A stretch of DNA of 64,000 nt from NCBI GenBank assembly GCA_902778165.1, contig CACYWQ010000012.1, positions 39,156 through 103,155 of the forward strand, written 5' to 3'. The notes under the pieces were generated by a model that made no database searches, was not told the DNA's origin, and saw nothing but the letters and a program-made list of their open reading frames with translations. The DNA comes from an uncultured Lachnospiraceae bacterium (lineage in GTDB: Bacteria > Bacillota > Clostridia > Lachnospirales > Lachnospiraceae). Positions 1 to 64,000 of this stretch are shown in pieces (positions within the stretch are counted from its first letter, which is position 1; every line of letters begins with the position of its first letter). A program made the position numbers and the translations under genes.

Positions 1-2
1 GC

Positions 3-1121
3 AGAGTTAAGCTTGCATACTTAATAGATGCTACGGCAGCTCCGGTATGTATGATAGCTCCCATATCTTCATGGGCAGCTGCAGTATCGGGCTGTGTAGA
101 CAGTGAGAAGTACTCGGGAATAGAGTTATTCGTAAGAGCAATTCCTTATAATTTCTACTCAATACTTACACTTGTATTCATCATCACTTTATCTATTCTT
201 AACTTTGATTACGGCAAGATGCGTAAGTTTGAAAGAAGAGCGGAAAACGGCGGCGATTTAGGAGCCCTTAAATTATCCGATGAAGAAGAGAGAACTCTTA
301 GAGTAGACGGACCTGAAACTCCGAATAAGGGTAAGCTTATAGACCTTATACTTCCCATCATTACACTTATTGTTCTTTGCGTATGGGGACTTCTTCACAA
401 TGGATTCCAGTCTATAGGCGAAGGCACATTTATCGAAGCTTTCTCTGAGACCGATGCATATGTGGGACTTCCTTGGGGAAGTATTCTTGCGTTGGTTATC
501 ATAATCATATATATGGTCGTAAGAAAGGTGATGACATTCGAAGAAGCAATGGAATGTCTTCCTAAGGGATTCATTGCCATGGTTCCAGCCATCACGATCC
601 TTACACTTGCAACATCCCTTAAGAGCATGACCAATGCACTTGATGCATCGGCTTTTGTTGATGCGGCTATGAGCGGTGCACAGGGACTTCAGTGGTTACT
701 GCCTGCAATCGTGTTCGTGGTAGCCTGCCTTGTATCTTTCGCAACAGGAACATCATGGGGTACATTCGGTATTCTTATCCCGATAGTATCTGCAATATTC
801 CCGGAGTCAAGCCATCTGTTCTTTGTAGGAATTTCAGCTTGTCTTGCAGGTGCCGTATGCGGAGATCATTGCTCACCTATATCGGATACAACGATCATGT
901 CTTCTGCAGGAGCACATTGTAACCACATTAATCACGTTGAGACACAGCTTCCTTACGCACTTACGGTTGCTGCTGTATCATTTGTTTGTTACATACTTGC
1001 AGGTGTACTCAATAACGCAAATATGACATGGGTGTCAATTCCTGTTGGCGTGATACTTACTGTTGCGGTACTGTTCTTCATTAAGGCAAGAACGGTCAAT
1101 CAGGCTGAAAATGACGTATAA
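3..1121 (+). CDS. Na+/H+ antiporter, NhaC family (5' end outside window)
   Basis: The reading frame is open from the first bases of the window, so the start lies upstream; 372 residues are visible. The visible part starts in a transmembrane segment that reads VKLAYLIDATAAPVCMIAPISSW, typical of the NhaC antiporter family, and continues with about nine hydrophobic segments. Conserved GTSWGTFGILIPI and GDHCSPISDTT stretches, both family hallmarks, lie in the C-terminal half. The protein should exchange Na+ for H+, or a related organic substrate, across the membrane. NhaC-like proteins also include amino-acid/malate-lactate type exchangers, so the substrate is not certain. The stop codon overlaps the start of folC by 11 bases, so the two are co-transcribed. 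Confidence 0.85.
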   Translation, partial: RVKLAYLIDATAAPVCMIAPISSWAAAVSGCVDSEKYSGIELFVRAIPYNFYSILTLVFIITLSILNFDYGKMRKFERRAENGGDLGALKLSDEEERTLRVDGPETPNKGKLIDLILPIITLIVLCVWGLLHNGFQSIGEGTFIEAFSETDAYVGLPWGSILALVIIIIYMVVRKVMTFEEAMECLPKGFIAMVPAITILTLATSLKSMTNALDASAFVDAAMSGAQGLQWLLPAIVFVVACLVSFATGTSWGTFGILIPIVSAIFPESSHLFFVGISACLAGAVCGDHCSPISDTTIMSSAGAHCNHINHVETQLPYALTVAAVSFVCYILAGVLNNANMTWVSIPVGVILTVAVLFFIKARTVNQAENDV

Positions 1122-2538
1122 TCAGGCATCAGAGTATATAGAAGAATGTTTAAGATTTGGCAGTGTTCCGGGGCTTGAGAGTATAACCGAGCTCTGCCAC
1201 AGACTCGGTGATCCTCAGGATGAACTTAAATATATCCATATAGCGGGCACCAACGGCAAAGGCTCAATCCTTGCTTATACATCGGAGATCCTTAAGGCTG
1301 CGGGACTTAGAGTGGGTCGTTATATCTCTCCTACTATAAGCAGTTATCTTGAGAGATTTGATGTGGGCGGTAAGCCCATGAGTAAGACGTCGTTTGCAAA
1401 ATACATTGAGACGGTTCGTCCCGTATGTGAGCAGATGGCGGAGGAAGGATTACCCCATCCCACCGCATTTGAAATAGAGACCGCAATTGCTTTCTTATAT
1501 TTTAGGGATAAAAACTGTGACATTGTAGTGCTTGAATGCGGAATGGGCGGAAGATTGGATGCGACCAATATCATTAAGTCTACGCTTGTCAGTGTGTTCG
1601 CCCATATCGATATGGATCATATGCAGTTTCTCGGCAACTCATTAACGGAGATCGCAACGGAGAAATCAGGCATAATACGTAAGGGTATTCCAATTGTTAC
1701 GGGACCTCAGAAATCAGAAGCAATGAAGGTGCTTATAAATAGGGCGCATAAAGAAGGCTGCGGCATATATGCGGTTACGGATGATGAAGGTCTTAAACAG
1801 GATAATGAGTTAAACGTATCTTACATTTCTGACGTTAAATGTTCGCTTAAGGGCGGAAGATTTGCGCTAAGATCCGATACTAAGCATAAGTATAAAACTC
1901 CGCTTCTTGGTACACATCAGATATACAATGCTGCGGTTGCAGTGGAAGTGATCAAAGCATTCAGAGCCGTGTGCGAAGGATTGGCAAGTAATGTCTCTGA
2001 TAGATTAAGAGATGTTGCCGTTAAGAGACTTACGGACGATATTATTAATAGAGGCATTGCGAATACGAAGTGGCCCGGAAGGTTGCAGATCATATCAGAT
2101 AAGCCCCTTGTGATAATAGACGGGGCGCACAATCCCGATGCGGCGACAAGACTTAAGGAATCATTGGATGTTCTTATTCCGGATAAGCATAGGATTCTTA
2201 TAATGGGAATGCTTAAGGATAAGGATATTGATGCGGTTGCGCATATTATGTGTAAGGATGCATCTATGATCATGACGGTGACACCGCCTGACAATCCAAG
2301 ATCACTTAGAAGCGTTGAACTTGCGGAAACGGTTAAGAAGTATAATGCCAATGTGACGAGCCTTGACAGTATAGAAGAGGCCGTTGAGATGGCCACACTG
2401 TGTTCTGTCCAGGATGATAAGAGTGTTATAATAGCATTCGGATCCCTGTCATATATGGGCAGAATGATTAAGATATACTCCGATAATAAGATATCGCCCC
2501 TTGCAACAAAGGGAATGATGAATGGGAGAATAATATGA
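1111..2538 (+). CDS. folC: folylpolyglutamate synthase / dihydrofolate synthase
   Basis: A 475-residue Mur-ligase-family enzyme that adds glutamate to dihydropteroate and/or folates using ATP. The ATP loop GTNGKGS sits at about residues 46-52, followed by the folate-loop region [11 protein letters not shown] and the central [12 protein letters not shown] motif; the C-terminal Mur domain holds IDGAHNPDA. The frame is open further upstream, but the ATG at 1111 ([10 protein letters not shown]) matches the usual FolC N-terminus and overlaps the antiporter end. It overlaps folE by four bases (ATGA), so translation is coupled. The gene opens a folate biosynthesis run that continues with folE, folP and folBK. 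Confidence 0.93.
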
Positions 2539-3110
2539 GCAATAAAGTAGATAAGGATAAGATTAAGAAAGCGGTTACCGAGATATTAGAGGCAATCGGA
2601 GAGGACCCTTCAAGAGAGGGATTGGTTGAGACGCCTGACAGAATAAGCCGCATGTATGAGGAGATATTCTCGGGGCTTGGTGAGGATGCACACGAAGTAT
2701 TAAGCAAGCGATTCACTGTTGATAACAGCGAGATGGTTGTAGAGCGTGATATAACTTTCTATTCAATGTGCGAACATCATCTGCTTCCTTTCTTTGGTAA
2801 GGCTCATGTTGCATATGTGCCAAACGGCGAGGTTGTGGGATTAAGTAAGCTGGCAAGAACCGTTGAGATATATGCAAGACGTCCGCAGATCCAGGAAAGA
2901 CTTACGGCACAGATTGCCGATGCCATCATGGACGAGCTTAAGCCCAAGGGTGTTATGGTCATGATGGAAGCAGAGCATATGTGTATGACTATGCGCGGAG
3001 TCAAAAAGCCCGGTTCTACTACCGTTACGGTAGCCACAAGAGGTGACTTTATCGATAATGAGAAATTGCAGGGCACATTCTACGGAAGAGTAAGAAACTT
3101 CAGGTTATAG
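2535..3110 (+). CDS. folE: GTP cyclohydrolase I
   Basis: A 191-residue enzyme that converts GTP to 7,8-dihydroneopterin triphosphate, the first step of folate synthesis. The zinc site is intact: Cys79 and His82 in [10 protein letters not shown], and Cys150 in [10 protein letters not shown]. The core motifs [23 protein letters not shown] and the C-terminal TRGDF are present and the length is normal for a single-domain bacterial FolE. It starts inside the folC stop (ATGA overlap). The next gene begins 117 bases downstream behind its own promoter, so folC-folE may form the end of one transcript. Confidence 0.95.
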
Positions 3111-3147
3111 TACCGTTATTATGCATCATACGCTTCATAATTCGGAT

Positions 3148-3175
3148 TGTAAGTGATGCGTAATTAGGATATAAT
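3148..3175 (+). promoter_or_regulatory. sigma-A-type promoter of the ECF transporter genes
   Basis: TTGTAA (3148-3153) and TATAAT (3170-3175) are separated by 16 bases in the 117-base gap after folE. A perfect palindrome follows directly at the expected transcription start. Confidence 0.6.
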
Positions 3176-3181
3176 GTGAGA

Positions 3182-3197
3182 AACGGCTTAAGCCGTT
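3182..3197. promoter_or_regulatory. 16-bp perfect palindrome at the transcription start
   Basis: AACGGCTT followed directly by its reverse complement AAGCCGTT, with no spacer, seven bases after the -10 box. The lack of a loop makes it a better candidate for a dimeric repressor operator than for an RNA hairpin. The cognate protein is unknown. Confidence 0.4.
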
Positions 3198-3227
3198 ATG
3201 CGCGAATAAGCGAAAGGAGATAGTAGT

Positions 3228-3779
3228 ATGAAGAAATTTGGAGTTAAGAGTATTGTTGCTACCGGTATCGGTGCCGCTTTGTTCTTCGTTTTGGGAAGAT
3301 TCGTAGCAATACCAAGTGGCGTTCCGAACACTAATATTGCATTGCAGTATGGTGTGCTTGCATTCATCGCAGCTGTATTTGGTCCCATCGCCGGTCTGCT
3401 TGCAGGTCTTATAGGTCACTTCTTCATCGACTTCAGTTACGGCTGGGGAGTATGGTGGAGTTGGGTTATCTCATCCGCTTTCTTTGGTTGTGTAGTAGGG
3501 TTTGCTACATCCAAGATTGATTTCGAGAGCGGTGAGTTCGGTGCCAGCGGAATCATCAAGTTCAACGTTGCTCAGATCATTGCTCATCTTGTTGCTTGGG
3601 CAGGTCTTGCGCCCGTTCTTGATATTCTTATATATGGTGAGCCTGCGGATAAGGTGTTCGTTCAGGGCCTTGTAAGTGCGGGTGTTAATATCATCACAAC
3701 AGCTGTTTTGGGTACATTATTATGTATCGCGTATACAGCAGCCATTCCCAAGAAGGGAAGTCTTAAAGAAGAGGAATAA
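3228..3779 (+). CDS. ECF transporter substrate-binding S component (UPF0397-type)
   Basis: A 183-residue, very hydrophobic protein with about five to six membrane segments that should bind the substrate of an energy-coupling-factor (ECF) vitamin-type transporter. The sequence (IGAALFFVLGRFVAIPSGVPNT..., FGPIAGLLAGLIGH, WWSWV) looks like the UPF0397 family, often named riboflavin-transporter-like. It is not a typical FolT. A good ribosome site (AAAGGAGA) lies eight bases before the ATG. The fused ATPase and the T component follow, giving a dedicated complete transporter. Its location between folate genes suggests a pterin or folate-related compound as the substrate, but this is inference only. 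Confidence 0.85.
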   Translation: MKKFGVKSIVATGIGAALFFVLGRFVAIPSGVPNTNIALQYGVLAFIAAVFGPIAGLLAGLIGHFFIDFSYGWGVWWSWVISSAFFGCVVGFATSKIDFESGEFGASGIIKFNVAQIIAHLVAWAGLAPVLDILIYGEPADKVFVQGLVSAGVNIITTAVLGTLLCIAYTAAIPKKGSLKEEE

Positions 3780-3796
3780 TCTCTATTGTATTTAAT

Positions 3797-3825
3797 AAGG
3801 CGGGAAGCGATTCCCGCCTTTTTGG
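3797..3825 (+). terminator. intrinsic terminator/attenuator between S component and ATPase genes
   Basis: A 10-bp perfect stem (AAGGCGGGAA / TTCCCGCCTT) with a GCGA loop, followed by TTTTTGGCTTTT. It sits between the S-component stop and the ATPase start, so it could lower ATPase and T expression relative to S. Confidence 0.75.
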
Positions 3826-3833
3826 CTTTTATT

Positions 3834-5564
3834 ATGGACCAGGAACTGTTACTGGAATTCAGAGACTTCGGCTTTCAATACAATGCTCAGAGTAAGCCGA
3901 CTCTGTATGACATCAATCTCAAATTACATAAAGGTGAGAGAATACTGATTGCCGGTCCTTCGGGATGCGGCAAATCTACGCTTGTGCACTGCATCAACGG
4001 CCTCATTCCCTTCTCATACAGAGGAGAGATGTCGGGTTCGCTTCAGATTAAGGGCAAAGAGACCAGAGATCTAAGCCTATTCGACATATCACATACCGTA
4101 GGTACGGTATTACAGGATTCGGACGCGCAGTTTGTCGGAATGACGGTTGCAGAGGACATCGCATTTGCGCTTGAGAATGACTGTGTGGGTGAGCCGGATC
4201 TTCATAACAGGGTTAAAGATGCGGCAGACTTAGTCGGTATAGGCGATTTCTTAACCCACGCTCCGGGCGAACTGTCGGGTGGCCAGAAGCAGAGAGTGTC
4301 AGTGGCAGGTGTGCTTGTGGATGACGTGGATATCCTTATATTCGACGAACCCCTGGCTAATCTTGACCCGGCAACAGGCAAGCAGGCCATAGAACTTATC
4401 GATGAGATGCAGACTAAGACTGGCTCATCCGTCATAATCGTTGAGCACAGACTTGAAGACGTACTTCACAAATCCGTTGACAGAGTGGTATTGATGGACA
4501 ACGGCCGCATAGTGGCCGATAAGTCTGCAGATGAATTGCTCTCGGAGCAGATGTTGGCGGAATGCGGAATCAGAGAACCTTTATATATCACGGCTCTTAA
4601 ATATTCGGGTGTTAAGATCACTCCGAATATGCATCCCTCATCTCTTAGAAGCATTGATTTAAGTGATTCCGACAGAGAAAGTGTATGTTCATGGTACAGA
4701 AGCGGCAATAGTACCGTGCCGCCTAAGCTTGGGGATAAGTTGCTTGAAGTTAAAGATATCAAATTTGCATATTCGCATGGAGCGCGTAATGCACTTGACG
4801 GTGTGAGCGTGGATATTATGCGCGGTGAGATGACTGCCATAGTAGGAACCAACGGAGCGGGCAAATCAACTTTCTCCAAGGTGATTTGCGGATTTGAGAC
4901 ACAGAATAAGGGAACAATACTCTTGGATGGTCATGATATATCGGATCTAAGCATCAAGGAGAGAGCCGAGCGTATCGGATATGTGATGCAGAATCCCAAT
5001 CAGATGATATCCAAGATATGGATATATGATGAGGTCGCACTGGGACTTCGCACAAGAGGAGTGCCTGAAGAAGAGATAGAGAAGCGCGTTGAACAGGCCC
5101 TTAAGATATGCGGCTTATGGAAGATGCGTAAGTGGCCGATATCCGCACTTAGTTTCGGCCAGAAGAAGAGAGTGACAATAGCGGCCATTCTTGTGCTTAA
5201 TCCTGAGATAATCATCTTGGATGAACCTACGGCGGGTCAGGATTACAGACACTATACCGAGATAATGGAATTCTTAAGTAAGCTTAATGCAGAAGGCATA
5301 ACAGTGCTTATGATCACTCATGATATGCATCTTATGCTTGAGTATGCAGACAGAGCGATAGTGTTCTCGGACGGTCGAATAATTGCCGATGACAAATCAT
5401 ATAATATTCTTACGAATGAAGAGATCATTAATAAGGCGTCTCTTAAGGAGACTTCATTGTATGATCTGGCACTTAAATGCGGAATTGATGACGGTACGGA
5501 TTTTGTGCGTCATTTCATAGATTACGAACGTGAGAATGAGCGAGATCGGGAGGTGCTGTCATGA
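3834..5564 (+). CDS. ECF transporter ATPase, two fused ABC domains (A1A2)
   Basis: A 576-residue protein made of two complete ABC ATPase domains, the energy module of the ECF transporter. Domain 1: Walker A GPSGCGKST (about 41-49), signature LSGGQKQR (about 147), Walker B ILIFDEP (about 167). Domain 2: Walker A GTNGAGKST (about 338), signature LSFGQKKR (about 439), Walker B with Asp463, and the H-loop MITHD. The ATG at 3834 gives the natural ABC N-terminus but has no visible ribosome site, because the terminator lies directly upstream; an in-frame TTG at 3786 would place the hairpin inside the coding sequence. The gene overlaps the T component by four bases. Confidence 0.9.
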   Translation: MDQELLLEFRDFGFQYNAQSKPTLYDINLKLHKGERILIAGPSGCGKSTLVHCINGLIPFSYRGEMSGSLQIKGKETRDLSLFDISHTVGTVLQDSDAQFVGMTVAEDIAFALENDCVGEPDLHNRVKDAADLVGIGDFLTHAPGELSGGQKQRVSVAGVLVDDVDILIFDEPLANLDPATGKQAIELIDEMQTKTGSSVIIVEHRLEDVLHKSVDRVVLMDNGRIVADKSADELLSEQMLAECGIREPLYITALKYSGVKITPNMHPSSLRSIDLSDSDRESVCSWYRSGNSTVPPKLGDKLLEVKDIKFAYSHGARNALDGVSVDIMRGEMTAIVGTNGAGKSTFSKVICGFETQNKGTILLDGHDISDLSIKERAERIGYVMQNPNQMISKIWIYDEVALGLRTRGVPEEEIEKRVEQALKICGLWKMRKWPISALSFGQKKRVTIAAILVLNPEIIILDEPTAGQDYRHYTEIMEFLSKLNAEGITVLMITHDMHLMLEYADRAIVFSDGRIIADDKSYNILTNEEIINKASLKETSLYDLALKCGIDDGTDFVRHFIDYERENERDREVLS

Positions 5565-6388
5565 CGAATCTGTTTAATTATATAGACAGGCCTTCACCCA
5601 TACACAGACTTACGGGGGCGACCAAGTTCGTATGTCTTATGCTGTGGAGTTTTGCGGCAATGTCCACCTATGATACAAGAATGTTGATCGGCTTGGTAAT
5701 AGGAAGCATGATACTGTTTAAGATAGGCAGAATACATATCAAAGATGTGTCGTTTATGCTTGGATTTACCGTGGTATTCTTAGTAATAAACAGTGTAATG
5801 ATATATATATTCTCGCCTCACCACGGAACAGAGATATACGGAACATGTACTTATTTATGGGGAACGAGCGGAAGATTCGCCCCGACGGCAGAGCAGTTAT
5901 TCTATCATCTTAACTATCTGCTTAAGTACTTAGCCACTATTCCGATCGTGCTGTTATTTGTATGTACCACCAATCCCAGTGAATTTGCGGCGTCGCTTAA
6001 CAAAGTGGGAATTAAGTATTCTGTTGCGTATTCCGTTGCGCTTGCATTAAGATATATCCCCGATATACAGAAGCAGTATCATGAGATAAGTCAGGCAGGC
6101 CAGGCCAGAGGAATAGAGATGACCAAGAAAGCGTCCATGGTCAAGCGTATCAAAGCCGCATCCGGAATATTGATACCGCTTATATTATCCAGCATGGACA
6201 GGATAGAGATTATATCCAATGCCATGGAACTTAGAGGCTTCGGTAAGGAGAAGAAGAGAACCTGGTATATGGGACGTCCCTTTAAGGCGCCTGATATCTT
6301 AGCAATGATAGGATGCGGATTGCTTATTCTTCTGTCGGTATTCCTGACATTTATAAACGGCGGAAGATACTATAACCCTTTTATTTAA
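5561..6388 (+). CDS. ECF transporter transmembrane T component
   Basis: A 275-residue membrane protein with about six hydrophobic segments and the two cytoplasmic ARG-type coupling helices of EcfT/CbiQ: QAGQARGIEM (about residue 180) and AMELRGFG (about 220). It couples the ATPase to the S component. The start overlaps the ATPase stop (ATGA), so the two are translationally coupled. The residue pattern of both coupling helices is intact, so the transporter looks functional. Confidence 0.9.
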   Translation: MTNLFNYIDRPSPIHRLTGATKFVCLMLWSFAAMSTYDTRMLIGLVIGSMILFKIGRIHIKDVSFMLGFTVVFLVINSVMIYIFSPHHGTEIYGTCTYLWGTSGRFAPTAEQLFYHLNYLLKYLATIPIVLLFVCTTNPSEFAASLNKVGIKYSVAYSVALALRYIPDIQKQYHEISQAGQARGIEMTKKASMVKRIKAASGILIPLILSSMDRIEIISNAMELRGFGKEKKRTWYMGRPFKAPDILAMIGCGLLILLSVFLTFINGGRYYNPFI

Positions 6389-6422
6389 CATAAGGATTAC
6401 ATTCCGATTAACGGTAGCGGTC

Positions 6423-7315
6423 ATGAAGATAGGTAACAAAGAATTTGATGTATACAATGACACATATATAATGGGCATATTAAACGTGACTCCGGATTCT
6501 TTCTCTGACGGCGGAAGGTTTGTTAAAGGCAGAAGTTCCGGCGTCATGATAACCGAGATCCTAAGGGCATGTGATGAGATGATCACTGACGGTGCGGACA
6601 TAATAGATGTGGGCGGCGAATCCACAAGGCCCGGTGCTCCTACGGTATCTGCGGATGAAGAACTTGAACGTGTGATACCCCCCATAGAAGAGATATCCAA
6701 GCGATTTGATGTGGCAATAAGTGTTGATACCTATAAGGCAGAGGTGGCTTTAGAGGCAGTCAGAGCCGGAGCGCATATCATCAATGATATATGGGGCCTT
6801 AATGGCGATGAGAATATGGCGCATACAGTATCATCGCTTATGCGGGCATATGACGGAACGGCACTTTGTATTATGCATAACAGAAGACCGGTTAAGGACA
6901 ATGATCCTGATTCTTCCGTGCCGATCACAATGCACGGAGAACAGACGGATTACGGATACAGAAGAAGCGTAACCGGTGATAATAAAGAAGACGAAGAGTT
7001 ATTTGTTGAAGATGTCAAGTCAGACCTACATATAGACAGAACCTAATAACGATTAAGAGAATAAGTGATTTCGGGAATATTGATTATCCAAGCAAAGGAT
7101 ATAGATATCCGACACTTCTTGGTACAAGCCGTAAGTCGGTAATAGGTACGGCACTTAACAGAGAAGTACATGAGAGACTGTACGGAACCACAGCCACAAC
7201 ATCATATGCTTATCTTAACGGAGTAGGGTTTGTCAGAGTACATGATGTGAGGGCCAATGCAGATGTGATAGGAATGCTTAGGGCAATAGGGGAGGATTCT
7301 TATGGACGAGATTAG
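6423..7315 (+). pseudogene. folP: dihydropteroate synthase, disrupted by an internal out-of-frame deletion
   Basis: The first frame (6423-7046, 207 codons) carries good DHPS motifs: GILNVTPDSFSDGG, DGADIIDVGGESTRPGA, ISVDTY and NDIWG. It ends in a stop soon after VEDVKSDL. The rest of the enzyme continues in another frame, from about 7028 (TYRQNLITIKRIS) through YPTLLGTSRKSVIGT to the stop at 7313-7315, overlapping folB. Between the two halves the conserved DPGIGFGK segment that contacts the pterin is missing, so about 20 codons (a number of bases equal to 1 modulo 3) appear lost. A simple single-base error would not remove the motif. It is either a real pseudogene or an assembly error. A roughly 35-residue insertion after MHNRR is seen before the break. 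Confidence 0.85.
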
Positions 7316-8126
7316 GATAAGGGAACTTAAGGTCAAGGCGTATCACGGTGTATATGAGGATGAGAAGCAGAAGGGACAGTACTTCTATGTCAATGCCACC
7401 TTATATGTTAATTCAAGGAAAGCGGGACTGAGTGATGAACTGAGCGATTCAGTGGATTATGCGAGAGTATGCTCGTTAATCCGTGCAGTACTGTTGCGTG
7501 ATTCATATAACCTCATTGAGACGGTTGCAGAGAATGTTGCCACTGAGATACTGTTAGGATTTGAAGGAATATCAGCAGTGGATATAGAAGTTCGTAAGCC
7601 TGAGGCTCCGGTTCCGATGGAATTTGAGTCCATATCCGTTAAGATTCACAGAGCCTGGCATGATGTTTATATATCATACGGCTCTAATATGGGTGACAGT
7701 GAAGGATATATAACCGAGGCGGTGAGTGAGATTGCGGATAATCCCATCACGGAACTTGTTGAGGATTCAGACCGTATAGTTACCAAACCCTACGGCGAAG
7801 TTGAACAAGACGATTTCTTAAACGGCGTATGTCATATAAGAACTCTTATGGAAGCCGAAGAATTGCTTATATATCTGCATGAGCTTGAGCAGAAGGCCGG
7901 AAGGACCAGAGATATTCACTGGGGTCCCAGGACATTGGATCTTGATATATTGTTATATGATGACATCGTATATGAAAGTGACACGCTTGTCATTCCCCAT
8001 GCAGATATGGAGAACAGAGAATTCGTACTTAAGCCAATGTGTGAATTGGCGCCGAATTTAAGACATCCGGTTCTTAAATTTACAATGAAGCAGTTACTTG
8101 ATAAGTTGGTTGATGCCAAGCAATAG
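7302..8126 (+). CDS. folBK: bifunctional dihydroneopterin aldolase / HPPK
   Basis: A 274-residue fusion. Residues 1 to about 117 are dihydroneopterin aldolase (IRELKVKAYHGVYEDEKQKG, then SVDYARV and ETVAENVA, with a conserved Lys in VRKPEAP). Residues about 120-274 are 6-hydroxymethyl-7,8-dihydropterin pyrophosphokinase, with YISYGSNMGD, the GPRTLDLDILLYDD signature and VIPHADMENREFVLKPM. It makes and activates the pterin for DHPS. GGGGAGG lies just before the ATG at 7302. The start lies inside the last codons of the broken folP, so normal folP translation would have been coupled to it. Confidence 0.93.
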   Translation: MDEIRIRELKVKAYHGVYEDEKQKGQYFYVNATLYVNSRKAGLSDELSDSVDYARVCSLIRAVLLRDSYNLIETVAENVATEILLGFEGISAVDIEVRKPEAPVPMEFESISVKIHRAWHDVYISYGSNMGDSEGYITEAVSEIADNPITELVEDSDRIVTKPYGEVEQDDFLNGVCHIRTLMEAEELLIYLHELEQKAGRTRDIHWGPRTLDLDILLYDDIVYESDTLVIPHADMENREFVLKPMCELAPNLRHPVLKFTMKQLLDKLVDAKQ

Positions 8127-8153
8127 ATCAGACAGAAATAAAGAGGGTATATT

Positions 8154-8873
8154 ATGAATGGCAAAGATAAGAATACTAATGAGATAAACAATGCAAGACC
8201 TGACGGAATGGTGATGCAGATTGTTACTTCACTTCTGTGTATTGCCATCGGAGGATTACTTATTGCGATGCCGGGAATCAATGTGTTATATATGTGCTAT
8301 TGTTTTTGCGCAGCACTTATATTCATCGGCATTACACTTATTGTCTCTTACTTTGTATCGGAGGCATACAGAAGACTTAATGATTACAGATTTGCCATTG
8401 GTGTTTTGTTGATCATCCTTGGCTGTATAGAACTGTTAAGAGCCGGTATTCTGGCTGAAGAGATCATGTTTATCATAGGCCTCGTGACACTTATTCTTGC
8501 CGTGATCATTATGCAATCTGCAGTGCAGATGAGGATCCTTAGAAGCGGTGCATGGATAGTTCAGCTGATTTTTACCATAGTGTCACTAACGGGAGCAATC
8601 TTAGTGCTTGTTGATTTTGCCCCTGTTATGAACAGAATAAAGGGATTCGCTTATATAGTAATGGTGCTTGTAGGAACCCTATGTCTTATCAGTCTGTTAA
8701 TAGAGGCAGTTGTACTATGGAGTGTTAAGAGAAAGGACGCTGCTGTTAAGGAAGAGTCTGAACCGGTTGAAGATAAGCCCGAAGATTCTGATAAGGAATC
8801 GGATGAAGATAAAGTGAAGGATGATAAGGATTCTTCGTCAACGGAGGACGGAGAGGTTAGTATAAATAAATAA
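8154..8873 (+). CDS. DUF308/HdeD-like membrane protein with acidic tail
   Basis: A 239-residue protein with six predicted membrane helices in pairs (residues about 20-195), in the style of HdeD/DUF308 proteins, followed by a charged tail of about 40 residues rich in Glu, Asp and Lys. A ribosome site (AGAGGG) precedes the ATG. Function is unknown; HdeD relatives have been linked to acid stress. It lies 27 bases after folBK and 14 before the next envelope gene, so the group is likely one transcript. The assignment to DUF308 rests on the helix-pair pattern and is moderate. Confidence 0.6.
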   Translation: MNGKDKNTNEINNARPDGMVMQIVTSLLCIAIGGLLIAMPGINVLYMCYCFCAALIFIGITLIVSYFVSEAYRRLNDYRFAIGVLLIILGCIELLRAGILAEEIMFIIGLVTLILAVIIMQSAVQMRILRSGAWIVQLIFTIVSLTGAILVLVDFAPVMNRIKGFAYIVMVLVGTLCLISLLIEAVVLWSVKRKDAAVKEESEPVEDKPEDSDKESDEDKVKDDKDSSSTEDGEVSINK

Positions 8874-8887
8874 TCCGGAGGAGAGTT

Positions 8888-9907
8888 ATGAAAAAAAGTG
8901 TGCAGATTGCGGCGATCATACTGGCATCAGTACTTGGTGTCGGTGTGCTTGTCGGCGGAGGATATATGGCATATAAGACCATGGGTACTTCGAAGGTTAT
9001 TAATCTCAATGATTATATCCAGGTGGATTTTAGCGGCAAAGACGGTAAGGGCAAGGCCTCTTTGGATTATGATACCGAAACCATGAAGGAGGATTACCCC
9101 AGAGTGGATGTGGATGGTCTGTTACATAAATGCGTAGACGGTGAATTTGACTCATCCAAGAACTTAAGTAACGGAGATAAGATTACCTGGGAATGGGATT
9201 GCGATGACAGTAAGGCAAGCAGTGAATACCGCGTGACACTTGAATACGAGGATGAGACATTCAAGGTCAAGGGCCTTAAGAATCCGGACCAGGATAAGGA
9301 TAAGGATAAGGACCAAGATAAGGATAACGACAAAGATAAAGACAAGGATAAGGATAAGGATAAGGATAAAGACCAAGACAAGGACAAAGATAAGGATAAG
9401 TCGGCGGGTGATTTAAATATCGCAAAGAGTATGACGGAGATTGATGAAGATGTGCTTGATGCGATAGAAGACAGAGGCTTTGATATCTTAGATGATCATT
9501 ATGAGAATGATTACAGTGCCTTTGAACTTGTATTGAGTACGGAATATATCGGTACCGGATTTGCATCGGGCAAGTCAGGGGCAGCCTATGATAATATCGT
9601 TCAACCCGTGTATAAGGTAACCGTATGTGATGACTATAACAGAAACGGATCATTTGATGATGCAGACGATCCGGTCGTTACATTTTACACATACATAGAT
9701 TTCTATAATGTGCCATGCGAGGATGAATACAAAGATAAGGTTAATGCACTGGAATGGCATATGACCGGCTCGATATACAGACCCAATGACAGCTTCTATT
9801 ACTGGGGGACGGAGACGTTGGAAGATCTTATAGAGTATATGATGTATTACTATTCGGATGACTATGTATTGGGGGAGTACGACCTGGAGGACATAAGCTC
9901 GATTTAA
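8888..9907 (+). CDS. membrane-anchored extracellular protein with Asp-Lys repeat linker
   Basis: A 339-residue protein not recognised as a known family. An N-terminal helix (about 6-29) anchors it without a lipobox Cys. A first beta-rich domain (about 36-130) resembles a YfmR-like or Gram-positive surface module by composition only; then 38 residues of almost pure Asp-Lys (residues about 134-171) form a rigid or unstructured charged linker, followed by a second domain with several Asp/Tyr-rich stretches (NRNGSFDDADDPV could bind calcium). A good ribosome site (GGAGGAG) precedes the ATG. It precedes the sensor kinase by 24 bases, so it could be a sensor partner, which is inference. Confidence 0.6.
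   Translation: MKKSVQIAAIILASVLGVGVLVGGGYMAYKTMGTSKVINLNDYIQVDFSGKDGKGKASLDYDTETMKEDYPRVDVDGLLHKCVDGEFDSSKNLSNGDKITWEWDCDDSKASSEYRVTLEYEDETFKVKGLKNPDQDKDKDKDQDKDNDKDKDKDKDKDKDKDQDKDKDKDKSAGDLNIAKSMTEIDEDVLDAIEDRGFDILDDHYENDYSAFELVLSTEYIGTGFASGKSGAAYDNIVQPVYKVTVCDDYNRNGSFDDADDPVVTFYTYIDFYNVPCEDEYKDKVNALEWHMTGSIYRPNDSFYYWGTETLEDLIEYMMYYYSDDYVLGEYDLEDISSI
9287..9400 (+). repeat. hexanucleotide repeat encoding (Asp-Lys/Gln/Asn) x19
   Basis: Nineteen degenerate GAYAAR-type hexamers in frame, 114 bases, encoding 19 D-x pairs where x is Lys 15 times, Gln three times and Asn once. Synonymous GAT/GAC and AAG/AAA changes show selection on the protein rather than on an exact DNA repeat. Slippage could change its length between strains. 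Confidence 0.9.
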
Positions 9908-9931
9908 CACTTTAATACATGGGATGGAGAC

Positions 9932-12900
9932 ATGAGAAGAGAGAACGGAAACACAATCGGCAATACCAAGATTTCGATAATTGAGATTATCAGAAGATAC
10001 GGATTCAGAAGAGCGCTGGTATTTGTATTTCTTGCGTTGTTTTTCTCTGCGCTTATACTTATTTACAATACCGTGCTCGGTAATTATGTAAGAAACGGAA
10101 TTCGTGCCAAGAACGAGATAAATGCGCTTAATTCCGCTCAGGAGGTTGAAATATATCTTTCTACCGGTAAGGATATTATCGGTGTCACACAGCATGCCGT
10201 GACGGATTTGATTAAAGAGAATGCATCGGATGAGGCGATTCTGGATTATCTTACGGAGCAGACTCATGTCATACAGAATTCCGTGCTGCCGGCATCTACA
10301 GGAATATACGGGTGCATAAGAGGTAAGTATTTCGACGGTTCCGGATGGGAGCCTGAGGAAGGCTATGTACCGCAGGAGCGTCCCTGGTATACAGAGGCTG
10401 TGGAGGATGTCGGAGAGACAGTGTTAATCAATCCTTATTTTGACCTGTATTCAAACGAAGTCGTTATGACCATAGCCAAATCTCTGTCTGATGGTGAGAA
10501 TGTTGTTGCCGTAGATATTACGCTTGGAAGAATACAGGAAATTACTGAGATGAACTCTGGAACGGGAACGGAATCGGGATTAAATACATCCAGAATCGTG
10601 GTCAGTAACAATGGATTTGTGGTAGCGCATTCCGATTCCGAAGAGAGAGGACATAATTATCTTGAGGAGAAAGGAACTTTCGGTAATCTAATCCTTATGA
10701 GTATATTGGAGGATGAGGATGATTATTCGGAGATAGAGTATCGGGGTCATAAATATACCGTATACGGTGTGCCCATCGGTAACGGATGGTACGGAATATC
10801 CGTAGTTGATGCCAGGAATGAATACAGGGCAATGTACACGCTTTTTGCAACCAGTGCGTTTGCCTTACTAGCGACATTCATCATATTTACCATTATCATG
10901 TTACGGACCGGAAGAAGAGAACTTCTTAATGACAAGCTTCAGTCGGTATTGGGTTCTTCTGCGGATATATACATGTCGTTATGTGACTTGGATGTTATTA
11001 ACAATACAGTTGAAGGAATCAAGAATGTCAATCCGGCGGTAGCCAAGGCCGTAGAATCATGTGACCATAACATGAAGGAACTGTTCTTGGGAATCATGCA
11101 GGCACTTCCCGAGAGTCCGACCAAGCAGGCGGCAATTGATTTTACGGATCTAAATACAATAGATGAACGTATGAAAGATACCGATACGTCGGCAATTGAG
11201 TATTTAAGCTATGGCGATATATGGGTCAGGGCAAGACTCGTGGTATCGGAGAGAACCAAGGATAACAAGGTATCCCATGTATTGTGGATGCTTGAGAATA
11301 TTGATGAAGAGAAAAAAGAAAGAGACAGGCTTGTAGATCTGTCCGAGAAGGCACTGGCCGCAAGCGAGGCCAAATCATCATTCTTATCAAATATGTCACA
11401 TGAAATACGTACGCCCATTAATGCAATCCTGGGTATGAATGAAGTGGCATTAAGAGAGTGTGAGGATGATAATATCAAAGAATATCTAAATAATATTCAA
11501 TCATCGGGCCATACTTTGCTTGAACTTGTTAATGATATTCTGGATGTATCCAAGATTGAGTCGGGTAAGCTTGAGATTATTCCCGTGGAATATGAATTGT
11601 CATTTATGCTTAACGATTTGATTAACATGATACGTCCCAGACTTGAGCATAAGGGTCTTGAGTTAATCGTAGATATCGATAAGACCATACCTCAGTCATT
11701 ATACGGTGATGATGTAAGAATCAAGCAGGTTATAACCAATATCCTGACCAATGCGGTTAAGTATACCGAGAAGGGAAGTATTACTTTCAAAATGGAATAC
11801 AAGGGCATGGGCAGCGATGAGAACAGTATAATGCTGCACGTAGCCGTTAAGGATACCGGAATCGGTATTAAGAAAGAGGATATCAATAAACTGTTTGTGG
11901 AATTTGAGCGTATCGAAGAGAAGCGTAACCGAAACATTGAGGGAACCGGTCTTGGAATGGCTATTACCAAAACTCTGCTTGAACTTATGAACAGTTCGCT
12001 TAAGGTTGAAAGTACTTATGGGGAAGGTTCTGAATTCTCGTTTGACATTGTTCAGGAAGTAAGAGACTGGACGCCGATAGGTAATTATGAGTCGGCCTAC
12101 AGGAATTCAATTGCACACGAAAAGATTCATTACGGATCGTTCACCGCTCCCGATGCAAGGATTCTGGTGGTTGATGATACACCCATGAATTTGCTTGTAT
12201 TTACCAGTCTTCTTGAGCCTACCAAGATAGTAATTGATACGGCGGATAACGGAGATGACGGAATTAAGAATGCACTCGGCATGAAGTATGACCTTATCTT
12301 CTTTGATCATATGATGCCTCATAAGGACGGTATAGAGACACTTAAAGAGCTTAAATCTTATGAGGGAAATATCAACTGGTCCACACCGATTGTATGTCTG
12401 ACGGCCAATGCCATTACCGGTGCCAGAGAACAGTACATTGAGGCGGGATTTGATGACTATCTGACGAAGCCTATCGATTCAAGGAAACTTGAAGAGATGA
12501 TTGTTAAGTATCTGCCGCGCAATAAGATTATGGCCAAGAAAGAGGAGATCTCTAACAATGTTAAGAAAGATAATATTGAGGAGGATACCGTTTCTCATCT
12601 TCCCGAATATCTTTTCTCGATACGTGATCTCGATCCGGTTGACGGAATGAAGAGATGCGGAAGTGAGAAGATATATCTGGATGCGCTCAATGCATTTGCC
12701 AGATATGTCGAGCCGACAATTAAGGCTACTCACGGATATTTGTACAATAAAGACATGAAGGATGTTATGATCAATGTTCATTCCATTAAGACGGCATCCA
12801 AGTTGGTGGGAGCAACACATATATGTGACATGGCTCAGAAGATTGAGAATGCCGGAGAGGAAGGATTTAACGTTGATGCTTTAGATGAATTGTTTGACAG

Positions 12901-12946
12901 GTGCATGGAGATGAAGGGATTTATCATGCAGATGAACGGTAATTAA
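9932..12946 (+). CDS. hybrid sensor histidine kinase with Cache, receiver and HPt domains
   Basis: A 1004-residue phosphorelay protein. A membrane helix (about 27-47) and a second (about 304-325) flank a Cache-type extracellular domain (LPASTGIYGCIRGKYFDG, PQERPWYTEAV, YTVYGVPIGNGWYGISVVD). A linker domain leads to HisKA (FLSNMSHEIRTPINAILG, phospho-His490), HATPase with the N-box NILTNAVKYTEKG, a receiver domain (VVDDTPMN, phospho-Asp792 in FFDHMMP) and a C-terminal HPt domain (His950 in HSIKTASKLVGA). All phosphotransfer residues are present, so it should autophosphorylate and relay internally. The output regulator is not in the window. It follows the Asp-Lys protein directly and precedes surE by about 13 bases. 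Confidence 0.93.
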   Translation: MRRENGNTIGNTKISIIEIIRRYGFRRALVFVFLALFFSALILIYNTVLGNYVRNGIRAKNEINALNSAQEVEIYLSTGKDIIGVTQHAVTDLIKENASDEAILDYLTEQTHVIQNSVLPASTGIYGCIRGKYFDGSGWEPEEGYVPQERPWYTEAVEDVGETVLINPYFDLYSNEVVMTIAKSLSDGENVVAVDITLGRIQEITEMNSGTGTESGLNTSRIVVSNNGFVVAHSDSEERGHNYLEEKGTFGNLILMSILEDEDDYSEIEYRGHKYTVYGVPIGNGWYGISVVDARNEYRAMYTLFATSAFALLATFIIFTIIMLRTGRRELLNDKLQSVLGSSADIYMSLCDLDVINNTVEGIKNVNPAVAKAVESCDHNMKELFLGIMQALPESPTKQAAIDFTDLNTIDERMKDTDTSAIEYLSYGDIWVRARLVVSERTKDNKVSHVLWMLENIDEEKKERDRLVDLSEKALAASEAKSSFLSNMSHEIRTPINAILGMNEVALRECEDDNIKEYLNNIQSSGHTLLELVNDILDVSKIESGKLEIIPVEYELSFMLNDLINMIRPRLEHKGLELIVDIDKTIPQSLYGDDVRIKQVITNILTNAVKYTEKGSITFKMEYKGMGSDENSIMLHVAVKDTGIGIKKEDINKLFVEFERIEEKRNRNIEGTGLGMAITKTLLELMNSSLKVESTYGEGSEFSFDIVQEVRDWTPIGNYESAYRNSIAHEKIHYGSFTAPDARILVVDDTPMNLLVFTSLLEPTKIVIDTADNGDDGIKNALGMKYDLIFFDHMMPHKDGIETLKELKSYEGNINWSTPIVCLTANAITGAREQYIEAGFDDYLTKPIDSRKLEEMIVKYLPRNKIMAKKEEISNNVKKDNIEEDTVSHLPEYLFSIRDLDPVDGMKRCGSEKIYLDALNAFARYVEPTIKATHGYLYNKDMKDVMINVHSIKTASKLVGATHICDMAQKIENAGEEGFNVDALDELFDRCMEMKGFIMQMNGN

Positions 12947-12959
12947 TTTGGGAGATTAT

Positions 12960-13694
12960 ATGTCTGAGAAGATAAACAGACGGATACTTATAACCAATGA
13001 TGACGGTATAGATGCCGACGGTCTTATAAGGCTGGTAGAAGAAGCGCTTAATTTCGGAGAGGTATGGGTGATAGCACCTAAAGACCAGAGAAGCGCAGCA
13101 TCACACAGTATCACATTAAGGGATTCCATAGATGTATATCCTTACCCGGAGTTTCCGGTTAAGGGAGTTAAGGCATATCATTGCAGCGGAACGCCTGCCG
13201 ATTGTGTAAGAGTCGGAGTGCGTAAGATTATGCCTTATAAGCCCGACCTTGTACTTTCGGGAATAAATTACGGGTATAATGCGGCGACCGACCTGCAGTA
13301 TTCGGCAACAGTTGGAGCGGCATTTGAAGCCGCATTTCAGGAGGTGCATGCAATAGCCTTATCTGAGGGATTCTCTATGTGTCATGAGGTAACAGATAAG
13401 TATCTCCATGAGATTATAGCCAAACTCATAGACACTCCGCTGGGATACGGACAGGTACATAACGTTAATTTTCCTGATTGTCCGCTTGGTGAATGTAAGG
13501 GTGTATTGTATGATATGAAAGTATCTCACGGATACTATTATGAAGATGAATACAATGTGATCAAAGAACTAAATGACGGCGGAGTCAGACTTATGGTTGA
13601 AGGACACCGTCGTAACGAATCGGAAGAGGGAACAGATTTCAGAGCGCTTGCAGAGAATTATGTCTCTGTGGGCATAATCAATAATATCGGTTGA
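12960..13694 (+). CDS. surE: 5'/3'-nucleotidase SurE
   Basis: A 244-residue metal-dependent phosphatase acting on nucleoside monophosphates. Metal-binding Asp14-Asp15 lie in ITNDDGIDADGL, followed by APKDQRSAASHSIT, CSGTPADCV and LVLSGINYGYNAATD. The ATG at 12960 is preferred: GGGAG lies six bases upstream, whereas the in-frame TTG at 12948 would place that site within the gene. Length and motif order are normal for SurE. It is followed by mnmA after 18 bases, suggesting joint expression. Confidence 0.93.
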   Translation: MSEKINRRILITNDDGIDADGLIRLVEEALNFGEVWVIAPKDQRSAASHSITLRDSIDVYPYPEFPVKGVKAYHCSGTPADCVRVGVRKIMPYKPDLVLSGINYGYNAATDLQYSATVGAAFEAAFQEVHAIALSEGFSMCHEVTDKYLHEIIAKLIDTPLGYGQVHNVNFPDCPLGECKGVLYDMKVSHGYYYEDEYNVIKELNDGGVRLMVEGHRRNESEEGTDFRALAENYVSVGIINNIG

Positions 13695-13712
13695 TAAGGA
13701 CGGTTTGAATAT

Positions 13713-14804
13713 ATGAAGGCGCTGATTGCAATGAGCGGCGGTGTGGATTCATCGGTAGCTGCCAAGATAATGGCAGACAGAGGATATGAGTGTATCGGAG
13801 CAACCATGCGGTTGTATGATAAGGGCGATGACGGCTTGGACATTGAGTGTGACGGCAATTGTCGTACCTGTTGCTCGGAGACTGATGCGGCGGATGCAAG
13901 AGCCGTGGCGGGCAAACTTGATATGCCTTTCTATACGCTTAATTACAAAGAAGAATTCAGAGATAAGGTGATAAATAAGTTTATAGACTGTTATGAACAC
14001 GGCATCACTCCTAATCCCTGCATAGACTGCAACAGATATCTTAAATTCGACATATTGCTTAATAAGGCTAAGGAACTTGGCTGTGATAAAGTTGTAACCG
14101 GACATTATGCCAGAATAACAAGGGAACAGGACGGTAAGTATGTTCTTAAGAAGGCTGAGGATTTAAGTAAGGATCAGAGTTACGTTCTGTATATGCTTAC
14201 ACAGGAACAGCTTAAGTGTATTGAGGTTCCGTTGGGAGAATATAATAAGACCGACACAAGGTTAATTGCGCAGGAATCATCATTTGTTAACAGTGATAAG
14301 CCCGACAGTCAGGATATTTGTTTTGTTCCTAACGGAGATTACGGCGCAGTGATCGCCGGATACACGGGCAAGGATTATCCCGAAGGAGATTTTGTTGACA
14401 AGGACGGTAATGTACTCGGCAGGCATAAAGGGATAATCAATTATACTTTAGGGCAGCGCAAGGGCTTGGGTATAAGTGCGGACAGACCCTTATATGTAAT
14501 CAATATAGACACGGCAGGTAACAGAGTGGTATTGGGAGATAATGAAGATCTCTTCACAACCAGAGCAGTATTTACGGATATCAATTGGATATCGGGAACG
14601 GCACCCGAAGAAGGCAGGAAACTGTCTGCCAAATCCAGATACAGGCAGACGGAACAGCCGGGGGAAATACATAAACTCACTGAAGATATGTATGAATTCA
14701 TATTTGAACAACCTCAGAGAGCCGTAACGCCGGGACAGTCACTTGTGATATATGACGGAGATATCGTAATAGGCGGAGGAACCATAGTTAGGTACGACGA
14801 TTAA
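13713..14804 (+). CDS. mnmA: tRNA-specific 2-thiouridylase MnmA
   Basis: A 363-residue enzyme that places sulfur on U34 of tRNAs for Lys, Glu and Gln. The PP-loop MSGGVDSS is at residues 7-14, with TGHYAR at about 129 and DSQDICFVPNGDY at about 198. The active cysteines are Cys106 and Cys203. Cys103 completes a CxxC...C pattern (PCIDC) where the E. coli enzyme has D-x-x-C; this pattern is associated with an iron-sulfur-dependent form. The N-terminal part also has a Cys50/Cys53/Cys54 cluster. The start at ATG 13713 has only a weak ribosome site. Confidence 0.93.
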   Translation: MKALIAMSGGVDSSVAAKIMADRGYECIGATMRLYDKGDDGLDIECDGNCRTCCSETDAADARAVAGKLDMPFYTLNYKEEFRDKVINKFIDCYEHGITPNPCIDCNRYLKFDILLNKAKELGCDKVVTGHYARITREQDGKYVLKKAEDLSKDQSYVLYMLTQEQLKCIEVPLGEYNKTDTRLIAQESSFVNSDKPDSQDICFVPNGDYGAVIAGYTGKDYPEGDFVDKDGNVLGRHKGIINYTLGQRKGLGISADRPLYVINIDTAGNRVVLGDNEDLFTTRAVFTDINWISGTAPEEGRKLSAKSRYRQTEQPGEIHKLTEDMYEFIFEQPQRAVTPGQSLVIYDGDIVIGGGTIVRYDD

Positions 14805-14829
14805 GATGATAACGAACGAGATTTCGGAC

Positions 14830-14858
14830 TTGTCATGGGCTTAAACGTCTGATAAAGT
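14830..14858 (+). promoter_or_regulatory. sigma-A-type promoter before IMP cyclohydrolase
   Basis: TTGTCA (14830-14835) and TAAAGT (14853-14858) with a 17-base spacer, in the 86-base gap after mnmA. AAGGAG follows at 14873 before the ATG. No purine-riboswitch-like fold was noticed in the short leader. Confidence 0.5.
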
Positions 14859-14890
14859 ATGCAAGGATAGTAAAGGAGTGAAACCAAATT

Positions 14891-15604
14891 ATGAAGAAAA
14901 ACAGTATTGAAGAAGTACTTACAGGTAATGCCTATCCGGGCAGAGGAATAATGATAGGAAGATCTGCAGACGGTAAGTATGCCGTTGCCGCATATTTCAT
15001 TATGGGCAGAAGCGTCAACAGCCGTAACAGAGTATTTGTGGAAGACGGAGAGGGAATAAGAACTCAGGCTTTCGATCCTTCCAAATTAACGGATCCCTCA
15101 CTTATCATCTATGCTCCCGTAAGAGTACTTGGAAATAAGACAATTGTTACAAACGGAGATCAGACCGATACCATATATGAAGGAATGGATAAACAGCTCA
15201 CATTCGAACAGTCATTAAGATGTCGCGAATTTGAGCCTGATGAGCCTAATTATACGCCCAGAATCTCAGGTATAATGCATATTGAGGATGGCAAATACAA
15301 CTATGCGATGAGCATACTTAAGAGTAACAACGGCAATCCCGCATCATGCAACAGATATGCATTTGCTTATGAGAATCCGGCAGCAGGCGAGGGAAGATTC
15401 ATTCATACATATATGCAGGACGGCAATCCGCTTCCCAGCTTTGAAGGAGAGCCTGAATGGATAGAGATAAGCGGTAATATTGATGAACTTACCGACAGAA
15501 TCTGGAACAGTCTTAATGAAGAGAATAAGGTCAGCTTATTCGTAAGATTCATTGATATTGAGACAGGTAAGTACGAGACAAGAATCGTTAATAAGAACAA
15601 ATAA
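14891..15604 (+). CDS. purO: IMP cyclohydrolase, archaeal PurO-like
   Basis: A 237-residue protein of the IMP_cyclohyd (PurO-like) family, which closes the ring of FAICAR to IMP. Recognisable features are NAYPGRGIMIGRS near the N-terminus, YFIMGRSVNSRNRVF and the C-terminal IEISGNIDELTDRIW. It stands in place of the N-terminal domain of bifunctional PurH and is followed 21 bases later by the stand-alone formyltransferase. Both are therefore likely expressed together from the promoter at 14830. This split arrangement is known from archaea and some Clostridia. Confidence 0.85.
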   Translation: MKKNSIEEVLTGNAYPGRGIMIGRSADGKYAVAAYFIMGRSVNSRNRVFVEDGEGIRTQAFDPSKLTDPSLIIYAPVRVLGNKTIVTNGDQTDTIYEGMDKQLTFEQSLRCREFEPDEPNYTPRISGIMHIEDGKYNYAMSILKSNNGNPASCNRYAFAYENPAAGEGRFIHTYMQDGNPLPSFEGEPEWIEISGNIDELTDRIWNSLNEENKVSLFVRFIDIETGKYETRIVNKNK

Positions 15605-15625
15605 GATTATTAGGGAGAATAGGTA

Positions 15626-16804
15626 ATGAAAGAACTGGAACTTAAATACGGTTGTAACCCCAATCAGAAGCCTTCCAAGATATTTATGGAAGACGGAAGC
15701 GAACTTCCGATTACAGTACTTAACGGTAAGCCGGGATATATCAATTTCTTAGATGCTTTCAACGGTTGGCAGCTTGTAAGTGAACTTAAGGCAGCTACGG
15801 GACTTCCTGCAGCAACTTCATTTAAGCATGTATCACCCGCAGGAGCAGCAATAGGCAGACCGCTTGATGATACACTTAAGAAGATATATTGGGTGGACGA
15901 TCTGGGTGAGCTTACTCCCCTTGCTTCTGCTTATGCAAGAGCAAGAGGCGCTGACAGAATGAGCAGTTTCGGTGATTTCATAGCTTTATCTGATGAGTGT
16001 GATGCATGTACGGCCAATCTTATCAAAAGAGAGGTATCTGACGGTATCATAGCTCCGGGTTATTCGGCAGAAGCGCTTGAGATCCTTAAGAGCAAGAAGA
16101 AGGGCAATTATAATATCATACAGATCGATCCCGCTTATAAGCCGGCTCCCATAGAGCATAAGCAGGTATACGGAATAACATTTGAGCAGGGACGTAATGA
16201 ACTGCCCATAGATAACAGCCTGCTTGAGAATATCGTTACCAAGAATAAAGATCTTCCTGATTCTGTCAAGGATGATATGAAGATAGCATTGATCACTCTT
16301 AAGTACACTCAGTCCAATTCGGTATGCTTCGTTAAGGACGGTCAGGCCATAGGCATCGGTGCAGGACAGCAGTCAAGAGTACATTGTACAAGACTTGCCG
16401 GAAGCAAGGCGGATAACTGGCTTCTTCGTCAGTCACCCAAGGTACTTAATCTTCCCTTTAAGGAGGATATCGGCAGACCTGACAGAGATAATGCGATAGA
16501 CAATTACATCGGTGATGATTACATGGATGTATTGGCTGACGGTAAGTGGGAGCATTTCTTTACTGAGAAGCCCGCCGTATTTACCAAGGAAGAGAAGGAG
16601 ACATGGTTATCCAAGGCTACTGATGTGGTACTAGGTTCAGATGCATTCTTCCCATTCTCAGACAATATAGACAGAGCTGCCAAGAGCGGTGTTAAGTACA
16701 TTGTTCAGCCCGGCGGTTCGGTTCGTGATGATATAGTAATTGATGCAGCCGATGATTACGGAATGGTAATGGTATGTAACGGCGTTCGCCTGTTTCATCA
16801 TTGA
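15626..16804 (+). CDS. stand-alone AICAR formyltransferase
   Basis: A 392-residue protein equivalent to the C-terminal AICAR transformylase part of PurH, which uses 10-formyl-THF to make FAICAR. Motifs include LKYGCNPNQKPS, TSFKHVSPAGAAIG, KYTQSNSVCFVKDGQAIGIGAGQQSRVHCTRLAG (abridged here) and the C-terminal VQPGGSVRDD. The catalytic Lys-His pair in SFKHVSPAG is present. It depends on folate, which links it to the folate block upstream and to metF downstream. The next gene begins within a few bases of its stop. Confidence 0.9.
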   Translation: MKELELKYGCNPNQKPSKIFMEDGSELPITVLNGKPGYINFLDAFNGWQLVSELKAATGLPAATSFKHVSPAGAAIGRPLDDTLKKIYWVDDLGELTPLASAYARARGADRMSSFGDFIALSDECDACTANLIKREVSDGIIAPGYSAEALEILKSKKKGNYNIIQIDPAYKPAPIEHKQVYGITFEQGRNELPIDNSLLENIVTKNKDLPDSVKDDMKIALITLKYTQSNSVCFVKDGQAIGIGAGQQSRVHCTRLAGSKADNWLLRQSPKVLNLPFKEDIGRPDRDNAIDNYIGDDYMDVLADGKWEHFFTEKPAVFTKEEKETWLSKATDVVLGSDAFFPFSDNIDRAAKSGVKYIVQPGGSVRDDIVIDAADDYGMVMVCNGVRLFHH

Positions 16805-16809
16805 TTAAT

Positions 16810-17604
16810 ATGAATAATATATATAAGTGTCCCAATTGTGGGGCCCAAATGGATATAAATGAGCCTAAGTGTCCTCACTGTGGCTATATAAATGAGACCG
16901 GTGCCGAAGCGCAATATATGAATAAACTTGACGATGTCAGGCAACGTCTTGACAATGTCGATGAAGAAGCTGCTGCGGGCTACGGTAAGAATTATCTTAA
17001 GATAGTTAAGATCATGGCCATAACATTGGTGATTCTTATTGTCTTGGCGTTAGGCTATATCGTTTTGGCAAGATATATCGAGAATAAGATCATGGATAAC
17101 GGTAATGCCTCGGGCGATGATATGCTTAAGGAGATGAGCTGGCAGCGTGAACATTTCCCGATATATGATAAGATATATGAATCGGGAGATTATGAGAAAC
17201 TTGTTGAGACGGTATTTAGCGATGAGACAAGCAGTCATGATATCTGGCAGTGGGAGCATTACAATTTCGCCAGAAAGTATAATGACTATGTACAGATCAG
17301 AAATATGATTGAGAAGATAGACAGCGAAGGATGGAACGAATACTATGCCAAGAGCATAACCTATAGTTGCTTCTATTATTATTTCGAGAACTATAAGACC
17401 AATTCCGCAGATAAGGTAAGTGAGGAAGAAGAGGAGATTCTTAAGCCGAATATCGAGTATATCAATAATGTTCTGCATGAACGTTTGGGATATAGCGATG
17501 AAGATATGGAAGGACTTAAGGATAAAATCATGAGTGAATACGGCAACGTAATGTATGATAAGTGCGAGAAGATTGCCGTTAAGAATATGAAGAATTACAA
17601 GTAG
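16810..17604 (+). CDS. zinc-ribbon membrane protein of unknown function (1)
   Basis: A 264-residue protein with an N-terminal zinc ribbon (Cys7, Cys10, Cys21, Cys24), one membrane helix (about 64-88) and an acidic helical C-terminal domain (KIYESGDYEKLVETVFS, then several aromatic-rich helices). I chose the ATG at 16810 over the TTG at 16801, although neither has a clear ribosome site. It lies directly after the AICAR formyltransferase. Two related-looking genes follow, with the same order of domains in the next. No known function; the zinc ribbon faces the cytoplasm if the helix is a type II anchor. Confidence 0.6.
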   Translation: MNNIYKCPNCGAQMDINEPKCPHCGYINETGAEAQYMNKLDDVRQRLDNVDEEAAAGYGKNYLKIVKIMAITLVILIVLALGYIVLARYIENKIMDNGNASGDDMLKEMSWQREHFPIYDKIYESGDYEKLVETVFSDETSSHDIWQWEHYNFARKYNDYVQIRNMIEKIDSEGWNEYYAKSITYSCFYYYFENYKTNSADKVSEEEEEILKPNIEYINNVLHERLGYSDEDMEGLKDKIMSEYGNVMYDKCEKIAVKNMKNYK

Positions 17605-17616
17605 CAAGGTATAACA

Positions 17617-18360
17617 ATGAAATGTGAGTATTGCGGAAGCAATTTGGGAATAGAGGATGCAGTCTGCCCCTATTGCGGTAAAGAGAATAAGTTTGCTAAG
17701 AAACATACCAAGGATATGCGCAAGTATAATGCAGCCTTTGATTCGACCAGGGCTGAAGTGCTTGCTAACAGCAGGAGATTCAACGGTTTCACTGCGCGTA
17801 TAACCGTTATTGCGGTTCTTGTTGCACTTATAGCGGCCACTTTGCTTGGCATAAACAATTATTATGATATAAGGGGATACCGAGAAGAGAGAATAGTGGC
17901 CAAGCATGCAGCTGAACATCGCGCGCAGATCGATAAACTCATGGATGCTGATGCCTATATGGATCTGTATCATTACATGCAGCGTAACAGGATATCATAT
18001 TCGGATGTGATTCCTGAATATTACATGGTATACAATGCATGTCACACTTACTATTCCTTCATGGAATATATGGACTATCTTCTTGACAAAGATTCGTATA
18101 TTGAGGATTCCGATGCGATAGAATCAATTACCGAATTGGTTGACAGACTTCACGGATACGCTAATCCTACTTCCGAGTATGAGATTAAGAAATATTATGA
18201 CGACAGAACCCGTGACTTCATTAACAGAGTGGAGGCACATGTAAATACATTGGTTAAGGGGTATTTCAATCTTACGGATGAAGAGATGGAGAGTTTCTAT
18301 ACCCTTAATAAGGCCAAGAAGCAGTTGTTATTAGAGGAGGGCTATGAACGTGGCAAATAA
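17617..18360 (+). CDS. zinc-ribbon membrane protein of unknown function (2)
   Basis: A 247-residue protein with the same plan as its upstream neighbour: zinc ribbon (Cys3, Cys6, Cys17, Cys20 in KCEYCGSNLG...CPYCGKEN), a basic linker, a membrane helix (about 62-82) and a helical, Tyr-rich C-terminal domain. It starts 12 bases after the preceding stop and overlaps the next gene by 17 bases, whose ribosome site lies within its last codons. The overall plan suggests a membrane-associated helical-repeat protein, but no function can be given. Confidence 0.6.
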   Translation: MKCEYCGSNLGIEDAVCPYCGKENKFAKKHTKDMRKYNAAFDSTRAEVLANSRRFNGFTARITVIAVLVALIAATLLGINNYYDIRGYREERIVAKHAAEHRAQIDKLMDADAYMDLYHYMQRNRISYSDVIPEYYMVYNACHTYYSFMEYMDYLLDKDSYIEDSDAIESITELVDRLHGYANPTSEYEIKKYYDDRTRDFINRVEAHVNTLVKGYFNLTDEEMESFYTLNKAKKQLLLEEGYERGK

Positions 18361-18868
18361 TATATATGTTAAGAGGCCCGGAATCGAAAATACAACGGCT
18401 CAGAATACACAAGTGTCGCAGCCTGTGCAGACTAATGTGGCGAACAATAAGAAGGTAAAAGATAAGAAAAGCAGTTTATTGAACATAATAATCATCGTCC
18501 TTACGGTGATATTGTTCTTTCTTTTGGTTACATTCATCGTACAGACAGCTCCAAGAGCGAACAGTTACTATCAGGAGAGCTCGGCAGAGGATCTTATTCG
18601 CCGTATGAATTACAGCGGATACCAGAGAATGCTTGAATCCGTATATGAGAACAGAGTATTGGGCGTGACTGAAGCTGAAAAGCCTGAACTTACCGTTCCT
18701 TATGCAATTGCGGATTATTATGAAGCGGCCTTCATATATAAGGGTTATTCGAAGGCTAAAGCTTCGGGAGCAGACGTATATTTGCAGACCATGAATGATG
18801 CAAAATCAAAGATGGGAGAGTATGCATATATTGCGGATGAAATTGATGAAGAATTAGGGCTTGATTAG
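18344..18868 (+). CDS. single-pass membrane protein of unknown function
   Basis: A 174-residue protein with a Gln/Asn/Thr-rich N-terminus (no Cys pairs), one strong membrane helix at about 44-68 (LLNIIIIVLTVILFFLLV) and a helical extracellular domain (SSAEDLIRRMNYSGYQRMLESVYENRVLG) similar in feel to the previous two. The ribosome site GAGGAGG lies inside the upstream gene, 17 bases of overlap. It is probably part of a three-gene membrane complex with its two neighbours, although this is inference. The stop overlaps the -35 box of the tRNA promoter. Confidence 0.55.
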   Translation: MNVANNIYVKRPGIENTTAQNTQVSQPVQTNVANNKKVKDKKSSLLNIIIIVLTVILFFLLVTFIVQTAPRANSYYQESSAEDLIRRMNYSGYQRMLESVYENRVLGVTEAEKPELTVPYAIADYYEAAFIYKGYSKAKASGADVYLQTMNDAKSKMGEYAYIADEIDEELGLD

Positions 18869-18889
18869 TTGGGAAAGTTCTGTTAGAAT
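18861..18889 (+). promoter_or_regulatory. promoter of tRNA-Pro
   Basis: TTGATT (18861-18866) and TAGAAT (18884-18889) with a 17-base spacer, ending 16 bases before the mature tRNA. It overlaps the end of the upstream gene. Confidence 0.6.
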
Positions 18890-18905
18890 AGTCCGTGGCA
18901 ATAAA

Positions 18906-18980
18906 CGGGGTGTGGCTCAGTTTGGTTAGAGCGCCGTCTTAGGGAGGCGGAGGTCGCAAGTTCGAATCTTGTCACTCCGA
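18906..18980 (+). tRNA. tRNA-Pro (anticodon AGG)
   Basis: 75 bases folding into a full cloverleaf: acceptor CGGGGTG / CACTCCG (one G-U pair), D-stem GCTC/GAGC, anticodon stem CCGTC/GGCGG with loop TTAGGGA, T-stem GCAAG/CTTGT with loop TTCGAAT, and discriminator A73. The anticodon reads AGG, which decodes CCU; G37 and the C1-G72 pair fit proline. No CCA is encoded in the gene. It is the only tRNA in the window. Confidence 0.95.
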
Positions 18981-18984
18981 GCAA

Positions 18985-19016
18985 ACGGGTCGTATATCAA
19001 TACGGCCCGTTTTTGT
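18985..19016 (+). terminator. intrinsic terminator after tRNA-Pro
   Basis: Stem ACGGGTCGTAT / ATACGGCCCGT (11 bp, with one G-U pair) with a four-base loop, then TTTTGTTTT. It ends the short tRNA transcript. Confidence 0.9.
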
Positions 19017-19048
19017 TTTATAACACAGTTTAATAATAGGAGAAGTAA

Positions 19049-19924
19049 ATGAAAATAAGAGAGTTGATCACAGGGGATAAGATCACATTGTCATTTGAGG
19101 TGTTCCCACCCAAGACCGGAGGTAATTTCGATAATGTGTACAATGCAGCCATGGGCGTGGCGAATCTTAATCCAAGCTACATGAGTGTCACATACGGTGC
19201 CGGCGGAAGCACAAGAGGCAACACCCTTAAGATAGCGAGTGATATACAGAATAAGTACGGTGTTGCAACAATAGCGCATCTTACATGTGTGGGTGCCAAG
19301 AAGGAGGATATTCATTCGGCCATAGATGAGATGAGAGCTGCGGGAATAGAGAATATTCTTGCGCTCAGAGGTGATAAGCCCAAGGATTTCGAAGGCGAAC
19401 CCTTCATAGATTATCATTATGCGTCTGAGCTTATAGAAGAGATCCGTTCATATGCCGGAGAGGATGCATTCTGCATCGGAGGAGCTTGTTACCCCGAGGG
19501 TCATGTGGATGCTGTTAATAAATCAGAAGATATCGATCATCTTAAATTAAAGGTTGATGCCGGATGTGAATTCTTAACAACCCAGATGTTTTTTGATAAC
19601 AATATTTTCTATAACTTCTTATACAGAGTTAAAGACAAGGGAATTACGGTTCCGGTTATTCCGGGTATCATGCCCATCACCAGAGCGAGTCAGGTAGCCA
19701 ATGCAGTCAGCATGTCGGGTACCAATATGCCTGAGAGATTCCGCAATCTTGTGGATCGATTCGGTGATAATCCCGATGCCATGCAGCAGGCGGGTATAGC
19801 CTATGCCACGGATCAGATAATAGATCTTATAGCCAACGGCGTTAATCATATACATGTTTATTCCATGAATAAGCCGGAAGTGGCAAGAGCATTGCAGAAT
19901 AATCTAAGTAAGATAATCATATAA
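19049..19924 (+). CDS. metF: methylenetetrahydrofolate reductase
   Basis: A 291-residue FAD-dependent enzyme that reduces 5,10-methylene-THF to 5-methyl-THF for methionine synthesis or one-carbon flux. The motifs SFEVFPPKTGG, SVTYGAGGSTRGNTL, AHLTCVGA and LALRGDKP are present, with the GACYPEGHVD and FLTTQMFFDN stretches further on. AGGAG precedes the ATG. It is a single-gene unit after the tRNA terminator and does not form an obvious operon with the next gene. Confidence 0.94.
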   Translation: MKIRELITGDKITLSFEVFPPKTGGNFDNVYNAAMGVANLNPSYMSVTYGAGGSTRGNTLKIASDIQNKYGVATIAHLTCVGAKKEDIHSAIDEMRAAGIENILALRGDKPKDFEGEPFIDYHYASELIEEIRSYAGEDAFCIGGACYPEGHVDAVNKSEDIDHLKLKVDAGCEFLTTQMFFDNNIFYNFLYRVKDKGITVPVIPGIMPITRASQVANAVSMSGTNMPERFRNLVDRFGDNPDAMQQAGIAYATDQIIDLIANGVNHIHVYSMNKPEVARALQNNLSKIII

Positions 19925-19983
19925 TACATATACAAACCAAAACAAAATAAAATATCAGAGCCGATCTTACAGACAGAAAGAAG

Positions 19984-22452
19984 ATGAATGAATTGAACAA
20001 AGATAAGATCAGGGAACAGCAGGGAAGTTCAATAATACTTAAGATTTGTGCTTTTATAGTGGATAAGAGGAATCTATTCTTCCTCGTATTCGGTATATTG
20101 GCAATATTCTCAGTCATAGCCAGAAACTGGGTTGGCGTTGAGAATGACATGGCGGCGTATCTTCCGCAGTCCACGGAGACAAGACAGGGTCTTGATCTTA
20201 TGGAAGAGGAATTCGTAACCTACGGCAGTTGTACCATAATGGTGGCCAATATCTCTTATGAACAGGGTGAGAAGATTAGAGATGACATCGAGGGCATAGA
20301 CGGCGTATTCTCCGTAGATTATGATGACAGCGCCAAGCACTATAATAACGGATCGGGTTGCTTTAATGTAACGTTTATATATCCGGAAGAAGATGACAGA
20401 TGTCTGGAATCCCTTGATAAGGTCAAGGAATACATTGCACCATTCGACAGTTATCTTAAGACAAGCCTCGGTAATGTGCAGGCTGATCTTATAAATGATG
20501 AGATGAAGGTTATCTCTGCCATAGTCGTTGTGATAGTGCTGTCGGTTCTGCTGCTTACGACTCAGGCATATGCCGAGATACCGGTTCTGTTAATTACATT
20601 CGGCGCATCTGCATTGTTGCAGATGGGCTCTAATTTCATATTCGGTACCATATCTTTCGTATCGGATTCAGTGACAATAGTATTGCAGTTGGCGCTGTCT
20701 ATCGATTACGCAATCATTTTCCTTAACAGATACAAAGAAGAACATGCGGATAAAGAGCCAAGAGAGGCTGTTATTACTGCATTGTCCAAAGCCATACCCG
20801 AGATATCGGGCTCTTCGCTTACAACCATAGGCGGTCTTATAGCCATGACCTTCATGCAGTATAAGATGGGACCTGATATGGGTATTGTGCTTATCAAGGC
20901 AATATTGCTCTCATTGGTCGGAGTATTCCTGCTTATGCCCGGTGTGATAATGATATTCGCCGATCTTATGGAGAAGACCAAGCATAAGAACTTTATACCC
21001 AAGATACCTTTCGTGGGTAAATTCGCATATGCGACACGATTCTTTATTCCGCCGATATTTGCGGTCATAATCGTGGCGGCATTCTTCGTATCGGATAAAT
21101 GTAATTACGTATACGGATATTCTACGGTTGTTCCTCCTATAGAGAATGAAGTACAAGTGGCGGAGAGAATGATTGGAGAGAACTTCGAATCTCCCAATCT
21201 TGTGGCAATGATGGTTCCTACGGGCAATTATGAAGCTGAGAAGAGGCTTATAGAGGAACTTGAGAGCAGAGAAGAAGTTGATTATTGTCAGGGTCTTGCC
21301 AACATCGAAGCGATAGACGGTTATATGCTTGCCGATAAGTTGACTCCCAGGCAGTTCTCGGAACTTATAGATCTGGATTATGAAGTGGCGGAATTAATAT
21401 ATGCGGCATATGCCATAAATGATAAGGACTATGCGAAAGTGGTCAACGGACTTGAATCATACAAAGTTCCGCTTATTGATATGTTCATCTTCGTTAAACA
21501 AGAGGTTGATGAGGGATATGTAACGCTTGATGAGGATCTGTATAAGACGCTTGATGATGCTTACAGACAGATGATGTTTGCCAAGAAACAGCTTAAGGGC
21601 GAGAATTATTCGAGGATTTTAGTGTATCTCACGCTCCCGGAGGAGTCAGATGAGACATATGTATTCCTGGATCGGATGCATGAGATGGCATCAAGGTATT
21701 ATCCGGGTGGCAAGGTATTATTATGCGGAGAATGTGTCAGCCAACTTGACTTACGTAATACTTTCTCAAGAGATAATAAGGTCGTTAATATAGTATCAAT
21801 ACTCGTCGTATTGGTGGTGCTTCTGTTTACGTTTAAGTCGGCAGGAATGCCTGTGCTTCTTATTGCCGTGATTCAGGGATGTATATGGATCAACTTCTCA
21901 TTCTCGACGGTGATGCATCAGAATATATTCTTCCTAGGCTATCTGATAGTAAGCTCCATTCAGATGGGTGCCAATATCGATTACGCCATAGTAATAGCCA
22001 GCAGATATACGGAATTAAGGGAGAGCATGGACAGGCGTGAAGCAATAATAGATACGATGAATCTCTCATTCCCGACTATTATTACTTCAGGACCGATGCT
22101 TGCATTTGCCGGAATAACCATAGGAAGGCTTACATCGGATGTAGCCATATATAACATCGGACAGACACTTGGCCGAGGAACGATCATATCCATATTTATC
22201 ACAATGTTTGTATTGCCTCAGATTCTTCTTGTAGGCGATAAGGTTATCGCACGTACGGCATTTGTTATGAATATGCCGATCAGACAGAAAGAACTATCCG
22301 GTATCACAAGAGTGGACGGATTGGTAAGAGGAGAAATAAACGGTGTGTTCACCGGTTATATGAGAGGTATAGTCAGAGGCGATATCAACGCATATGTTGA
22401 AAGCGGAGATGTGAAGGAACTTACTGAGGAGGTGGCAAATGATGAAGAATAG
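19984..22452 (+). CDS. RND/MMPL-family membrane transporter
   Basis: An 822-residue protein with twelve predicted helices in two halves: one helix (about 33-53), a large extracellular domain, five helices, then the same again. Each half has the DYA-x(6)-RY motif typical of MMPL proteins (SIDYAIIFLNRYKEE and ANIDYAIVIASRYTE), with the proton-relay Asp in each. It likely uses the proton gradient to move a lipid, peptide or hydrophobic compound to the outside. The last 14 bases overlap the following GLUG-repeat surface protein gene, so the two form a translation-coupled pair. Confidence 0.85.
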   Translation: MNELNKDKIREQQGSSIILKICAFIVDKRNLFFLVFGILAIFSVIARNWVGVENDMAAYLPQSTETRQGLDLMEEEFVTYGSCTIMVANISYEQGEKIRDDIEGIDGVFSVDYDDSAKHYNNGSGCFNVTFIYPEEDDRCLESLDKVKEYIAPFDSYLKTSLGNVQADLINDEMKVISAIVVVIVLSVLLLTTQAYAEIPVLLITFGASALLQMGSNFIFGTISFVSDSVTIVLQLALSIDYAIIFLNRYKEEHADKEPREAVITALSKAIPEISGSSLTTIGGLIAMTFMQYKMGPDMGIVLIKAILLSLVGVFLLMPGVIMIFADLMEKTKHKNFIPKIPFVGKFAYATRFFIPPIFAVIIVAAFFVSDKCNYVYGYSTVVPPIENEVQVAERMIGENFESPNLVAMMVPTGNYEAEKRLIEELESREEVDYCQGLANIEAIDGYMLADKLTPRQFSELIDLDYEVAELIYAAYAINDKDYAKVVNGLESYKVPLIDMFIFVKQEVDEGYVTLDEDLYKTLDDAYRQMMFAKKQLKGENYSRILVYLTLPEESDETYVFLDRMHEMASRYYPGGKVLLCGECVSQLDLRNTFSRDNKVVNIVSILVVLVVLLFTFKSAGMPVLLIAVIQGCIWINFSFSTVMHQNIFFLGYLIVSSIQMGANIDYAIVIASRYTELRESMDRREAIIDTMNLSFPTIITSGPMLAFAGITIGRLTSDVAIYNIGQTLGRGTIISIFITMFVLPQILLVGDKVIARTAFVMNMPIRQKELSGITRVDGLVRGEINGVFTGYMRGIVRGDINAYVESGDVKELTEEVANDEE

Positions 22453-25400
22453 AAATAGCATGCCCCTTGGTAAGCGACTTGTATGTCTTATAAGCATAAT
22501 GACACTAATGTCATATATGTTAATACCCTTGCGCGCATATGCAACGATCAACTTATCGGAGAATAGTATTGTCGAATCCGCGGAGTCGGATGAAGCAACA
22601 GATGACGGTGATAATATACAACACGGAGGCATCATAGAGGAAGCAGGGACTTCGGATGATGATAACGTGGAGTGGGAGACCGTTGAAATATCCACTGCGG
22701 AAGAACTTATTGATTTCGCATCCAAATGCAACTATAACAGCTATTCTGAGAATAAGATCGTTAAGCTTACATCCGATATCACTCTTGCGGGATCGGGATA
22801 TGAGCCCATGGCGATATTCTGCGGAGTGTTCGACGGGGGCGGTCACAAGATAGAGGGATTCTTATACTCAGACACCCGCAGTTTTGCCGGATTCATATGC
22901 AAAACAACACCTTCTGCAACTGTTATGAATCTTACCATAGGTGGCAATATCACTCCTGCAAACAGGCAGATGGTCATGGGCGGTATAGTGGGTGATAATT
23001 ACGGCCTAATTAAGAACTGTAAGTATGTAGGAATAGTGAAAGGCCATGACTATGTGGGAGGAATAACGGGATACAATGAGTCTGTCGGAAGAGTGATGGA
23101 TTGTTCATCCTACGGACAGATATCGGGTCAGCATTATGTGGGCGGTATAGCGGGAGCCAATGCCGGCGGAATATACAGATGCACTAATGAAGCCGATATC
23201 AATACTACCAATGAGGATAAGAAGGCCGACTTCGATGATATAGATGTTGATAAATACTTAGGCGGAATTCTGGATATAAGCGGTAAGGGAAGTGAGGCCA
23301 AGGAGATCAATGCTGCCAACAGTTCGATAGATATAGGCGGAATTGCTGGGTATTCCATGGGTGTTGTGGAATACTGTAATAACCCGGGTAATGTGGGATA
23401 TGAGCATGTAGGATACAACGTAGGCGGCATAGTAGGCAGACAGAGCGGATACGTGCACGGATGCACCAATGAAGGTAAGATACTCGGACGTAAGGATGTG
23501 GGCGGTATAGTCGGTCAGGCGGAGCCGTATGTGGATATGGATCTGTCCGAAGATACCATAAGCAAGCTTACGACCAATATCAACGAACTGCATGATCTTA
23601 TTTCGGGTACGCTTACGGATTCGGATAATCAATCGGATGTGATCACCGAGAGGTTATCTTTAATACAGAAATTTACAAACGATGCTCTGGCCGATATAGA
23701 TTATCTTTCGGGAGAAACGATCAATTGGGCCAACGGTATGACAGGTGCCGCCAATGATGCGTTGGGTCGCGTGGATTATGTGATCGATGAATCATCTAAG
23801 GACGGCGGAGCCATAGATCAGAGCAGGAATGCGGCCTCTAATGTGGGTAAGGCGGCGGATGCATTGGCAGAAGCAGCCGATGCGGCGAATATATATAATT
23901 ATATGTCCGATGAAGAGACTGTAAGATATGATGCTGCCAAGAACCGAATTAAGGCTAACAGTGATGAGTATAACGGATATTATGAGGAGTATCTGCAGAA
24001 TAATCCCGGAGATACCGTCGACGCTAAGACTCATGCGGAAGCAGAATATACTGCTGCGCATCCCTTACATACATATGAGCAGGATGTGAAGGATGATGCG
24101 GACATAATGGCGGAAATAATCGCGGCACATGAAGGAGAGATGTCTTCAGATGCGACCCAATCAACGCAGTCTGCCATGGATGCATTATCGGATGCAGGTG
24201 ATAATCTGTCGGAAGCTGCTTCGGATGTGGATGGTATTGTAGGCAATCTAAGCGGCAGGGATGATATTGCTCTTCCTTATCTGAGTGACGGATACAAATC
24301 CCGCACAAGCTCTTTCATGGCAGCATTACAGGGCATGTCGGATAACATGGGGCAGCTTAATAATGAGCTTAACAATTCAAGCAGTGTATTAACCGATGAT
24401 ATGCAGAAGGTCAATGACAGTTTTAATTCAATCATGTTGTTATTTACCGATGCATTAAGTACGGCTCTTAACATGGATTATGAAGCCATATATGAAGATG
24501 AATCACTGGATGTTGCGCTTAATTCCACGCAGGGTACTATAGCTGATTGTACCAATAACGGTACTGTATACGGTGATATAGATACAGCGGGAATAGCAGG
24601 AACGATGGCCATAGAGTATGACTTTGATTTGGAAAGTGATACCACGGGCATTAAGGATTCTAAAGCGGGTGCAGTATATAAGACCAAGTGTGTATTAAGA
24701 GATGATGTCAATAACGGAAGGATCACATCGCACAAAAGCTATGCAGGCGGTCAGACCGGATTGCAGGAGATGGGTATTATAACCGGATGTGCTAATTATG
24801 GCAGGATAGTAAGTACTTCAGGAGGATATGTAGGCGGAATAGCCGGAAGCTCGGTATCGGATATTCATAACAGTTATTCCAAATGTATATTATCGGGCAG
24901 TCAGTATATAGGAGGTATTGCCGGATACGGTTGCAATATCAGACAGTGTGTATCCATGCCGTCCATAAATGACGGAGACAGTTTCATAGGAGCGATTGCG
25001 GGAGAGGTAAGTGATAATTATCACATAGAGGATAATCATTTCTGCTCTAAGACTTTGGGAGGAATCGACAGGATAAGCTATGAGGGAATGGCAGTTCCCG
25101 TAAGTTATGATGAACTGTGCAGGATACCTGGTATACCTGTTGACTTCAAGACTATAGTCGTCGCATTTCTGTCGGGAGATGATGAAGTCGGAAGAGTAAA
25201 TATAGGATATGGGGAGAGTATCGGACCTGATATGTACCCGGAGTCTTATGTTGATGAAGAACATTATATTAAATGGAATACAGACGGGCTTGATGATATT
25301 ACGGAGGATGCGGAGATAACAGGTGAAGAGTGCAGATTCCTTACGACCATCGCATCTTCAAGATTAAGAGGAAACGGCCAGTCGGTAATCCTGGCAGACG

Positions 25401-25843
25401 GAAGATTTAAGGACGGGCAGGAACTTATATGCGATGAATATAAAGATATTCCTGAGGGTAAGAATGTCAGTGATTCGGTAGCAGGGAAACTTATTGAAAG
25501 ATGGGAAGTAACAATACCGGATGACGGAAGCGCAAGCCACCGTATAAGGGTGCAGGCGCCGGATGGCATCAAGTCATATGATATATACATAGACAACGGT
25601 AACGGATATTATAAGATGCCTGCCGAGAAGATGGGAATGTATGAAACAGTTCTTGCAGAGGGTAATAATTTAAGCTTGTTGCTTGTTAATACATCGATAT
25701 CGAAATGGGTGTATTGCGCATGCGGTGTAATCGCAGGTATAATAGTTCTGTGTACGGTCATTCTGTTAATAAGAAACAGCAAGTTCGGAATTAAATCAGA
25801 GGGTAATAAGACTAAGGAGGATAATAATGGCGATACTAAGTGA
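22442..25843 (+). CDS. large GLUG-repeat surface protein, membrane anchored
   Basis: A 1133-residue secreted protein. The signal peptide runs to about residue 30 (LVCLISIMTLMSYMLIPLRAYA). Repeats of GLUG type (GGIVGDNYG, VGGITGYN, VGGIAGAN, IGGIAGYS, VGGIVGRQSG) lie in residues about 110-365 and again about 695-845. Between them is a roughly 320-residue helical, Ala/Asp-rich region with coiled-coil character. The C-terminus has a membrane helix followed by a basic tail, so it is anchored with the body outside. AGGAGGT lies eight bases before ATG 22442; ATG 22439 is also possible. It is coupled to the MMPL transporter, with which it probably works. Confidence 0.8.
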   Translation: MKNRNSMPLGKRLVCLISIMTLMSYMLIPLRAYATINLSENSIVESAESDEATDDGDNIQHGGIIEEAGTSDDDNVEWETVEISTAEELIDFASKCNYNSYSENKIVKLTSDITLAGSGYEPMAIFCGVFDGGGHKIEGFLYSDTRSFAGFICKTTPSATVMNLTIGGNITPANRQMVMGGIVGDNYGLIKNCKYVGIVKGHDYVGGITGYNESVGRVMDCSSYGQISGQHYVGGIAGANAGGIYRCTNEADINTTNEDKKADFDDIDVDKYLGGILDISGKGSEAKEINAANSSIDIGGIAGYSMGVVEYCNNPGNVGYEHVGYNVGGIVGRQSGYVHGCTNEGKILGRKDVGGIVGQAEPYVDMDLSEDTISKLTTNINELHDLISGTLTDSDNQSDVITERLSLIQKFTNDALADIDYLSGETINWANGMTGAANDALGRVDYVIDESSKDGGAIDQSRNAASNVGKAADALAEAADAANIYNYMSDEETVRYDAAKNRIKANSDEYNGYYEEYLQNNPGDTVDAKTHAEAEYTAAHPLHTYEQDVKDDADIMAEIIAAHEGEMSSDATQSTQSAMDALSDAGDNLSEAASDVDGIVGNLSGRDDIALPYLSDGYKSRTSSFMAALQGMSDNMGQLNNELNNSSSVLTDDMQKVNDSFNSIMLLFTDALSTALNMDYEAIYEDESLDVALNSTQGTIADCTNNGTVYGDIDTAGIAGTMAIEYDFDLESDTTGIKDSKAGAVYKTKCVLRDDVNNGRITSHKSYAGGQTGLQEMGIITGCANYGRIVSTSGGYVGGIAGSSVSDIHNSYSKCILSGSQYIGGIAGYGCNIRQCVSMPSINDGDSFIGAIAGEVSDNYHIEDNHFCSKTLGGIDRISYEGMAVPVSYDELCRIPGIPVDFKTIVVAFLSGDDEVGRVNIGYGESIGPDMYPESYVDEEHYIKWNTDGLDDITEDAEITGEECRFLTTIASSRLRGNGQSVILADGRFKDGQELICDEYKDIPEGKNVSDSVAGKLIERWEVTIPDDGSASHRIRVQAPDGIKSYDIYIDNGNGYYKMPAEKMGMYETVLAEGNNLSLLLVNTSISKWVYCACGVIAGIIVLCTVILLIRNSKFGIKSEGNKTKEDNNGDTK

Positions 25844-26645
25844 TCAGCATATGCATTCCACATATTCGGGTGATGCGAAGGATACTATGGAGACTATGAT
25901 CCTCTCCGCAATAGATAAGGGCCTTACGCATATAAGTTTTACCGAGCATATGGACTTCGGCTACCCGTATCTTAAAGGCGAAGAGGGAATGTTTGATCTA
26001 AATACCGATGCTTATCTGTATGAACTACTTACGATGAGAGCCAAATATCAGGATAAAATAAGGATTACCTTCGGTGTGGAGCTTGGCCTTGATCTTGCCG
26101 AGGTGCGCAATAATGCGATATATGCCAAGAGTCATGAATTTGATCTGATAATCGCCAGTATCCATACTGTAGATAAAGTGGATCCGTATTATCCGCAGTA
26201 CTTCGAGGGTAAGACTGAGGAAGAGGCTTACGGACTGTACTTTACCCGTATGTATGAGAACCTCCTTAAATTCGAGAATTTCGACATATTGGGACACATT
26301 GACTATATAGTAAGATACGGCCCGAATAAAGATGAGAATTATCGATATGAGGTATATAAAGATACGATAGACAAAATCCTTAAATACCTTATAGAGCATG
26401 AGAAAGGATTGGAGATCAATACTGCGGGACTTAGAAGAGGGCTTAAACAGGTACATCCTTACCTTGATGTCTTAAAGAAATACAAGGAACTCGGCGGTGA
26501 GATAGTTACTGTGGGATCCGATGCGCATAACAGGGATGATATTGCAAAGGGATTTGATAAGGCGGAAGAGGCACTTAAAGAATGCGGATTTAAATACTAC
26601 TCTATCATAGAGAATCGTATTGCCGAATATAAGAAACTGGCATAA
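25827..26645 (+). CDS. PHP-domain histidinol-phosphatase-type enzyme
   Basis: A 272-residue PHP phosphoesterase, closest to HisK-type histidinol-phosphatase, which yields histidinol in histidine synthesis. Metal-binding motifs are in place: DQHMHSTYSGD, TEHMDFG, ASIHTVD, GHIDYIVRYG and GSDAHNRDD. The GG-rich ribosome site AAGGAGG lies inside the end of the GLUG gene, which it overlaps by 17 bases. No other his genes are nearby, so the phosphatase could instead use another phosphomonoester. Confidence 0.85.
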   Translation: MAILSDQHMHSTYSGDAKDTMETMILSAIDKGLTHISFTEHMDFGYPYLKGEEGMFDLNTDAYLYELLTMRAKYQDKIRITFGVELGLDLAEVRNNAIYAKSHEFDLIIASIHTVDKVDPYYPQYFEGKTEEEAYGLYFTRMYENLLKFENFDILGHIDYIVRYGPNKDENYRYEVYKDTIDKILKYLIEHEKGLEINTAGLRRGLKQVHPYLDVLKKYKELGGEIVTVGSDAHNRDDIAKGFDKAEEALKECGFKYYSIIENRIAEYKKLA

Positions 26646-26690
26646 AATAGTATATTGTGAGGGGTATACGGGAGTCAGTGAGGATTATAA

Positions 26691-28961
26691 ATGAAAGACA
26701 AACTTGTTAAGCTGAATAAGAGATTTGTTGATTATATCTATGACACTTCTGTCGATGTTAAAGACAGGGCATTCATTCTGTTCTCGACAACGGTGTTGTT
26801 TGCATTGTTTCTGGCTGTTCCGTGCGGACTTATCATGAAAGAGCCGCCTATAGCTACGTGGTCCACATTGATAGGTGCAATTGCTTTTACCTGCTATGTT
26901 GCACATGTTATAAGAGCAAGGAAAATAGCGGAGGCAAGGGTCGTATTATCTATTATTCTGGTATTCATATTTCTTCCGGCAATGTTCTTCACAAACGGAG
27001 GCGCCAACGGAGGTGCTCCGATATGGTTATTACTCGGAACAATATATTTGACGCTTATTATAGACGGTGAGTTCCGTAAGGCCATGTTGATATTGGATGC
27101 GATTGTTATGATCGTCTGTTGGATAGCCGGATACCTTAATCCCGGACTTATTGATGAATATTCAAGAGGCGGTAATTTCTTTGATACGATAGCGGCTTTA
27201 TTTATCGTAAGTGCACTTCTGTACATCATGATCACTTTCCAGAGTAATTTGTATCGTAAGGAGGAGAAGGATAAGAACTTACAGCGATTGTTTGAACAGA
27301 CAACGACAGCCCTTGCAAGTGCGATCGATGCCAAGGATGAATATACTCATGGTCACTCGGCAAGAGTTGCGGAGTACTCAAGAAAGATAGCCGAGTATTG
27401 CGGTAAGAGCAGAAGTGAATGTGAAGAGATATACTATGTGGCTCTTCTGCATGATGTCGGTAAGATTGGTATGCCTGAGGCTATTATCAATAAAAAGGGT
27501 AAGCTTAATGAGGAAGAATTTGCCGTTATTAAGCAGCATCCGGTGCTCGGTGCGCAGATACTTCACAGTATCACAGAGTATCCTAATCTTATTATCGGTG
27601 CTCGCTATCATCATGAGAGATATGACGGTAAGGGCTATCCGGACGGGATGAAGGGCGAAGATATTCCTGAGGTTGCAAGAATAATTGCTGTTGCGGATGC
27701 ATATGATGCAATGACTTCCAAGAGGAGTTATCGAGATCCTATACCCCAGCAGACAGTGCGTGAGGAGATTGTTAAGGGATCCGGTACACAGTTTGATCCT
27801 AAGTTTGCCAAGGTCATGCAGCATCTTATTGATCTTGATACCGAATATCAGATGAGAGAGAAGGAAGGCGTCAAGGCACTTGCGGGCAAGACTGAGTTTG
27901 TAAGCAAGAAGATCGGTGATGTTACCTCAGACGGTATATACATTTCACCTAAGATCAAGACCATCAGAGTTAAATATGAAACCGATGTTATGGGCATAGG
28001 TGAGGGCAGACCGGCTCTTATTATCTTTGATTCTCTTGATGGCCGTTATCATGATACGGAACGAGAGAAGGAAGAGTTAAGCTATTTCGAATATGCTCAG
28101 ATACTCTTCGACGGACAGTACATATGTGAGGGTGCCCGTAAGATAGAGGTAAGTGAGACCAAGAGTGATAAGGTAGATGTTGTCTCTCGAGGACTCAATA
28201 AGAACGAGTATGATATTACGGCTGTGAGATTCAGAGATCATGCGCTGATCACTATAGAGAGTACCGTTAAGACGCTTAATATAATCATTGCCCTTCCTGA
28301 CAGTGCAAGATATGCATATATAGGCCTTACCGGTGAGAACTGTCATCTTTATGATGTTGACATTGTTGAGACGGAGGAGAAGATAGATAAGGATTATATC
28401 CCAAGAATTGCCGAGGAGATAAGCTACATCAACGGACCTGCAGGCGATGTTCCCAATGTACAGGTTGATGGATACAGATCCGATGCAACTGACGGTATCC
28501 CCATTACGGACGGCATGAAGATCATATTCCATACGCTCAGTCTTCCTACGGCAAGACTTGTATGGCATTGCTCGTTCATTGACATATTCTGTTCCGATGA
28601 TAAGAAGCCTAACGGTCCGGGATATAAGGAATATGCCCTTATCAGACTTGACGGCGAGAACTGGGAGTCTGACGGAATGTCTGAGAATAAGCTGCTTGTC
28701 AATAAACTTGATGATTTCGACGGATGGGATACATGGAAGGATGCCAATAAGAAGGGATTTGATTGTACCGTCAGATTCAAGCGTGAGGGCAATGTAATTA
28801 CCACATTCACCGAGAATATGGGTATCAGTATCAAGAATACCACTAAGGTTATTGAAGAAGGTGATGATGTATATGTATCCCTTACGGGTGATCAGGTTGC
28901 AATCACAAATATAAGAATAATCAGAGAGCCTGAAGATGACATGAACTCGGCTGCTGATTAA
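26691..28961 (+). CDS. membrane HD-GYP protein with large C-terminal domain
   Basis: A 756-residue protein with about six membrane helices (residues 20-185), an HD-GYP phosphohydrolase domain (about 200-385; H254-D255 in LLHDVGKIG and HHERYDGKGYP at 307-317), and a roughly 360-residue C-terminal region that I do not recognise. The C-terminal part looks beta-rich and carries two similar-looking halves. HD-GYP domains hydrolyse cyclic di-GMP or related dinucleotides, and the catalytic motifs are complete. A GGDEF protein occurs at 36408, so both synthesis and breakdown are encoded nearby, though not in one operon. The ribosome site is weak. Confidence 0.85.
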   Translation: MKDKLVKLNKRFVDYIYDTSVDVKDRAFILFSTTVLFALFLAVPCGLIMKEPPIATWSTLIGAIAFTCYVAHVIRARKIAEARVVLSIILVFIFLPAMFFTNGGANGGAPIWLLLGTIYLTLIIDGEFRKAMLILDAIVMIVCWIAGYLNPGLIDEYSRGGNFFDTIAALFIVSALLYIMITFQSNLYRKEEKDKNLQRLFEQTTTALASAIDAKDEYTHGHSARVAEYSRKIAEYCGKSRSECEEIYYVALLHDVGKIGMPEAIINKKGKLNEEEFAVIKQHPVLGAQILHSITEYPNLIIGARYHHERYDGKGYPDGMKGEDIPEVARIIAVADAYDAMTSKRSYRDPIPQQTVREEIVKGSGTQFDPKFAKVMQHLIDLDTEYQMREKEGVKALAGKTEFVSKKIGDVTSDGIYISPKIKTIRVKYETDVMGIGEGRPALIIFDSLDGRYHDTEREKEELSYFEYAQILFDGQYICEGARKIEVSETKSDKVDVVSRGLNKNEYDITAVRFRDHALITIESTVKTLNIIIALPDSARYAYIGLTGENCHLYDVDIVETEEKIDKDYIPRIAEEISYINGPAGDVPNVQVDGYRSDATDGIPITDGMKIIFHTLSLPTARLVWHCSFIDIFCSDDKKPNGPGYKEYALIRLDGENWESDGMSENKLLVNKLDDFDGWDTWKDANKKGFDCTVRFKREGNVITTFTENMGISIKNTTKVIEEGDDVYVSLTGDQVAITNIRIIREPEDDMNSAAD

Positions 28962-28997
28962 TACTTAGATACATCAGCGCTTAATAGGGGTGAGCGA

Positions 28998-31499
28998 ATG
29001 GATATTAACAGAATATATGAGGAACTGGATGCTCTTAAGTATCCTGAGATAGAAGGATACTTAAGAGATAAGATAAGTGAAGCTAAGGAGAAGGATGTAT
29101 TTGATGTATATGTCCCTCTCCTTAATGAGCTTATAGGGTTCTTTCGCGACAGTACACAATTTGATAAAGGTAATGATGTTAAGCGTGAACTTATTGATGC
29201 GCTGAATTCATACGGACAGAACGGAACGATGAATTATGCAACATCGATGCTTAACATAGCTAATTTTGACAGAGCGGCAGGTGCACATGATGAGTCCCTT
29301 GCAGAATTTGCAGCCTGTGAGGAAGTGTATCACAAGCTGCTTCCGAGGGGAGATTATCTCTGGGCGGGACTGTATAATAACAAGTCACTTCTGTATCAGG
29401 AGATGGGCGATAATCTTGCGGCAATCGGTGCGTTGCAAGATGCGCTGTATGTTGTTAAGGAGATTCCCGGAAGGGAAGCAGAAGTGGCTACTACCTATGT
29501 CAATATCGCACAGTCTTTTATCTCATTGGGACAAGTGGAAGAGGCCAAGAATAATATAGCCGAAGCGCTTAAGATATTTGAAAAAGAAGGCAACACTGAC
29601 TATCACTACAGCGGAGCCTGTGCAGTGTGCGGGGCGATCGCTTATGCAGAAGGAGAATATGATAAGGCAGCTGATTGGTATGATAGGGGTGCCGATATTG
29701 TGCGTCGTATCATGGGCGAGAATGATAACTACAAGATTCTTAAATGGTCGGCAGACGAAGCCAGAAATCATGTGCAGGCCAAAGAAGAGATTGCGGAAGC
29801 AATAGGTGCAGCCGATGAAGCTAACACTGTGACAGATGCCATGTCTGATACAGACAATGTGAATGCGGATGACGAAATATTTAAGGAAACCAAAGGCCTT
29901 GACATCTCCGCAGCTTTTTATGAAGAATACGGTGCGCCCATGATACATGAGAAGTTCCCTGAGTATGAGAGCAGAATTGCCGTGGGATTGTTCGGTGAAG
30001 GTTCGGATTGCATGCGGCTTGATGATGAAGTATCAAGGGATCATGACTGGGGTCCGGGATTTATGATGCTTATCAGACGTGGGGTATATAACGAGATAGG
30101 TGATAAGCTTAGGCAAGAATATAACAATCTTCCCACCGAGTACAGGGGATATAAGAGAAATACTACGGCCGAGGGAGAGGGAAGAGTAGGAGTCATATGT
30201 ATAGAAGATCTGTTGTGTAAATATCTTCCGGAACTGTTCGGAGATAATAACAGGGATGATATGGCATCGGCTCTTTCGTGGGTGACGGATAAAGAGATCA
30301 CGGATGCGATATCGCGCAACAGACTTTGCCTTGTACCCGAGACGGTTCTGGCACAATTTATTAATGGTGAGATATGGAGAGATGACATCGGTGTCATGTC
30401 AACGATCAGGAATAAGGTGGCGGAGTATTATGACGATGCAACATGGATCAAGAGACTTGCCGTATCGCTTATTAAGACTGCACAGGCAGGACAGTACAAT
30501 CTGCCACGTACTCTAAGAAGGGGTGATCGCACCACGGCCCTTATGTATGTTTCCGAATATATTAAGAATGTGTTGCATACACTTTTCTTAATCAACCGCA
30601 CATATGCGGCCTATGATAAGTGGCTTGTATCAGGCGCGGGAAGACTCAGTATTCATCCGGAGATAGCGGATATAATGAAGGCGCTCTCTGATATATTTGT
30701 TGAGGATATGACAGCTTCGGAGAATGAAACTGATGCGGCTGATCCGTTTGCACGTATTACGGGGACGATTGAGATCACATCGCAGATTATACTGCAGGCG
30801 CTTAAAGAGATTAATGTAGTGAGTGAAGATGAAGATAACTGGTATCTTGAGGTTATCGGTAAGAAGATTCTTAACGGAGAATACAGACGTATGGATAAAG
30901 AACAGATGACCAGGCAGATAATTAAGCTTGAGTGGGAAGCGTTTGATAAGGTGGATAATGAGGGCGGAAGAGCCTTCTGCCAGGATGACTGGGGAACATT
31001 TAACATAATGCGTAAGAGTCAGTACATGGAATGGAACGAACCCATGCTGGCAAGTTTTATCGATGATTTTAATGCGGCCAATGCCAAGGGCTGGAATCTT
31101 ATCACAGAGAAGTATGCCCGTATGGAAAAGACCACATCACCTGAAGAATATGAGAAGATCAAGGATAAGCTTCCTCCCCATACCGAGCAACAGGATGCGA
31201 TAATAGAACAGATCGTAGCGATACAGGTAGGGATGATGGAGGATGTGGTGGCTAAGTATCCCAAACTTGCGGATAATGCCCGCACGCTACGTACAGCGGA
31301 CGATAAGCCGTGGGATACATCTTATGAGACATATCTTCGTGGTGAACTAGGAACGTATTCGGAGCGTACGCTTGCATTATATGGTATGTTCATTGCAGAG
31401 ATCGCCAAGGCCGGAGGTAACCTTGCATACAATATAATCGGCAATACCGCGAAGTTATATGGTTATGAATCGATTGAGGACGCTGAGGCTAAATTATAA
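28998..31499 (+). CDS. TPR-DUF4037-DUF4125 fusion protein
   Basis: An 833-residue cytoplasmic protein in three parts: TPR-like helical repeats (about 1-260, e.g. SLLYQEMGDNLAAIGALQDAL and AQSFISLGQVEEAKNNIAEAL), a linker, a DUF4037-type domain related to nucleotidyltransferases (about 300-600; the GEGSDC...DHDWG stretch resembles the GS...DxD core), and a DUF4125 domain (about 615-833; QDDWGTFNIMRKSQYMEWN). The function of both DUFs is unknown. If the nucleotidyltransferase-like part is active it may modify a small molecule or RNA, which is inference. It has its own start with a weak ribosome site 36 bases after HD-GYP. Confidence 0.75.
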   Translation: MDINRIYEELDALKYPEIEGYLRDKISEAKEKDVFDVYVPLLNELIGFFRDSTQFDKGNDVKRELIDALNSYGQNGTMNYATSMLNIANFDRAAGAHDESLAEFAACEEVYHKLLPRGDYLWAGLYNNKSLLYQEMGDNLAAIGALQDALYVVKEIPGREAEVATTYVNIAQSFISLGQVEEAKNNIAEALKIFEKEGNTDYHYSGACAVCGAIAYAEGEYDKAADWYDRGADIVRRIMGENDNYKILKWSADEARNHVQAKEEIAEAIGAADEANTVTDAMSDTDNVNADDEIFKETKGLDISAAFYEEYGAPMIHEKFPEYESRIAVGLFGEGSDCMRLDDEVSRDHDWGPGFMMLIRRGVYNEIGDKLRQEYNNLPTEYRGYKRNTTAEGEGRVGVICIEDLLCKYLPELFGDNNRDDMASALSWVTDKEITDAISRNRLCLVPETVLAQFINGEIWRDDIGVMSTIRNKVAEYYDDATWIKRLAVSLIKTAQAGQYNLPRTLRRGDRTTALMYVSEYIKNVLHTLFLINRTYAAYDKWLVSGAGRLSIHPEIADIMKALSDIFVEDMTASENETDAADPFARITGTIEITSQIILQALKEINVVSEDEDNWYLEVIGKKILNGEYRRMDKEQMTRQIIKLEWEAFDKVDNEGGRAFCQDDWGTFNIMRKSQYMEWNEPMLASFIDDFNAANAKGWNLITEKYARMEKTTSPEEYEKIKDKLPPHTEQQDAIIEQIVAIQVGMMEDVVAKYPKLADNARTLRTADDKPWDTSYETYLRGELGTYSERTLALYGMFIAEIAKAGGNLAYNIIGNTAKLYGYESIEDAEAKL

Positions 31500-31505
31500 C
31501 AGTTC

Positions 31506-31530
31506 GCCCCGACAGGCGAAGTCTCGGGGC
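31506..31530 (+). other. hairpin after the TPR-DUF4037 gene
   Basis: A 7-bp perfect stem GCCCCGA / TCGGGGC with an 11-base loop, seven bases after the stop. It lacks a U-run, so it is probably an mRNA end-stabilising or weak terminator structure. Confidence 0.4.
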
Positions 31531-31590
31531 ATAATAAGCCTAAGAATCTCGCGTATTTACAAAGAATTCATAAAATACCGTAATTTAATC

Positions 31591-31619
31591 TTGTATTTTG
31601 GTGCGGATTCTAGTAGAAT
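31591..31619 (+). promoter_or_regulatory. promoter of gap
   Basis: TTGTAT (31591-31596) and TAGAAT (31614-31619) separated by 17 bases, giving a leader of about 105 bases. A TTGACA at 31663 was also seen, but it has no good -10 box. Confidence 0.55.
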
Positions 31620-31731
31620 AGTGTCGCTGATAAAATTTTGATAATGCCCGTGAATGCCGTGGTTGACATAACTGCAGGGTTTTCGGGTGATCAGAACAAA
31701 TAAATTTTCACATTTTTAGGAGGAATTAAAA

Positions 31732-32748
31732 ATGGCAGTAAAAGTAGCAATTAACGGTTTTGGTCGTATCGGTCGTCTTGCTTTCAGACAGATGTTTGGT
31801 GCAGAGGGATTCGAGATCGTAGCAATCAACGATCTTACTTCTCCTGAGATGTTGGCTCATCTTCTTAAGTATGATTCAACACAGGGTCGTTACGAGTTAT
31901 GTGACAAGGTTACATTCGGTGAGGATTCTATCTCAGTTGATGGCAAGAAGATCACAATCTACAAGGAAGCAGATGCTAAGAACCTTCCTTGGGGACAGCT
32001 CGGCGTAGACGTTGTACTTGAGTGTACAGGTTTCTACACAAGCAAGGACAAGGCTCAGGCTCATATCGATGCAGGTGCTAAGCACGTTATCATCTCTGCT
32101 CCTGCCGGCAATGACCTTCCTACTATCGTATACAACGTTAACCATCAGTCACTTACAGCTGATGATAAGATCATCTCAGCTGCATCATGCACAACTAACT
32201 GTCTTGCACCTATGGCTAAGGCTCTTAACGACCTTGCTACAATCAAGTCAGGTATCATGTGCACAATTCACGCTTACACAGGTGATCAGATGACTCTTGA
32301 CGGTCCTCAGAGAAAGGGCGACAAGAGACGTTCACGTGCAGCAGCTTGCAACATCGTTCCTAACTCAACAGGTGCAGCTAAGGCTATCGGCCTTGTTATC
32401 CCTGAGCTTAACGGTAAGTTGATCGGTGCTGCTCAGAGAGTTCCTACCCCTACAGGTTCAACAACTATCCTTACAGCTGTTGTAGAGGGCAACGTTACTA
32501 AGGAGCAGATCAACGACGCTATGAAGGCTGCTTCTAACGAGTCATTCGGTTACAATACAGATGAGATCGTATCAAGTGATATCATCGGTATGAGATATGG
32601 TTCACTCTTCGATGCAACTCAGACAATGGTTCTTCCTCTTGATAACGGAACAACTCAGGTTCAGGTTGTATCATGGTATGATAACGAGAACTCATACACA
32701 AGCCAGATGGTTCGTACCATCAAGCACTTCGGAAGCCTTCTTAAGTAA
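31732..32748 (+). CDS. gap: glyceraldehyde-3-phosphate dehydrogenase
   Basis: A 338-residue NAD-dependent glycolytic enzyme. The Rossmann motif [13 protein letters not shown] is at residues 7-19, and the active-site Cys lies in [12 protein letters not shown], with the catalytic His and [22 protein letters not shown] present. Codon use differs from its neighbours: a strong preference for GTT, CTT, AAC, ATC and GCT, as in very highly expressed genes. The AGGAGG site is strong. It is a single-gene unit between its promoter and the terminator at 32789. Confidence 0.97.
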
Positions 32749-32788
32749 TCTGACCACAGATACAGGCTTACGACAATAAGTAATACCA

Positions 32789-32819
32789 AGGGCTGTCGTT
32801 CATACGACGGCCCTTTTTT
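32789..32819 (+). terminator. intrinsic terminator of gap
   Basis: An 11-bp stem (AGGGCTGTCGT / ACGACGGCCCT, with one G-U pair), loop TCAT, then a T-run to 32819. It closes gap immediately before the next gene at 32834. Confidence 0.95.
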
Positions 32820-32833
32820 CGGAGAAAAACAAA

Positions 32834-34093
32834 ATGGCATTTATAGTCATAATGATAATAATAGCGATCGCCATAATCGCTTTAATAGTCAGATACCTGT
32901 ATGTACAGGCTCATATATTAAGCTCGAAGGAATTTCGTAAGACCGCCGAAAAGCAGACCTTTAAGATGCGTGCCAAGAGCACGGAGATAACCTGTGATTT
33001 CTGCGGATGCGTCATAAATACCGCCAAAGAAAAGCGGTGTCCTAACTGTGGTGCGGTCTACGGTGAAGATAAAGAACTGAAAGAACGGTTTCAGGTTGAC
33101 GAGAAGGCTGTTGAGAAGAAAGCTGATGCGGCTGCGAAAAAAGCTGTTGAGAAAGCGCATGCAGAAGGCATGGAAGTGCTTAAGCATATAAAGATCGCGA
33201 TTGCAGCGTTAGCCGGTGTTTTTGTGCTGATGATCATTTATGCCGCGATCTTTTACAGCAGTCCGTCATCTTCCTATGCAGGCAAATTCCGTGAAAATGA
33301 AAAGCTGCAGGATAACGATTATACGGAGTATACACTCATATCCGAACCGAATGTGACGATTTTTGATAAAGAAGGCGTGACAATGCGTCTGGTGAGTGTG
33401 TATGCCGATGATGACAACGCAATACTCACTGAAGGGATGCGCCATTATCGATTGGGAATATCGCTTGTCAATACACGTAAGGAACCGGTCACTCTGTATT
33501 ACAAGGTCGTCGGGATAAACGGGCGCTGCAATTCCCGTCAGCTGGTATACATAGGAGGTCATTTTAAAGCCGGTGCAAAAGTGCTTTTTTATGAGAACGT
33601 ATACGGTGAATATTTTGATTCGATCGATGAGATAGCAGTGGGTGAAAAGACACTGAGTATTGTAGATCAGGGTAATTTATATAAAAGCGATGTGATGGAA
33701 AAGATCAGGGTAAGCGGTGAGGATTATCCGGTCATCACAGATGATGCAGACACAGGAATCGTGATCTTTGAAAACGACAGGATACGCATCAGAAGTCTTG
33801 AAAAGGAAAAAAGAGATCGCGGGTATGACGTGTGGATCGAGAACCTATCGGATCATGATTACTATGTTGATACATCGGATATGATGATAGACGGCAAGAT
33901 TCCGGCCTCAAGTTATATACTTTATGATAACGGGCTCCCTGCAGGCTATACGCTTCATCATGATAATGTTTCTTGCCGCGGGGAAGATTTCGAAAAACGC
34001 GCAGAAGAATCACAGGTCGAGTTATCGTTCAGTTTCTCCGACCTGGTAGATCCAAGTAATGATTTTTCAACAGGGTTTGTTACACTTAAGTAA
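32834..34093 (+). CDS. zinc-ribbon membrane protein of unknown function (3)
   Basis: A 419-residue protein with a membrane helix at the very N-terminus (MAFIVIMIIIAIAIIALIVRYLYV, abridged), a zinc ribbon (Cys54, Cys57, Cys69, Cys72), an alanine/lysine-rich helical linker, a second membrane helix (about 122-141) and a beta-rich extracellular C-terminal domain of about 270 residues. It resembles the zinc-ribbon proteins at 16810 and 17617 in plan only. Codon use is richer in AAA, GAA and CTG than its neighbours, which may mean a different history. The ribosome site (CGGAG) lies just after the gap terminator, so it needs readthrough or a hidden promoter. Confidence 0.6.
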   Translation: MAFIVIMIIIAIAIIALIVRYLYVQAHILSSKEFRKTAEKQTFKMRAKSTEITCDFCGCVINTAKEKRCPNCGAVYGEDKELKERFQVDEKAVEKKADAAAKKAVEKAHAEGMEVLKHIKIAIAALAGVFVLMIIYAAIFYSSPSSSYAGKFRENEKLQDNDYTEYTLISEPNVTIFDKEGVTMRLVSVYADDDNAILTEGMRHYRLGISLVNTRKEPVTLYYKVVGINGRCNSRQLVYIGGHFKAGAKVLFYENVYGEYFDSIDEIAVGEKTLSIVDQGNLYKSDVMEKIRVSGEDYPVITDDADTGIVIFENDRIRIRSLEKEKRDRGYDVWIENLSDHDYYVDTSDMMIDGKIPASSYILYDNGLPAGYTLHHDNVSCRGEDFEKRAEESQVELSFSFSDLVDPSNDFSTGFVTLK

Positions 34094-34105
34094 TAGGGAG
34101 AATTC

Positions 34106-34134
34106 TTGTTTGACTGTTCTGATTATGGTATTAT
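34106..34134 (+). promoter_or_regulatory. possible promoter before the AAA gene
   Basis: TTGTTT (34106-34111) and TATTAT (34129-34134) with 17 bases between them, in the 87-base gap after the zinc-ribbon gene. Confidence 0.45.
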
Positions 34135-34180
34135 GAGGCAGACGGACATAGGCGTTTAAAGCGCAGAATGAGGGAAATAT

Positions 34181-36382
34181 ATGAACGATTTTATGGACAG
34201 CATGGGTGGCAGGAAAGCCAACTATACACTTGATGAGATAGATGAGGCCAAGAAGCGTCAGAAGCGCAAAGGCGGAACCTTCATGGAGAATTTGGAGGCC
34301 GTTAAAGCTGAGAAGTTAGGCAATGCCAAGGCTTCAGAAACGGTGCCTAAGAATATGTCCGCTATGGCAAATGCTGCGGGCAAGACACAGAATGCTTTGG
34401 AAGAGCTTCAGAAGAATGTGGCTGCGGCTGCGGCAAGAAGTGAGAGTGCGGCTGCGTCAATGGACAGTTTGCAGACGGCATTCACTTCTTCTACTGAAGA
34501 CATCTCCAAGACGCTTAAAGAACTCAATACGAATGTTGAATCGGACTTCGGTGTACCGACTTCGGCTGCAGCGATATCTGTGACTGCAGATAATCCGGAA
34601 GTCCTTAAGGAATTCGACGGCCTGACAGAGGAGATCAAGAAAAGCGTGTTCGGTCAGGATGAGTTCATACGTAAGCTTGCGATTGCATTCAAGCGCCCGT
34701 TTGTTTCAGAAAGAGATCACAATGATGCACTTAACAGCATCTTCATCACAGGCCCTGAATGCAGCGGCAGACATTATACACTTAATCTTACGGTAGCCGA
34801 ACTTAATAAGAGAAGAATAATAAGCGGGGAGACACCTTATGTCATGGATCTGTCTCTGTATCCGACGGCAGCTGAGGAGAAACTGTTCTTACAGGATCTG
34901 TATTCGGCGCTTCAGAACAAGGCATCCGTGATATTATTTGAGAATATGGAGAACTGTCATATCTCGATGCTGACAAGAATCAGTGATCTGGTTACCACCG
35001 GAGAATGCAGGTTGTCAGAGAGATATGTGATGTCAAACGGTCAGTTGGTGAGTGTATCCAATGCCCTGGCTGGAGAGACTGTAGGATCATTCGAGGCTAA
35101 GGGCAAGTACCTTATCTTCATGGGCAAGATGCCGCTTGATAAGCTCGCGGATATAATGGGCGCACCTTTTGTCAATGCGCTTGGTGATGTGTGTACCACA
35201 TCTGCTTTGGATCCCGATGCGATAGATAAGATTAATGCCGTACTTAAGGAACAGCTGACAGGCAGATGTAAGAAGCAGTTGGCTTATGATATAACCACGG
35301 ATGAGAGTTTCGATGCTTATACCGAATCGCAGACTTCGCGAAACAGAGGCCTTAAGGGTGTACTTGATACATATGATGAGACGATGCGCGCACTCTCTGA
35401 ACTCCGCCTTGAGAGAGATGATCTTGCGGGTAAGAAGCTTACACTCACGTGCAAGGACGGACTGCCATATATAACGATTGGTGCGAGCAATACGGCCCAG
35501 GCTTCATCTGATACGGATAAACCGACCGCGACTGAGGCTGTGGAAGAACTTAAGTTAAGCGACTACCTTCCCACGGGCTATAACGGCGAGGAAGATGCCG
35601 TTGAGAGAGAACTTGATAATATCGTGGGTCTTGATATGGTCAAGGATTATATCAGAAGTCTTAAGGAATACTATGCGATGCAGAAGAGACGTCGTGAAGA
35701 GGGCCTTAAGGCGGGCGAACTTAATAAGCATATGATATTCACGGGTAATCCCGGAACAGGTAAGACTACGATCGCACGTATAGTAAGTAAGTATCTTAAG
35801 GCTATCGGAGTGTTATCGGGTGGCCAGCTTGTAGAAGTATCAAGAGGTGACCTTGTGGGAAGATTTGTCGGTCATACCGCACCGCTTGTCAATCAGGTGG
35901 TCAAGTCAGCGCTTGGCGGCGTGCTGTTCATTGACGAGGCTTATTCGCTCTACAGAGGAGAGGATGACAGCTTCGGACTTGAAGCAATAGATACTCTTGT
36001 TAAATGCATAGAAGATAACAGAGATAACTTGATTGTGATCTTGGCCGGCTATTCCAAGGAGATGGAGGATTTCCTTGAGTCCAACTCGGGCCTTAAGAGC
36101 AGATTCCCCAACATCATAGACTTCCCGGATTATACTGCGGATGAACTTGCGGCCATAGCCAAGATAACGGCTAAGAGCAAGGGCTATGAGATAGACGAGG
36201 CGGTGATCGCACCCATGAAGGAATACTTTGCTGAGGTTCAGGCGACCAATGCAAGAGAAGCGGGTAACGGACGATTGGTGCGTAACAAGGTAGAAGAGGC
36301 TATACTTAATCAGTCTAAGAGGCTTGTTGCTGAGCCGGATGCCGATATTTCGCTGCTTACAGAGGCTGATTTCGAATTCTGA
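34181..36382 (+). CDS. tandem AAA protein: degenerate ClpB-like plus CbxX/SpoVK-type AAA
   Basis: A 733-residue protein. After a helical, Ala-rich N-terminus (residues about 45-110) comes a domain that reads like a ClpB second AAA module with broken catalytic motifs: GPECSGRHYT (about 191-200) has Arg in place of the Walker A Lys, and VILFENME (about 250-257) has Asn in place of the Walker B acid. A linker leads to an intact CbxX/CfqX-type AAA domain with GNPGTGKTT (about 522), VLFIDEAYSLYRG (about 581) and GLKSRFPN. The second domain should use ATP to remodel a partner protein; the first likely binds one. A good ribosome site and the promoter at 34106 precede it. Confidence 0.85.
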   Translation: MNDFMDSMGGRKANYTLDEIDEAKKRQKRKGGTFMENLEAVKAEKLGNAKASETVPKNMSAMANAAGKTQNALEELQKNVAAAAARSESAAASMDSLQTAFTSSTEDISKTLKELNTNVESDFGVPTSAAAISVTADNPEVLKEFDGLTEEIKKSVFGQDEFIRKLAIAFKRPFVSERDHNDALNSIFITGPECSGRHYTLNLTVAELNKRRIISGETPYVMDLSLYPTAAEEKLFLQDLYSALQNKASVILFENMENCHISMLTRISDLVTTGECRLSERYVMSNGQLVSVSNALAGETVGSFEAKGKYLIFMGKMPLDKLADIMGAPFVNALGDVCTTSALDPDAIDKINAVLKEQLTGRCKKQLAYDITTDESFDAYTESQTSRNRGLKGVLDTYDETMRALSELRLERDDLAGKKLTLTCKDGLPYITIGASNTAQASSDTDKPTATEAVEELKLSDYLPTGYNGEEDAVERELDNIVGLDMVKDYIRSLKEYYAMQKRRREEGLKAGELNKHMIFTGNPGTGKTTIARIVSKYLKAIGVLSGGQLVEVSRGDLVGRFVGHTAPLVNQVVKSALGGVLFIDEAYSLYRGEDDSFGLEAIDTLVKCIEDNRDNLIVILAGYSKEMEDFLESNSGLKSRFPNIIDFPDYTADELAAIAKITAKSKGYEIDEAVIAPMKEYFAEVQATNAREAGNGRLVRNKVEEAILNQSKRLVAEPDADISLLTEADFEF

Positions 36383-36407
36383 AATGGCTTATCGGAGGAT
36401 ATAAACA

Positions 36408-38432
36408 ATGAATTATGCAAGCGTTGGAGTATTGGCGCTTATACTTCACCTCATCATTAATAAAGAAGTCATGAAGCGACGGAAAGACAGAAGCGGTACC
36501 AGGACAATGACCCTCTACAGACAGTTTCTGTACAGTGTATTGGGCTATTATATCACGGACATAATATGGGGAGTATTGTATGAGCTTCGCATTATCCCGC
36601 TTGTATATGCAGATACGGTCCTTTACTTTACCCTCATGGTACTGACCGCTGTATTATGGGTCCGGTTTGTAATAGAGTATTTGGATGAGAAGAGCAGATT
36701 CGGAAGATTCCTTAAGGGTATCGGTTGGGCAACCTTCTTTTTTACGGTAATGCATCTTGTCATCAATTTCTTTATTCCGGCTTTGTTCGTATTTGAAAAC
36801 GGAGAATATCACGCACTTGCCGGAAGGTATACGACACTTACTCTTCAGATAATCTTATATCTGCTCACTTCGGCCTATACATTCTACGTTGCGTCAAAAT
36901 CAGAGGGAAAGGTTCGGATACACAATCTGGCAGTTGGATTCACCTGCCTTTCGATGGAGGTTCTTATAGTATTCCAGATACTGTATCCTCTGATCCCTTT
37001 CTATGCGATGGGCTGCCTTATAGAGACATGTATAATCCATGCCTATATTGAGCAGGATAAAAGGATGGATCTGGAGATCGAACGGCGTGAGAATGAACTG
37101 GCCAATAAGGAAAAAGAAAGATACAATCTGATCGCTTCGAGTCTGGCTTCGGATTATGAAGCTATATATTATATCAATATCGAGACGGGCGGATACAGAG
37201 AGTTTTCCAAGAGCACAAAGTACGAATCCATGAATGTACCGATGGACGGAGAGGATTTCTATGCAGAAACGATGGATAATGTCCTAAGGTATGTACATCC
37301 TGATGACAAGAAATTTGCACTCAGCTTATACAGCAGGGATGTTATGCTTAAGAACCTTGATGACAGGAATTCATATTCGTACAAATACAGGGTTATGGTG
37401 AACGGAGAGCCGCGTTACTTCATGTTCACCATAATGCTTGCACAGGACATGAAGCACTTCATACTCTGTGAAAAAGATATACAGGATGAAGTCACTGCTG
37501 AGACGATATTCATGGAGAATCAGAAGCATCAAGCTACATTCAGACAGATAGCGGAGAGTCTGGCTTCGAACTATGATGAGATCTATTATGTGGATATAAA
37601 CGACAACAGTTATGTAGGATATGAGACCAATAATCTGTACGGTATGCTTGAAGTAAAGCGGTCGGGTGATGACTTCTTTGAGGAGTCCAGGATTAATATA
37701 CCCAAGGTTGTTCTTAAGAGCGACAGGGAACGCTTGCTGGGCGTGCTGGATAAGGACCATCTTCTTTCGACTATGGAAAACAAAAAGCAATATTCTGTCG
37801 ATTACAGGCTCATGGTCGACGGAAAGAGTCACCATGTCCGTATGTCCATAAGAAAATCAAGTGATATGTCACACTTTATCATCGGTGTTGAGAACATTGA
37901 CAATGAAGTAAAGAAGGAGAGAGCGCATTTGCGGGCACTCAATACCGAGAGAGAACTTGCAAGACGCGATGAACTGACGGGAACGAAGAACAAGACTGCA
38001 TATGCAGAATTGGAGAAATCGGTGCAGGGCAATATCGAAAACGGAATGGACTATCTTCCATTCGGTATAGTTGTGTGTGATGTCAACGGACTTAAGAAGA
38101 TAAATGATGGAGAGGGGCATAAAGCAGGAGACGAGTATCTTAAGGCTTCGGCAAAACTTTTATGTGATATATTTGACCACAGTCCCGTATTCAGGATCGG
38201 AGGAGATGAATTCGTCGTATTCTTAAGAGGCGATGATTATGAAGCCAGGAATAAATTGATGGATGATATACGGAAAAAGGTCCGTGACAACCAGGCCAAC
38301 GGATCCGGACCGGTGATCGCTGTGGGAATGTCTGAGTATGATCCGGAGACGGATGACCTTGTATCGGATATATTCGAACGCGCAGACAGCATCATGTATA
38401 CTGATAAGCAAAATTTGAAGGGCATAAAATAA
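36408..38432 (+). CDS. membrane diguanylate cyclase (GGDEF)
   Basis: A 674-residue protein. Six to seven N-terminal helices (residues about 1-215), a coiled-coil region, two PAS-like repeats of about 130 residues each (SLASDYEAIYYINIETGGY and SLASNYDEIYYVDINDNSY look like copies), then a GGDEF domain with GGDEF at 598-602 (IGGDEFVVFLRGDD) and DELTGTKNKTAY. It should make cyclic di-GMP from GTP; the active-site residues are complete and no RxxD inhibitory site was seen. GGAGG lies before the ATG at 36408. The upstream AAA gene ends 25 bases earlier, so they may be one transcript. Confidence 0.93.
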   Translation: MNYASVGVLALILHLIINKEVMKRRKDRSGTRTMTLYRQFLYSVLGYYITDIIWGVLYELRIIPLVYADTVLYFTLMVLTAVLWVRFVIEYLDEKSRFGRFLKGIGWATFFFTVMHLVINFFIPALFVFENGEYHALAGRYTTLTLQIILYLLTSAYTFYVASKSEGKVRIHNLAVGFTCLSMEVLIVFQILYPLIPFYAMGCLIETCIIHAYIEQDKRMDLEIERRENELANKEKERYNLIASSLASDYEAIYYINIETGGYREFSKSTKYESMNVPMDGEDFYAETMDNVLRYVHPDDKKFALSLYSRDVMLKNLDDRNSYSYKYRVMVNGEPRYFMFTIMLAQDMKHFILCEKDIQDEVTAETIFMENQKHQATFRQIAESLASNYDEIYYVDINDNSYVGYETNNLYGMLEVKRSGDDFFEESRINIPKVVLKSDRERLLGVLDKDHLLSTMENKKQYSVDYRLMVDGKSHHVRMSIRKSSDMSHFIIGVENIDNEVKKERAHLRALNTERELARRDELTGTKNKTAYAELEKSVQGNIENGMDYLPFGIVVCDVNGLKKINDGEGHKAGDEYLKASAKLLCDIFDHSPVFRIGGDEFVVFLRGDDYEARNKLMDDIRKKVRDNQANGSGPVIAVGMSEYDPETDDLVSDIFERADSIMYTDKQNLKGIK

Positions 38433-38446
38433 AATTAAAAAAGTAG

Positions 38447-38475
38447 TTGACAAGATTTGAATACTTGTATACAAT
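38447..38475 (+). promoter_or_regulatory. strong promoter upstream of glnN
   Basis: Consensus TTGACA (38447-38452) and TACAAT (38470-38475) with 17 bases between. The 10-bp palindrome TTGTATACAA (38465-38474) overlaps the -10 box and looks like a repressor operator of GntR type. The terminator at 38494 starts about 12 bases after the expected transcription start. Confidence 0.75.
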
Positions 38476-38493
38476 GATACAGAACAAAGCAAG

Positions 38494-38533
38494 AGCGCTT
38501 TGAAGACAGAATAGTCTTCGAAGCGCTTTTTTT
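38494..38533 (+). terminator. terminator/attenuator in the glnN leader
   Basis: A 14-bp stem AGCGCTTTGAAGAC / GTCTTCGAAGCGCT (one G-U pair) with loop AGAATA and seven Ts. An alternative smaller hairpin, AAAGC / GCTTT with loop AAGAGC, uses part of the same left arm. Position between promoter and gene suggests conditional readthrough into glnN, or a short RNA of about 50 bases. A second small hairpin (TGTGGTA / TACCACA, 38552-38574) lies before the ribosome site. Confidence 0.8.
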
Positions 38534-38589
38534 GTATTTTATTAAATCATATGTGGTATAAGCCTAGTACCACAAGAATGGAGGAGATT

Positions 38590-40698
38590 ATGGACACAGG
38601 CATGACAAAGATTCCAGAATTGTATGGAAGCCTTGTATTTAATGACAAGGTGATGAGAGAGAAGTTGCCCAAGGATGTATACAAGGCACTTCGTAAGACC
38701 ATCGACAATAATACACATTTGGAGCTTGATGTAGCCAATTCGGTGGCTGTTGCCATGAAGGAGTGGGCTGTTGAGAACGGAGCAACTCATTTCACACATT
38801 GGTTCCAGCCTATGACAGGTACTACAGCGGAGAAGCATGACAGTTTCATTAATCCCGACGATAAAGGACAGGTAATAATGGAATTTGCAGGCAAGGAGCT
38901 TGTTAAGGGTGAGCCCGATGCCAGCAGCTTCCCTTCAGGAGGATTAAGAGCAACTTTCGAGGCAAGAGGATACACAGCATGGGATCCCACCTCACCGGCT
39001 TTTATTAAGGATGGAACGCTCTATATACCCACGGCTTTCTGCTCATACAGCGGAGAGGCACTTGATAAGAAGACACCGCTGCTTAGATCAATGGAAGCGC
39101 TCAGCAAAGAAGCTGTTAAGGTCCTTAAGTTACTTGGTAATGAAGAAGTTTCAAGTGTATCTACAACAGTAGGACCTGAGCAGGAATACTTCCTTATCAA
39201 TACAGAAGATTACGCTAAGCGTAAGGACCTTATTTTTACAGGCAGGACGTTACTCGGAGCTAAGCCTCCTAAGGGTCAGGAGATGGAAGATCACTACTTC
39301 GGAAATCTCAAGACCAGAGTATCTGAATATATGCATGATCTTGATCTTGAATTATGGAAGTTGGGAATTCCTGCTAAGACTAAGCACAACGAAGTGGCGC
39401 CCTGCCAGCATGAGTTAGCACCGGTATTCGATACGACCAATGTAGCGGTAGATCACAACCAGTTAACAATGGAAGTGATGAAGAAGGTTGCTAAGAAGCA
39501 TGGATTCGAGTGCTTGCTTCATGAGAAACCTTTTGACGGCATCAACGGATCCGGTAAGCACAATAACTGGTCGATGAGCACCAATACAGGGATCAACCTC
39601 TTAGAACCAGGTAAATCGCCTGCAGAGAATGTACAGTTCCTTGTATTCTTAGCGGCTGTAATTAAAGCGGTTGATGATTATGCGGATCTTATGAGATTAT
39701 CTGTTGCTTCACCGGGTAACGATCACAGATTAGGAGCCAATGAAGCACCTCCGGCTGTTGTATCAATGTTCCTTGGAGATGAGCTTACGGCAGTTGTTGA
39801 ATCTATAGAGAACGATACCTTCTTTAATAAGATGGGAAGCGTACAGATGGATACGGGCGCTTCGGTATTACCGCATTTCTTTAAGGATAATACGGACCGT
39901 AACCGTACATCACCTTTCGCATTTACAGGTAATAAGTTTGAGTTCAGAATGTTAGGTTCTTCATTGTCCGTAGCAGGACCTAACGTAATCTTAAATACAG
40001 CTGTTGCCGAGTCACTCAGTGCATTCTATGAGGAACTTAAGGGAGTATCCGCTGATGGACTTAACGATGCGGTACATGCACTTGTTAAGAAGACACTTAT
40101 AGATCATAAGAGGATCATATTTAATGGTGACGGATATACCGATGAGTGGATAGCAGAGGCAGAGAAGAGAGGACTTCCCAACCTTAAGGCTACACCCGAT
40201 GCATTACCGGTATTTATCGCCGATAAGAACGTGAAGTTATTTACCAAGCACGGAATATTCACTGAGAGTGAGATTAATTCAAGATATGAGATCTTACTTG
40301 AGAACTACAACAAGACATTGCACATAGAAGCCAAGACAATGATCGATATGGTATATCACCAGTTCTTACCGGGTGTTGAAGGTTATATGAATGAACTGGC
40401 TGATACTATCATTAAGAAGAAGCAGGCAGTGTCCGGTGTAAGTTGCAAGGCTGAAGAGAAGACACTTCAGGTCGTAAGCGATAACTATGATAAGATCTAT
40501 GATCTTGTTGAGAAACTCAAGACTGATACCGAGAAGGCTGAGGCGATTGAAGACAGTCTTCAGATGGCAGACTTCTACAAAGATACAGTTATCTCGGATA
40601 TGGAGTCATTAAGAGCGGTTGCAGATGCAACAGAGGAGATCATCCCTGAAGATGCATTACCTTATCCCAGCTATGGAAAAATATTATTCTACGTATAG
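38590..40698 (+). CDS. glnN: glutamine synthetase type III
   Basis: A 702-residue ATP-dependent enzyme making glutamine from glutamate and ammonium. The length and motifs THFTHWFQPMTGTTAEKHDSF, GPEQEYFLI, AKTKHNEVAPCQHELAP, and GSGKHNNWSMSTNTG are those of type III (GlnN), not the shorter GlnA. The ATG at 38590 was chosen because GGAGG lies five bases upstream; the frame is open to 38551. It leads the nitrogen block, immediately before the ammonium channel, the standard pairing for ammonium assimilation. Leader structure suggests regulation at transcription elongation. Confidence 0.95.
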   Translation: MDTGMTKIPELYGSLVFNDKVMREKLPKDVYKALRKTIDNNTHLELDVANSVAVAMKEWAVENGATHFTHWFQPMTGTTAEKHDSFINPDDKGQVIMEFAGKELVKGEPDASSFPSGGLRATFEARGYTAWDPTSPAFIKDGTLYIPTAFCSYSGEALDKKTPLLRSMEALSKEAVKVLKLLGNEEVSSVSTTVGPEQEYFLINTEDYAKRKDLIFTGRTLLGAKPPKGQEMEDHYFGNLKTRVSEYMHDLDLELWKLGIPAKTKHNEVAPCQHELAPVFDTTNVAVDHNQLTMEVMKKVAKKHGFECLLHEKPFDGINGSGKHNNWSMSTNTGINLLEPGKSPAENVQFLVFLAAVIKAVDDYADLMRLSVASPGNDHRLGANEAPPAVVSMFLGDELTAVVESIENDTFFNKMGSVQMDTGASVLPHFFKDNTDRNRTSPFAFTGNKFEFRMLGSSLSVAGPNVILNTAVAESLSAFYEELKGVSADGLNDAVHALVKKTLIDHKRIIFNGDGYTDEWIAEAEKRGLPNLKATPDALPVFIADKNVKLFTKHGIFTESEINSRYEILLENYNKTLHIEAKTMIDMVYHQFLPGVEGYMNELADTIIKKKQAVSGVSCKAEEKTLQVVSDNYDKIYDLVEKLKTDTEKAEAIEDSLQMADFYKDTVISDMESLRAVADATEEIIPEDALPYPSYGKILFYV

Positions 40699-40709
40699 TA
40701 GGTTGAACT

Positions 40710-40782
40710 GATTCCAACAGCTCACTGCAAGGGCAGTTTCGCTGGGAATCACTAACAACCCCACGTTTCGCTCCGCGAAACG
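40710..40782 (+). other. two hairpins between glnN and amtB
   Basis: First hairpin 40710-40750: GATTCC/GGAATC closing, CAGC/GCTG inside, ACTGC/GCAGT at the tip. Second hairpin 40764-40782: CGTTTCGC/GCGAAACG with loop TCC. No U-run follows, so this is likely an mRNA structure between the two genes rather than a terminator. Confidence 0.6.
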
Positions 40783-40806
40783 ACACTAATTGAGGAGGAC
40801 AAATAT

Positions 40807-42546
40807 ATGGAAGAATTATTAACGACAATGGAAGGCGAATTGTTCGGTGTCTGGTTCCTTATAGGAGCAGCGCTGGTGTTCTGGATGCAGGCAGGCTTCG
40901 CTATGGTAGAAGCCGGATTTACCAGAGCTAAGAATACGGGTAACATCCTTATGAAGAACCTTATGGACTTCTGTATAGGTACCGTAGTATTCATTCTTAT
41001 AGGTTTTGGTCTTTTGCTTGGCGAGGACCTTGCGGGATTAATAGGTAAGCCCGGATTTGATATCTTCACCGCATATGAGAGCTTTGACTGGTCAAACTTC
41101 GTGTTCAACCTGGTGTTCTGTGCCACAACGGCTACGATAGTATCAGGTGCTATGGCTGAGAGAACCAAGTTCTTATCATACTGTGTATACTCAGCAGTTA
41201 TATCAGCACTTATCTATCCCATTGAGGCACATTGGATCTGGGGCGGCGGCTGGCTTGCTCAGATGGGCTTCCATGATTTCGCAGGTTCTTGTGCGATTCA
41301 TATGGTAGGTGGTATCTCAGCACTTATCGGCGCCAAGATATTGGGACCCAGAATCGGTAAGTTCGTTACCGATAAGGATGGTAAGGTTGAGAAGGTTAAC
41401 GCTTTTCCCGGCCATAACTTAGCAATCGGTTGTCTCGGATGCTTCATCTTATGGCTTGGTTGGTACGGATTCAACGGTGCGGCTTGTACATCGCTTGAGC
41501 AGCTTGCATCAGTATTCGTTACAACAACAATTGCTCCGGCAGTTGCAACAGTAGTATGTATGATCTTCACATGGATCAAGTTCGGCAAGCCTGATATCTC
41601 AATGTGTCTTAACGCATCACTAGCAGGTCTTGTAGCTATCACGGCTCCCTGTGATGTAACAGATGCTTTCGGTGCAATCATAATCGGTGCAGTGGCAGGA
41701 TTACTCGTAGTATTCGGTGTTTGGTTACTTGATTATAAGCTTCATATCGACGATCCGGTGGGTGCCGTTGCGGTTCATTGCTTAAACGGTATCTGGGGTA
41801 CGATAGCAGTTGGTTTATTTGCAACAACATCTGCTCCCGACAGTGAGATCAACGGATTGTTCTACGGTGGCGGATTCAATCAGCTTGGAATTCAGCTTGT
41901 AGGATTTGTATCAGTAGCAGCTTGGACTGCATTGACAATAACGATAGCATTTATTATAATCAGAGCGATATTTGGATTAAGAGTTACCGAAGAAGAAGAG
42001 ATAATCGGTCTTGACTCTACCGAGCACGGTCTTCCTTCAGCATATGCAGGCTTCTCTATCATGGATATCTCTAACACTATGCTTATGGATGTCAATGAGA
42101 ACACTTCACTCGGAAGTGATGCATATGAAGAAGCAAGTCAGGCTAAGAAGGATGCTGCAGTTCCTGTAGTACATCCTGTAGTAAGTGACACAGGCATCAA
42201 TAAGGTGGTTATCATTGCCAAGGCAAGCCGCTTCGATGCACTTAAGAAGGCTATGAACGACCTCGGTGTAACAGGTATGACGATGACTCAGGTAATGGGT
42301 TGTGGTATCCAGAAGGGTGCCGGCGAACGTTACAGAGGTGTTGAGATGGATGCAACGCTTCTGCCTAAGATCAAGGTTGAAGTTGTAGTCAGCAAGATAC
42401 CTGTTGAGTCGGTTATTGAATCTGCTAAGAAGGCACTCTATACCGGACATATCGGAGACGGTAAGATATTCGTATATCCTGTAGAGAAGGTAGTTAAGAT
42501 ACGTACCGGAGAAGAGGATTTCGATGCTCTTCAGGACGTTGAATAA
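40807..42546 (+). CDS. amtB: ammonium channel fused to a P-II domain
   Basis: A 579-residue protein. Residues 1 to about 415 are an Amt/AmtB ammonium channel (FWMQAGFAMVEAGFTRAKNTGNI, DFAGSCAIHMVGG, HCLNGIWGTIAVG with the twin His region). After a linker, residues about 463-579 are a P-II domain (VVIIAKASRFDALKKAMND; PKIKVEVVVSKIP; GHIGDGKIFVYPVE). In the T-loop, YRGVEMDATLLPK has Met at the position of the uridylylated Tyr51. The fused P-II probably gates the channel by ligand binding rather than covalent modification. It follows glnN and precedes carA; AGGAGG before the ATG at 40807. Confidence 0.93.
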   Translation: MEELLTTMEGELFGVWFLIGAALVFWMQAGFAMVEAGFTRAKNTGNILMKNLMDFCIGTVVFILIGFGLLLGEDLAGLIGKPGFDIFTAYESFDWSNFVFNLVFCATTATIVSGAMAERTKFLSYCVYSAVISALIYPIEAHWIWGGGWLAQMGFHDFAGSCAIHMVGGISALIGAKILGPRIGKFVTDKDGKVEKVNAFPGHNLAIGCLGCFILWLGWYGFNGAACTSLEQLASVFVTTTIAPAVATVVCMIFTWIKFGKPDISMCLNASLAGLVAITAPCDVTDAFGAIIIGAVAGLLVVFGVWLLDYKLHIDDPVGAVAVHCLNGIWGTIAVGLFATTSAPDSEINGLFYGGGFNQLGIQLVGFVSVAAWTALTITIAFIIIRAIFGLRVTEEEEIIGLDSTEHGLPSAYAGFSIMDISNTMLMDVNENTSLGSDAYEEASQAKKDAAVPVVHPVVSDTGINKVVIIAKASRFDALKKAMNDLGVTGMTMTQVMGCGIQKGAGERYRGVEMDATLLPKIKVEVVVSKIPVESVIESAKKALYTGHIGDGKIFVYPVEKVVKIRTGEEDFDALQDVE

Positions 42547-42562
42547 ACAAATGAGTGACAAT

Positions 42563-42588
42563 GGGGTCATGGCTTATGCCGTGACCCC
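42563..42588 (+). other. hairpin between amtB and carA
   Basis: An 11-bp stem GGGGTCATGGC / GCCGTGACCCC (one G-U pair) with loop TTAT. Only a weak T-containing tail follows, so termination would be partial at best. Confidence 0.6.
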
Positions 42589-42613
42589 TAATTTATGGTA
42601 GGAGATGAACATC

Positions 42614-43774
42614 ATGCAGCAACCAAAGAACCGCAAGCTGGTGCTTGAATCGGGAGAAGTATTTGAAGGGTACGGGTTCGGAGCCAATACCGAGAAGGTA
42701 CTTGAACTTGTATTTAACACATCGATGGTGGGATATCAGGAGATAGTCTCAGATCCGTCGTACACGGATCAGGCGGTCGTAATGACATATCCGCTTATCG
42801 GTAATTACGGAGTCAATGAAGATGATTATGAGACACAGACTCCGAGTATAGGAGCATTGGTTGTAAGGGAATACAATGATGAACCATCCAATTTCCGTGC
42901 AAGCGATAATCTCCAAAATATTATGAAAAAATACGGCATCTCAGGTATCTATGGCGTAGATACCAGAGCCATCACACGAATCATCAGAAACAGAGGCAGT
43001 CTGAAGTCGCTTATTACCTTCATAGACAAGCCTCTGTCTGAATGTATGGAGATACTTGAAAGAACTGCGCTGCCTAAGGATGCGGTATCAAGAGTGTCAA
43101 GTACCGGAATATGGAAGGCTGATATAATCACACCGCAGTCAGCACTCTTAGAACACAGACAGGGAACACATGCAGGACTCAGGCCCCATATAGTGGCCAT
43201 AGACTGCGGAATGAAGCAGAACATCTTAAGGTCATTGCTTGAAAGAGGATGCAGAGTGACCGTGGTTCCGTATAATACTCCTGCAAAAGTCATTATGTCG
43301 CTTCGCCCTAACGGAGTATTTATCAGTAACGGACCGGGAGATCCGATGGATGTTCCGGAATGTATAGATACGATAAGAAGCATTAAAGGAAATGTACCGA
43401 TATTCGGTATATGCTTGGGACATCAGATCTTATCTTTAGCATACGGTGCCAAGACATATAAGCTTAAGTTCGGTCATAGAGGAGGAAATCATCCGGTCAA
43501 GGATATTCTTACCGATAAGATTGAGATCACTTCTCAGAATCATTCTTATGCAGTTGATACGGACAGCATAGAAGGAACCAAACTTAAGGTGACACACATC
43601 AATCTGTTGGATAATACGGTTGAAGGTGTGGCATGTGATGAAGATCTGGCTTTCTCCGTTCAGTATCACCCCGAGAGCGCTCCGGGACCTCAGGACAGTT
43701 CATATCTGTTTGACAGGTTTATGGACAATGTCAGAAAGGCGCGTGAGCAGAGAAAGGAGAATGCATATGCCTAA
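42614..43774 (+). CDS. carA: carbamoyl-phosphate synthase small (glutaminase) subunit
   Basis: A 386-residue glutamine amidotransferase subunit that supplies ammonia for carbamoyl phosphate, a precursor of arginine and pyrimidines. The N-terminal CarA domain (LVLESGEVFEGYGFG; GALVVREYNDEPSNFRA) is followed by a class I glutaminase domain with the nucleophile Cys in GICLGHQ and the HPESAPGPQD tail. ATG 42614 gives a nine-base distance from GGAG; ATG 42605 would be too close. It overlaps carB by eight bases and they should be translated together. Confidence 0.95.
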   Translation: MQQPKNRKLVLESGEVFEGYGFGANTEKVLELVFNTSMVGYQEIVSDPSYTDQAVVMTYPLIGNYGVNEDDYETQTPSIGALVVREYNDEPSNFRASDNLQNIMKKYGISGIYGVDTRAITRIIRNRGSLKSLITFIDKPLSECMEILERTALPKDAVSRVSSTGIWKADIITPQSALLEHRQGTHAGLRPHIVAIDCGMKQNILRSLLERGCRVTVVPYNTPAKVIMSLRPNGVFISNGPGDPMDVPECIDTIRSIKGNVPIFGICLGHQILSLAYGAKTYKLKFGHRGGNHPVKDILTDKIEITSQNHSYAVDTDSIEGTKLKVTHINLLDNTVEGVACDEDLAFSVQYHPESAPGPQDSSYLFDRFMDNVRKAREQRKENAYA

Positions 43775-46700
43775 GAGAACAGACATTAAGAGAATACTAG
43801 TAATAGGCTCAGGTCCCATAGTCATAGGTCAGGCTGCTGAATTTGATTATGCGGGTACACAGGCCTGCCTGGCATTAAGAGAAGAAGGTTATGAAGTTAT
43901 TCTCTGCAACTCCAACCCGGCTACGATAATGACGGATAAGCATATAGCGGACAAGATATACATGGAGCCGCTTACGCTTGAATTTATAGCCAAGGTTATC
44001 CGTAAGGAAAGACCTGATGCAATATTACCCGGCATAGGAGGACAGACCGGACTTAATCTTGCAATGCAGCTTAAACGTAAGGGCGTGTTAGATGAGTGCC
44101 AGGTAAGACTGTTAGGCACCGACAGTGATTCCATTGACAGAGCAGAGGACAGAGAGAGGTTTAAGGAACTGTGCGAGAGCATAGGCGAACCTGTATTGCC
44201 CTCAGAGATCGTTGAGGATATGGAAGCCGGCTTAAAGGCGGCAGAAGATATAGGTTATCCGATAGTGGTCCGTCCCGCATTTACACTTGGCGGAACAGGC
44301 GGCGGATTTGCCGATGATGAAGAAGAGTTAAAGACAGTCCTTAAGAATGCATTGAGTTTATCACCTATACATCAGGCTCTCATAGAGAAGAGTGTTAAGG
44401 GTTATAAGGAGATTGAGTATGAGGTGATGAGAGATGCCAATGACACAGCCATCACCATCTGTAATATGGAGAATCTTGATCCCGTAGGAATACATACTGG
44501 TGATTCGATAGTGGTATGTCCTTCACAGACTCTTACCAACAGAGAATATCATATGCTGCGTGATGCGGCGCTTAATCTTATAAGAGCACTTAAGGTAGAA
44601 GGCGGATGTAATGTACAGTTTGCTCTTGATCCCAATTCGTTTGACTATTATGTGATAGAGGTCAATCCCAGAGTATCAAGATCGTCTGCACTTGCATCAA
44701 AGGCAAGCGGATATCCGATCGCAAGGGTATCGGCTAAGATAAGCGTGGGTCTTCGTCTTGATGAGATAATGCTTGCCAATACACCGGCATGTTTTGAGCC
44801 GTCACTTGACTATGTTGTAAGTAAGATGCCGAGATTCCCCTTTGATAAATTCACGGATGCCAGCAACCTTTTGGGTACTCAGATGAAGGCTACCGGAGAG
44901 GTAATGAGCGTGGGCCGTTCGTTCCCCGAATCACTTCTTAAGGCAGTCAGGTCACTGGAGATCGGCGTATACCATCTGTATATGGAGAAGTTTGACTGCG
45001 AGGATACAGAGACGCTTAAGGCATACATTTCGGAGCAGAGAGACGACAGGGTATATGCGATCGCTGAACTGTTAAGGCGTGGTGTAAGCAGAGAAGAGAT
45101 ATCTTCATTATCCGGCATAGACATGTTCTTTATAGACGGTCTTAGCGACATCATAAATGTAGAGAAGTTGCTTGTCAAGAACAAAGATGACATACGTGTC
45201 ATGAAAGATAAAGAGACTCTTTATCTTGCTAAGAGGATGGGCTTCTGCGATAAGGCTATAGGCAAATTCTTAGATATGACTGATGATGAGGTCAGGGCTC
45301 TTCGTAAACAAGCAGGTATAAAGCCTCTTTATAAGATGATAGACAGCTGCGCATCCGAATTCGACAGTTACATACCTTACTTCTATTCGACATATGAGAC
45401 GGAGTCTGAAGGTGAGGATGAATCGATAGTAACAGATGATAAGAAGGTTATTGTGCTTGGTTCGGGCCCCATAAGAATAGGACAAGGTGTTGAATTCGAT
45501 TACTCTACGGTTCATGCCGTAAGCACGATCAAGGCCATGGGATATGAGGCGATAATAATCAACAACAATCCCGAGACCGTATCAACAGACTATACCATGG
45601 CGGATAAGTTATACTTCGAGCCCCTTACGGTAGAGGATGTTATGAACATAATCGATAAGGAGAACCCCCAGGGAGTGATCGTAACATTAGGCGGTCAGAC
45701 TGCGGTCAATCTGGCTATTCCTTTGGCAGAGAGAGGTGTGCCCATCATTGGTACCGATGCCGAAGCGATAGACAGAGCAGAAGACAGGGATCTGTTTGAG
45801 AAACTCCTTAAGGATCTGAATATCCCCCAGCCTAAGGGAGAAGCGGTCACCAGTGTGGAGGCCGGAATTGCGGTTGCAGAGAAGATCGGTTATCCGGTGC
45901 TTGTAAGACCGAGCTTTGTACTCGGCGGTCGTGCGATGCAGATAGTGGCCAAACCTAAAGATATGGAACACTATCTTCACACGGCGGTTGAAGTGGATGA
46001 AGATAAGCCCGTACTTGTTGATAAATATATCAAGGGTAAGGAAGTTGAGATAGACGGAATATGTGACGGAAGGGATGTATTCGTACCCGGCATCATGGAA
46101 CTTGTAGAACGCACAGGCGTACATTCCGGTGATTCCATGAGCATGTATCCCGCAGACAGCATAAGCGATAATGTCAAGAGAACGATACTTGAGTATTCAG
46201 GCAAGTTGGGTATAGGAATAGGCATTAAGGGTCTGTTTAATATCCAGTTTATTGTGGACGATGATGACAATGTCTATATCATAGAGGTCAATCCCAGATC
46301 ATCACGTACCGTACCTTTCTTATCCAAAGCTACCGGTTACGGTATGGCAGATATCGCGACTAAGGTTATGCTTGGTAATACGTTAAGCGATGAGATCTCA
46401 TTTGCAGATACGGATGAGAGATTAAAAGAAGGCATCACTATGGATATCGATGCTGCAGATAACAGTTTGCACAGGGTGTTCTATCCCGGAGAGACTAAGA
46501 GAAGATATGTTAAGGCTCCGGCGTTCTCATTCAGCAAATTAATGGGTATGGATGCTTATCTTTCTCCTGAGATGAAATCTACGGGTGAGGCGATCGGATA
46601 TGATAATACATTGCACAGAGCAATGTATAAGGCACTTATAGCATCCGGAGTTAAGTTATCCAATTACGGTACAGTCATGGTGACACTTGCGGATGAAGAT

Positions 46701-47042
46701 AAGGAAGAGGCACTGCCTTTGATTAAGAGATTCTATGATCTTGGATTTAACATAGAAGCGACTATAGGAACTGCTGACTATCTTAAGGAGCACGGCATCA
46801 AGACTAGAGTGCGTCATAAGTTAAGCGAAGGATCTGATGAGATATTAAGATCCATCAAGGCAGGTTATGTCAGTTACGTGATCAATACAAGAGCTATTCT
46901 TTCGGGTGTTCATTATGAGGACGGCGTAGCCATAAGACGTTGTGCCACTCAGAATAACGTGACGATGTTCACATCTTTGGATACGGTAAGAGTGCTGCTT
47001 GATGTACTTGAGGAGGTGACCGTAAGTGTCGATGAATTATAA
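43767..47042 (+). CDS. carB: carbamoyl-phosphate synthase large subunit
   Basis: A 1091-residue enzyme with two homologous ATP-grasp halves. N-half: [59 protein letters not shown]. C-half: [55 protein letters not shown]. The C-terminal allosteric MGS-like domain ends at [11 protein letters not shown]. ATG 43767 is the natural start ([16 protein letters not shown]), with AAGGAG eight bases upstream. It overlaps carA and purF (17 bases), forming carA-carB-purF. Confidence 0.97.
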   Translation: [1091 protein letters not shown]

Positions 47043-48432
47043 TGATGACAGACCGCATGAGGAATGCGGAGTATTCGGCATGTATGATCTAAGCGGCGAT
47101 AATGTGGCCGATTCAATATACTACGGTCTGTATGCACTTCAGCACAGAGGCCAGGAGTCTTGCGGTATCGCTGTATCTGATACGGAAGGAGATAAGGGCA
47201 ATGTATCCTGCTATAAGGATATGGGCCTTCTTAATGAGGCATTCTCGCATGAAAGATTGCATTCGTTAAACGGCAATATAGGTGTGGGACATGTTAGATA
47301 TTCTACGACAGGTAATTCCGTAAGAGAGAATGCGCAGCCTCTTGTTATCAATTACGTCAAGGGTGTACTGGGGCTTGCTCATAACGGCAATCTTATCAAT
47401 GCCACGGAACTTAGAGAGGAACTGGCATATACGGGTGCGATATTCCAGACCACGATAGACTCTGAGGTCATAGCCTATATAATCGCAAGAGAGCGTCTTA
47501 ATTGCGGTTCGGTTGAAGAGGCCGTGGCCAGAAGTATGGATAGAATTAAGGGTGCATACTCGCTTGTCATAATGTCACCACGTAAGCTCATAGGAGCCAG
47601 AGATCCTTACGGATTCAGACCGCTTGTGATAGGCAAAAAAGATGAGACTTACATATTTACATCAGAGTCATGCGCTCTTGACACCATCGGGGCGACCTAT
47701 ATAAGGGATGTGGAACCCGGTGAAGTAGTGACAATAGACTCAGAGGGTAAGCTTAATTCAGATCGCAGCAGATGTTTACCCGAGAGCAAGAGAGGAAGAT
47801 GTGTATTTGAGTACATATATTTCTCTAGACCGGACAGTTATTTCGACGGAGTGAGCGTATATAAGTCAAGAGTATTGGCCGGTAAGTATCTGGCCATAGA
47901 TTCACCTGTGGAAGCCGATATCGTGACAGGCGTGCCGGATTCAGGACTTCAGGCAGCCATAGGATATGCACATGAGTCGGGAATACCTTATGCGCAGGCA
48001 TTTATCAAGAACTCATATGTCGGAAGGACGTTTATTAAGCCGGCACAGGAAGCAAGGGTTAACAGTGTTCGTGTTAAACTTAATGCTTTAAGAGAAGTGG
48101 TGGACGGTAAGCGAATAATAATGATTGATGACTCTATAGTAAGAGGCACGACTTCCGACAGGATAGTCAGAATGTTAAGAGAAGCGGGCGCTAAGGAAGT
48201 ACATATGCGAGTAAGTTCTCCGCCTTTTTTACATCCTTGTTTCTTCGGAACAGATGTACCGGATGAAGATCAGCTTCTGGCTTATAATCGCTCTCTTGAA
48301 GATATACGTAAGATCATCGGAGCAGACAGCTTGGCTTATCTTGGTATAGACAGATTAAGCGAGATAGCCGGCGGACTTAACATCTGTACGGGTTGCTTTA
48401 CAGGCAAGTATCCGGTTGAGATTAGTGATTAA
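47026..48432 (+). CDS. purF: amidophosphoribosyltransferase
   Basis: A 468-residue enzyme that starts purine synthesis by moving glutamine's amide to PRPP. A short propeptide precedes the nucleophile Cys in EECGVFG, then LQHRGQESCGI, HVRYSTTG, the PRPP motif MIDDSIVRGTTSDRIV and C-terminal CFTGKYP. The GTG at 47026 is favoured because AGGAGGT lies nine bases upstream; ATG 47032 is less well placed. The 17-base overlap with carB ties purine to pyrimidine supply of glutamine nitrogen. A terminator follows at 48461. Confidence 0.95.
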   Translation: MSMNYNDDRPHEECGVFGMYDLSGDNVADSIYYGLYALQHRGQESCGIAVSDTEGDKGNVSCYKDMGLLNEAFSHERLHSLNGNIGVGHVRYSTTGNSVRENAQPLVINYVKGVLGLAHNGNLINATELREELAYTGAIFQTTIDSEVIAYIIARERLNCGSVEEAVARSMDRIKGAYSLVIMSPRKLIGARDPYGFRPLVIGKKDETYIFTSESCALDTIGATYIRDVEPGEVVTIDSEGKLNSDRSRCLPESKRGRCVFEYIYFSRPDSYFDGVSVYKSRVLAGKYLAIDSPVEADIVTGVPDSGLQAAIGYAHESGIPYAQAFIKNSYVGRTFIKPAQEARVNSVRVKLNALREVVDGKRIIMIDDSIVRGTTSDRIVRMLREAGAKEVHMRVSSPPFLHPCFFGTDVPDEDQLLAYNRSLEDIRKIIGADSLAYLGIDRLSEIAGGLNICTGCFTGKYPVEISD

Positions 48433-48460
48433 GAAATAAATATGGCATTATGAAATAAAG

Positions 48461-48494
48461 GCAAGAGCGTCTGTTGAGTATGCTCTTGCTTTTT
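48461..48494 (+). terminator. terminator after purF, directly before the luxR-type gene
   Basis: An 8-bp stem GCAAGAGC / GCTCTTGC with a 13-base loop, followed by TTTTT. Only about 20 bases separate it from the next start, so the regulator must be reached by readthrough or by an undetected promoter upstream of the hairpin. Confidence 0.8.
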
Positions 48495-48514
48495 GCATAT
48501 AAGGAGGAGTTAAT

Positions 48515-49264
48515 ATGAGAACGTTGGATACAAATGATTGGATTTTTTTAAACAGCATAATTTATAAGATTTATACTATGAATAATATCGATGATATGAG
48601 AGAACAGTTCTTAGAACAGATGAAGATGCTTATAGACTATGACAGCGCGGACTTTCTGTTGGCATCTCCCGATGGTGAGAATAAGCTTGTTTCGCCCGTG
48701 CTTTTTAACTGTGAAGAAGATATGTCAATTGCATATGAAGAACTGGATTACAGTCGCGGAATACTATACAGCGGTAAGACACTGATATACAGAGAAACAG
48801 ATATTATCGATGATTCCAAGAGAGTAGAGACCGACTATTATAAGAAAGTATATAAGACCAATAACTGGCATTATTCGTTGCAGATGGTTCTTGCAAGAAA
48901 GAAGGAATTTGTCGGTGTGATCACATTCTACAGGTCTATCGGGAAGGATGATTTCGTATATGATGATATATTTATTCTTGATCTGTTGAAGGATCATTTG
49001 GCATACAGACTATATCAGCAGAAAAAAAGCGGTAATCTGGTAAGCGAAAAATTATCAGTTGCGGGAGCGACCGAGAAATACAATTTAACCAGAAGAGAAG
49101 AGACAATACTGCGTCTTCTCATGGAGGGGAGAGATAATGTTACGATATGTGATTCACTGGTCATTTCAGAGAATACACTTAAGAAGCATATTCTTAATCT
49201 CTACCGCAAATTAGGTATAAATAACAGGGTAGGTCTTTTCAAAATGATTAGAGAAAAGGACTAA
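48515..49264 (+). CDS. LuxR-family regulator with GAF-like sensor domain
   Basis: A 249-residue transcription factor. Residues about 15-165 look like a GAF/PAS-type sensor domain; residues about 186-249 are a LuxR-type helix-turn-helix (YNLTRREETILRLLMEGRDNVTI, ENTLKKHILNLYRKLGINNR, abridged). It lacks a receiver domain, so it senses a ligand or another protein directly. It has AAGGAGG before the ATG. It sits between purF and the P-II/pot operon, so regulation of these nitrogen genes is likely. Inverted repeats next to neighbouring promoters could be its operators, which is inference. Confidence 0.85.
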   Translation: MRTLDTNDWIFLNSIIYKIYTMNNIDDMREQFLEQMKMLIDYDSADFLLASPDGENKLVSPVLFNCEEDMSIAYEELDYSRGILYSGKTLIYRETDIIDDSKRVETDYYKKVYKTNNWHYSLQMVLARKKEFVGVITFYRSIGKDDFVYDDIFILDLLKDHLAYRLYQQKKSGNLVSEKLSVAGATEKYNLTRREETILRLLMEGRDNVTICDSLVISENTLKKHILNLYRKLGINNRVGLFKMIREKD

Positions 49265-49266
49265 TT

Positions 49267-49281
49267 CTACTTAAAAAGTAG
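49267..49281 (+). promoter_or_regulatory. inverted repeat upstream of the P-II gene
   Basis: CTACTT-AAA-AAGTAG lies three bases after the luxR stop and about 25 bases before the -35 box of the P-II promoter. A similar repeat, ACTACT-TATTT-AGTAGT, lies at 54962-54978 upstream of the second OCD gene. Confidence 0.35.
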
Positions 49282-49305
49282 TAGAAAAATGGTATTTTTG
49301 GTTTG

Positions 49306-49334
49306 TTGAAATGCTATTGGTAATGTTTTATATT
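49306..49334 (+). promoter_or_regulatory. promoter of the P-II/pot operon
   Basis: TTGAAA (49306-49311) and TATATT (49329-49334) with 17 bases between. The strong terminator hairpin at 49369 starts about 28 bases after the predicted start, so the operon depends on readthrough. Confidence 0.5.
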
Positions 49335-49368
49335 ACTCGTATCAAATAAATAGCGAAAAGAAGTGGCA

Positions 49369-49404
49369 AGAGGGCTGTATTTAATGTACAGCCCTCTTTT
49401 TTTT
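49369..49404 (+). terminator. terminator/attenuator in the P-II/pot leader
   Basis: An 11-bp perfect stem AGAGGGCTGTA / TACAGCCCTCT, loop TTTAATG, followed by eight Ts. It lies between the promoter and the ribosome site (AAGGAGG, about 49430) of the P-II gene, so expression should depend on how often polymerase passes it. Confidence 0.85.
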
Positions 49405-49443
49405 ACAGGATAGCAGCCTAAAGATATTAAGGAGGATAAAAGT

Positions 49444-49794
49444 ATGAAAGAATTAATTATCATTATCAGGCCTGAGAAGTTGGAAGACGTTAAGAATGTT
49501 TTGGATAAAGTTCATTGCGGCGGAATGACATTATCAACGGCAATGGGTTGCGGAACACAGAAGGGATCCGTTGAAGGTACGGTTAATGAGATTAAGGGTC
49601 TTAAGACTACTATTAACCTTCTCCCCAAGATCAAGGTTGAAGTAGTGGTATCTGATAAGGATGTTGAGACTGTGATCATGAGTATCAGAGAGATCTGTGC
49701 GACCGATCATGTCGGAGACGGAAAGATATTCATAAGGAACATAGAAGATGCCATAAGGATTCGTACAGGTGAAAGAGGTGTGAAGGCTCTATAA
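49444..49794 (+). CDS. P-II nitrogen regulatory protein
   Basis: A 116-residue stand-alone P-II family protein (KELIIIIRPEKLEDVKNVLD, AMGCGTQKG, LLPKIKVEVVVSDKD, VGDGKIFIRNIEDAIRIRTGERG). Its T-loop has no Tyr in the uridylylation position and differs from the amtB-fused copy, so it is unlikely to be uridylylated. P-II proteins sense 2-oxoglutarate and ATP/ADP. It is the first gene of the operon with potABCD, 13 bases before potA, so it may control the transporter. The fused P-II of AmtB has the same core but a longer T-loop. Confidence 0.93.
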   Translation: MKELIIIIRPEKLEDVKNVLDKVHCGGMTLSTAMGCGTQKGSVEGTVNEIKGLKTTINLLPKIKVEVVVSDKDVETVIMSIREICATDHVGDGKIFIRNIEDAIRIRTGERGVKAL

Positions 49795-49807
49795 CGGAGG
49801 TGTTCGC

Positions 49808-50917
49808 ATGGGAACAATTATTGAATTAACAGGTGTAAATAAAATATACGGAACAAACCATGTGGTCAAGGATTTAAACCTTACGGTTGAAGAAGGTGAG
49901 TTCCTTACACTCCTTGGTTCATCCGGATGTGGCAAGACTACTACTCTTAGAATGATAGCAGGATTTGAGGGACCCACAACCGGATCGATCAAGGTTGAGG
50001 GTGAATCGATAGAGGAGAAAGAGCCGTTTGAGAGAAATGTCAATACAGTATTTCAGACATATGCGCTTTTTCCGCATAAGACCATATTTGACAACATAGC
50101 TTACGGTTTAAAGATGAAGAAGGTGCCTAAGGCTGAGATCAAGCAGAGAGTTCTTGAGATGATGGATATGGTTCAGTTAACGGGATTTGAGAACAGATAT
50201 CCGAGTCAGTTATCAGGCGGACAGAAACAGAGGGTTGCCATAGCCAGAGCGCTTATTAACAGGCCAAGAGTATTACTGTTAGATGAACCGTTGGGAGCGC
50301 TTGACCTTAAGCTCAGAAAGCAGATGCAGCTTGAACTTAAGAGATTGCAGAAGAAGCTCAATATTACATTCATATATGTAACGCATGATCAGGAAGAAGC
50401 TCTGACAATGAGCGACAGAATCGCAATAATGCATGATGGAGTTATTGATCAGTTGGCAAGTCCCAAAGACATATATGAACATCCCGCAACAAGATTCGTT
50501 GCAACGTTTATAGGTGAGACAAATACATATGACGGTTGTGTCACAAGTATGTCGGATGGAATTGCCACAGTTACCCTTGAGAACGGTGCTGTCAGAGTTA
50601 AATGTGACGACAGTTTCAATATTCTGGAATATGCCACTGTATCGGTAAGACCTGAGAGCATGAGATTTGATACCAAGCCCCATGAAGGATTTGAACTTGT
50701 GGCGGTGGTTAAGGATTTCATATATGTGGGTTCTGTTCTTAAATGTATTGTGTCCCTTCCAAACGGAAATGAACTTAAGATAGAGAGATTGTCCGGTCAG
50801 GAATTACCTGAGATAGGAAGCAGGATTTATCCTTATTGGGATCCCATGGACGGAGTATTGATACACAATGACAGTTACAAGATATTTAAGGCATTGGATG
50901 AGATCAAACTTGCGTAA
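49808..50917 (+). CDS. potA: ABC transporter ATPase, PotA-type (spermidine/putrescine)
   Basis: A 369-residue ABC ATPase: Walker A GSSGCGKTT (about 38-46), Q-loop FQTYALFPHKT, signature LSGGQKQRVAIARAL, Walker B VLLLDEPLGALD, H-loop VTHDQEEAL. The C-terminal regulatory TOBE-like region (about 240-369) fits PotA. It powers uptake of polyamines or similar cations. GGAGG lies before ATG 49808. It is followed by potB, potC and potD. Confidence 0.93.
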   Translation: MGTIIELTGVNKIYGTNHVVKDLNLTVEEGEFLTLLGSSGCGKTTTLRMIAGFEGPTTGSIKVEGESIEEKEPFERNVNTVFQTYALFPHKTIFDNIAYGLKMKKVPKAEIKQRVLEMMDMVQLTGFENRYPSQLSGGQKQRVAIARALINRPRVLLLDEPLGALDLKLRKQMQLELKRLQKKLNITFIYVTHDQEEALTMSDRIAIMHDGVIDQLASPKDIYEHPATRFVATFIGETNTYDGCVTSMSDGIATVTLENGAVRVKCDDSFNILEYATVSVRPESMRFDTKPHEGFELVAVVKDFIYVGSVLKCIVSLPNGNELKIERLSGQELPEIGSRIYPYWDPMDGVLIHNDSYKIFKALDEIKLA

Positions 50918-50946
50918 AAAATAAACAAACGAAAGGAAGGCCGCTT

Positions 50947-51822
50947 ATGAAGAAAATATCAAAGCATGAGTTTAAATCAAATACGATGCCGGCCATAGTA
51001 ACGGTTGGCCCGGTGGCATTATTGCTACTTCTTCTGGTGCTGGCTCCTTTGATATTTGTTACCGTAATGAGTTTCTGTCAGACGGATGAATTCTATAACG
51101 TCGTATACAGATTCACTTCGGTAAACTATAGCAAACTGTTTTCACCTGATTACATTAAGATATACGGTCAGTCATTATTAATAGCATTTATAACAACACT
51201 TATATGTGTCTTAATAGGTTATCCGTTTTCTTATGTTATAGCGAGAACAAAGAGTAAGAAAAGACAGTTGTTTTATATGTTGGTCATCATTCCTTTCTGG
51301 ACCAACTCTCTTATAAGAATATACGGATGGAGAACATTCTTAGGAAGCAGCGGTTGGCTTAATAAGTTATTAATGTCAATGGGTGTTGCAGTCGAACCGA
51401 TTGAACTGTTGTATAAGACGGGTACTACGGTCCTGGGTATGGTGTATTGCTTTATACCCTTTATGGTTCTTCCACTGTATACGGCAATCGAGAAATTAGA
51501 TGCAAGTCTTCTGGAAGCATCATCCGATCTTGGTGCAAGACCGGTTAAGACTTTATTTGAAGTAATACTTCCCCTTACTTCAAGCGGAATATTCTCAGGA
51601 TGCATAATGGTATTCATCCCGTGTCTCGGATACTTCTTCGTATCGAATATCCTTGGCGGAGGTAATACTGATATGATAGGTAACCTGATTGAGAGGCAGT
51701 TTAAGAGTGCAAATAACTGGCCCCTTGGTGCAGCGTTATCAATCATTCTCATTGTCGTGACACTGATACTTGTCAAGATATACCAGAAGCTTGGCGGCGA
51801 TATGGACAGTCTTGGAGTATAG
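50947..51822 (+). CDS. potB: ABC transporter permease, PotB-type
   Basis: A 291-residue permease with six membrane helices (first about 20-40). The EAA loop lies at EASSDLGARPVKTLFEVILP, the contact site with PotA. The extracytoplasmic loop between helices 1 and 2 (FCQTDEFYNVVYRFTS) is as in PotB. It pairs with PotC. The gap to potA is 29 bases with a good ribosome site (GAAAGGAAGG). Confidence 0.93.
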   Translation: MKKISKHEFKSNTMPAIVTVGPVALLLLLLVLAPLIFVTVMSFCQTDEFYNVVYRFTSVNYSKLFSPDYIKIYGQSLLIAFITTLICVLIGYPFSYVIARTKSKKRQLFYMLVIIPFWTNSLIRIYGWRTFLGSSGWLNKLLMSMGVAVEPIELLYKTGTTVLGMVYCFIPFMVLPLYTAIEKLDASLLEASSDLGARPVKTLFEVILPLTSSGIFSGCIMVFIPCLGYFFVSNILGGGNTDMIGNLIERQFKSANNWPLGAALSIILIVVTLILVKIYQKLGGDMDSLGV

Positions 51823-51831
51823 GAGGCTTAT

Positions 51832-52638
51832 ATGAGAAAAGCTAAGAAAGAAAAGAGAATAAAAAGACTAAGCATAGTGTTCTGTTCATTGGTTTATCTG
51901 TTCTTGTTTCTGCCTATATTTGTTGTAGTATCAAATTCATTTAATGCTACAACGACCAAGCCGTACCTAAGCTGGAAAGGATTCACTTTAGATTGGTATG
52001 TTAAGCTTTGGGACAATTCGGCGTTGCTTGAATCATTCGGCAACACGATCATCATTGCAATTGCCAGTACTATCCTCGCCACAATAATAGGTACGCTTGG
52101 TGCGGTAGGAATTTATAGATATAAGTTTAAGGGTAAGGGAATTATCAACGGTCTGTTGTATATTCCGGTAGTTATTCCCGAGATTGTTATAGGTATTGCA
52201 TTATTAACTATATTTACCAATGCCAATGTTCCAAGAGGCATGCTTACATTAATCCTTTCACATGTAAGTTTCAGCGTGCCTTATGTAATATTCAATGTAC
52301 GGGCAAGGCTGTCGGGATATGATAAATCAATCGAAGAAGCGAGTATGGATCTTGGAGCGAACAGAGTTGTTACTTTCTTTGAGATAACTCTTCCGGTGTT
52401 GGCACCGGGTATTGCAGGAGGAGCATTACTTGCATTTACCCTTTCAATTGATGATGTAATAATCAGTTATTTTGTGAACGGACAGACCAAGACATATCCT
52501 CTTAAGGTTATGGAAAGTATTAAAAGTGGTGTTTCTCCGGATGTAAATGCGCTCTCAACACTTGTGCTGATCGGAACGATTGCACTGGTGTATATAACGC
52601 AGAGCGGAATATTATCCGGTAAGCATAATAAAATCTGA
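51832..52638 (+). CDS. potC: ABC transporter permease, PotC-type
   Basis: A 268-residue permease with six membrane helices and an EAA loop (EEASMDLGANRVVTFFEITLP). The SFNATTTKPYLSWKGFTLDWYVKL region after the first helix is typical of PotC. It starts nine bases after potB with AGGAGG upstream. PotB and PotC together form the channel of the transporter. Confidence 0.93.
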   Translation: MRKAKKEKRIKRLSIVFCSLVYLFLFLPIFVVVSNSFNATTTKPYLSWKGFTLDWYVKLWDNSALLESFGNTIIIAIASTILATIIGTLGAVGIYRYKFKGKGIINGLLYIPVVIPEIVIGIALLTIFTNANVPRGMLTLILSHVSFSVPYVIFNVRARLSGYDKSIEEASMDLGANRVVTFFEITLPVLAPGIAGGALLAFTLSIDDVIISYFVNGQTKTYPLKVMESIKSGVSPDVNALSTLVLIGTIALVYITQSGILSGKHNKI

Positions 52639-52664
52639 CAACAGATTTACGAGGAGGAAAAAAT

Positions 52665-53729
52665 ATGAAGAAAAGGATTTTAGCAGCATTAGTTTCATTA
52701 TCACTTGCAGCGTTGAGTATGACAGGATGCGGCTCATCGAATGGAGGAGGTGCTTCAACGGATCAGGGCGAATTGAATATCTTTGTATGGACCGAGTACC
52801 TGCCGGATTCTGTTGTTGAGAAATTTGAAAAGGAAACAGGAATTAAGGTAAATGTTTCGACATATTCTTCAAATGAAGATATGCTTGCCAAGGTTAAGTC
52901 CGAGACAGCCGGAGCATATGATCTGCTTGTCCCCAGTGATTATATGGTAGCACAGCTTATTGCTCAGGATATGCTTAAGGAACTTGATTTTGAGCAGTTA
53001 CCGAACTTCTCTCATATAGGTGAGAGTTACAAGAACCCGTCTTATGATCCCGGTAATGTGTATTCGATTCCTTATATGGGTGGTGCCGGTGCAATAGTTG
53101 TTAATACGGATAAAGTGGATATGGATATAACAAGTTATGCTGATCTTTTTGATCCTTCCTTGGAAGGACAGTTGGTGGTGCTTGATGACTTCCGTGCTGT
53201 TATCGGTATGACATCCAAAGCTTTGGGATATGACCTTAATGAGACAGACCCGGATAAGTTAACTGAGGTGTCCGATAAGTTAATGGAACTTAAGAAAAAC
53301 GTTGTGCTCTATGATTCGGATTCACCTAAAAGTGCGCTTATATCAGGCGATTGTGCTGCCGGTATGATTTGGAGTGCGGAAGTAGCAATGGCAATGGAAG
53401 AGGTTCCTTCGATTGAAGTAATATATCCTACAGAGGGTGCATATTTATTTTTTGATAACTGGGTTGTGACCAAAGAATCTCCTAACTATGATAATGCACT
53501 TAAGTGGATGAACTTTATTATGGAGCCTGAGAACATGGAACTTGTTCTCGCTGAGTTCCCATATCTCTGCGCCAACACAGATGCAGTAGCTAACATGGGT
53601 GAGGAGTACAGCGGCAATCCCGCCAAGAATCCTCCGTCAGATGCTATCGCTAAGGGAAGCTATGTAGAGAATCTCGACAGTGCAACTCTCGATATCTATA
53701 ACGAGATGTGGACTAAACTTAAAGAGTAA
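52665..53729 (+). CDS. potD: polyamine-type substrate-binding lipoprotein, PotD-type
   Basis: A 354-residue lipoprotein of the PotD/PotF family. The signal peptide ends in a lipobox with Cys22 (LSMTGC). The mature domain starts with LNIFVWTEYLPDSVVEKFEKETG, a family hallmark, and continues with SYADLFDP and YPTEGAYLFFDNW. It should bind spermidine, putrescine or a related amine. Substrate residues were not compared with known structures, so the exact ligand is not assigned. GAGGAGG precedes ATG 52665; a hairpin follows before OCD1. Confidence 0.93.
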   Translation: MKKRILAALVSLSLAALSMTGCGSSNGGGASTDQGELNIFVWTEYLPDSVVEKFEKETGIKVNVSTYSSNEDMLAKVKSETAGAYDLLVPSDYMVAQLIAQDMLKELDFEQLPNFSHIGESYKNPSYDPGNVYSIPYMGGAGAIVVNTDKVDMDITSYADLFDPSLEGQLVVLDDFRAVIGMTSKALGYDLNETDPDKLTEVSDKLMELKKNVVLYDSDSPKSALISGDCAAGMIWSAEVAMAMEEVPSIEVIYPTEGAYLFFDNWVVTKESPNYDNALKWMNFIMEPENMELVLAEFPYLCANTDAVANMGEEYSGNPAKNPPSDAIAKGSYVENLDSATLDIYNEMWTKLKE

Positions 53730-53762
53730 TCATCTTTGTCAACTTCATAATTATAGGCAAAA

Positions 53763-53792
53763 GACCCGGGATAGTACCTACTGTCCCGGGTC
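53763..53792 (+). other. hairpin between potD and the first OCD gene
   Basis: A 12-bp stem GACCCGGGATAG / CTGTCCCGGGTC (one G-U pair) with a six-base loop. No U-run follows, so it may stabilise the mRNA end or partly separate potD from OCD1. Confidence 0.6.
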
Positions 53793-53813
53793 GACAATTA
53801 AAGGAGGTATTAA

Positions 53814-54962
53814 ATGGCTATAGATTTCTTATATCTAAGTGAAAAAGACATGATCGATGCAGGCGTACTCGATGCCAAGGGATGTGTTGAGGCCATGAGA
53901 GATGTCATGAGCCTGTTTGGTAAGGGGGATTTCCTGCTTGGCGGTCCTAAGAACGATGAACACGGATTACAGATGAATTTTCCTAAGGCTAAGGATATAG
54001 AGGGTTTCCCTCTTGATAACGGGCCTGACAGAAGATTCAATGCCATGCCGGCTTATCTTGGCGGAAGATTCCATATGGCAGGACAGAAGTGGTACGGTTC
54101 TAATCATGCCAATTTAAGTAAGGGCCTGCCAAGGTCCATTCTTATGGCAACTCTTAATGATGTTGATACCGGTGCGCCTGTGGCATATATGTCAGCCAAC
54201 TTACTAAGTGCAATGAGAACGGGAGCCATGCCTGCCATGGCAGCATCATATCTTGCCAATAAAGACTCAGAGGTACTTACCATACTGGGTCCAGGTGTTA
54301 TCAATAAATGTGCCTTGATGTGTTATATGGCTGTTCTGCCTGATATTAAGAAAGTCAAGATCAAGGGCAGTAGTCCCACATCGGCTTCGACTCTGTCCAT
54401 GAAAGCTTTTATAGAGGAGAAATATCCGCAGATCAAAGAGATAGAAATATGTAAGACGTTGGAAGAGGCATGTCGTGATTCTGATGTTGTAAGTGAGGCC
54501 ATGTCCGTGACTCCGGATAAGGCCGAGGAATTCCATCTTGATTGGTTTAAAAAGGGAGCATCCATATTCTCTATGGGCAGCTTCTTATACAGAGATTTCG
54601 ATGAACTTATCGGAACCACCATGGTTGTAGATAACTACGGAATGTATGATAAGTACATGAACAACTTCATCGCAAGAGGACCGGTTGATGAACTCGGCAA
54701 CAAGCGTGAGTGGGTAATCATGGGTATCCATTTTGTTCATCTTGTAAGAGAAGGTAAGATCAAGAGAGAGCAAGTCCTTAATCTCTGCGATATTGTCAAC
54801 GGAATCACTCCGGGCAGAAGGACGCATGATGAAATCGTTATGTGCAGCAGCGGAGGAATGCCTATAGAGGATGTTGCATGGGGTTATGATTGTTATAAGA
54901 AGGCTTTAAAGCTTGGAATAGGTACAAAACTTAACCTATGGGATGAGCCGTATTTAAGATAA
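53814..54962 (+). CDS. ornithine cyclodeaminase / mu-crystallin family enzyme (1)
   Basis: A 382-residue NAD(P)-dependent OCD-family protein. The N-terminal domain holds the conserved MPAYLGG...KWYGSN and RSILMATLNDVDTGAP regions; LTILGPGVINK is the Rossmann loop. Members make proline from ornithine, or reduce ketimines such as pyrroline- or piperideine-2-carboxylate. It sits between the Pot transporter and an oxidase cluster, so a role in amine or imino-acid metabolism is likely. I recall similar proteins being named tyramine oxidase subunit B, which I cannot verify. AGGAGG lies before the ATG; a close paralogue follows. Confidence 0.8.
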   Translation: MAIDFLYLSEKDMIDAGVLDAKGCVEAMRDVMSLFGKGDFLLGGPKNDEHGLQMNFPKAKDIEGFPLDNGPDRRFNAMPAYLGGRFHMAGQKWYGSNHANLSKGLPRSILMATLNDVDTGAPVAYMSANLLSAMRTGAMPAMAASYLANKDSEVLTILGPGVINKCALMCYMAVLPDIKKVKIKGSSPTSASTLSMKAFIEEKYPQIKEIEICKTLEEACRDSDVVSEAMSVTPDKAEEFHLDWFKKGASIFSMGSFLYRDFDELIGTTMVVDNYGMYDKYMNNFIARGPVDELGNKREWVIMGIHFVHLVREGKIKREQVLNLCDIVNGITPGRRTHDEIVMCSSGGMPIEDVAWGYDCYKKALKLGIGTKLNLWDEPYLR

Positions 54963-54978
54963 CTACTTATTTAGTAGT
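54962..54978 (+). promoter_or_regulatory. inverted repeat between the two OCD genes
   Basis: ACTACT-TATTT-AGTAGT overlaps the stop codon of OCD1 and lies 43 bases before the -35 of the next promoter. It resembles the repeat at 49267-49281. Confidence 0.35.
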
Positions 54979-55021
54979 ACATAAGCCACAAAATGAGTAT
55001 AAAAACGGTGAGAGTAAGTAA

Positions 55022-55050
55022 TTGATGAAGTACTTACCAAGGTGTAGATT
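55022..55050 (+). promoter_or_regulatory. promoter of the OCD2/oxidase operon
   Basis: TTGATG (55022-55027) and TAGATT (55045-55050) with 17 bases between. The terminator hairpin at 55063 starts a few bases after the predicted start. Confidence 0.45.
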
Positions 55051-55062
55051 ATATGCATGAAG

Positions 55063-55103
55063 AGGCAAAAGGGTCTATTTATTGATCCTTTTGCCTTTTG
55101 TAT
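55063..55103 (+). terminator. terminator/attenuator before OCD2
   Basis: A 13-bp stem AGGCAAAAGGGTC / GATCCTTTTGCCT (one G-U pair), eight-base loop, followed by TTTTGTATTT. It either ends the pot-OCD1 transcript or, with the promoter at 55022, controls readthrough into the oxidase operon. Confidence 0.75.
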
Positions 55104-55154
55104 TTAAGAAAGATAAACAGACGGATGATTATATTTCGTCGGGAAGGAAAGCAT

Positions 55155-56288
55155 ATGAGTTATCCAGCCATTGATTTTTTGTTTCTAAGTGAAGAAGACA
55201 TGATAAGAGCAGGAGTTAAGAATATGGCAGCCTGCATTGATGCCATGGAAGAAGTAGTCAAATGTTTGAACGCCGGTGATTATGTGATGGGCGGTGAGAA
55301 TCATAATTCCCACGGAAGTCAGGTTTCATTCCCTAAGACTTCACCATTTCCCAATATGCCTCTTGATGTCGGTGATGACAGAAGATTCATGGCAATGCCT
55401 GCATATATAGGTGGCCCGTTTGATCTTATGGGAATGAAATGGTACGGATCGAATATGTCCAATAAGAATAAAGGCCTTCCCAGATCGATACTTACGGTAA
55501 TGTTAAATGATAAAGATACAGGTGCACCTCTTGCATTAATGAGTGCCAATCTGTTAAGCGCATACAGGACCGGAGCCATTCCGGGAGTCGGAGCCAAATA
55601 TCTTGTAAGAAAAGACGCTAAGGTATGCGGTATCTGCGGACCGGGTGTTATGGGCAAGACCTCACTTGCAGCAATTATGGCGACTTGCCCCAATATAGAT
55701 ACACTCAAGGTCAAGGGCAGAGGTAAGGCATCGCTTGAGAAATTCATACAGTTTGTTAAAGAAGAATATCCGACACTTAAGACAGTGGAAGCTGTGGATA
55801 CCGTGGAGGAACTTATCAAAGACAGTGATGTTATATCATTTGCCAATTCCGGAGGAACGGATCCTTCAACCTATCCCTTTGTTAAGAAGGAATGGATCAA
55901 GCCGGGAGCAGTGCTTATCGGTGTAAGTGCCTTTGATATGGATTCTAAAGAATTAAAGAGTCTGTCGCTTGTTGTAGATAATATCAAGTTATATGAAGCA
56001 TGGGCAGAAGAGTTTCCTTATCCGTCCTTTGGAGCGAACAATATAATCGGATCGAAATTTACGGATATGGTTCATGACGGGCTGATATCAATGGATGAGA
56101 TCACAGACTTAGGTGACATTATTTTCGGCAAAAGGCCCGGGCGTGTAAGTGATGACCAGATATTCGTATATTCGGTGGGTGGCATGCCGGTGGAGGATGT
56201 AGCTTGGGGTAAGGTTTGTTATGAAAATGCGAGAAGACTGGGACTTGGGACCAAACTAAGACTGTGGAACGAACCGGATATGCATTAA
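55155..56288 (+). CDS. ornithine cyclodeaminase / mu-crystallin family enzyme (2)
   Basis: A 377-residue paralogue of the preceding OCD protein, clearly alike throughout (MPAYIGG, MKWYGSN, LPRSILTVMLNDKDTGAP, LSAYRTGA) with Rossmann loop GICGPGVMGK. The ATG at 55155 fits the N-terminus of its paralogue and has GGAAGGA upstream. It starts an operon with the 2Fe-2S, FAD, BFD and DAO-type oxidase genes. The pair may act on different imines or form a heteromer; catalysis is not proven by the sequence. Confidence 0.8.
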   Translation: MSYPAIDFLFLSEEDMIRAGVKNMAACIDAMEEVVKCLNAGDYVMGGENHNSHGSQVSFPKTSPFPNMPLDVGDDRRFMAMPAYIGGPFDLMGMKWYGSNMSNKNKGLPRSILTVMLNDKDTGAPLALMSANLLSAYRTGAIPGVGAKYLVRKDAKVCGICGPGVMGKTSLAAIMATCPNIDTLKVKGRGKASLEKFIQFVKEEYPTLKTVEAVDTVEELIKDSDVISFANSGGTDPSTYPFVKKEWIKPGAVLIGVSAFDMDSKELKSLSLVVDNIKLYEAWAEEFPYPSFGANNIIGSKFTDMVHDGLISMDEITDLGDIIFGKRPGRVSDDQIFVYSVGGMPVEDVAWGKVCYENARRLGLGTKLRLWNEPDMH

Positions 56289-56338
56289 TAAACCTGAAAC
56301 GATATGCGGAATATGGAATTTGGAAGGAGAGGATCATT

Positions 56339-56665
56339 ATGGCAGACAGAATTGATGAGCATCCGATACTGGGTGCTTTGGAGAAAGGTCAGACGGTAAA
56401 GTTTACATTTGACGGTAAAGAAATAGAGGGATATGAGGGCGAACCTATAGCCGCAGCACTTAAGGCGGCTGATGTAATGGTTCACAGGTATACACAGAAA
56501 GAGCATAAACCCAGAGGAATATTCTGTGCTATAGGTCGTTGCACAGACTGTGTAATGATAGTTGACGGAGTTCCCAATGTCAGGACATGTATTACACCGC
56601 TTAAGGCGGGAATGGTAGTTAAGACTCAGTACGGTGTGTCGGCTGAACCCTTTGATAAACAGTAG
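56339..56665 (+). CDS. 2Fe-2S ferredoxin-like subunit (HcnA/SoxA N-domain type)
   Basis: A 108-residue protein of the Fer2_4 type that joins amine/imino-acid oxidase complexes such as hydrogen cyanide synthase HcnA. The cysteines are Cys63, Cys68, Cys71 and Cys84 (CAIGRCTDC...RTC), which hold one [2Fe-2S] cluster. I chose ATG 56339, with GGAAGGAGAGG upstream, over earlier in-frame starts. It precedes the FAD subunit by 12 bases. It should transfer electrons from the dehydrogenase subunits. Confidence 0.85.
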   Translation: MADRIDEHPILGALEKGQTVKFTFDGKEIEGYEGEPIAAALKAADVMVHRYTQKEHKPRGIFCAIGRCTDCVMIVDGVPNVRTCITPLKAGMVVKTQYGVSAEPFDKQ

Positions 56666-56677
56666 GAGGACATGACT

Positions 56678-58255
56678 ATGAAAAGATATGATTTGATTAT
56701 TGTTGGTGCAGGTCCTTCAGGTCTTTCAGCAGCAATAGAAGCGGCTAAGAGGGGACTTAACGTTGTTGTATTTGATGAGAATGAGAAGCCCGGAGGACAG
56801 TTATTTAAGCAGATCCATAAGTTCTTTGGATCCAAAGAGCATCGTGCCAAAGTAAGGGGATTTGTAATAGGCAAGCAACTTCTTGATGAAGCGGCAGAGG
56901 CAGGAGTATCAGTGGTACTTAATGCGACTGTCATAGGTCTGTATCAGGACAAAGAAGTTGTGGTTAAGATGGGTGAAGAGATTAAACACTATAAAGCTGA
57001 TGCTGTTGTAATTGCTACGGGTGCAGCCGAGAATATGGTCACATTTCCCGGTTGGACATTACCGGGTGTGATAGGTGCAGGTGCAGCTCAGACGCTTATG
57101 AATCTTCACGGAGTATTACCCGGTAAGAGGGTACTTATGCTTGGTTCAGGTAATGTCGGATTGGTGGTTTCTTTCCAGTTATTACAATGTGGATGTGAGG
57201 TTGTTGCACTGGTTGATGCAGCGCCCAGAGTAGGAGGATATGGTGTACATGCGGCCAAGGTAGCAAGGACCGGAGTTCCATTCTATTTATCCCATACTAT
57301 TGTTGAGGCGGAAGGTGATGACTGTGTTAAGGGTGTAACCATAGCACAGGTAGATGAGAAATTTGATTTCATCCCGGGAACCGAGAAGCATTTTGATGTT
57401 GATACCATATGTCTTGCTGTAGGATTATCTCCTATGTCGCAACTTCTTAAGATGGCGGGTGCTCAGATGGAAGATAACCCGAAGCGTGGCGGACAGGTTC
57501 CGATATGTGATGAGTATGGACGCACTTCTATTCCGGGTGTGTTCGTTGCAGGAGATGTGTCAGGAATAGAAGAGGCATCTTCAGCCATGATAGAAGGAAG
57601 AATGGCAGGCGTTGTTGCGGCTGAGTATTTGGGATATACAGATGAAGAAGCAATGCAGTCGGAATTGGAAGAACTTAATAAGGCTCTGGATGGATTAAGA
57701 CAGGGAATGTTCGCTCCTAAGAATCGAGGCAAGGCGATCGAGAAGACAGAAGAAGGAATCGATATTTCCCAGAACCTTCTTAAGAACGGTTATGTTGCAG
57801 ATGATGAGATAGAGAGATTTCCGGGAGTGACACATAAGAAGGGTGTACATCCCGTTATAGAGTGTACACAGAATATACCGTGTAATCCCTGTCAGGATGC
57901 ATGTCCCAAGAAGTGTATCTCAATCGGAAACAATATTACATCGCTTCCGATAGTGGTTGATAACAGTGAATGCATCAATTGCGGAATGTGCGTGGCAAGT
58001 TGTTCGGGACAGGCGATATTCCTTGTTGATGAAGACTGTGGGGACGGAACGGCAACGGTTACCCTTCCTTATGAGTTCCTGCCGCTTCCGGCAGAAGGAA
58101 CCAAGGGTATTGCACTTGGAAGAAGCGGTAAAGAAGTATGTGAGGCAACTGTTGTATCGGTTAAGTCAGCCAAGGCATTTGATAAGACAAATCTGCTTAC
58201 AATGAGAGTACCTAAGGAATATGCCATGACGGCAAGATTCTTCAAAGTCATGTAA
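56678..58255 (+). CDS. FAD/NAD(P)-type oxidase subunit with 2x[4Fe-4S] domain (HcnB-like)
   Basis: A 525-residue flavoprotein. FAD loop VGAGPSG (about 9-15), second nucleotide loop MLGSGNVG (about 153), GVFVAGDVSG near residue 290, then a ferredoxin domain with CxxxxxCxxCxxxC (Cys396, 402, 405, 409, 413) and CINCGMCVASC (432, 435, 438, 442), enough for two [4Fe-4S] clusters. HcnB-like subunits usually end in a BFD-like domain; here it is a separate gene. The ATG at 56678 is eight bases from AGGAGG; ATG 56672 is too close. Electrons from the substrate probably go to ferredoxin or NAD rather than O2. Confidence 0.85.
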   Translation: MKRYDLIIVGAGPSGLSAAIEAAKRGLNVVVFDENEKPGGQLFKQIHKFFGSKEHRAKVRGFVIGKQLLDEAAEAGVSVVLNATVIGLYQDKEVVVKMGEEIKHYKADAVVIATGAAENMVTFPGWTLPGVIGAGAAQTLMNLHGVLPGKRVLMLGSGNVGLVVSFQLLQCGCEVVALVDAAPRVGGYGVHAAKVARTGVPFYLSHTIVEAEGDDCVKGVTIAQVDEKFDFIPGTEKHFDVDTICLAVGLSPMSQLLKMAGAQMEDNPKRGGQVPICDEYGRTSIPGVFVAGDVSGIEEASSAMIEGRMAGVVAAEYLGYTDEEAMQSELEELNKALDGLRQGMFAPKNRGKAIEKTEEGIDISQNLLKNGYVADDEIERFPGVTHKKGVHPVIECTQNIPCNPCQDACPKKCISIGNNITSLPIVVDNSECINCGMCVASCSGQAIFLVDEDCGDGTATVTLPYEFLPLPAEGTKGIALGRSGKEVCEATVVSVKSAKAFDKTNLLTMRVPKEYAMTARFFKVM

Positions 58256-58270
58256 AGGGAGGGATTGGAT

Positions 58271-58600
58271 ATGAACAGTGTTAATGACAGATCAAGAGAT
58301 ATAGGACCTTTTGTACCGGCTCCCGATGATGATATGTTGATATGCCGTTGTGAAGAGATAACAAAAGGTGAGATAAGGCAGGCGGTTCATGACGGAATGT
58401 GGACCATAACCGAGATACGAAGATACTTAAGAGCCGGAATGGGATTGTGTCAGGGACAGACATGTTCAAGGCTTGTTAAGGGAATAGTGGCTAAAGAACT
58501 TGGAGTATCACCTGCGGAGATTGAACCTGCCACAAGCAGAGTACCTATGCGTCCGATAGAGATGCGTATCTTTGCAAATGAAGCAAAGGAGGATGATTAG
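58271..58600 (+). CDS. BFD-like [2Fe-2S]-binding protein
   Basis: A 109-residue small protein with Cys25, Cys27, Cys60 and Cys65 (ICRCEEIT...GLCQGQTC), the pattern of BFD-like [2Fe-2S] domains. In HcnB or opine-oxidase subunits this domain is fused; here it is free. It starts 15 bases after the FAD subunit (ATG 58271, GGGAGG upstream; TTG 58265 is less likely) and ends just before the DAO-type gene. It completes the electron-transfer chain of the complex. Confidence 0.85.
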   Translation: MNSVNDRSRDIGPFVPAPDDDMLICRCEEITKGEIRQAVHDGMWTITEIRRYLRAGMGLCQGQTCSRLVKGIVAKELGVSPAEIEPATSRVPMRPIEMRIFANEAKEDD

Positions 58601-58601
58601 T

Positions 58602-59732
58602 ATGAACAGTAATGCTGAAGTTGTAGTAATTGGCGGTGGAATAATCGGTAACTCTGCAGCATATTATCTGGCCAAGAGGGGATTAAGCGTAATTGTCCTT
58701 GAGGGAAGTGACTTTATAGGTAACGGCGGATCCAGCAGAAACGGCGGAGGAGTCAGACAGTCAGGAAGAGATGTAAGAGAACTGCCTCTTGTTATGTATG
58801 GTATCAAGAATCTCTGGCCTACATTATCTGAAGAGTTGGAGACGGATTGTGAATACCATCAGGATGGTAACCTTCGTCTTGGTAAGAATGATAAACATAA
58901 AGAGATTCTGACCAAACTTGCGACTAATGCACAGAGCTGCGGATTGGATGTAAGAATGATTGATGCAGCTGAGGTTAGGAGTATTAACCCTTATCTGTCG
59001 GATGAAGTAACCTGTGCAAGCTGGTGTCCTACAGACGGACATGCCAATCCTCTGACGACAACCCTTGGCTATTACAAGATGGCCAGACGCCTCGGAGTAA
59101 GGTTTATTTCCGGTGAGAAGGTAACGGAACTTAGGATGGTCAAAGGTAAGGTAAGAAAGGTCATATGTGAATCAGGTGATGTATTCGAAGGAGAGAATAT
59201 ATTAGTTGCAGCCGGATATGACAGCAGGGCAATCTTAGGTACAGTGGGAGTGGATATACCGATGACAAGATCTCTGCTTGAATGTCTAGTAACGGAAGCC
59301 GAACCCCATATGTTCGATCAGATGCTTGGAACTGCCGAGGCGGATTTCTACGGACACCAGACCAAGCATGGTTCGTTTGTTTTCGGAGGTTCATCCGGAT
59401 TTGAAGGCAGTAATAAGGATAACGGTACGCCCATATCAAATGCCAAGACAGCCCCTTGTATCTGTCGCGGTATCATGAAATACTTCCCGGATCTTGCTAA
59501 TGCCAAGATAGTCAGGACGTGGGCAGGATGGAGTGATAAATGTGCAGACGGAGTAGCAGTGGTAGGCGCCATAGATGAGGTACCGGGATTATATACATCC
59601 TGTGCAATGTCAGGCCACGGCTTCGGTATAGGACCGGCAGCAGGTCATCAGTTGGCACAGCTTATTGCTACAGGAACTACGGATGTAGACTTAAGTACAC
59701 TCAGATATGACAGATTCAAGGCTAAGATATAA
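58602..59732 (+). CDS. FAD-dependent amine/imino-acid oxidoreductase (DAO/HcnC-like)
   Basis: A 376-residue DAO-family flavoprotein (VVVIGGGIIGNSAAYYLAKRG, SSRNGGGVRQSGRD, then the C-terminal AMSGHGFGIGPAAGHQLA). Relatives oxidise glycine, sarcosine, opines, proline or hydroxyproline. As the catalytic subunit it would take a hydride from the C-N bond and pass electrons to the FAD/Fe-S subunits. ATG 58602 has GGAGG upstream. Gene order 2Fe-2S, FAD, BFD, DAO copies hcnABC or oox-type complexes. The substrate is unknown. Confidence 0.85.
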   Translation: MNSNAEVVVIGGGIIGNSAAYYLAKRGLSVIVLEGSDFIGNGGSSRNGGGVRQSGRDVRELPLVMYGIKNLWPTLSEELETDCEYHQDGNLRLGKNDKHKEILTKLATNAQSCGLDVRMIDAAEVRSINPYLSDEVTCASWCPTDGHANPLTTTLGYYKMARRLGVRFISGEKVTELRMVKGKVRKVICESGDVFEGENILVAAGYDSRAILGTVGVDIPMTRSLLECLVTEAEPHMFDQMLGTAEADFYGHQTKHGSFVFGGSSGFEGSNKDNGTPISNAKTAPCICRGIMKYFPDLANAKIVRTWAGWSDKCADGVAVVGAIDEVPGLYTSCAMSGHGFGIGPAAGHQLAQLIATGTTDVDLSTLRYDRFKAKI

Positions 59733-59753
59733 GCAAGTAACGGAGGAGCATAT

Positions 59754-60914
59754 ATGAACAATTACGAATATTGCGTTCCTACAGATATCAGATTCGGTAA
59801 GGATCAGGTAGAGTGCTTATCTAAAGAGATAGGCAAATACGGGAAGAGAGTTCTTATGGTATACGGCGGAGGAAGTATCAAAAGAACCGGTATATATGAT
59901 AAGATATATGAAGTATTAAAGGACTATGAGATATACGAACTGCCTGGTATAGAGCCTAATCCGAAGTTAGCATCCGTTAAGGAAGGTACCAAGATATGTA
60001 AGGATAATAATATAGATGTTGTGTTGGCTGTAGGAGGCGGAAGTTGTATAGATGCATCCAAGCATATCGCAGCAGCAGCATACTATGACGGCGATCCATG
60101 GGACCTTGTTATGGATAAAACGAAGGTGACTGAGGCGCTGCCTGTTTTCACAGTGCTTACAATCTGTGCTACAGGTTCAGAGATGAACCCCGGTGCTGTT
60201 ATAAGTAACGAGGAGACTAAGGAGAAACTTGAACTTAATCATCCGCTTCTGTATCCCAAGTTGTCGGTATGTGATCCGACATATCTGTATACATTGCCGG
60301 GCAAGCAGACGGCAGCGGGAACAGCGGATATAATCTCGCATATATTTGAACAGTATTTCCAACCAAATGACGGAGCTTACATTACTGACAGATTAAGTGA
60401 GGCGGCACTTAAGACATGTTTCAAATACGGTCCGATCGCAATGACGGAGCCTGAGAATTATGAGGCCAGATCCAATCTGATGTGGACAAGTTCGATCGCA
60501 CTTAATCATCTGTTTACATTTGGTAAGGGAGGGGCGTGGTCGGTGCATCCTATTGAGCATGAATTGTCAGCCTTCTATGATATTACCCACGGTATCGGTC
60601 TTGCAATCCTGACTCCGGCGTGGATGAGATATGTACTTAATTCCAATACAGTTGCCAGATTTGCCATGTATGCCAGAAATGTATGGGATATTGTTGCAGA
60701 AGATGATTATGAGGCAGCGAATGCCGGAATAGATCGTACGGAGCAGTTTTTCATCAAATTGGGATTGCCGACAAGGCTTTCGGAGTTGGGAATAGATGAT
60801 TCACAATTTGAACTGATGGCTTCCGAGGCAGTCAGAACAAGCGGATTATCTACAAGAGCATATGTTAAGCTTGATGTAGGCGATGTGACACAGATATACA
60901 GAGATTGTTTATAA
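59754..60914 (+). CDS. iron-containing alcohol dehydrogenase (butanol-dehydrogenase-like)
   Basis: A 386-residue NAD(P)-dependent group III alcohol dehydrogenase. The GGGS loop (LAVGGGSCIDASK) and the metal ligands in TADIISHIFEQYF and HPIEHELSAFYDITHGIGLA are intact. It could reduce an aldehyde made by the oxidase complex to an alcohol and recycle NADH. GGAGG precedes ATG 59754, 21 bases after the DAO gene, so it is the last gene of the operon. YqhD/BdhA relatives have broad substrates, so the aldehyde is not named. Confidence 0.9.
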   Translation: MNNYEYCVPTDIRFGKDQVECLSKEIGKYGKRVLMVYGGGSIKRTGIYDKIYEVLKDYEIYELPGIEPNPKLASVKEGTKICKDNNIDVVLAVGGGSCIDASKHIAAAAYYDGDPWDLVMDKTKVTEALPVFTVLTICATGSEMNPGAVISNEETKEKLELNHPLLYPKLSVCDPTYLYTLPGKQTAAGTADIISHIFEQYFQPNDGAYITDRLSEAALKTCFKYGPIAMTEPENYEARSNLMWTSSIALNHLFTFGKGGAWSVHPIEHELSAFYDITHGIGLAILTPAWMRYVLNSNTVARFAMYARNVWDIVAEDDYEAANAGIDRTEQFFIKLGLPTRLSELGIDDSQFELMASEAVRTSGLSTRAYVKLDVGDVTQIYRDCL

Positions 60915-60960
60915 TTGTGGTGAAATACATAAGAAGCGCATTAAAAAAGTATAAAATGCG

Positions 60961-60988
60961 TGGACAAACCCTAAAATAGTGGTAAAAT
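60961..60988 (+). promoter_or_regulatory. promoter of the membrane/TPR gene
   Basis: TGGACA (60961-60966) and TAAAAT (60983-60988) with 16 bases between, in the 106-base gap after the alcohol dehydrogenase. No clear terminator hairpin was found in the gap. Confidence 0.5.
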
Positions 60989-61020
60989 AGTACCAGATTA
61001 TATACAAGGAAGTGTATACT

Positions 61021-63405
61021 GTGGAAGAGAAAATGATTGATACAGAGACTAAGGCGGAGCAGGTACAATATAAGGGAAACCTTTTGATGCTTTTTATGTG
61101 TGGCGGAGGCGGTATTGCATACCTTATAGAATCCCTGCTCTTTAGATTGTCTTATAAACCGATTTCCGAAGGGTTGGCGTATGTCATACAGATTATATGC
61201 CAGCTTATTTTTCTTTTGATTCTTGCTTTTTTTCTTAAATCTTTCTATAAGCAGACGCAGGCCAGATCTCTGACTTTTTCTGATTACATGCGCACAGTGG
61301 CTTCTGCCACGTGGTTTGGGATCATCGTATTTGCTGCGGGAGTGATCTACCGCGGAGGAATGTTTGCAGCCGTTGCCGCATATGCAGGCAATGGGGTCCT
61401 ATCTGTTGTAATCATAGCTATATCGCTAATTATCATATTGTTTTTGGTCGTTACGGTACTGTTTGCCATACCGGTCAGTATGATGCCTAAGGGATCTAAG
61501 GTGTCATTATTTGCTGTATGGCGTCATATTTTGGTTCTGTTATCAACTGTCTTGGTTCTTATCCTGATAATTCCGGGTCATACATTGATTAATATGCTAT
61601 TTGATTCATATCCGGCACTGTTTGGCGCGTCATTTGCTTCAAGAATGATGTCCAAAGTGCTGGTCGCATTTATTTATACCGTTATATTTGACAGGTATAT
61701 CGCATATGTGATCAGACGGCTTGGCGGGTCGGTAACAGATGCAGATTCAGTGGATGAAACAGAGCGATCACGCGGGGTGATGATTTTTAAATTCATACCC
61801 CTTATTTTGGCTACGATCTTATACATGGTTTCGATAATCTTAACACGTGGTAATGAAGATACCAATGCTATTACGGCTGATATAGAAGCGCAGCTTGATA
61901 AGGCTGATCTGCTTATTAAGGATGGAAGTATTGCAGAAGGAATCCGTGAGTATATGATCGCATCGGATAAGGTGAGTGCTCTGGATGCATATGTTAAAGA
62001 GGATATGGAAGCACTTGATAAATATATCAAGGAACATCCCGGTGATGCTTTCTATATTAAACTTAAGTATGCCGTAACAGGTGATCCTGAAGTGATCGAA
62101 GAGAGTATATGGCAAAGTGATGTTGATTATAGTACTGTTCATGCAATTCTTAATGCTTATGCCGATAAAGACAGGTTAAAAGGAAAGAAGCAAGTATTAA
62201 GGAAAGAACTCACAGCCTTGTGTATTGCAGAGGAAGAACTTGTTAACAAAGATGATATCGGAGATGCCGGCGAAATAAAGAAGACCGAGATCAAGTCATA
62301 TATCAAAGAACAGTCGGACCGTCTTGCTTACGGAGAATTACTTAAGGAAGTTCTTGGTATAGTACAGGGCGGAAACGTAAGTGAGGAACAGGTGAACATG
62401 CTGCTTGATATGGCAGAGCAGAATCCAGATAGCATGTTGTATCAACTGGCTGCAGTATCATATGCGTCCGGTGCAGTAAGTGATGATTCACACTTCCTTG
62501 ATAGGTTCTCAGAGTGTGTGCTTCGTATGGACGACCTCTATTGCATGGGTGACCCGTCTAAGGAAGCGCTTATCAATGAGAAATTATATGCATCTGAGCT
62601 TATGCTTAAATGTTACGATTATGAGAATGCCATGGCGATCCTTAAAGAAGTGGCAGATGTCGGAAATGAAGATGTTGAAGATGAGTTAATGTTCTGCATG
62701 AATGCCTTAGAGGACTACGAAGGTCTTGCAGATTATGCTTATAAGTTATCATCAGAGAAGAATCGGGCAGAGATTCTTTATTATCTCGCCATAGCATACC
62801 TTAAGACAGATGAACCCGACAAATCCCTTGAATATGCAGTCAAACTGTCTAAACTGGTAGAAGAAGCAGAAACTGCAGACATGGAACGCGACAGCAAGTT
62901 TATCTACAATTACGCACAGTATGCATCTCTTAAGGATACATGGAGAGGTATCGTAGATTACAAATATGCACTTGAATTAAATGAAGAGCAGAAAAACAAG
63001 ATCGGTTCGACTGTTCTGTTAAACGGATATATAGAAGCCATAGAGGATATCTTCAGAAACAGAGACTATGAGAGTGCCATTGAAGTAGCGGACAGACTTG
63101 AGAAATCATATCCGGGACTGTCTATGACTCCATATATAAGAGGTACTGCATATTTGTCTGATGATGATGCGGAAGCGGCAGAAAAAGAATTCGTAAAATG
63201 TCTGAATATAGACCCTGACAACATGTCGGCAGCGTATTCGCTCACGGTCGTATATGATGAACTTGAAGATTATGAGGCAGCATATGCGATGTGTGACAGG
63301 ATTTTGGTCAATCTTCCGGAACAGGATCACGGAACGGACTGGTACGGAATTGCCATACACGTAAAACAGTTAAAAGAAAGATTAAAAGATTACGTGAGGA
63401 ATTAG
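61021..63405 (+). CDS. multi-pass membrane protein with TPR-like tail, unknown function
   Basis: A 794-residue protein not assigned to a family. The first 270 residues hold about seven membrane helices (GVLSVVIIAISLIIILFLVV and HILVLLSTVLVLILI among them); the remaining 520 residues are helical with TPR-like repeats (VADRLEKSYPGLSMTPYIRGTAY; AEKEFVKCLNIDPDNMSAAY). I chose the GTG at 61021, about eight bases from AAGGA; ATG 61033 is another choice. The next gene has a similar but shorter plan. Many Lachnospiraceae carry such proteins; their role is unknown. Confidence 0.65.
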   Translation: MEEKMIDTETKAEQVQYKGNLLMLFMCGGGGIAYLIESLLFRLSYKPISEGLAYVIQIICQLIFLLILAFFLKSFYKQTQARSLTFSDYMRTVASATWFGIIVFAAGVIYRGGMFAAVAAYAGNGVLSVVIIAISLIIILFLVVTVLFAIPVSMMPKGSKVSLFAVWRHILVLLSTVLVLILIIPGHTLINMLFDSYPALFGASFASRMMSKVLVAFIYTVIFDRYIAYVIRRLGGSVTDADSVDETERSRGVMIFKFIPLILATILYMVSIILTRGNEDTNAITADIEAQLDKADLLIKDGSIAEGIREYMIASDKVSALDAYVKEDMEALDKYIKEHPGDAFYIKLKYAVTGDPEVIEESIWQSDVDYSTVHAILNAYADKDRLKGKKQVLRKELTALCIAEEELVNKDDIGDAGEIKKTEIKSYIKEQSDRLAYGELLKEVLGIVQGGNVSEEQVNMLLDMAEQNPDSMLYQLAAVSYASGAVSDDSHFLDRFSECVLRMDDLYCMGDPSKEALINEKLYASELMLKCYDYENAMAILKEVADVGNEDVEDELMFCMNALEDYEGLADYAYKLSSEKNRAEILYYLAIAYLKTDEPDKSLEYAVKLSKLVEEAETADMERDSKFIYNYAQYASLKDTWRGIVDYKYALELNEEQKNKIGSTVLLNGYIEAIEDIFRNRDYESAIEVADRLEKSYPGLSMTPYIRGTAYLSDDDAEAAEKEFVKCLNIDPDNMSAAYSLTVVYDELEDYEAAYAMCDRILVNLPEQDHGTDWYGIAIHVKQLKERLKDYVRN

Positions 63406-63408
63406 TAT

Positions 63409-64000
63409 ATGAGTACGGTATTAATGATATTTGTTATTATAACTGCATTACTTGGCATGACGGTATTTAATGGCAACATCTTATTCTGTCTGATATCGAT
63501 CATATTGGGAGCAGGATATTTCGTATTGTCGATGTTTGCTAAGGGTAAGCTAAACGACAAGTTGCTTGGAGCGATTCGATATGGTCTTGTGATCTTAGGA
63601 ATAGTATTAGTGTCCATGTGCGGTATCAGGCATACGAAAGGTGGCTTGTATGAGTATATGGACAAGATGGCGAAAGCGGAGAAACTGCTCGGTGATGAGA
63701 AATACTCAGCCGCACGTAATGCTTATGAGGATATAGCGGATATGCATGGTCAGACGGATGAGATCACCTTGGCATATGCAACTATAGACCTGTACGAAGA
63801 AGATTATGATGCCGTGATAGAGGATGTGGCTATGTTTGCTGATCCGGGCTCACGTATTGCTTATGATCTTAAACTGACTGCAATGCAACTCAAAGAGAAT
63901 GAGGATAAAGAGAAAACTTATAAGGGAGTCGGCACAGAACTCGGAGATATGTATATAGAAGCTGCTGCGGCATATCCTGATTGGACATATGCCAATCTGA
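63409..64000 (+). CDS. small membrane/TPR-like protein, unknown function (3' end outside window)
   Basis: The frame opens at ATG 63409, three bases after the previous stop with GAGGA upstream, and stays open to the end of the window (197 codons seen). Two or three membrane helices (VLMIFVIITALLGMTVF; ILFCLISIILGAGYFVL; YGLVILGIVLVSMCG) are followed by a helical TPR-like part (AEKLLGDEKYSAARNAYEDIAD, abridged). It looks like a reduced relative of its upstream neighbour and is probably co-transcribed with it. Confidence 0.65.
   Translation, partial: MSTVLMIFVIITALLGMTVFNGNILFCLISIILGAGYFVLSMFAKGKLNDKLLGAIRYGLVILGIVLVSMCGIRHTKGGLYEYMDKMAKAEKLLGDEKYSAARNAYEDIADMHGQTDEITLAYATIDLYEEDYDAVIEDVAMFADPGSRIAYDLKLTAMQLKENEDKEKTYKGVGTELGDMYIEAAAAYPDWTYANL

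Follow-up and report, generated by a model that had tools for sequence, protein, structure and literature searches.

Gene content of the locus

The window, the whole 64,000-nucleotide stretch of DNA from an uncultured Lachnospiraceae bacterium that was analysed, contained a series of plus-strand genes with intact reading frames in the order LuxR-type regulator, PII, potABCD, ocd1, ocd2, fer2-pyr-bfd-dao and iron-containing alcohol dehydrogenase (adh). All genes named in the first-pass annotation (PII, potABCD, two OCD enzymes, a 2Fe-2S/FAD-4Fe4S/BFD/DAO set and the iron alcohol dehydrogenase) were present with unchanged coordinates and were confirmed by family matches. The regulator gene (48515–49264, GerE helix-turn-helix, PF00196, 4.5e-15) is an addition to its span.

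The PII gene (49444–49794, PF00543) was followed by potA (49808–50917), the ATPase of an ABC transporter, which exceeded the cut-off of TIGR01187 (379 bits, cut-off 356). The permease genes potB (50947–51822; 284 of 348 bits) and potC (51832–52638; 260 of 326 bits) and the potD-like binding protein gene (52665–53729; PF13416; PRK09501, 240.6 of 582 bits) had the PotB, PotC and PotD models as their best NCBIfam matches and scored under the respective equivalog cut-offs; the potD product also matched PotD in the PDB (224 bits). A terminator-like hairpin was located in the gap between regulator and PII (49368–49398, + strand, fold z −5.65), although in the scan, which covers this hairpin, terminator-like sites were no commoner than in shuffled sequence. 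A 13-pair hairpin without a T run was present between potD and ocd1 (53763–53792, + strand, fold z −5.66).

Both ocd1 (53814–54962), from a pot-linked clade of the OCD tree, and ocd2 (55155–56288), from the general clade, encoded OCD_Mu_crystall proteins, which scored 436 and 553 bits, respectively, against NF004848, 'tyramine oxidase subunit B', above its cut-off of 362 bits. No paper behind this name was found among the open-licence papers searched. The following four genes encoded a 2Fe-2S subunit (fer2, 56339–56665; PF13510, Fer2_4, 7e-32), an FAD/NAD subunit (pyr, 56678–58255; PF07992, Pyr_redox_2, 1e-40), a BFD-type 2Fe-2S subunit (bfd, 58271–58600; PF04324, Fer2_BFD, 3e-13) and a predicted amine-oxidising FAD subunit (dao, 58602–59732; PF01266, 3e-66). 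The pyr product has a Cys-rich ferredoxin-like stretch, with PF00037 and PF12838 below cut-off (Fer4 just under). The last gene, adh (59754–60914; PF00465, 5e-46), had YqhD (PRK15138) as its best NCBIfam model, under the cut-off (318.6 of 645 bits).

Conservation in related genomes

From 392 related stretches, the best 80 were retained, 50 of which had at least 9.5 kb upstream and at least 1.3 kb downstream of dao. An identical gene order in relatives, which the first-pass annotation had proposed to look for, was found: 28 of the 50 flanked loci had the exact order PII-potABCD-ocd1-ocd2-fer2-pyr-bfd-dao-adh. This conserved arrangement is not due to chance, but since many of the best 80 loci are closely related, the 28 are not independent cases. 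Among the same 80, 29 loci showed PII-potA, and in 25 of these the LuxR-type regulator was immediately 5' of PII. The earlier reading of adh as a probable aldehyde reductase is supported.

The gene-order table comprised 110 loci, of which four (L119, L120, L136 and L138) had no dao row; from the remaining 106, 66 representatives at 90% dao identity were used for the dao tree and likewise for the OCD tree. Placement of the long dao branches L123, L146, L129 and L125 was unsure. A second dao lineage (L132, L137 and L147) likewise adjoined potABCD and two ocd1-type OCD genes, with PII and adh additionally in L137 and L147. The dehydrogenase, in any cluster type, was encoded in 32 of 299 sampled Lachnospiraceae genomes. 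It was also found without pot, alongside an APC permease and one OCD gene. The separation of pot and oxidase genes, held in the first-pass annotation to speak against a common locus, thus does occur in the APC-type clusters, but the ocd1-type genes keep with pot: potB was present in 37 of 42 ocd1 loci, and of the other five, four break off at ocd1 or potD, leaving L063 as the true exception.

Imported substrate and PII protein

In all 34 aligned PotD proteins of the window lineage, W34, Y37, Y85, D168, W229, D257 and Y293 were conserved, out of a set of sites that we take to line the polyamine pocket. Four sites were changed (T84D, E171A, W255F and Q327 to V, L or I). Because E171, W255 and Q327 are lost, the ligand may be other than spermidine, and even other than a diamine. 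Retention of most of the predicted pocket nevertheless supports a link to amines. Two members of the second dao lineage, L132 and L137, had largely lost the pocket.

Of the 80 loci, 8 had genes for agmatine deiminase (aguA) and N-carbamoylputrescine amidase (aguB) in or adjoining the operon, and these were arranged in three ways: between ocd1 and ocd2 (L057, L060 and L071), 3' of adh (L076, L078, L086 and L090) and convergent beside adh (L066). The aguB/aguA pair of L060, the one tested, exceeded the cut-offs (455 and 562 bits). Their presence in the operon of relatives suggests agmatine or putrescine as the substrate and, together with the PotD pocket, supports the earlier view of one conserved PII-headed locus for amine uptake and oxidation. 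Genome-wide, enrichment of agmatine deiminase was not clear (3 of 8 window-lineage pot genomes vs 65 of 291 others), and a search of the window's own genome detected none.

In the PotN subfamily of PII proteins the gene is placed at potABCD, and the position of the PII gene in the window matches this placement. PotN (7o4x, 91 bits) was the second-best PDB match of the window PII, whereas another PII protein, 2eg1, scored slightly higher (96.5 bits); the residue aligned to Tyr51 was Thr. PotN is likewise a Firmicute PII-like protein tied to polyamine transporter genes, described in the available part of one report as a Lentilactobacillus hilgardii protein studied with PotA of the polyamine transporter (PMC9692440).

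OCD-family enzymes and a GS/Mgs-like set in their place

The predicted structure of OCD2 (pLDDT 92.5) gave 92 Foldseek matches at E ≤ 0.001, and the top four were SbnB entries, in a fold common to the whole OCD family. By sequence only, alanine dehydrogenase (115.7 bits) and SbnB (114.8 bits) were about equal, and their fold scores were also close; pyrroline-2-carboxylate reductase was also matched by sequence and fold. Lys95 and Arg138 (the Arg of the RTG motif) were invariant in 16 OCD proteins. SbnB, in the available text of one study, splits an N-substituted glutamate into an amine and 2-oxoglutarate with NAD+ (PMC7139808). It is thus described as cleaving, and the window OCDs scored under the cut-off of 327 bits of the SbnB model TIGR03944 (140 and 167 bits). 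Four genomes of the phylum exceeded the NF004848 cut-off, and in two of them (G575 and G586) the stretch read had an OCD gene without the complex.

In three loci from three families (L127, L140 and L146), genes for GS-like, class II GATase, GXGXG and Glu_synthase proteins and RidA adjoined the complex (Pfam domain calls for L127 only). This set resembles gmaS/mgsABC, which is absent from the window locus. Of 60 loci with at least 7 kb flanks, 54 had OCD, three the GS/Mgs set, none both, and three (L081, L091 and L109) neither within 7 kb; after collapsing at 90% dao identity (40 loci), the counts were 35, three, none and two. The set was seen beside the complex in these three loci only, with L146 on a long branch, and it could serve another amine. 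A search for MgsC in 61 relatives of G054 returned four matches at 37–39% identity in addition to G054. Among 382 genomes of the class, only G773 and G1003, the carriers of L140 and L146, were recovered, and thus no new case.

Given the GS/Mgs set in the place of OCD and SbnB as the best fold match of OCD2, the analogy suggests that OCD makes an N-alkyl amino acid ahead of oxidation, with the condensing direction assumed. On the same grounds, the order given in the first-pass annotation, with C–N oxidation first and the imine then handled by OCD, is probably wrong.

FAD/Fe-S complex

The dao model had a mean pLDDT of 81.5, with values below 50 at residues 39–48, adjoining the invariant R49. 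Its fold matches were amino acid oxidases and dehydrogenases, many acting on secondary amines, ranked L-proline dehydrogenase, sarcosine oxidase, DMGDH, iminodiacetate oxidase and opine dehydrogenase. Primary-amine enzymes (glycine oxidase, L-amino acid deaminase and D-arginine dehydrogenase) were matched as well. The closest solved relative, by sequence and fold, was the L-proline dehydrogenase of Pyrococcus horikoshii (1y56, chain 1y56_B); for the window pyr, in contrast, phmmer found no matching PDB chain at 1e-20. The window proteins were under the cut-offs of both the soxB (136.5 of 529 bits) and soxA (138.6 of 1164 bits) models; fer2, pyr and bfd aligned to the N-terminal two thirds of the SoxA model. 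N-methylglutamate dehydrogenase has sarcosine-oxidase-like gamma and delta subunits and a folate domain; a Pfam scan of the window complex detected neither such subunits nor a folate (GcvT) domain. Among the 106 loci, 13 encoded RidA no more than 3.5 kb from dao; RidA was not detected in the pot-type loci of the gene-order table.

Proposed pathway

Gut polyamines are abundant, and their known bacterial degradation proceeds mostly by oxygen-dependent oxidases, transaminases or gamma-glutamylation. The conserved cluster of gut and rumen bacteria studied here appears to import a polyamine (e.g. putrescine) and to reclaim its nitrogen in an oxygen-independent way; by analogy, the amine is probably first joined to a keto acid and the product then split oxidatively. 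We consider the chances evenly balanced that the locus is an operon, headed by PII, with which anaerobic Lachnospiraceae of the gut and rumen recover polyamine nitrogen via an N-alkyl amino acid and its FAD-dependent cleavage. Gene content, conserved order, OCD-or-GS/Mgs exclusivity, the linkage of agmatine enzymes in relatives and the pocket residues were obtained by computation; from these we infer each reaction and its direction, the 2-oxo acid, the electron acceptor and the product.

PotABCD would import putrescine, or agmatine that is turned into putrescine. The OCD enzymes would condense the primary amine with a 2-oxo acid, most likely 2-oxoglutarate, using NAD(P)H, to yield an N-alkyl amino acid, for example N-(4-aminobutyl)glutamate. 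Its C–N bond would then be oxidised on the alkyl side by the fer2-pyr-bfd-dao complex, and hydrolysis, perhaps assisted by RidA in some relatives, would release the amino acid and 4-aminobutanal. Electrons may exit through the Fe-S centres and a second flavin to NAD+ or ferredoxin, and the iron alcohol dehydrogenase would reduce the aldehyde to an alcohol. The net reaction would be a transamination without PLP or oxygen.

Such a route would parallel the N-methylglutamate pathway, OCD replacing GmaS/MgsABC. The N-methylglutamate gene set consists of mgsABC-gmaS with mgdABCD, and its dehydrogenase splits an N-alkyl amino acid into an aldehyde and an amino acid, according to the available part of one paper (PMC6237917). 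Both systems have a DAO-type subunit within a multi-subunit dehydrogenase, and the three relatives carry the GS/Mgs-like set beside a window-type complex; the window locus differs in its added pot transport, PII and aldehyde reductase and in its anaerobic hosts. In the E. coli Puu pathway (PuuA, PuuB), putrescine is likewise given a glutamate handle before DAO-family oxidation, but the handle is a gamma-glutamyl amide, the oxidase PuuB uses oxygen and an aldehyde dehydrogenase takes the place of the reductase.

More generally, and with somewhat less than even likelihood, an amine:2-oxo acid reductive condensing OCD and an Fe-S flavin N-alkyl amino acid dehydrogenase may together act as a transaminase that needs neither PLP nor oxygen, serves polyamines and the other amines of APC-type clusters, is tied by PII to nitrogen status and forms a modular alternative to GmaS/MgsABC. 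Neither an attachment-and-splitting route of this kind for polyamines nor a report of an amine pathway combining OCD with a flavin oxidase was found in the open-licence literature searched. If true, the pathway would account for a putrescine and agmatine sink, assign a role to the 'tyramine oxidase subunit B' proteins and provide a testable example of amine condensation by OCD-family enzymes.

Alternative explanations

Direct oxidation of a free amine to the imine by the dao complex, with OCD reducing or processing the imine and the alcohol dehydrogenase reducing the aldehyde, is unlikely. The RidA genes near dao would fit a free imine, as would the matches of dao to primary-amine enzymes a free amine. 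However, the best fold matches of OCD (SbnB, alanine dehydrogenase and pyrroline-2-carboxylate reductase) take carboxylate substrates, with the RTG Arg invariant, and OCD is mutually exclusive beside the complex with a GS-like ligase and MgsABC, a set that makes an N-alkyl amino acid. The DAO-family enzyme PuuB, annotated as gamma-glutamylputrescine oxidase and 26% identical to the window dao where aligned, does oxidise a putrescine derivative, but this substrate too bears an amino acid handle.

Quite unlikely is the import of an opine or other N-alkyl amino acid, with the dao complex and OCD cutting the two sides of its secondary amine. The fold matches of dao include a flavin opine dehydrogenase and iminodiacetate oxidase, and PotD lacks E171 and Q327, yet it retains most of the aromatic/Asp cage. 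SbnB cleaves such a compound in the available text of its description (PMC7139808). Relatives, however, carry in the operon the enzymes that convert agmatine to putrescine, and these would feed an amine rather than an opine; the GS-like proteins, probable amine ligases, would build such compounds from amines.

That the GS/MgsABC-like genes of L127, L140 and L146 merely assimilate ammonia from amine oxidation, with no bearing on OCD, is very unlikely. GS and glutamate synthase domains do form an ammonia assimilation pair, and the GS-like proteins scored under all curated cut-offs, so that no model names them. Two positions that we take to be ammonium-site residues of E. coli GlnA are nevertheless lost: D50 is replaced by A, C and A, respectively, and E327 by F in all three (P and Y in PuuA), whereas 9 of 12 other GlnA sites tested were retained in all three. 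Furthermore, no glutamate synthase beta subunit was seen in these three loci, and the set was never combined with OCD.

A proline-type route via a cyclic imino acid, with the complex as a proline dehydrogenase relative and the OCDs as pyrroline-2-carboxylate reductases, is highly improbable: it agrees with the closest solved dao structure and with one of the OCD matches, but PotABCD and AguAB do not fit it, and no proline/hydroxyproline or opine genes were seen in the pot-type loci examined gene by gene. The window genome's own paralogue (L136), in which a distant complex (dao, 28%) is accompanied by a CysK-like gene and proC, was set aside as a different system.

Organization and conservation of the locus

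On the plus strand of the window, a gene for a LuxR-type regulator was followed by genes for a PII protein, a predicted polyamine ABC transporter (potABCD), two OCD-family enzymes (ocd1 and ocd2), a four-gene FAD/Fe-S dehydrogenase complex (fer2-pyr-bfd-dao, with dao encoding the FAD amine-oxidising subunit) and an iron alcohol dehydrogenase (adh), every frame being intact. The intergenic gaps were short except for regulator–PII, potD–ocd1 and ocd1–ocd2, each of which contained a hairpin (fold z-scores −5.65 to −6.70). These were a terminator-like hairpin 3' of the regulator gene (49368–49398), a stable hairpin without a T run in the potD–ocd1 gap (53763–53792) and a hairpin near 55061–55098. 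The latter two flank ocd1 and perhaps serve its differential expression. Both OCD1 and OCD2 scored above the NF004848 ('tyramine oxidase subunit B') cut-off; a literature search of open-licence papers found none on a protein under that name.

A scan for dao relatives yielded 392 stretches, the best 80 of which were taken as loci. Judged from record titles, most came from Lachnospiraceae of the rumen or gut, and many were metagenome assemblies. The first-pass annotation had read transport and oxidation genes as one pathway, and their order was indeed found again in relatives: PII-potABCD-ocd1-ocd2-fer2-pyr-bfd-dao-adh was exact in 28 of the 50 sufficiently flanked loci among these 80. Three of the remaining 22 also carried pot genes (pot-type), two with agmatine deiminase and N-carbamoylputrescine amidase genes inserted (L057, L060) and one rearranged (L083). 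Fifteen were APC-type, with an AraC regulator, PII, an APC permease, one OCD and the complex, without pot and adh. The other four differed otherwise (L091, L097, L102, L109). Dao relatives passing E ≤ 1e-60 were encoded in 32 of the 299 genomes in a family sample, but not in G213, which belongs to the genus of the window.

In a dao tree of 66 representatives, pot-type loci were placed in the clade of the window and, separately, amid APC-type loci (L132, L137, L147). An OCD tree of 73 rows contained an ocd1 clade of 22 rows (support 100/99), comprising the window's ocd1, 20 rows from pot-type loci (six of the second lineage) and one row from L063, where ocd1 and adh occurred, yet with an APC permease nearby. 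Since this clade was almost entirely pot-type and ocd2 was placed among APC-type OCDs, ocd1 belongs to the pot module and ocd2 is of the general kind. Two second-lineage pot-type loci also encoded an amidohydrolase (L132, 13703–15373, Amidohydro_3; L147, 12975–14621), perhaps an N-acyl amine hydrolase.

Indications of the amine substrate

Of the 80 loci, 8 carried agmatine deiminase and N-carbamoylputrescine amidase genes within the operon or next to it. Three arrangements occurred: in L057, L060 and L071 the pair separated ocd1 from ocd2; in L076, L078, L086 and L090 it was located downstream of adh; and in L066 it adjoined adh in convergent orientation. The L060 pair, the only one of the eight scored, exceeded the model cut-offs. 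Genome-wide, agmatine deiminase was not clearly enriched in the family sample: it was found in three of the eight genomes with adh beside dao at a dao identity of at least 66% (G014, G037 and G223, close to the locus in the latter two) versus 65 of 291 others, and none was found in the window's genome. The evidence for the amine is therefore gene position rather than co-occurrence.

PotD was compared at sites that we take to be its polyamine contacts. Among 37 aligned sequences, seven contact residues were retained in all 34 of the window lineage, in which T84D, E171A and W255F were fixed and Q327 was replaced by V, L or I. The pocket was largely gone in L132 and L137.

Alternative partners of the complex

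Partner genes were counted in 60 loci with at least 7 kb of flank on each side. An OCD was near the complex in 54, a GS-like ligase gene with MgsABC-like genes (GS/Mgs set) in three, both in none and neither in three (L081, L091, L109). After collapsing to one locus per 90% dao cluster (n = 40), the counts were 35, 3, 0 and 2, respectively. The exchange of OCD for the GS/Mgs set is based on three loci spanning three families (L127, L140, L146), which encoded a GS-like protein, a class II GATase, a GXGXG protein and a Glu_synthase protein. Genome G773 carried both versions, each in its own cluster (L139 and L140).

The GS-like proteins scored below the curated cut-offs of every GS model. Two ammonium-site residues of E. 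coli GlnA, D50 and E327, were not retained in them, as in PuuA, so that they probably ligate amines, not ammonia. The gene set of these loci resembles that of the N-methylglutamate pathway (gmaS, mgsABC, mgdABCD). In that pathway, GMAS and NMGS form N-methylglutamate, which a dehydrogenase splits to glutamate and formaldehyde, and NMGS may also reductively methylaminate 2-oxoglutarate directly (PMC6237917).

Elsewhere in the phylum, the complex was absent from the stretch read around two OCDs of the NF004848 type. In L119 and L120, an NF004848-type OCD adjoined a dipeptide-type ABC transporter without the flavin complex, and hydantoinase-like genes were also present in L119 (neighbours named by reading). 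In L109 (Acidaminococcus fermentans, 2352–11137), the stretch contained the complex without either partner; the genes upstream, named by reading, were 2-keto-3-deoxygluconate-permease-like, altronate-dehydratase-like and DapA-like.

Predicted enzyme chemistry and regulation

The first four fold matches of the OCD2 model (mean pLDDT 92.5) were SbnB entries, with archaeal alanine dehydrogenase and pyrroline-2-carboxylate reductase close behind. By sequence, alanine dehydrogenase (115.7 bits) and SbnB (114.8 bits) matched OCD2 about equally. Lys95 and Arg138 were invariant in 16 of 16 OCDs; both SbnB and alanine dehydrogenase have a Lys and an Arg at the aligned positions. SbnB oxidatively hydrolyses an N-substituted glutamate with NAD+ to an amine and 2-oxoglutarate (PMC7139808). 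In reverse, this reaction would give the product of GmaS/MgsABC from amine and 2-oxoglutarate.

The closest match of dao, by fold and by sequence, was L-proline dehydrogenase, with sarcosine oxidase beta second by fold. Many matches act on carboxylate-bearing secondary amines, a pattern more in keeping with an N-alkyl amino acid than with a free diamine as the predicted substrate; primary-amine enzymes (glycine oxidase, L-amino acid deaminase, D-arginine dehydrogenase) also matched. R49 of dao was invariant in 18 of 18 sequences and adjoins a low-confidence stretch of the predicted model. In 13 of the 106 loci, a RidA gene was found at a distance of 14 bases to 3.5 kb from dao, which fits an imine product. 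All three GS/Mgs loci were among these 13, and no pot-type locus was.

We propose that the amine, once taken up, would be condensed with a 2-oxo acid by OCD (the predicted direction), that the complex would cleave the condensation product oxidatively, and that ADH would reduce the resulting aldehyde. If the complex reduces NAD+, the NAD(P)H used by OCD would be regained, and there would be no net redox change over the first two steps.

The PII gene heading the operon fits nitrogen control. The position aligned to Tyr51 is Thr in this PII, and its second-best PDB match was PotN, a PII-like protein studied jointly with PotA of a polyamine transporter (PMC9692440).

The window's genome also contained a second, distant complex (L136, G000:C4, 5861–13823; dao 28%). 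A CysK-like gene precedes it, and proC and a gene for an Xaa-Pro-dipeptidase-like amidohydrolase are located downstream; we regard it as another route, separate from the window locus.
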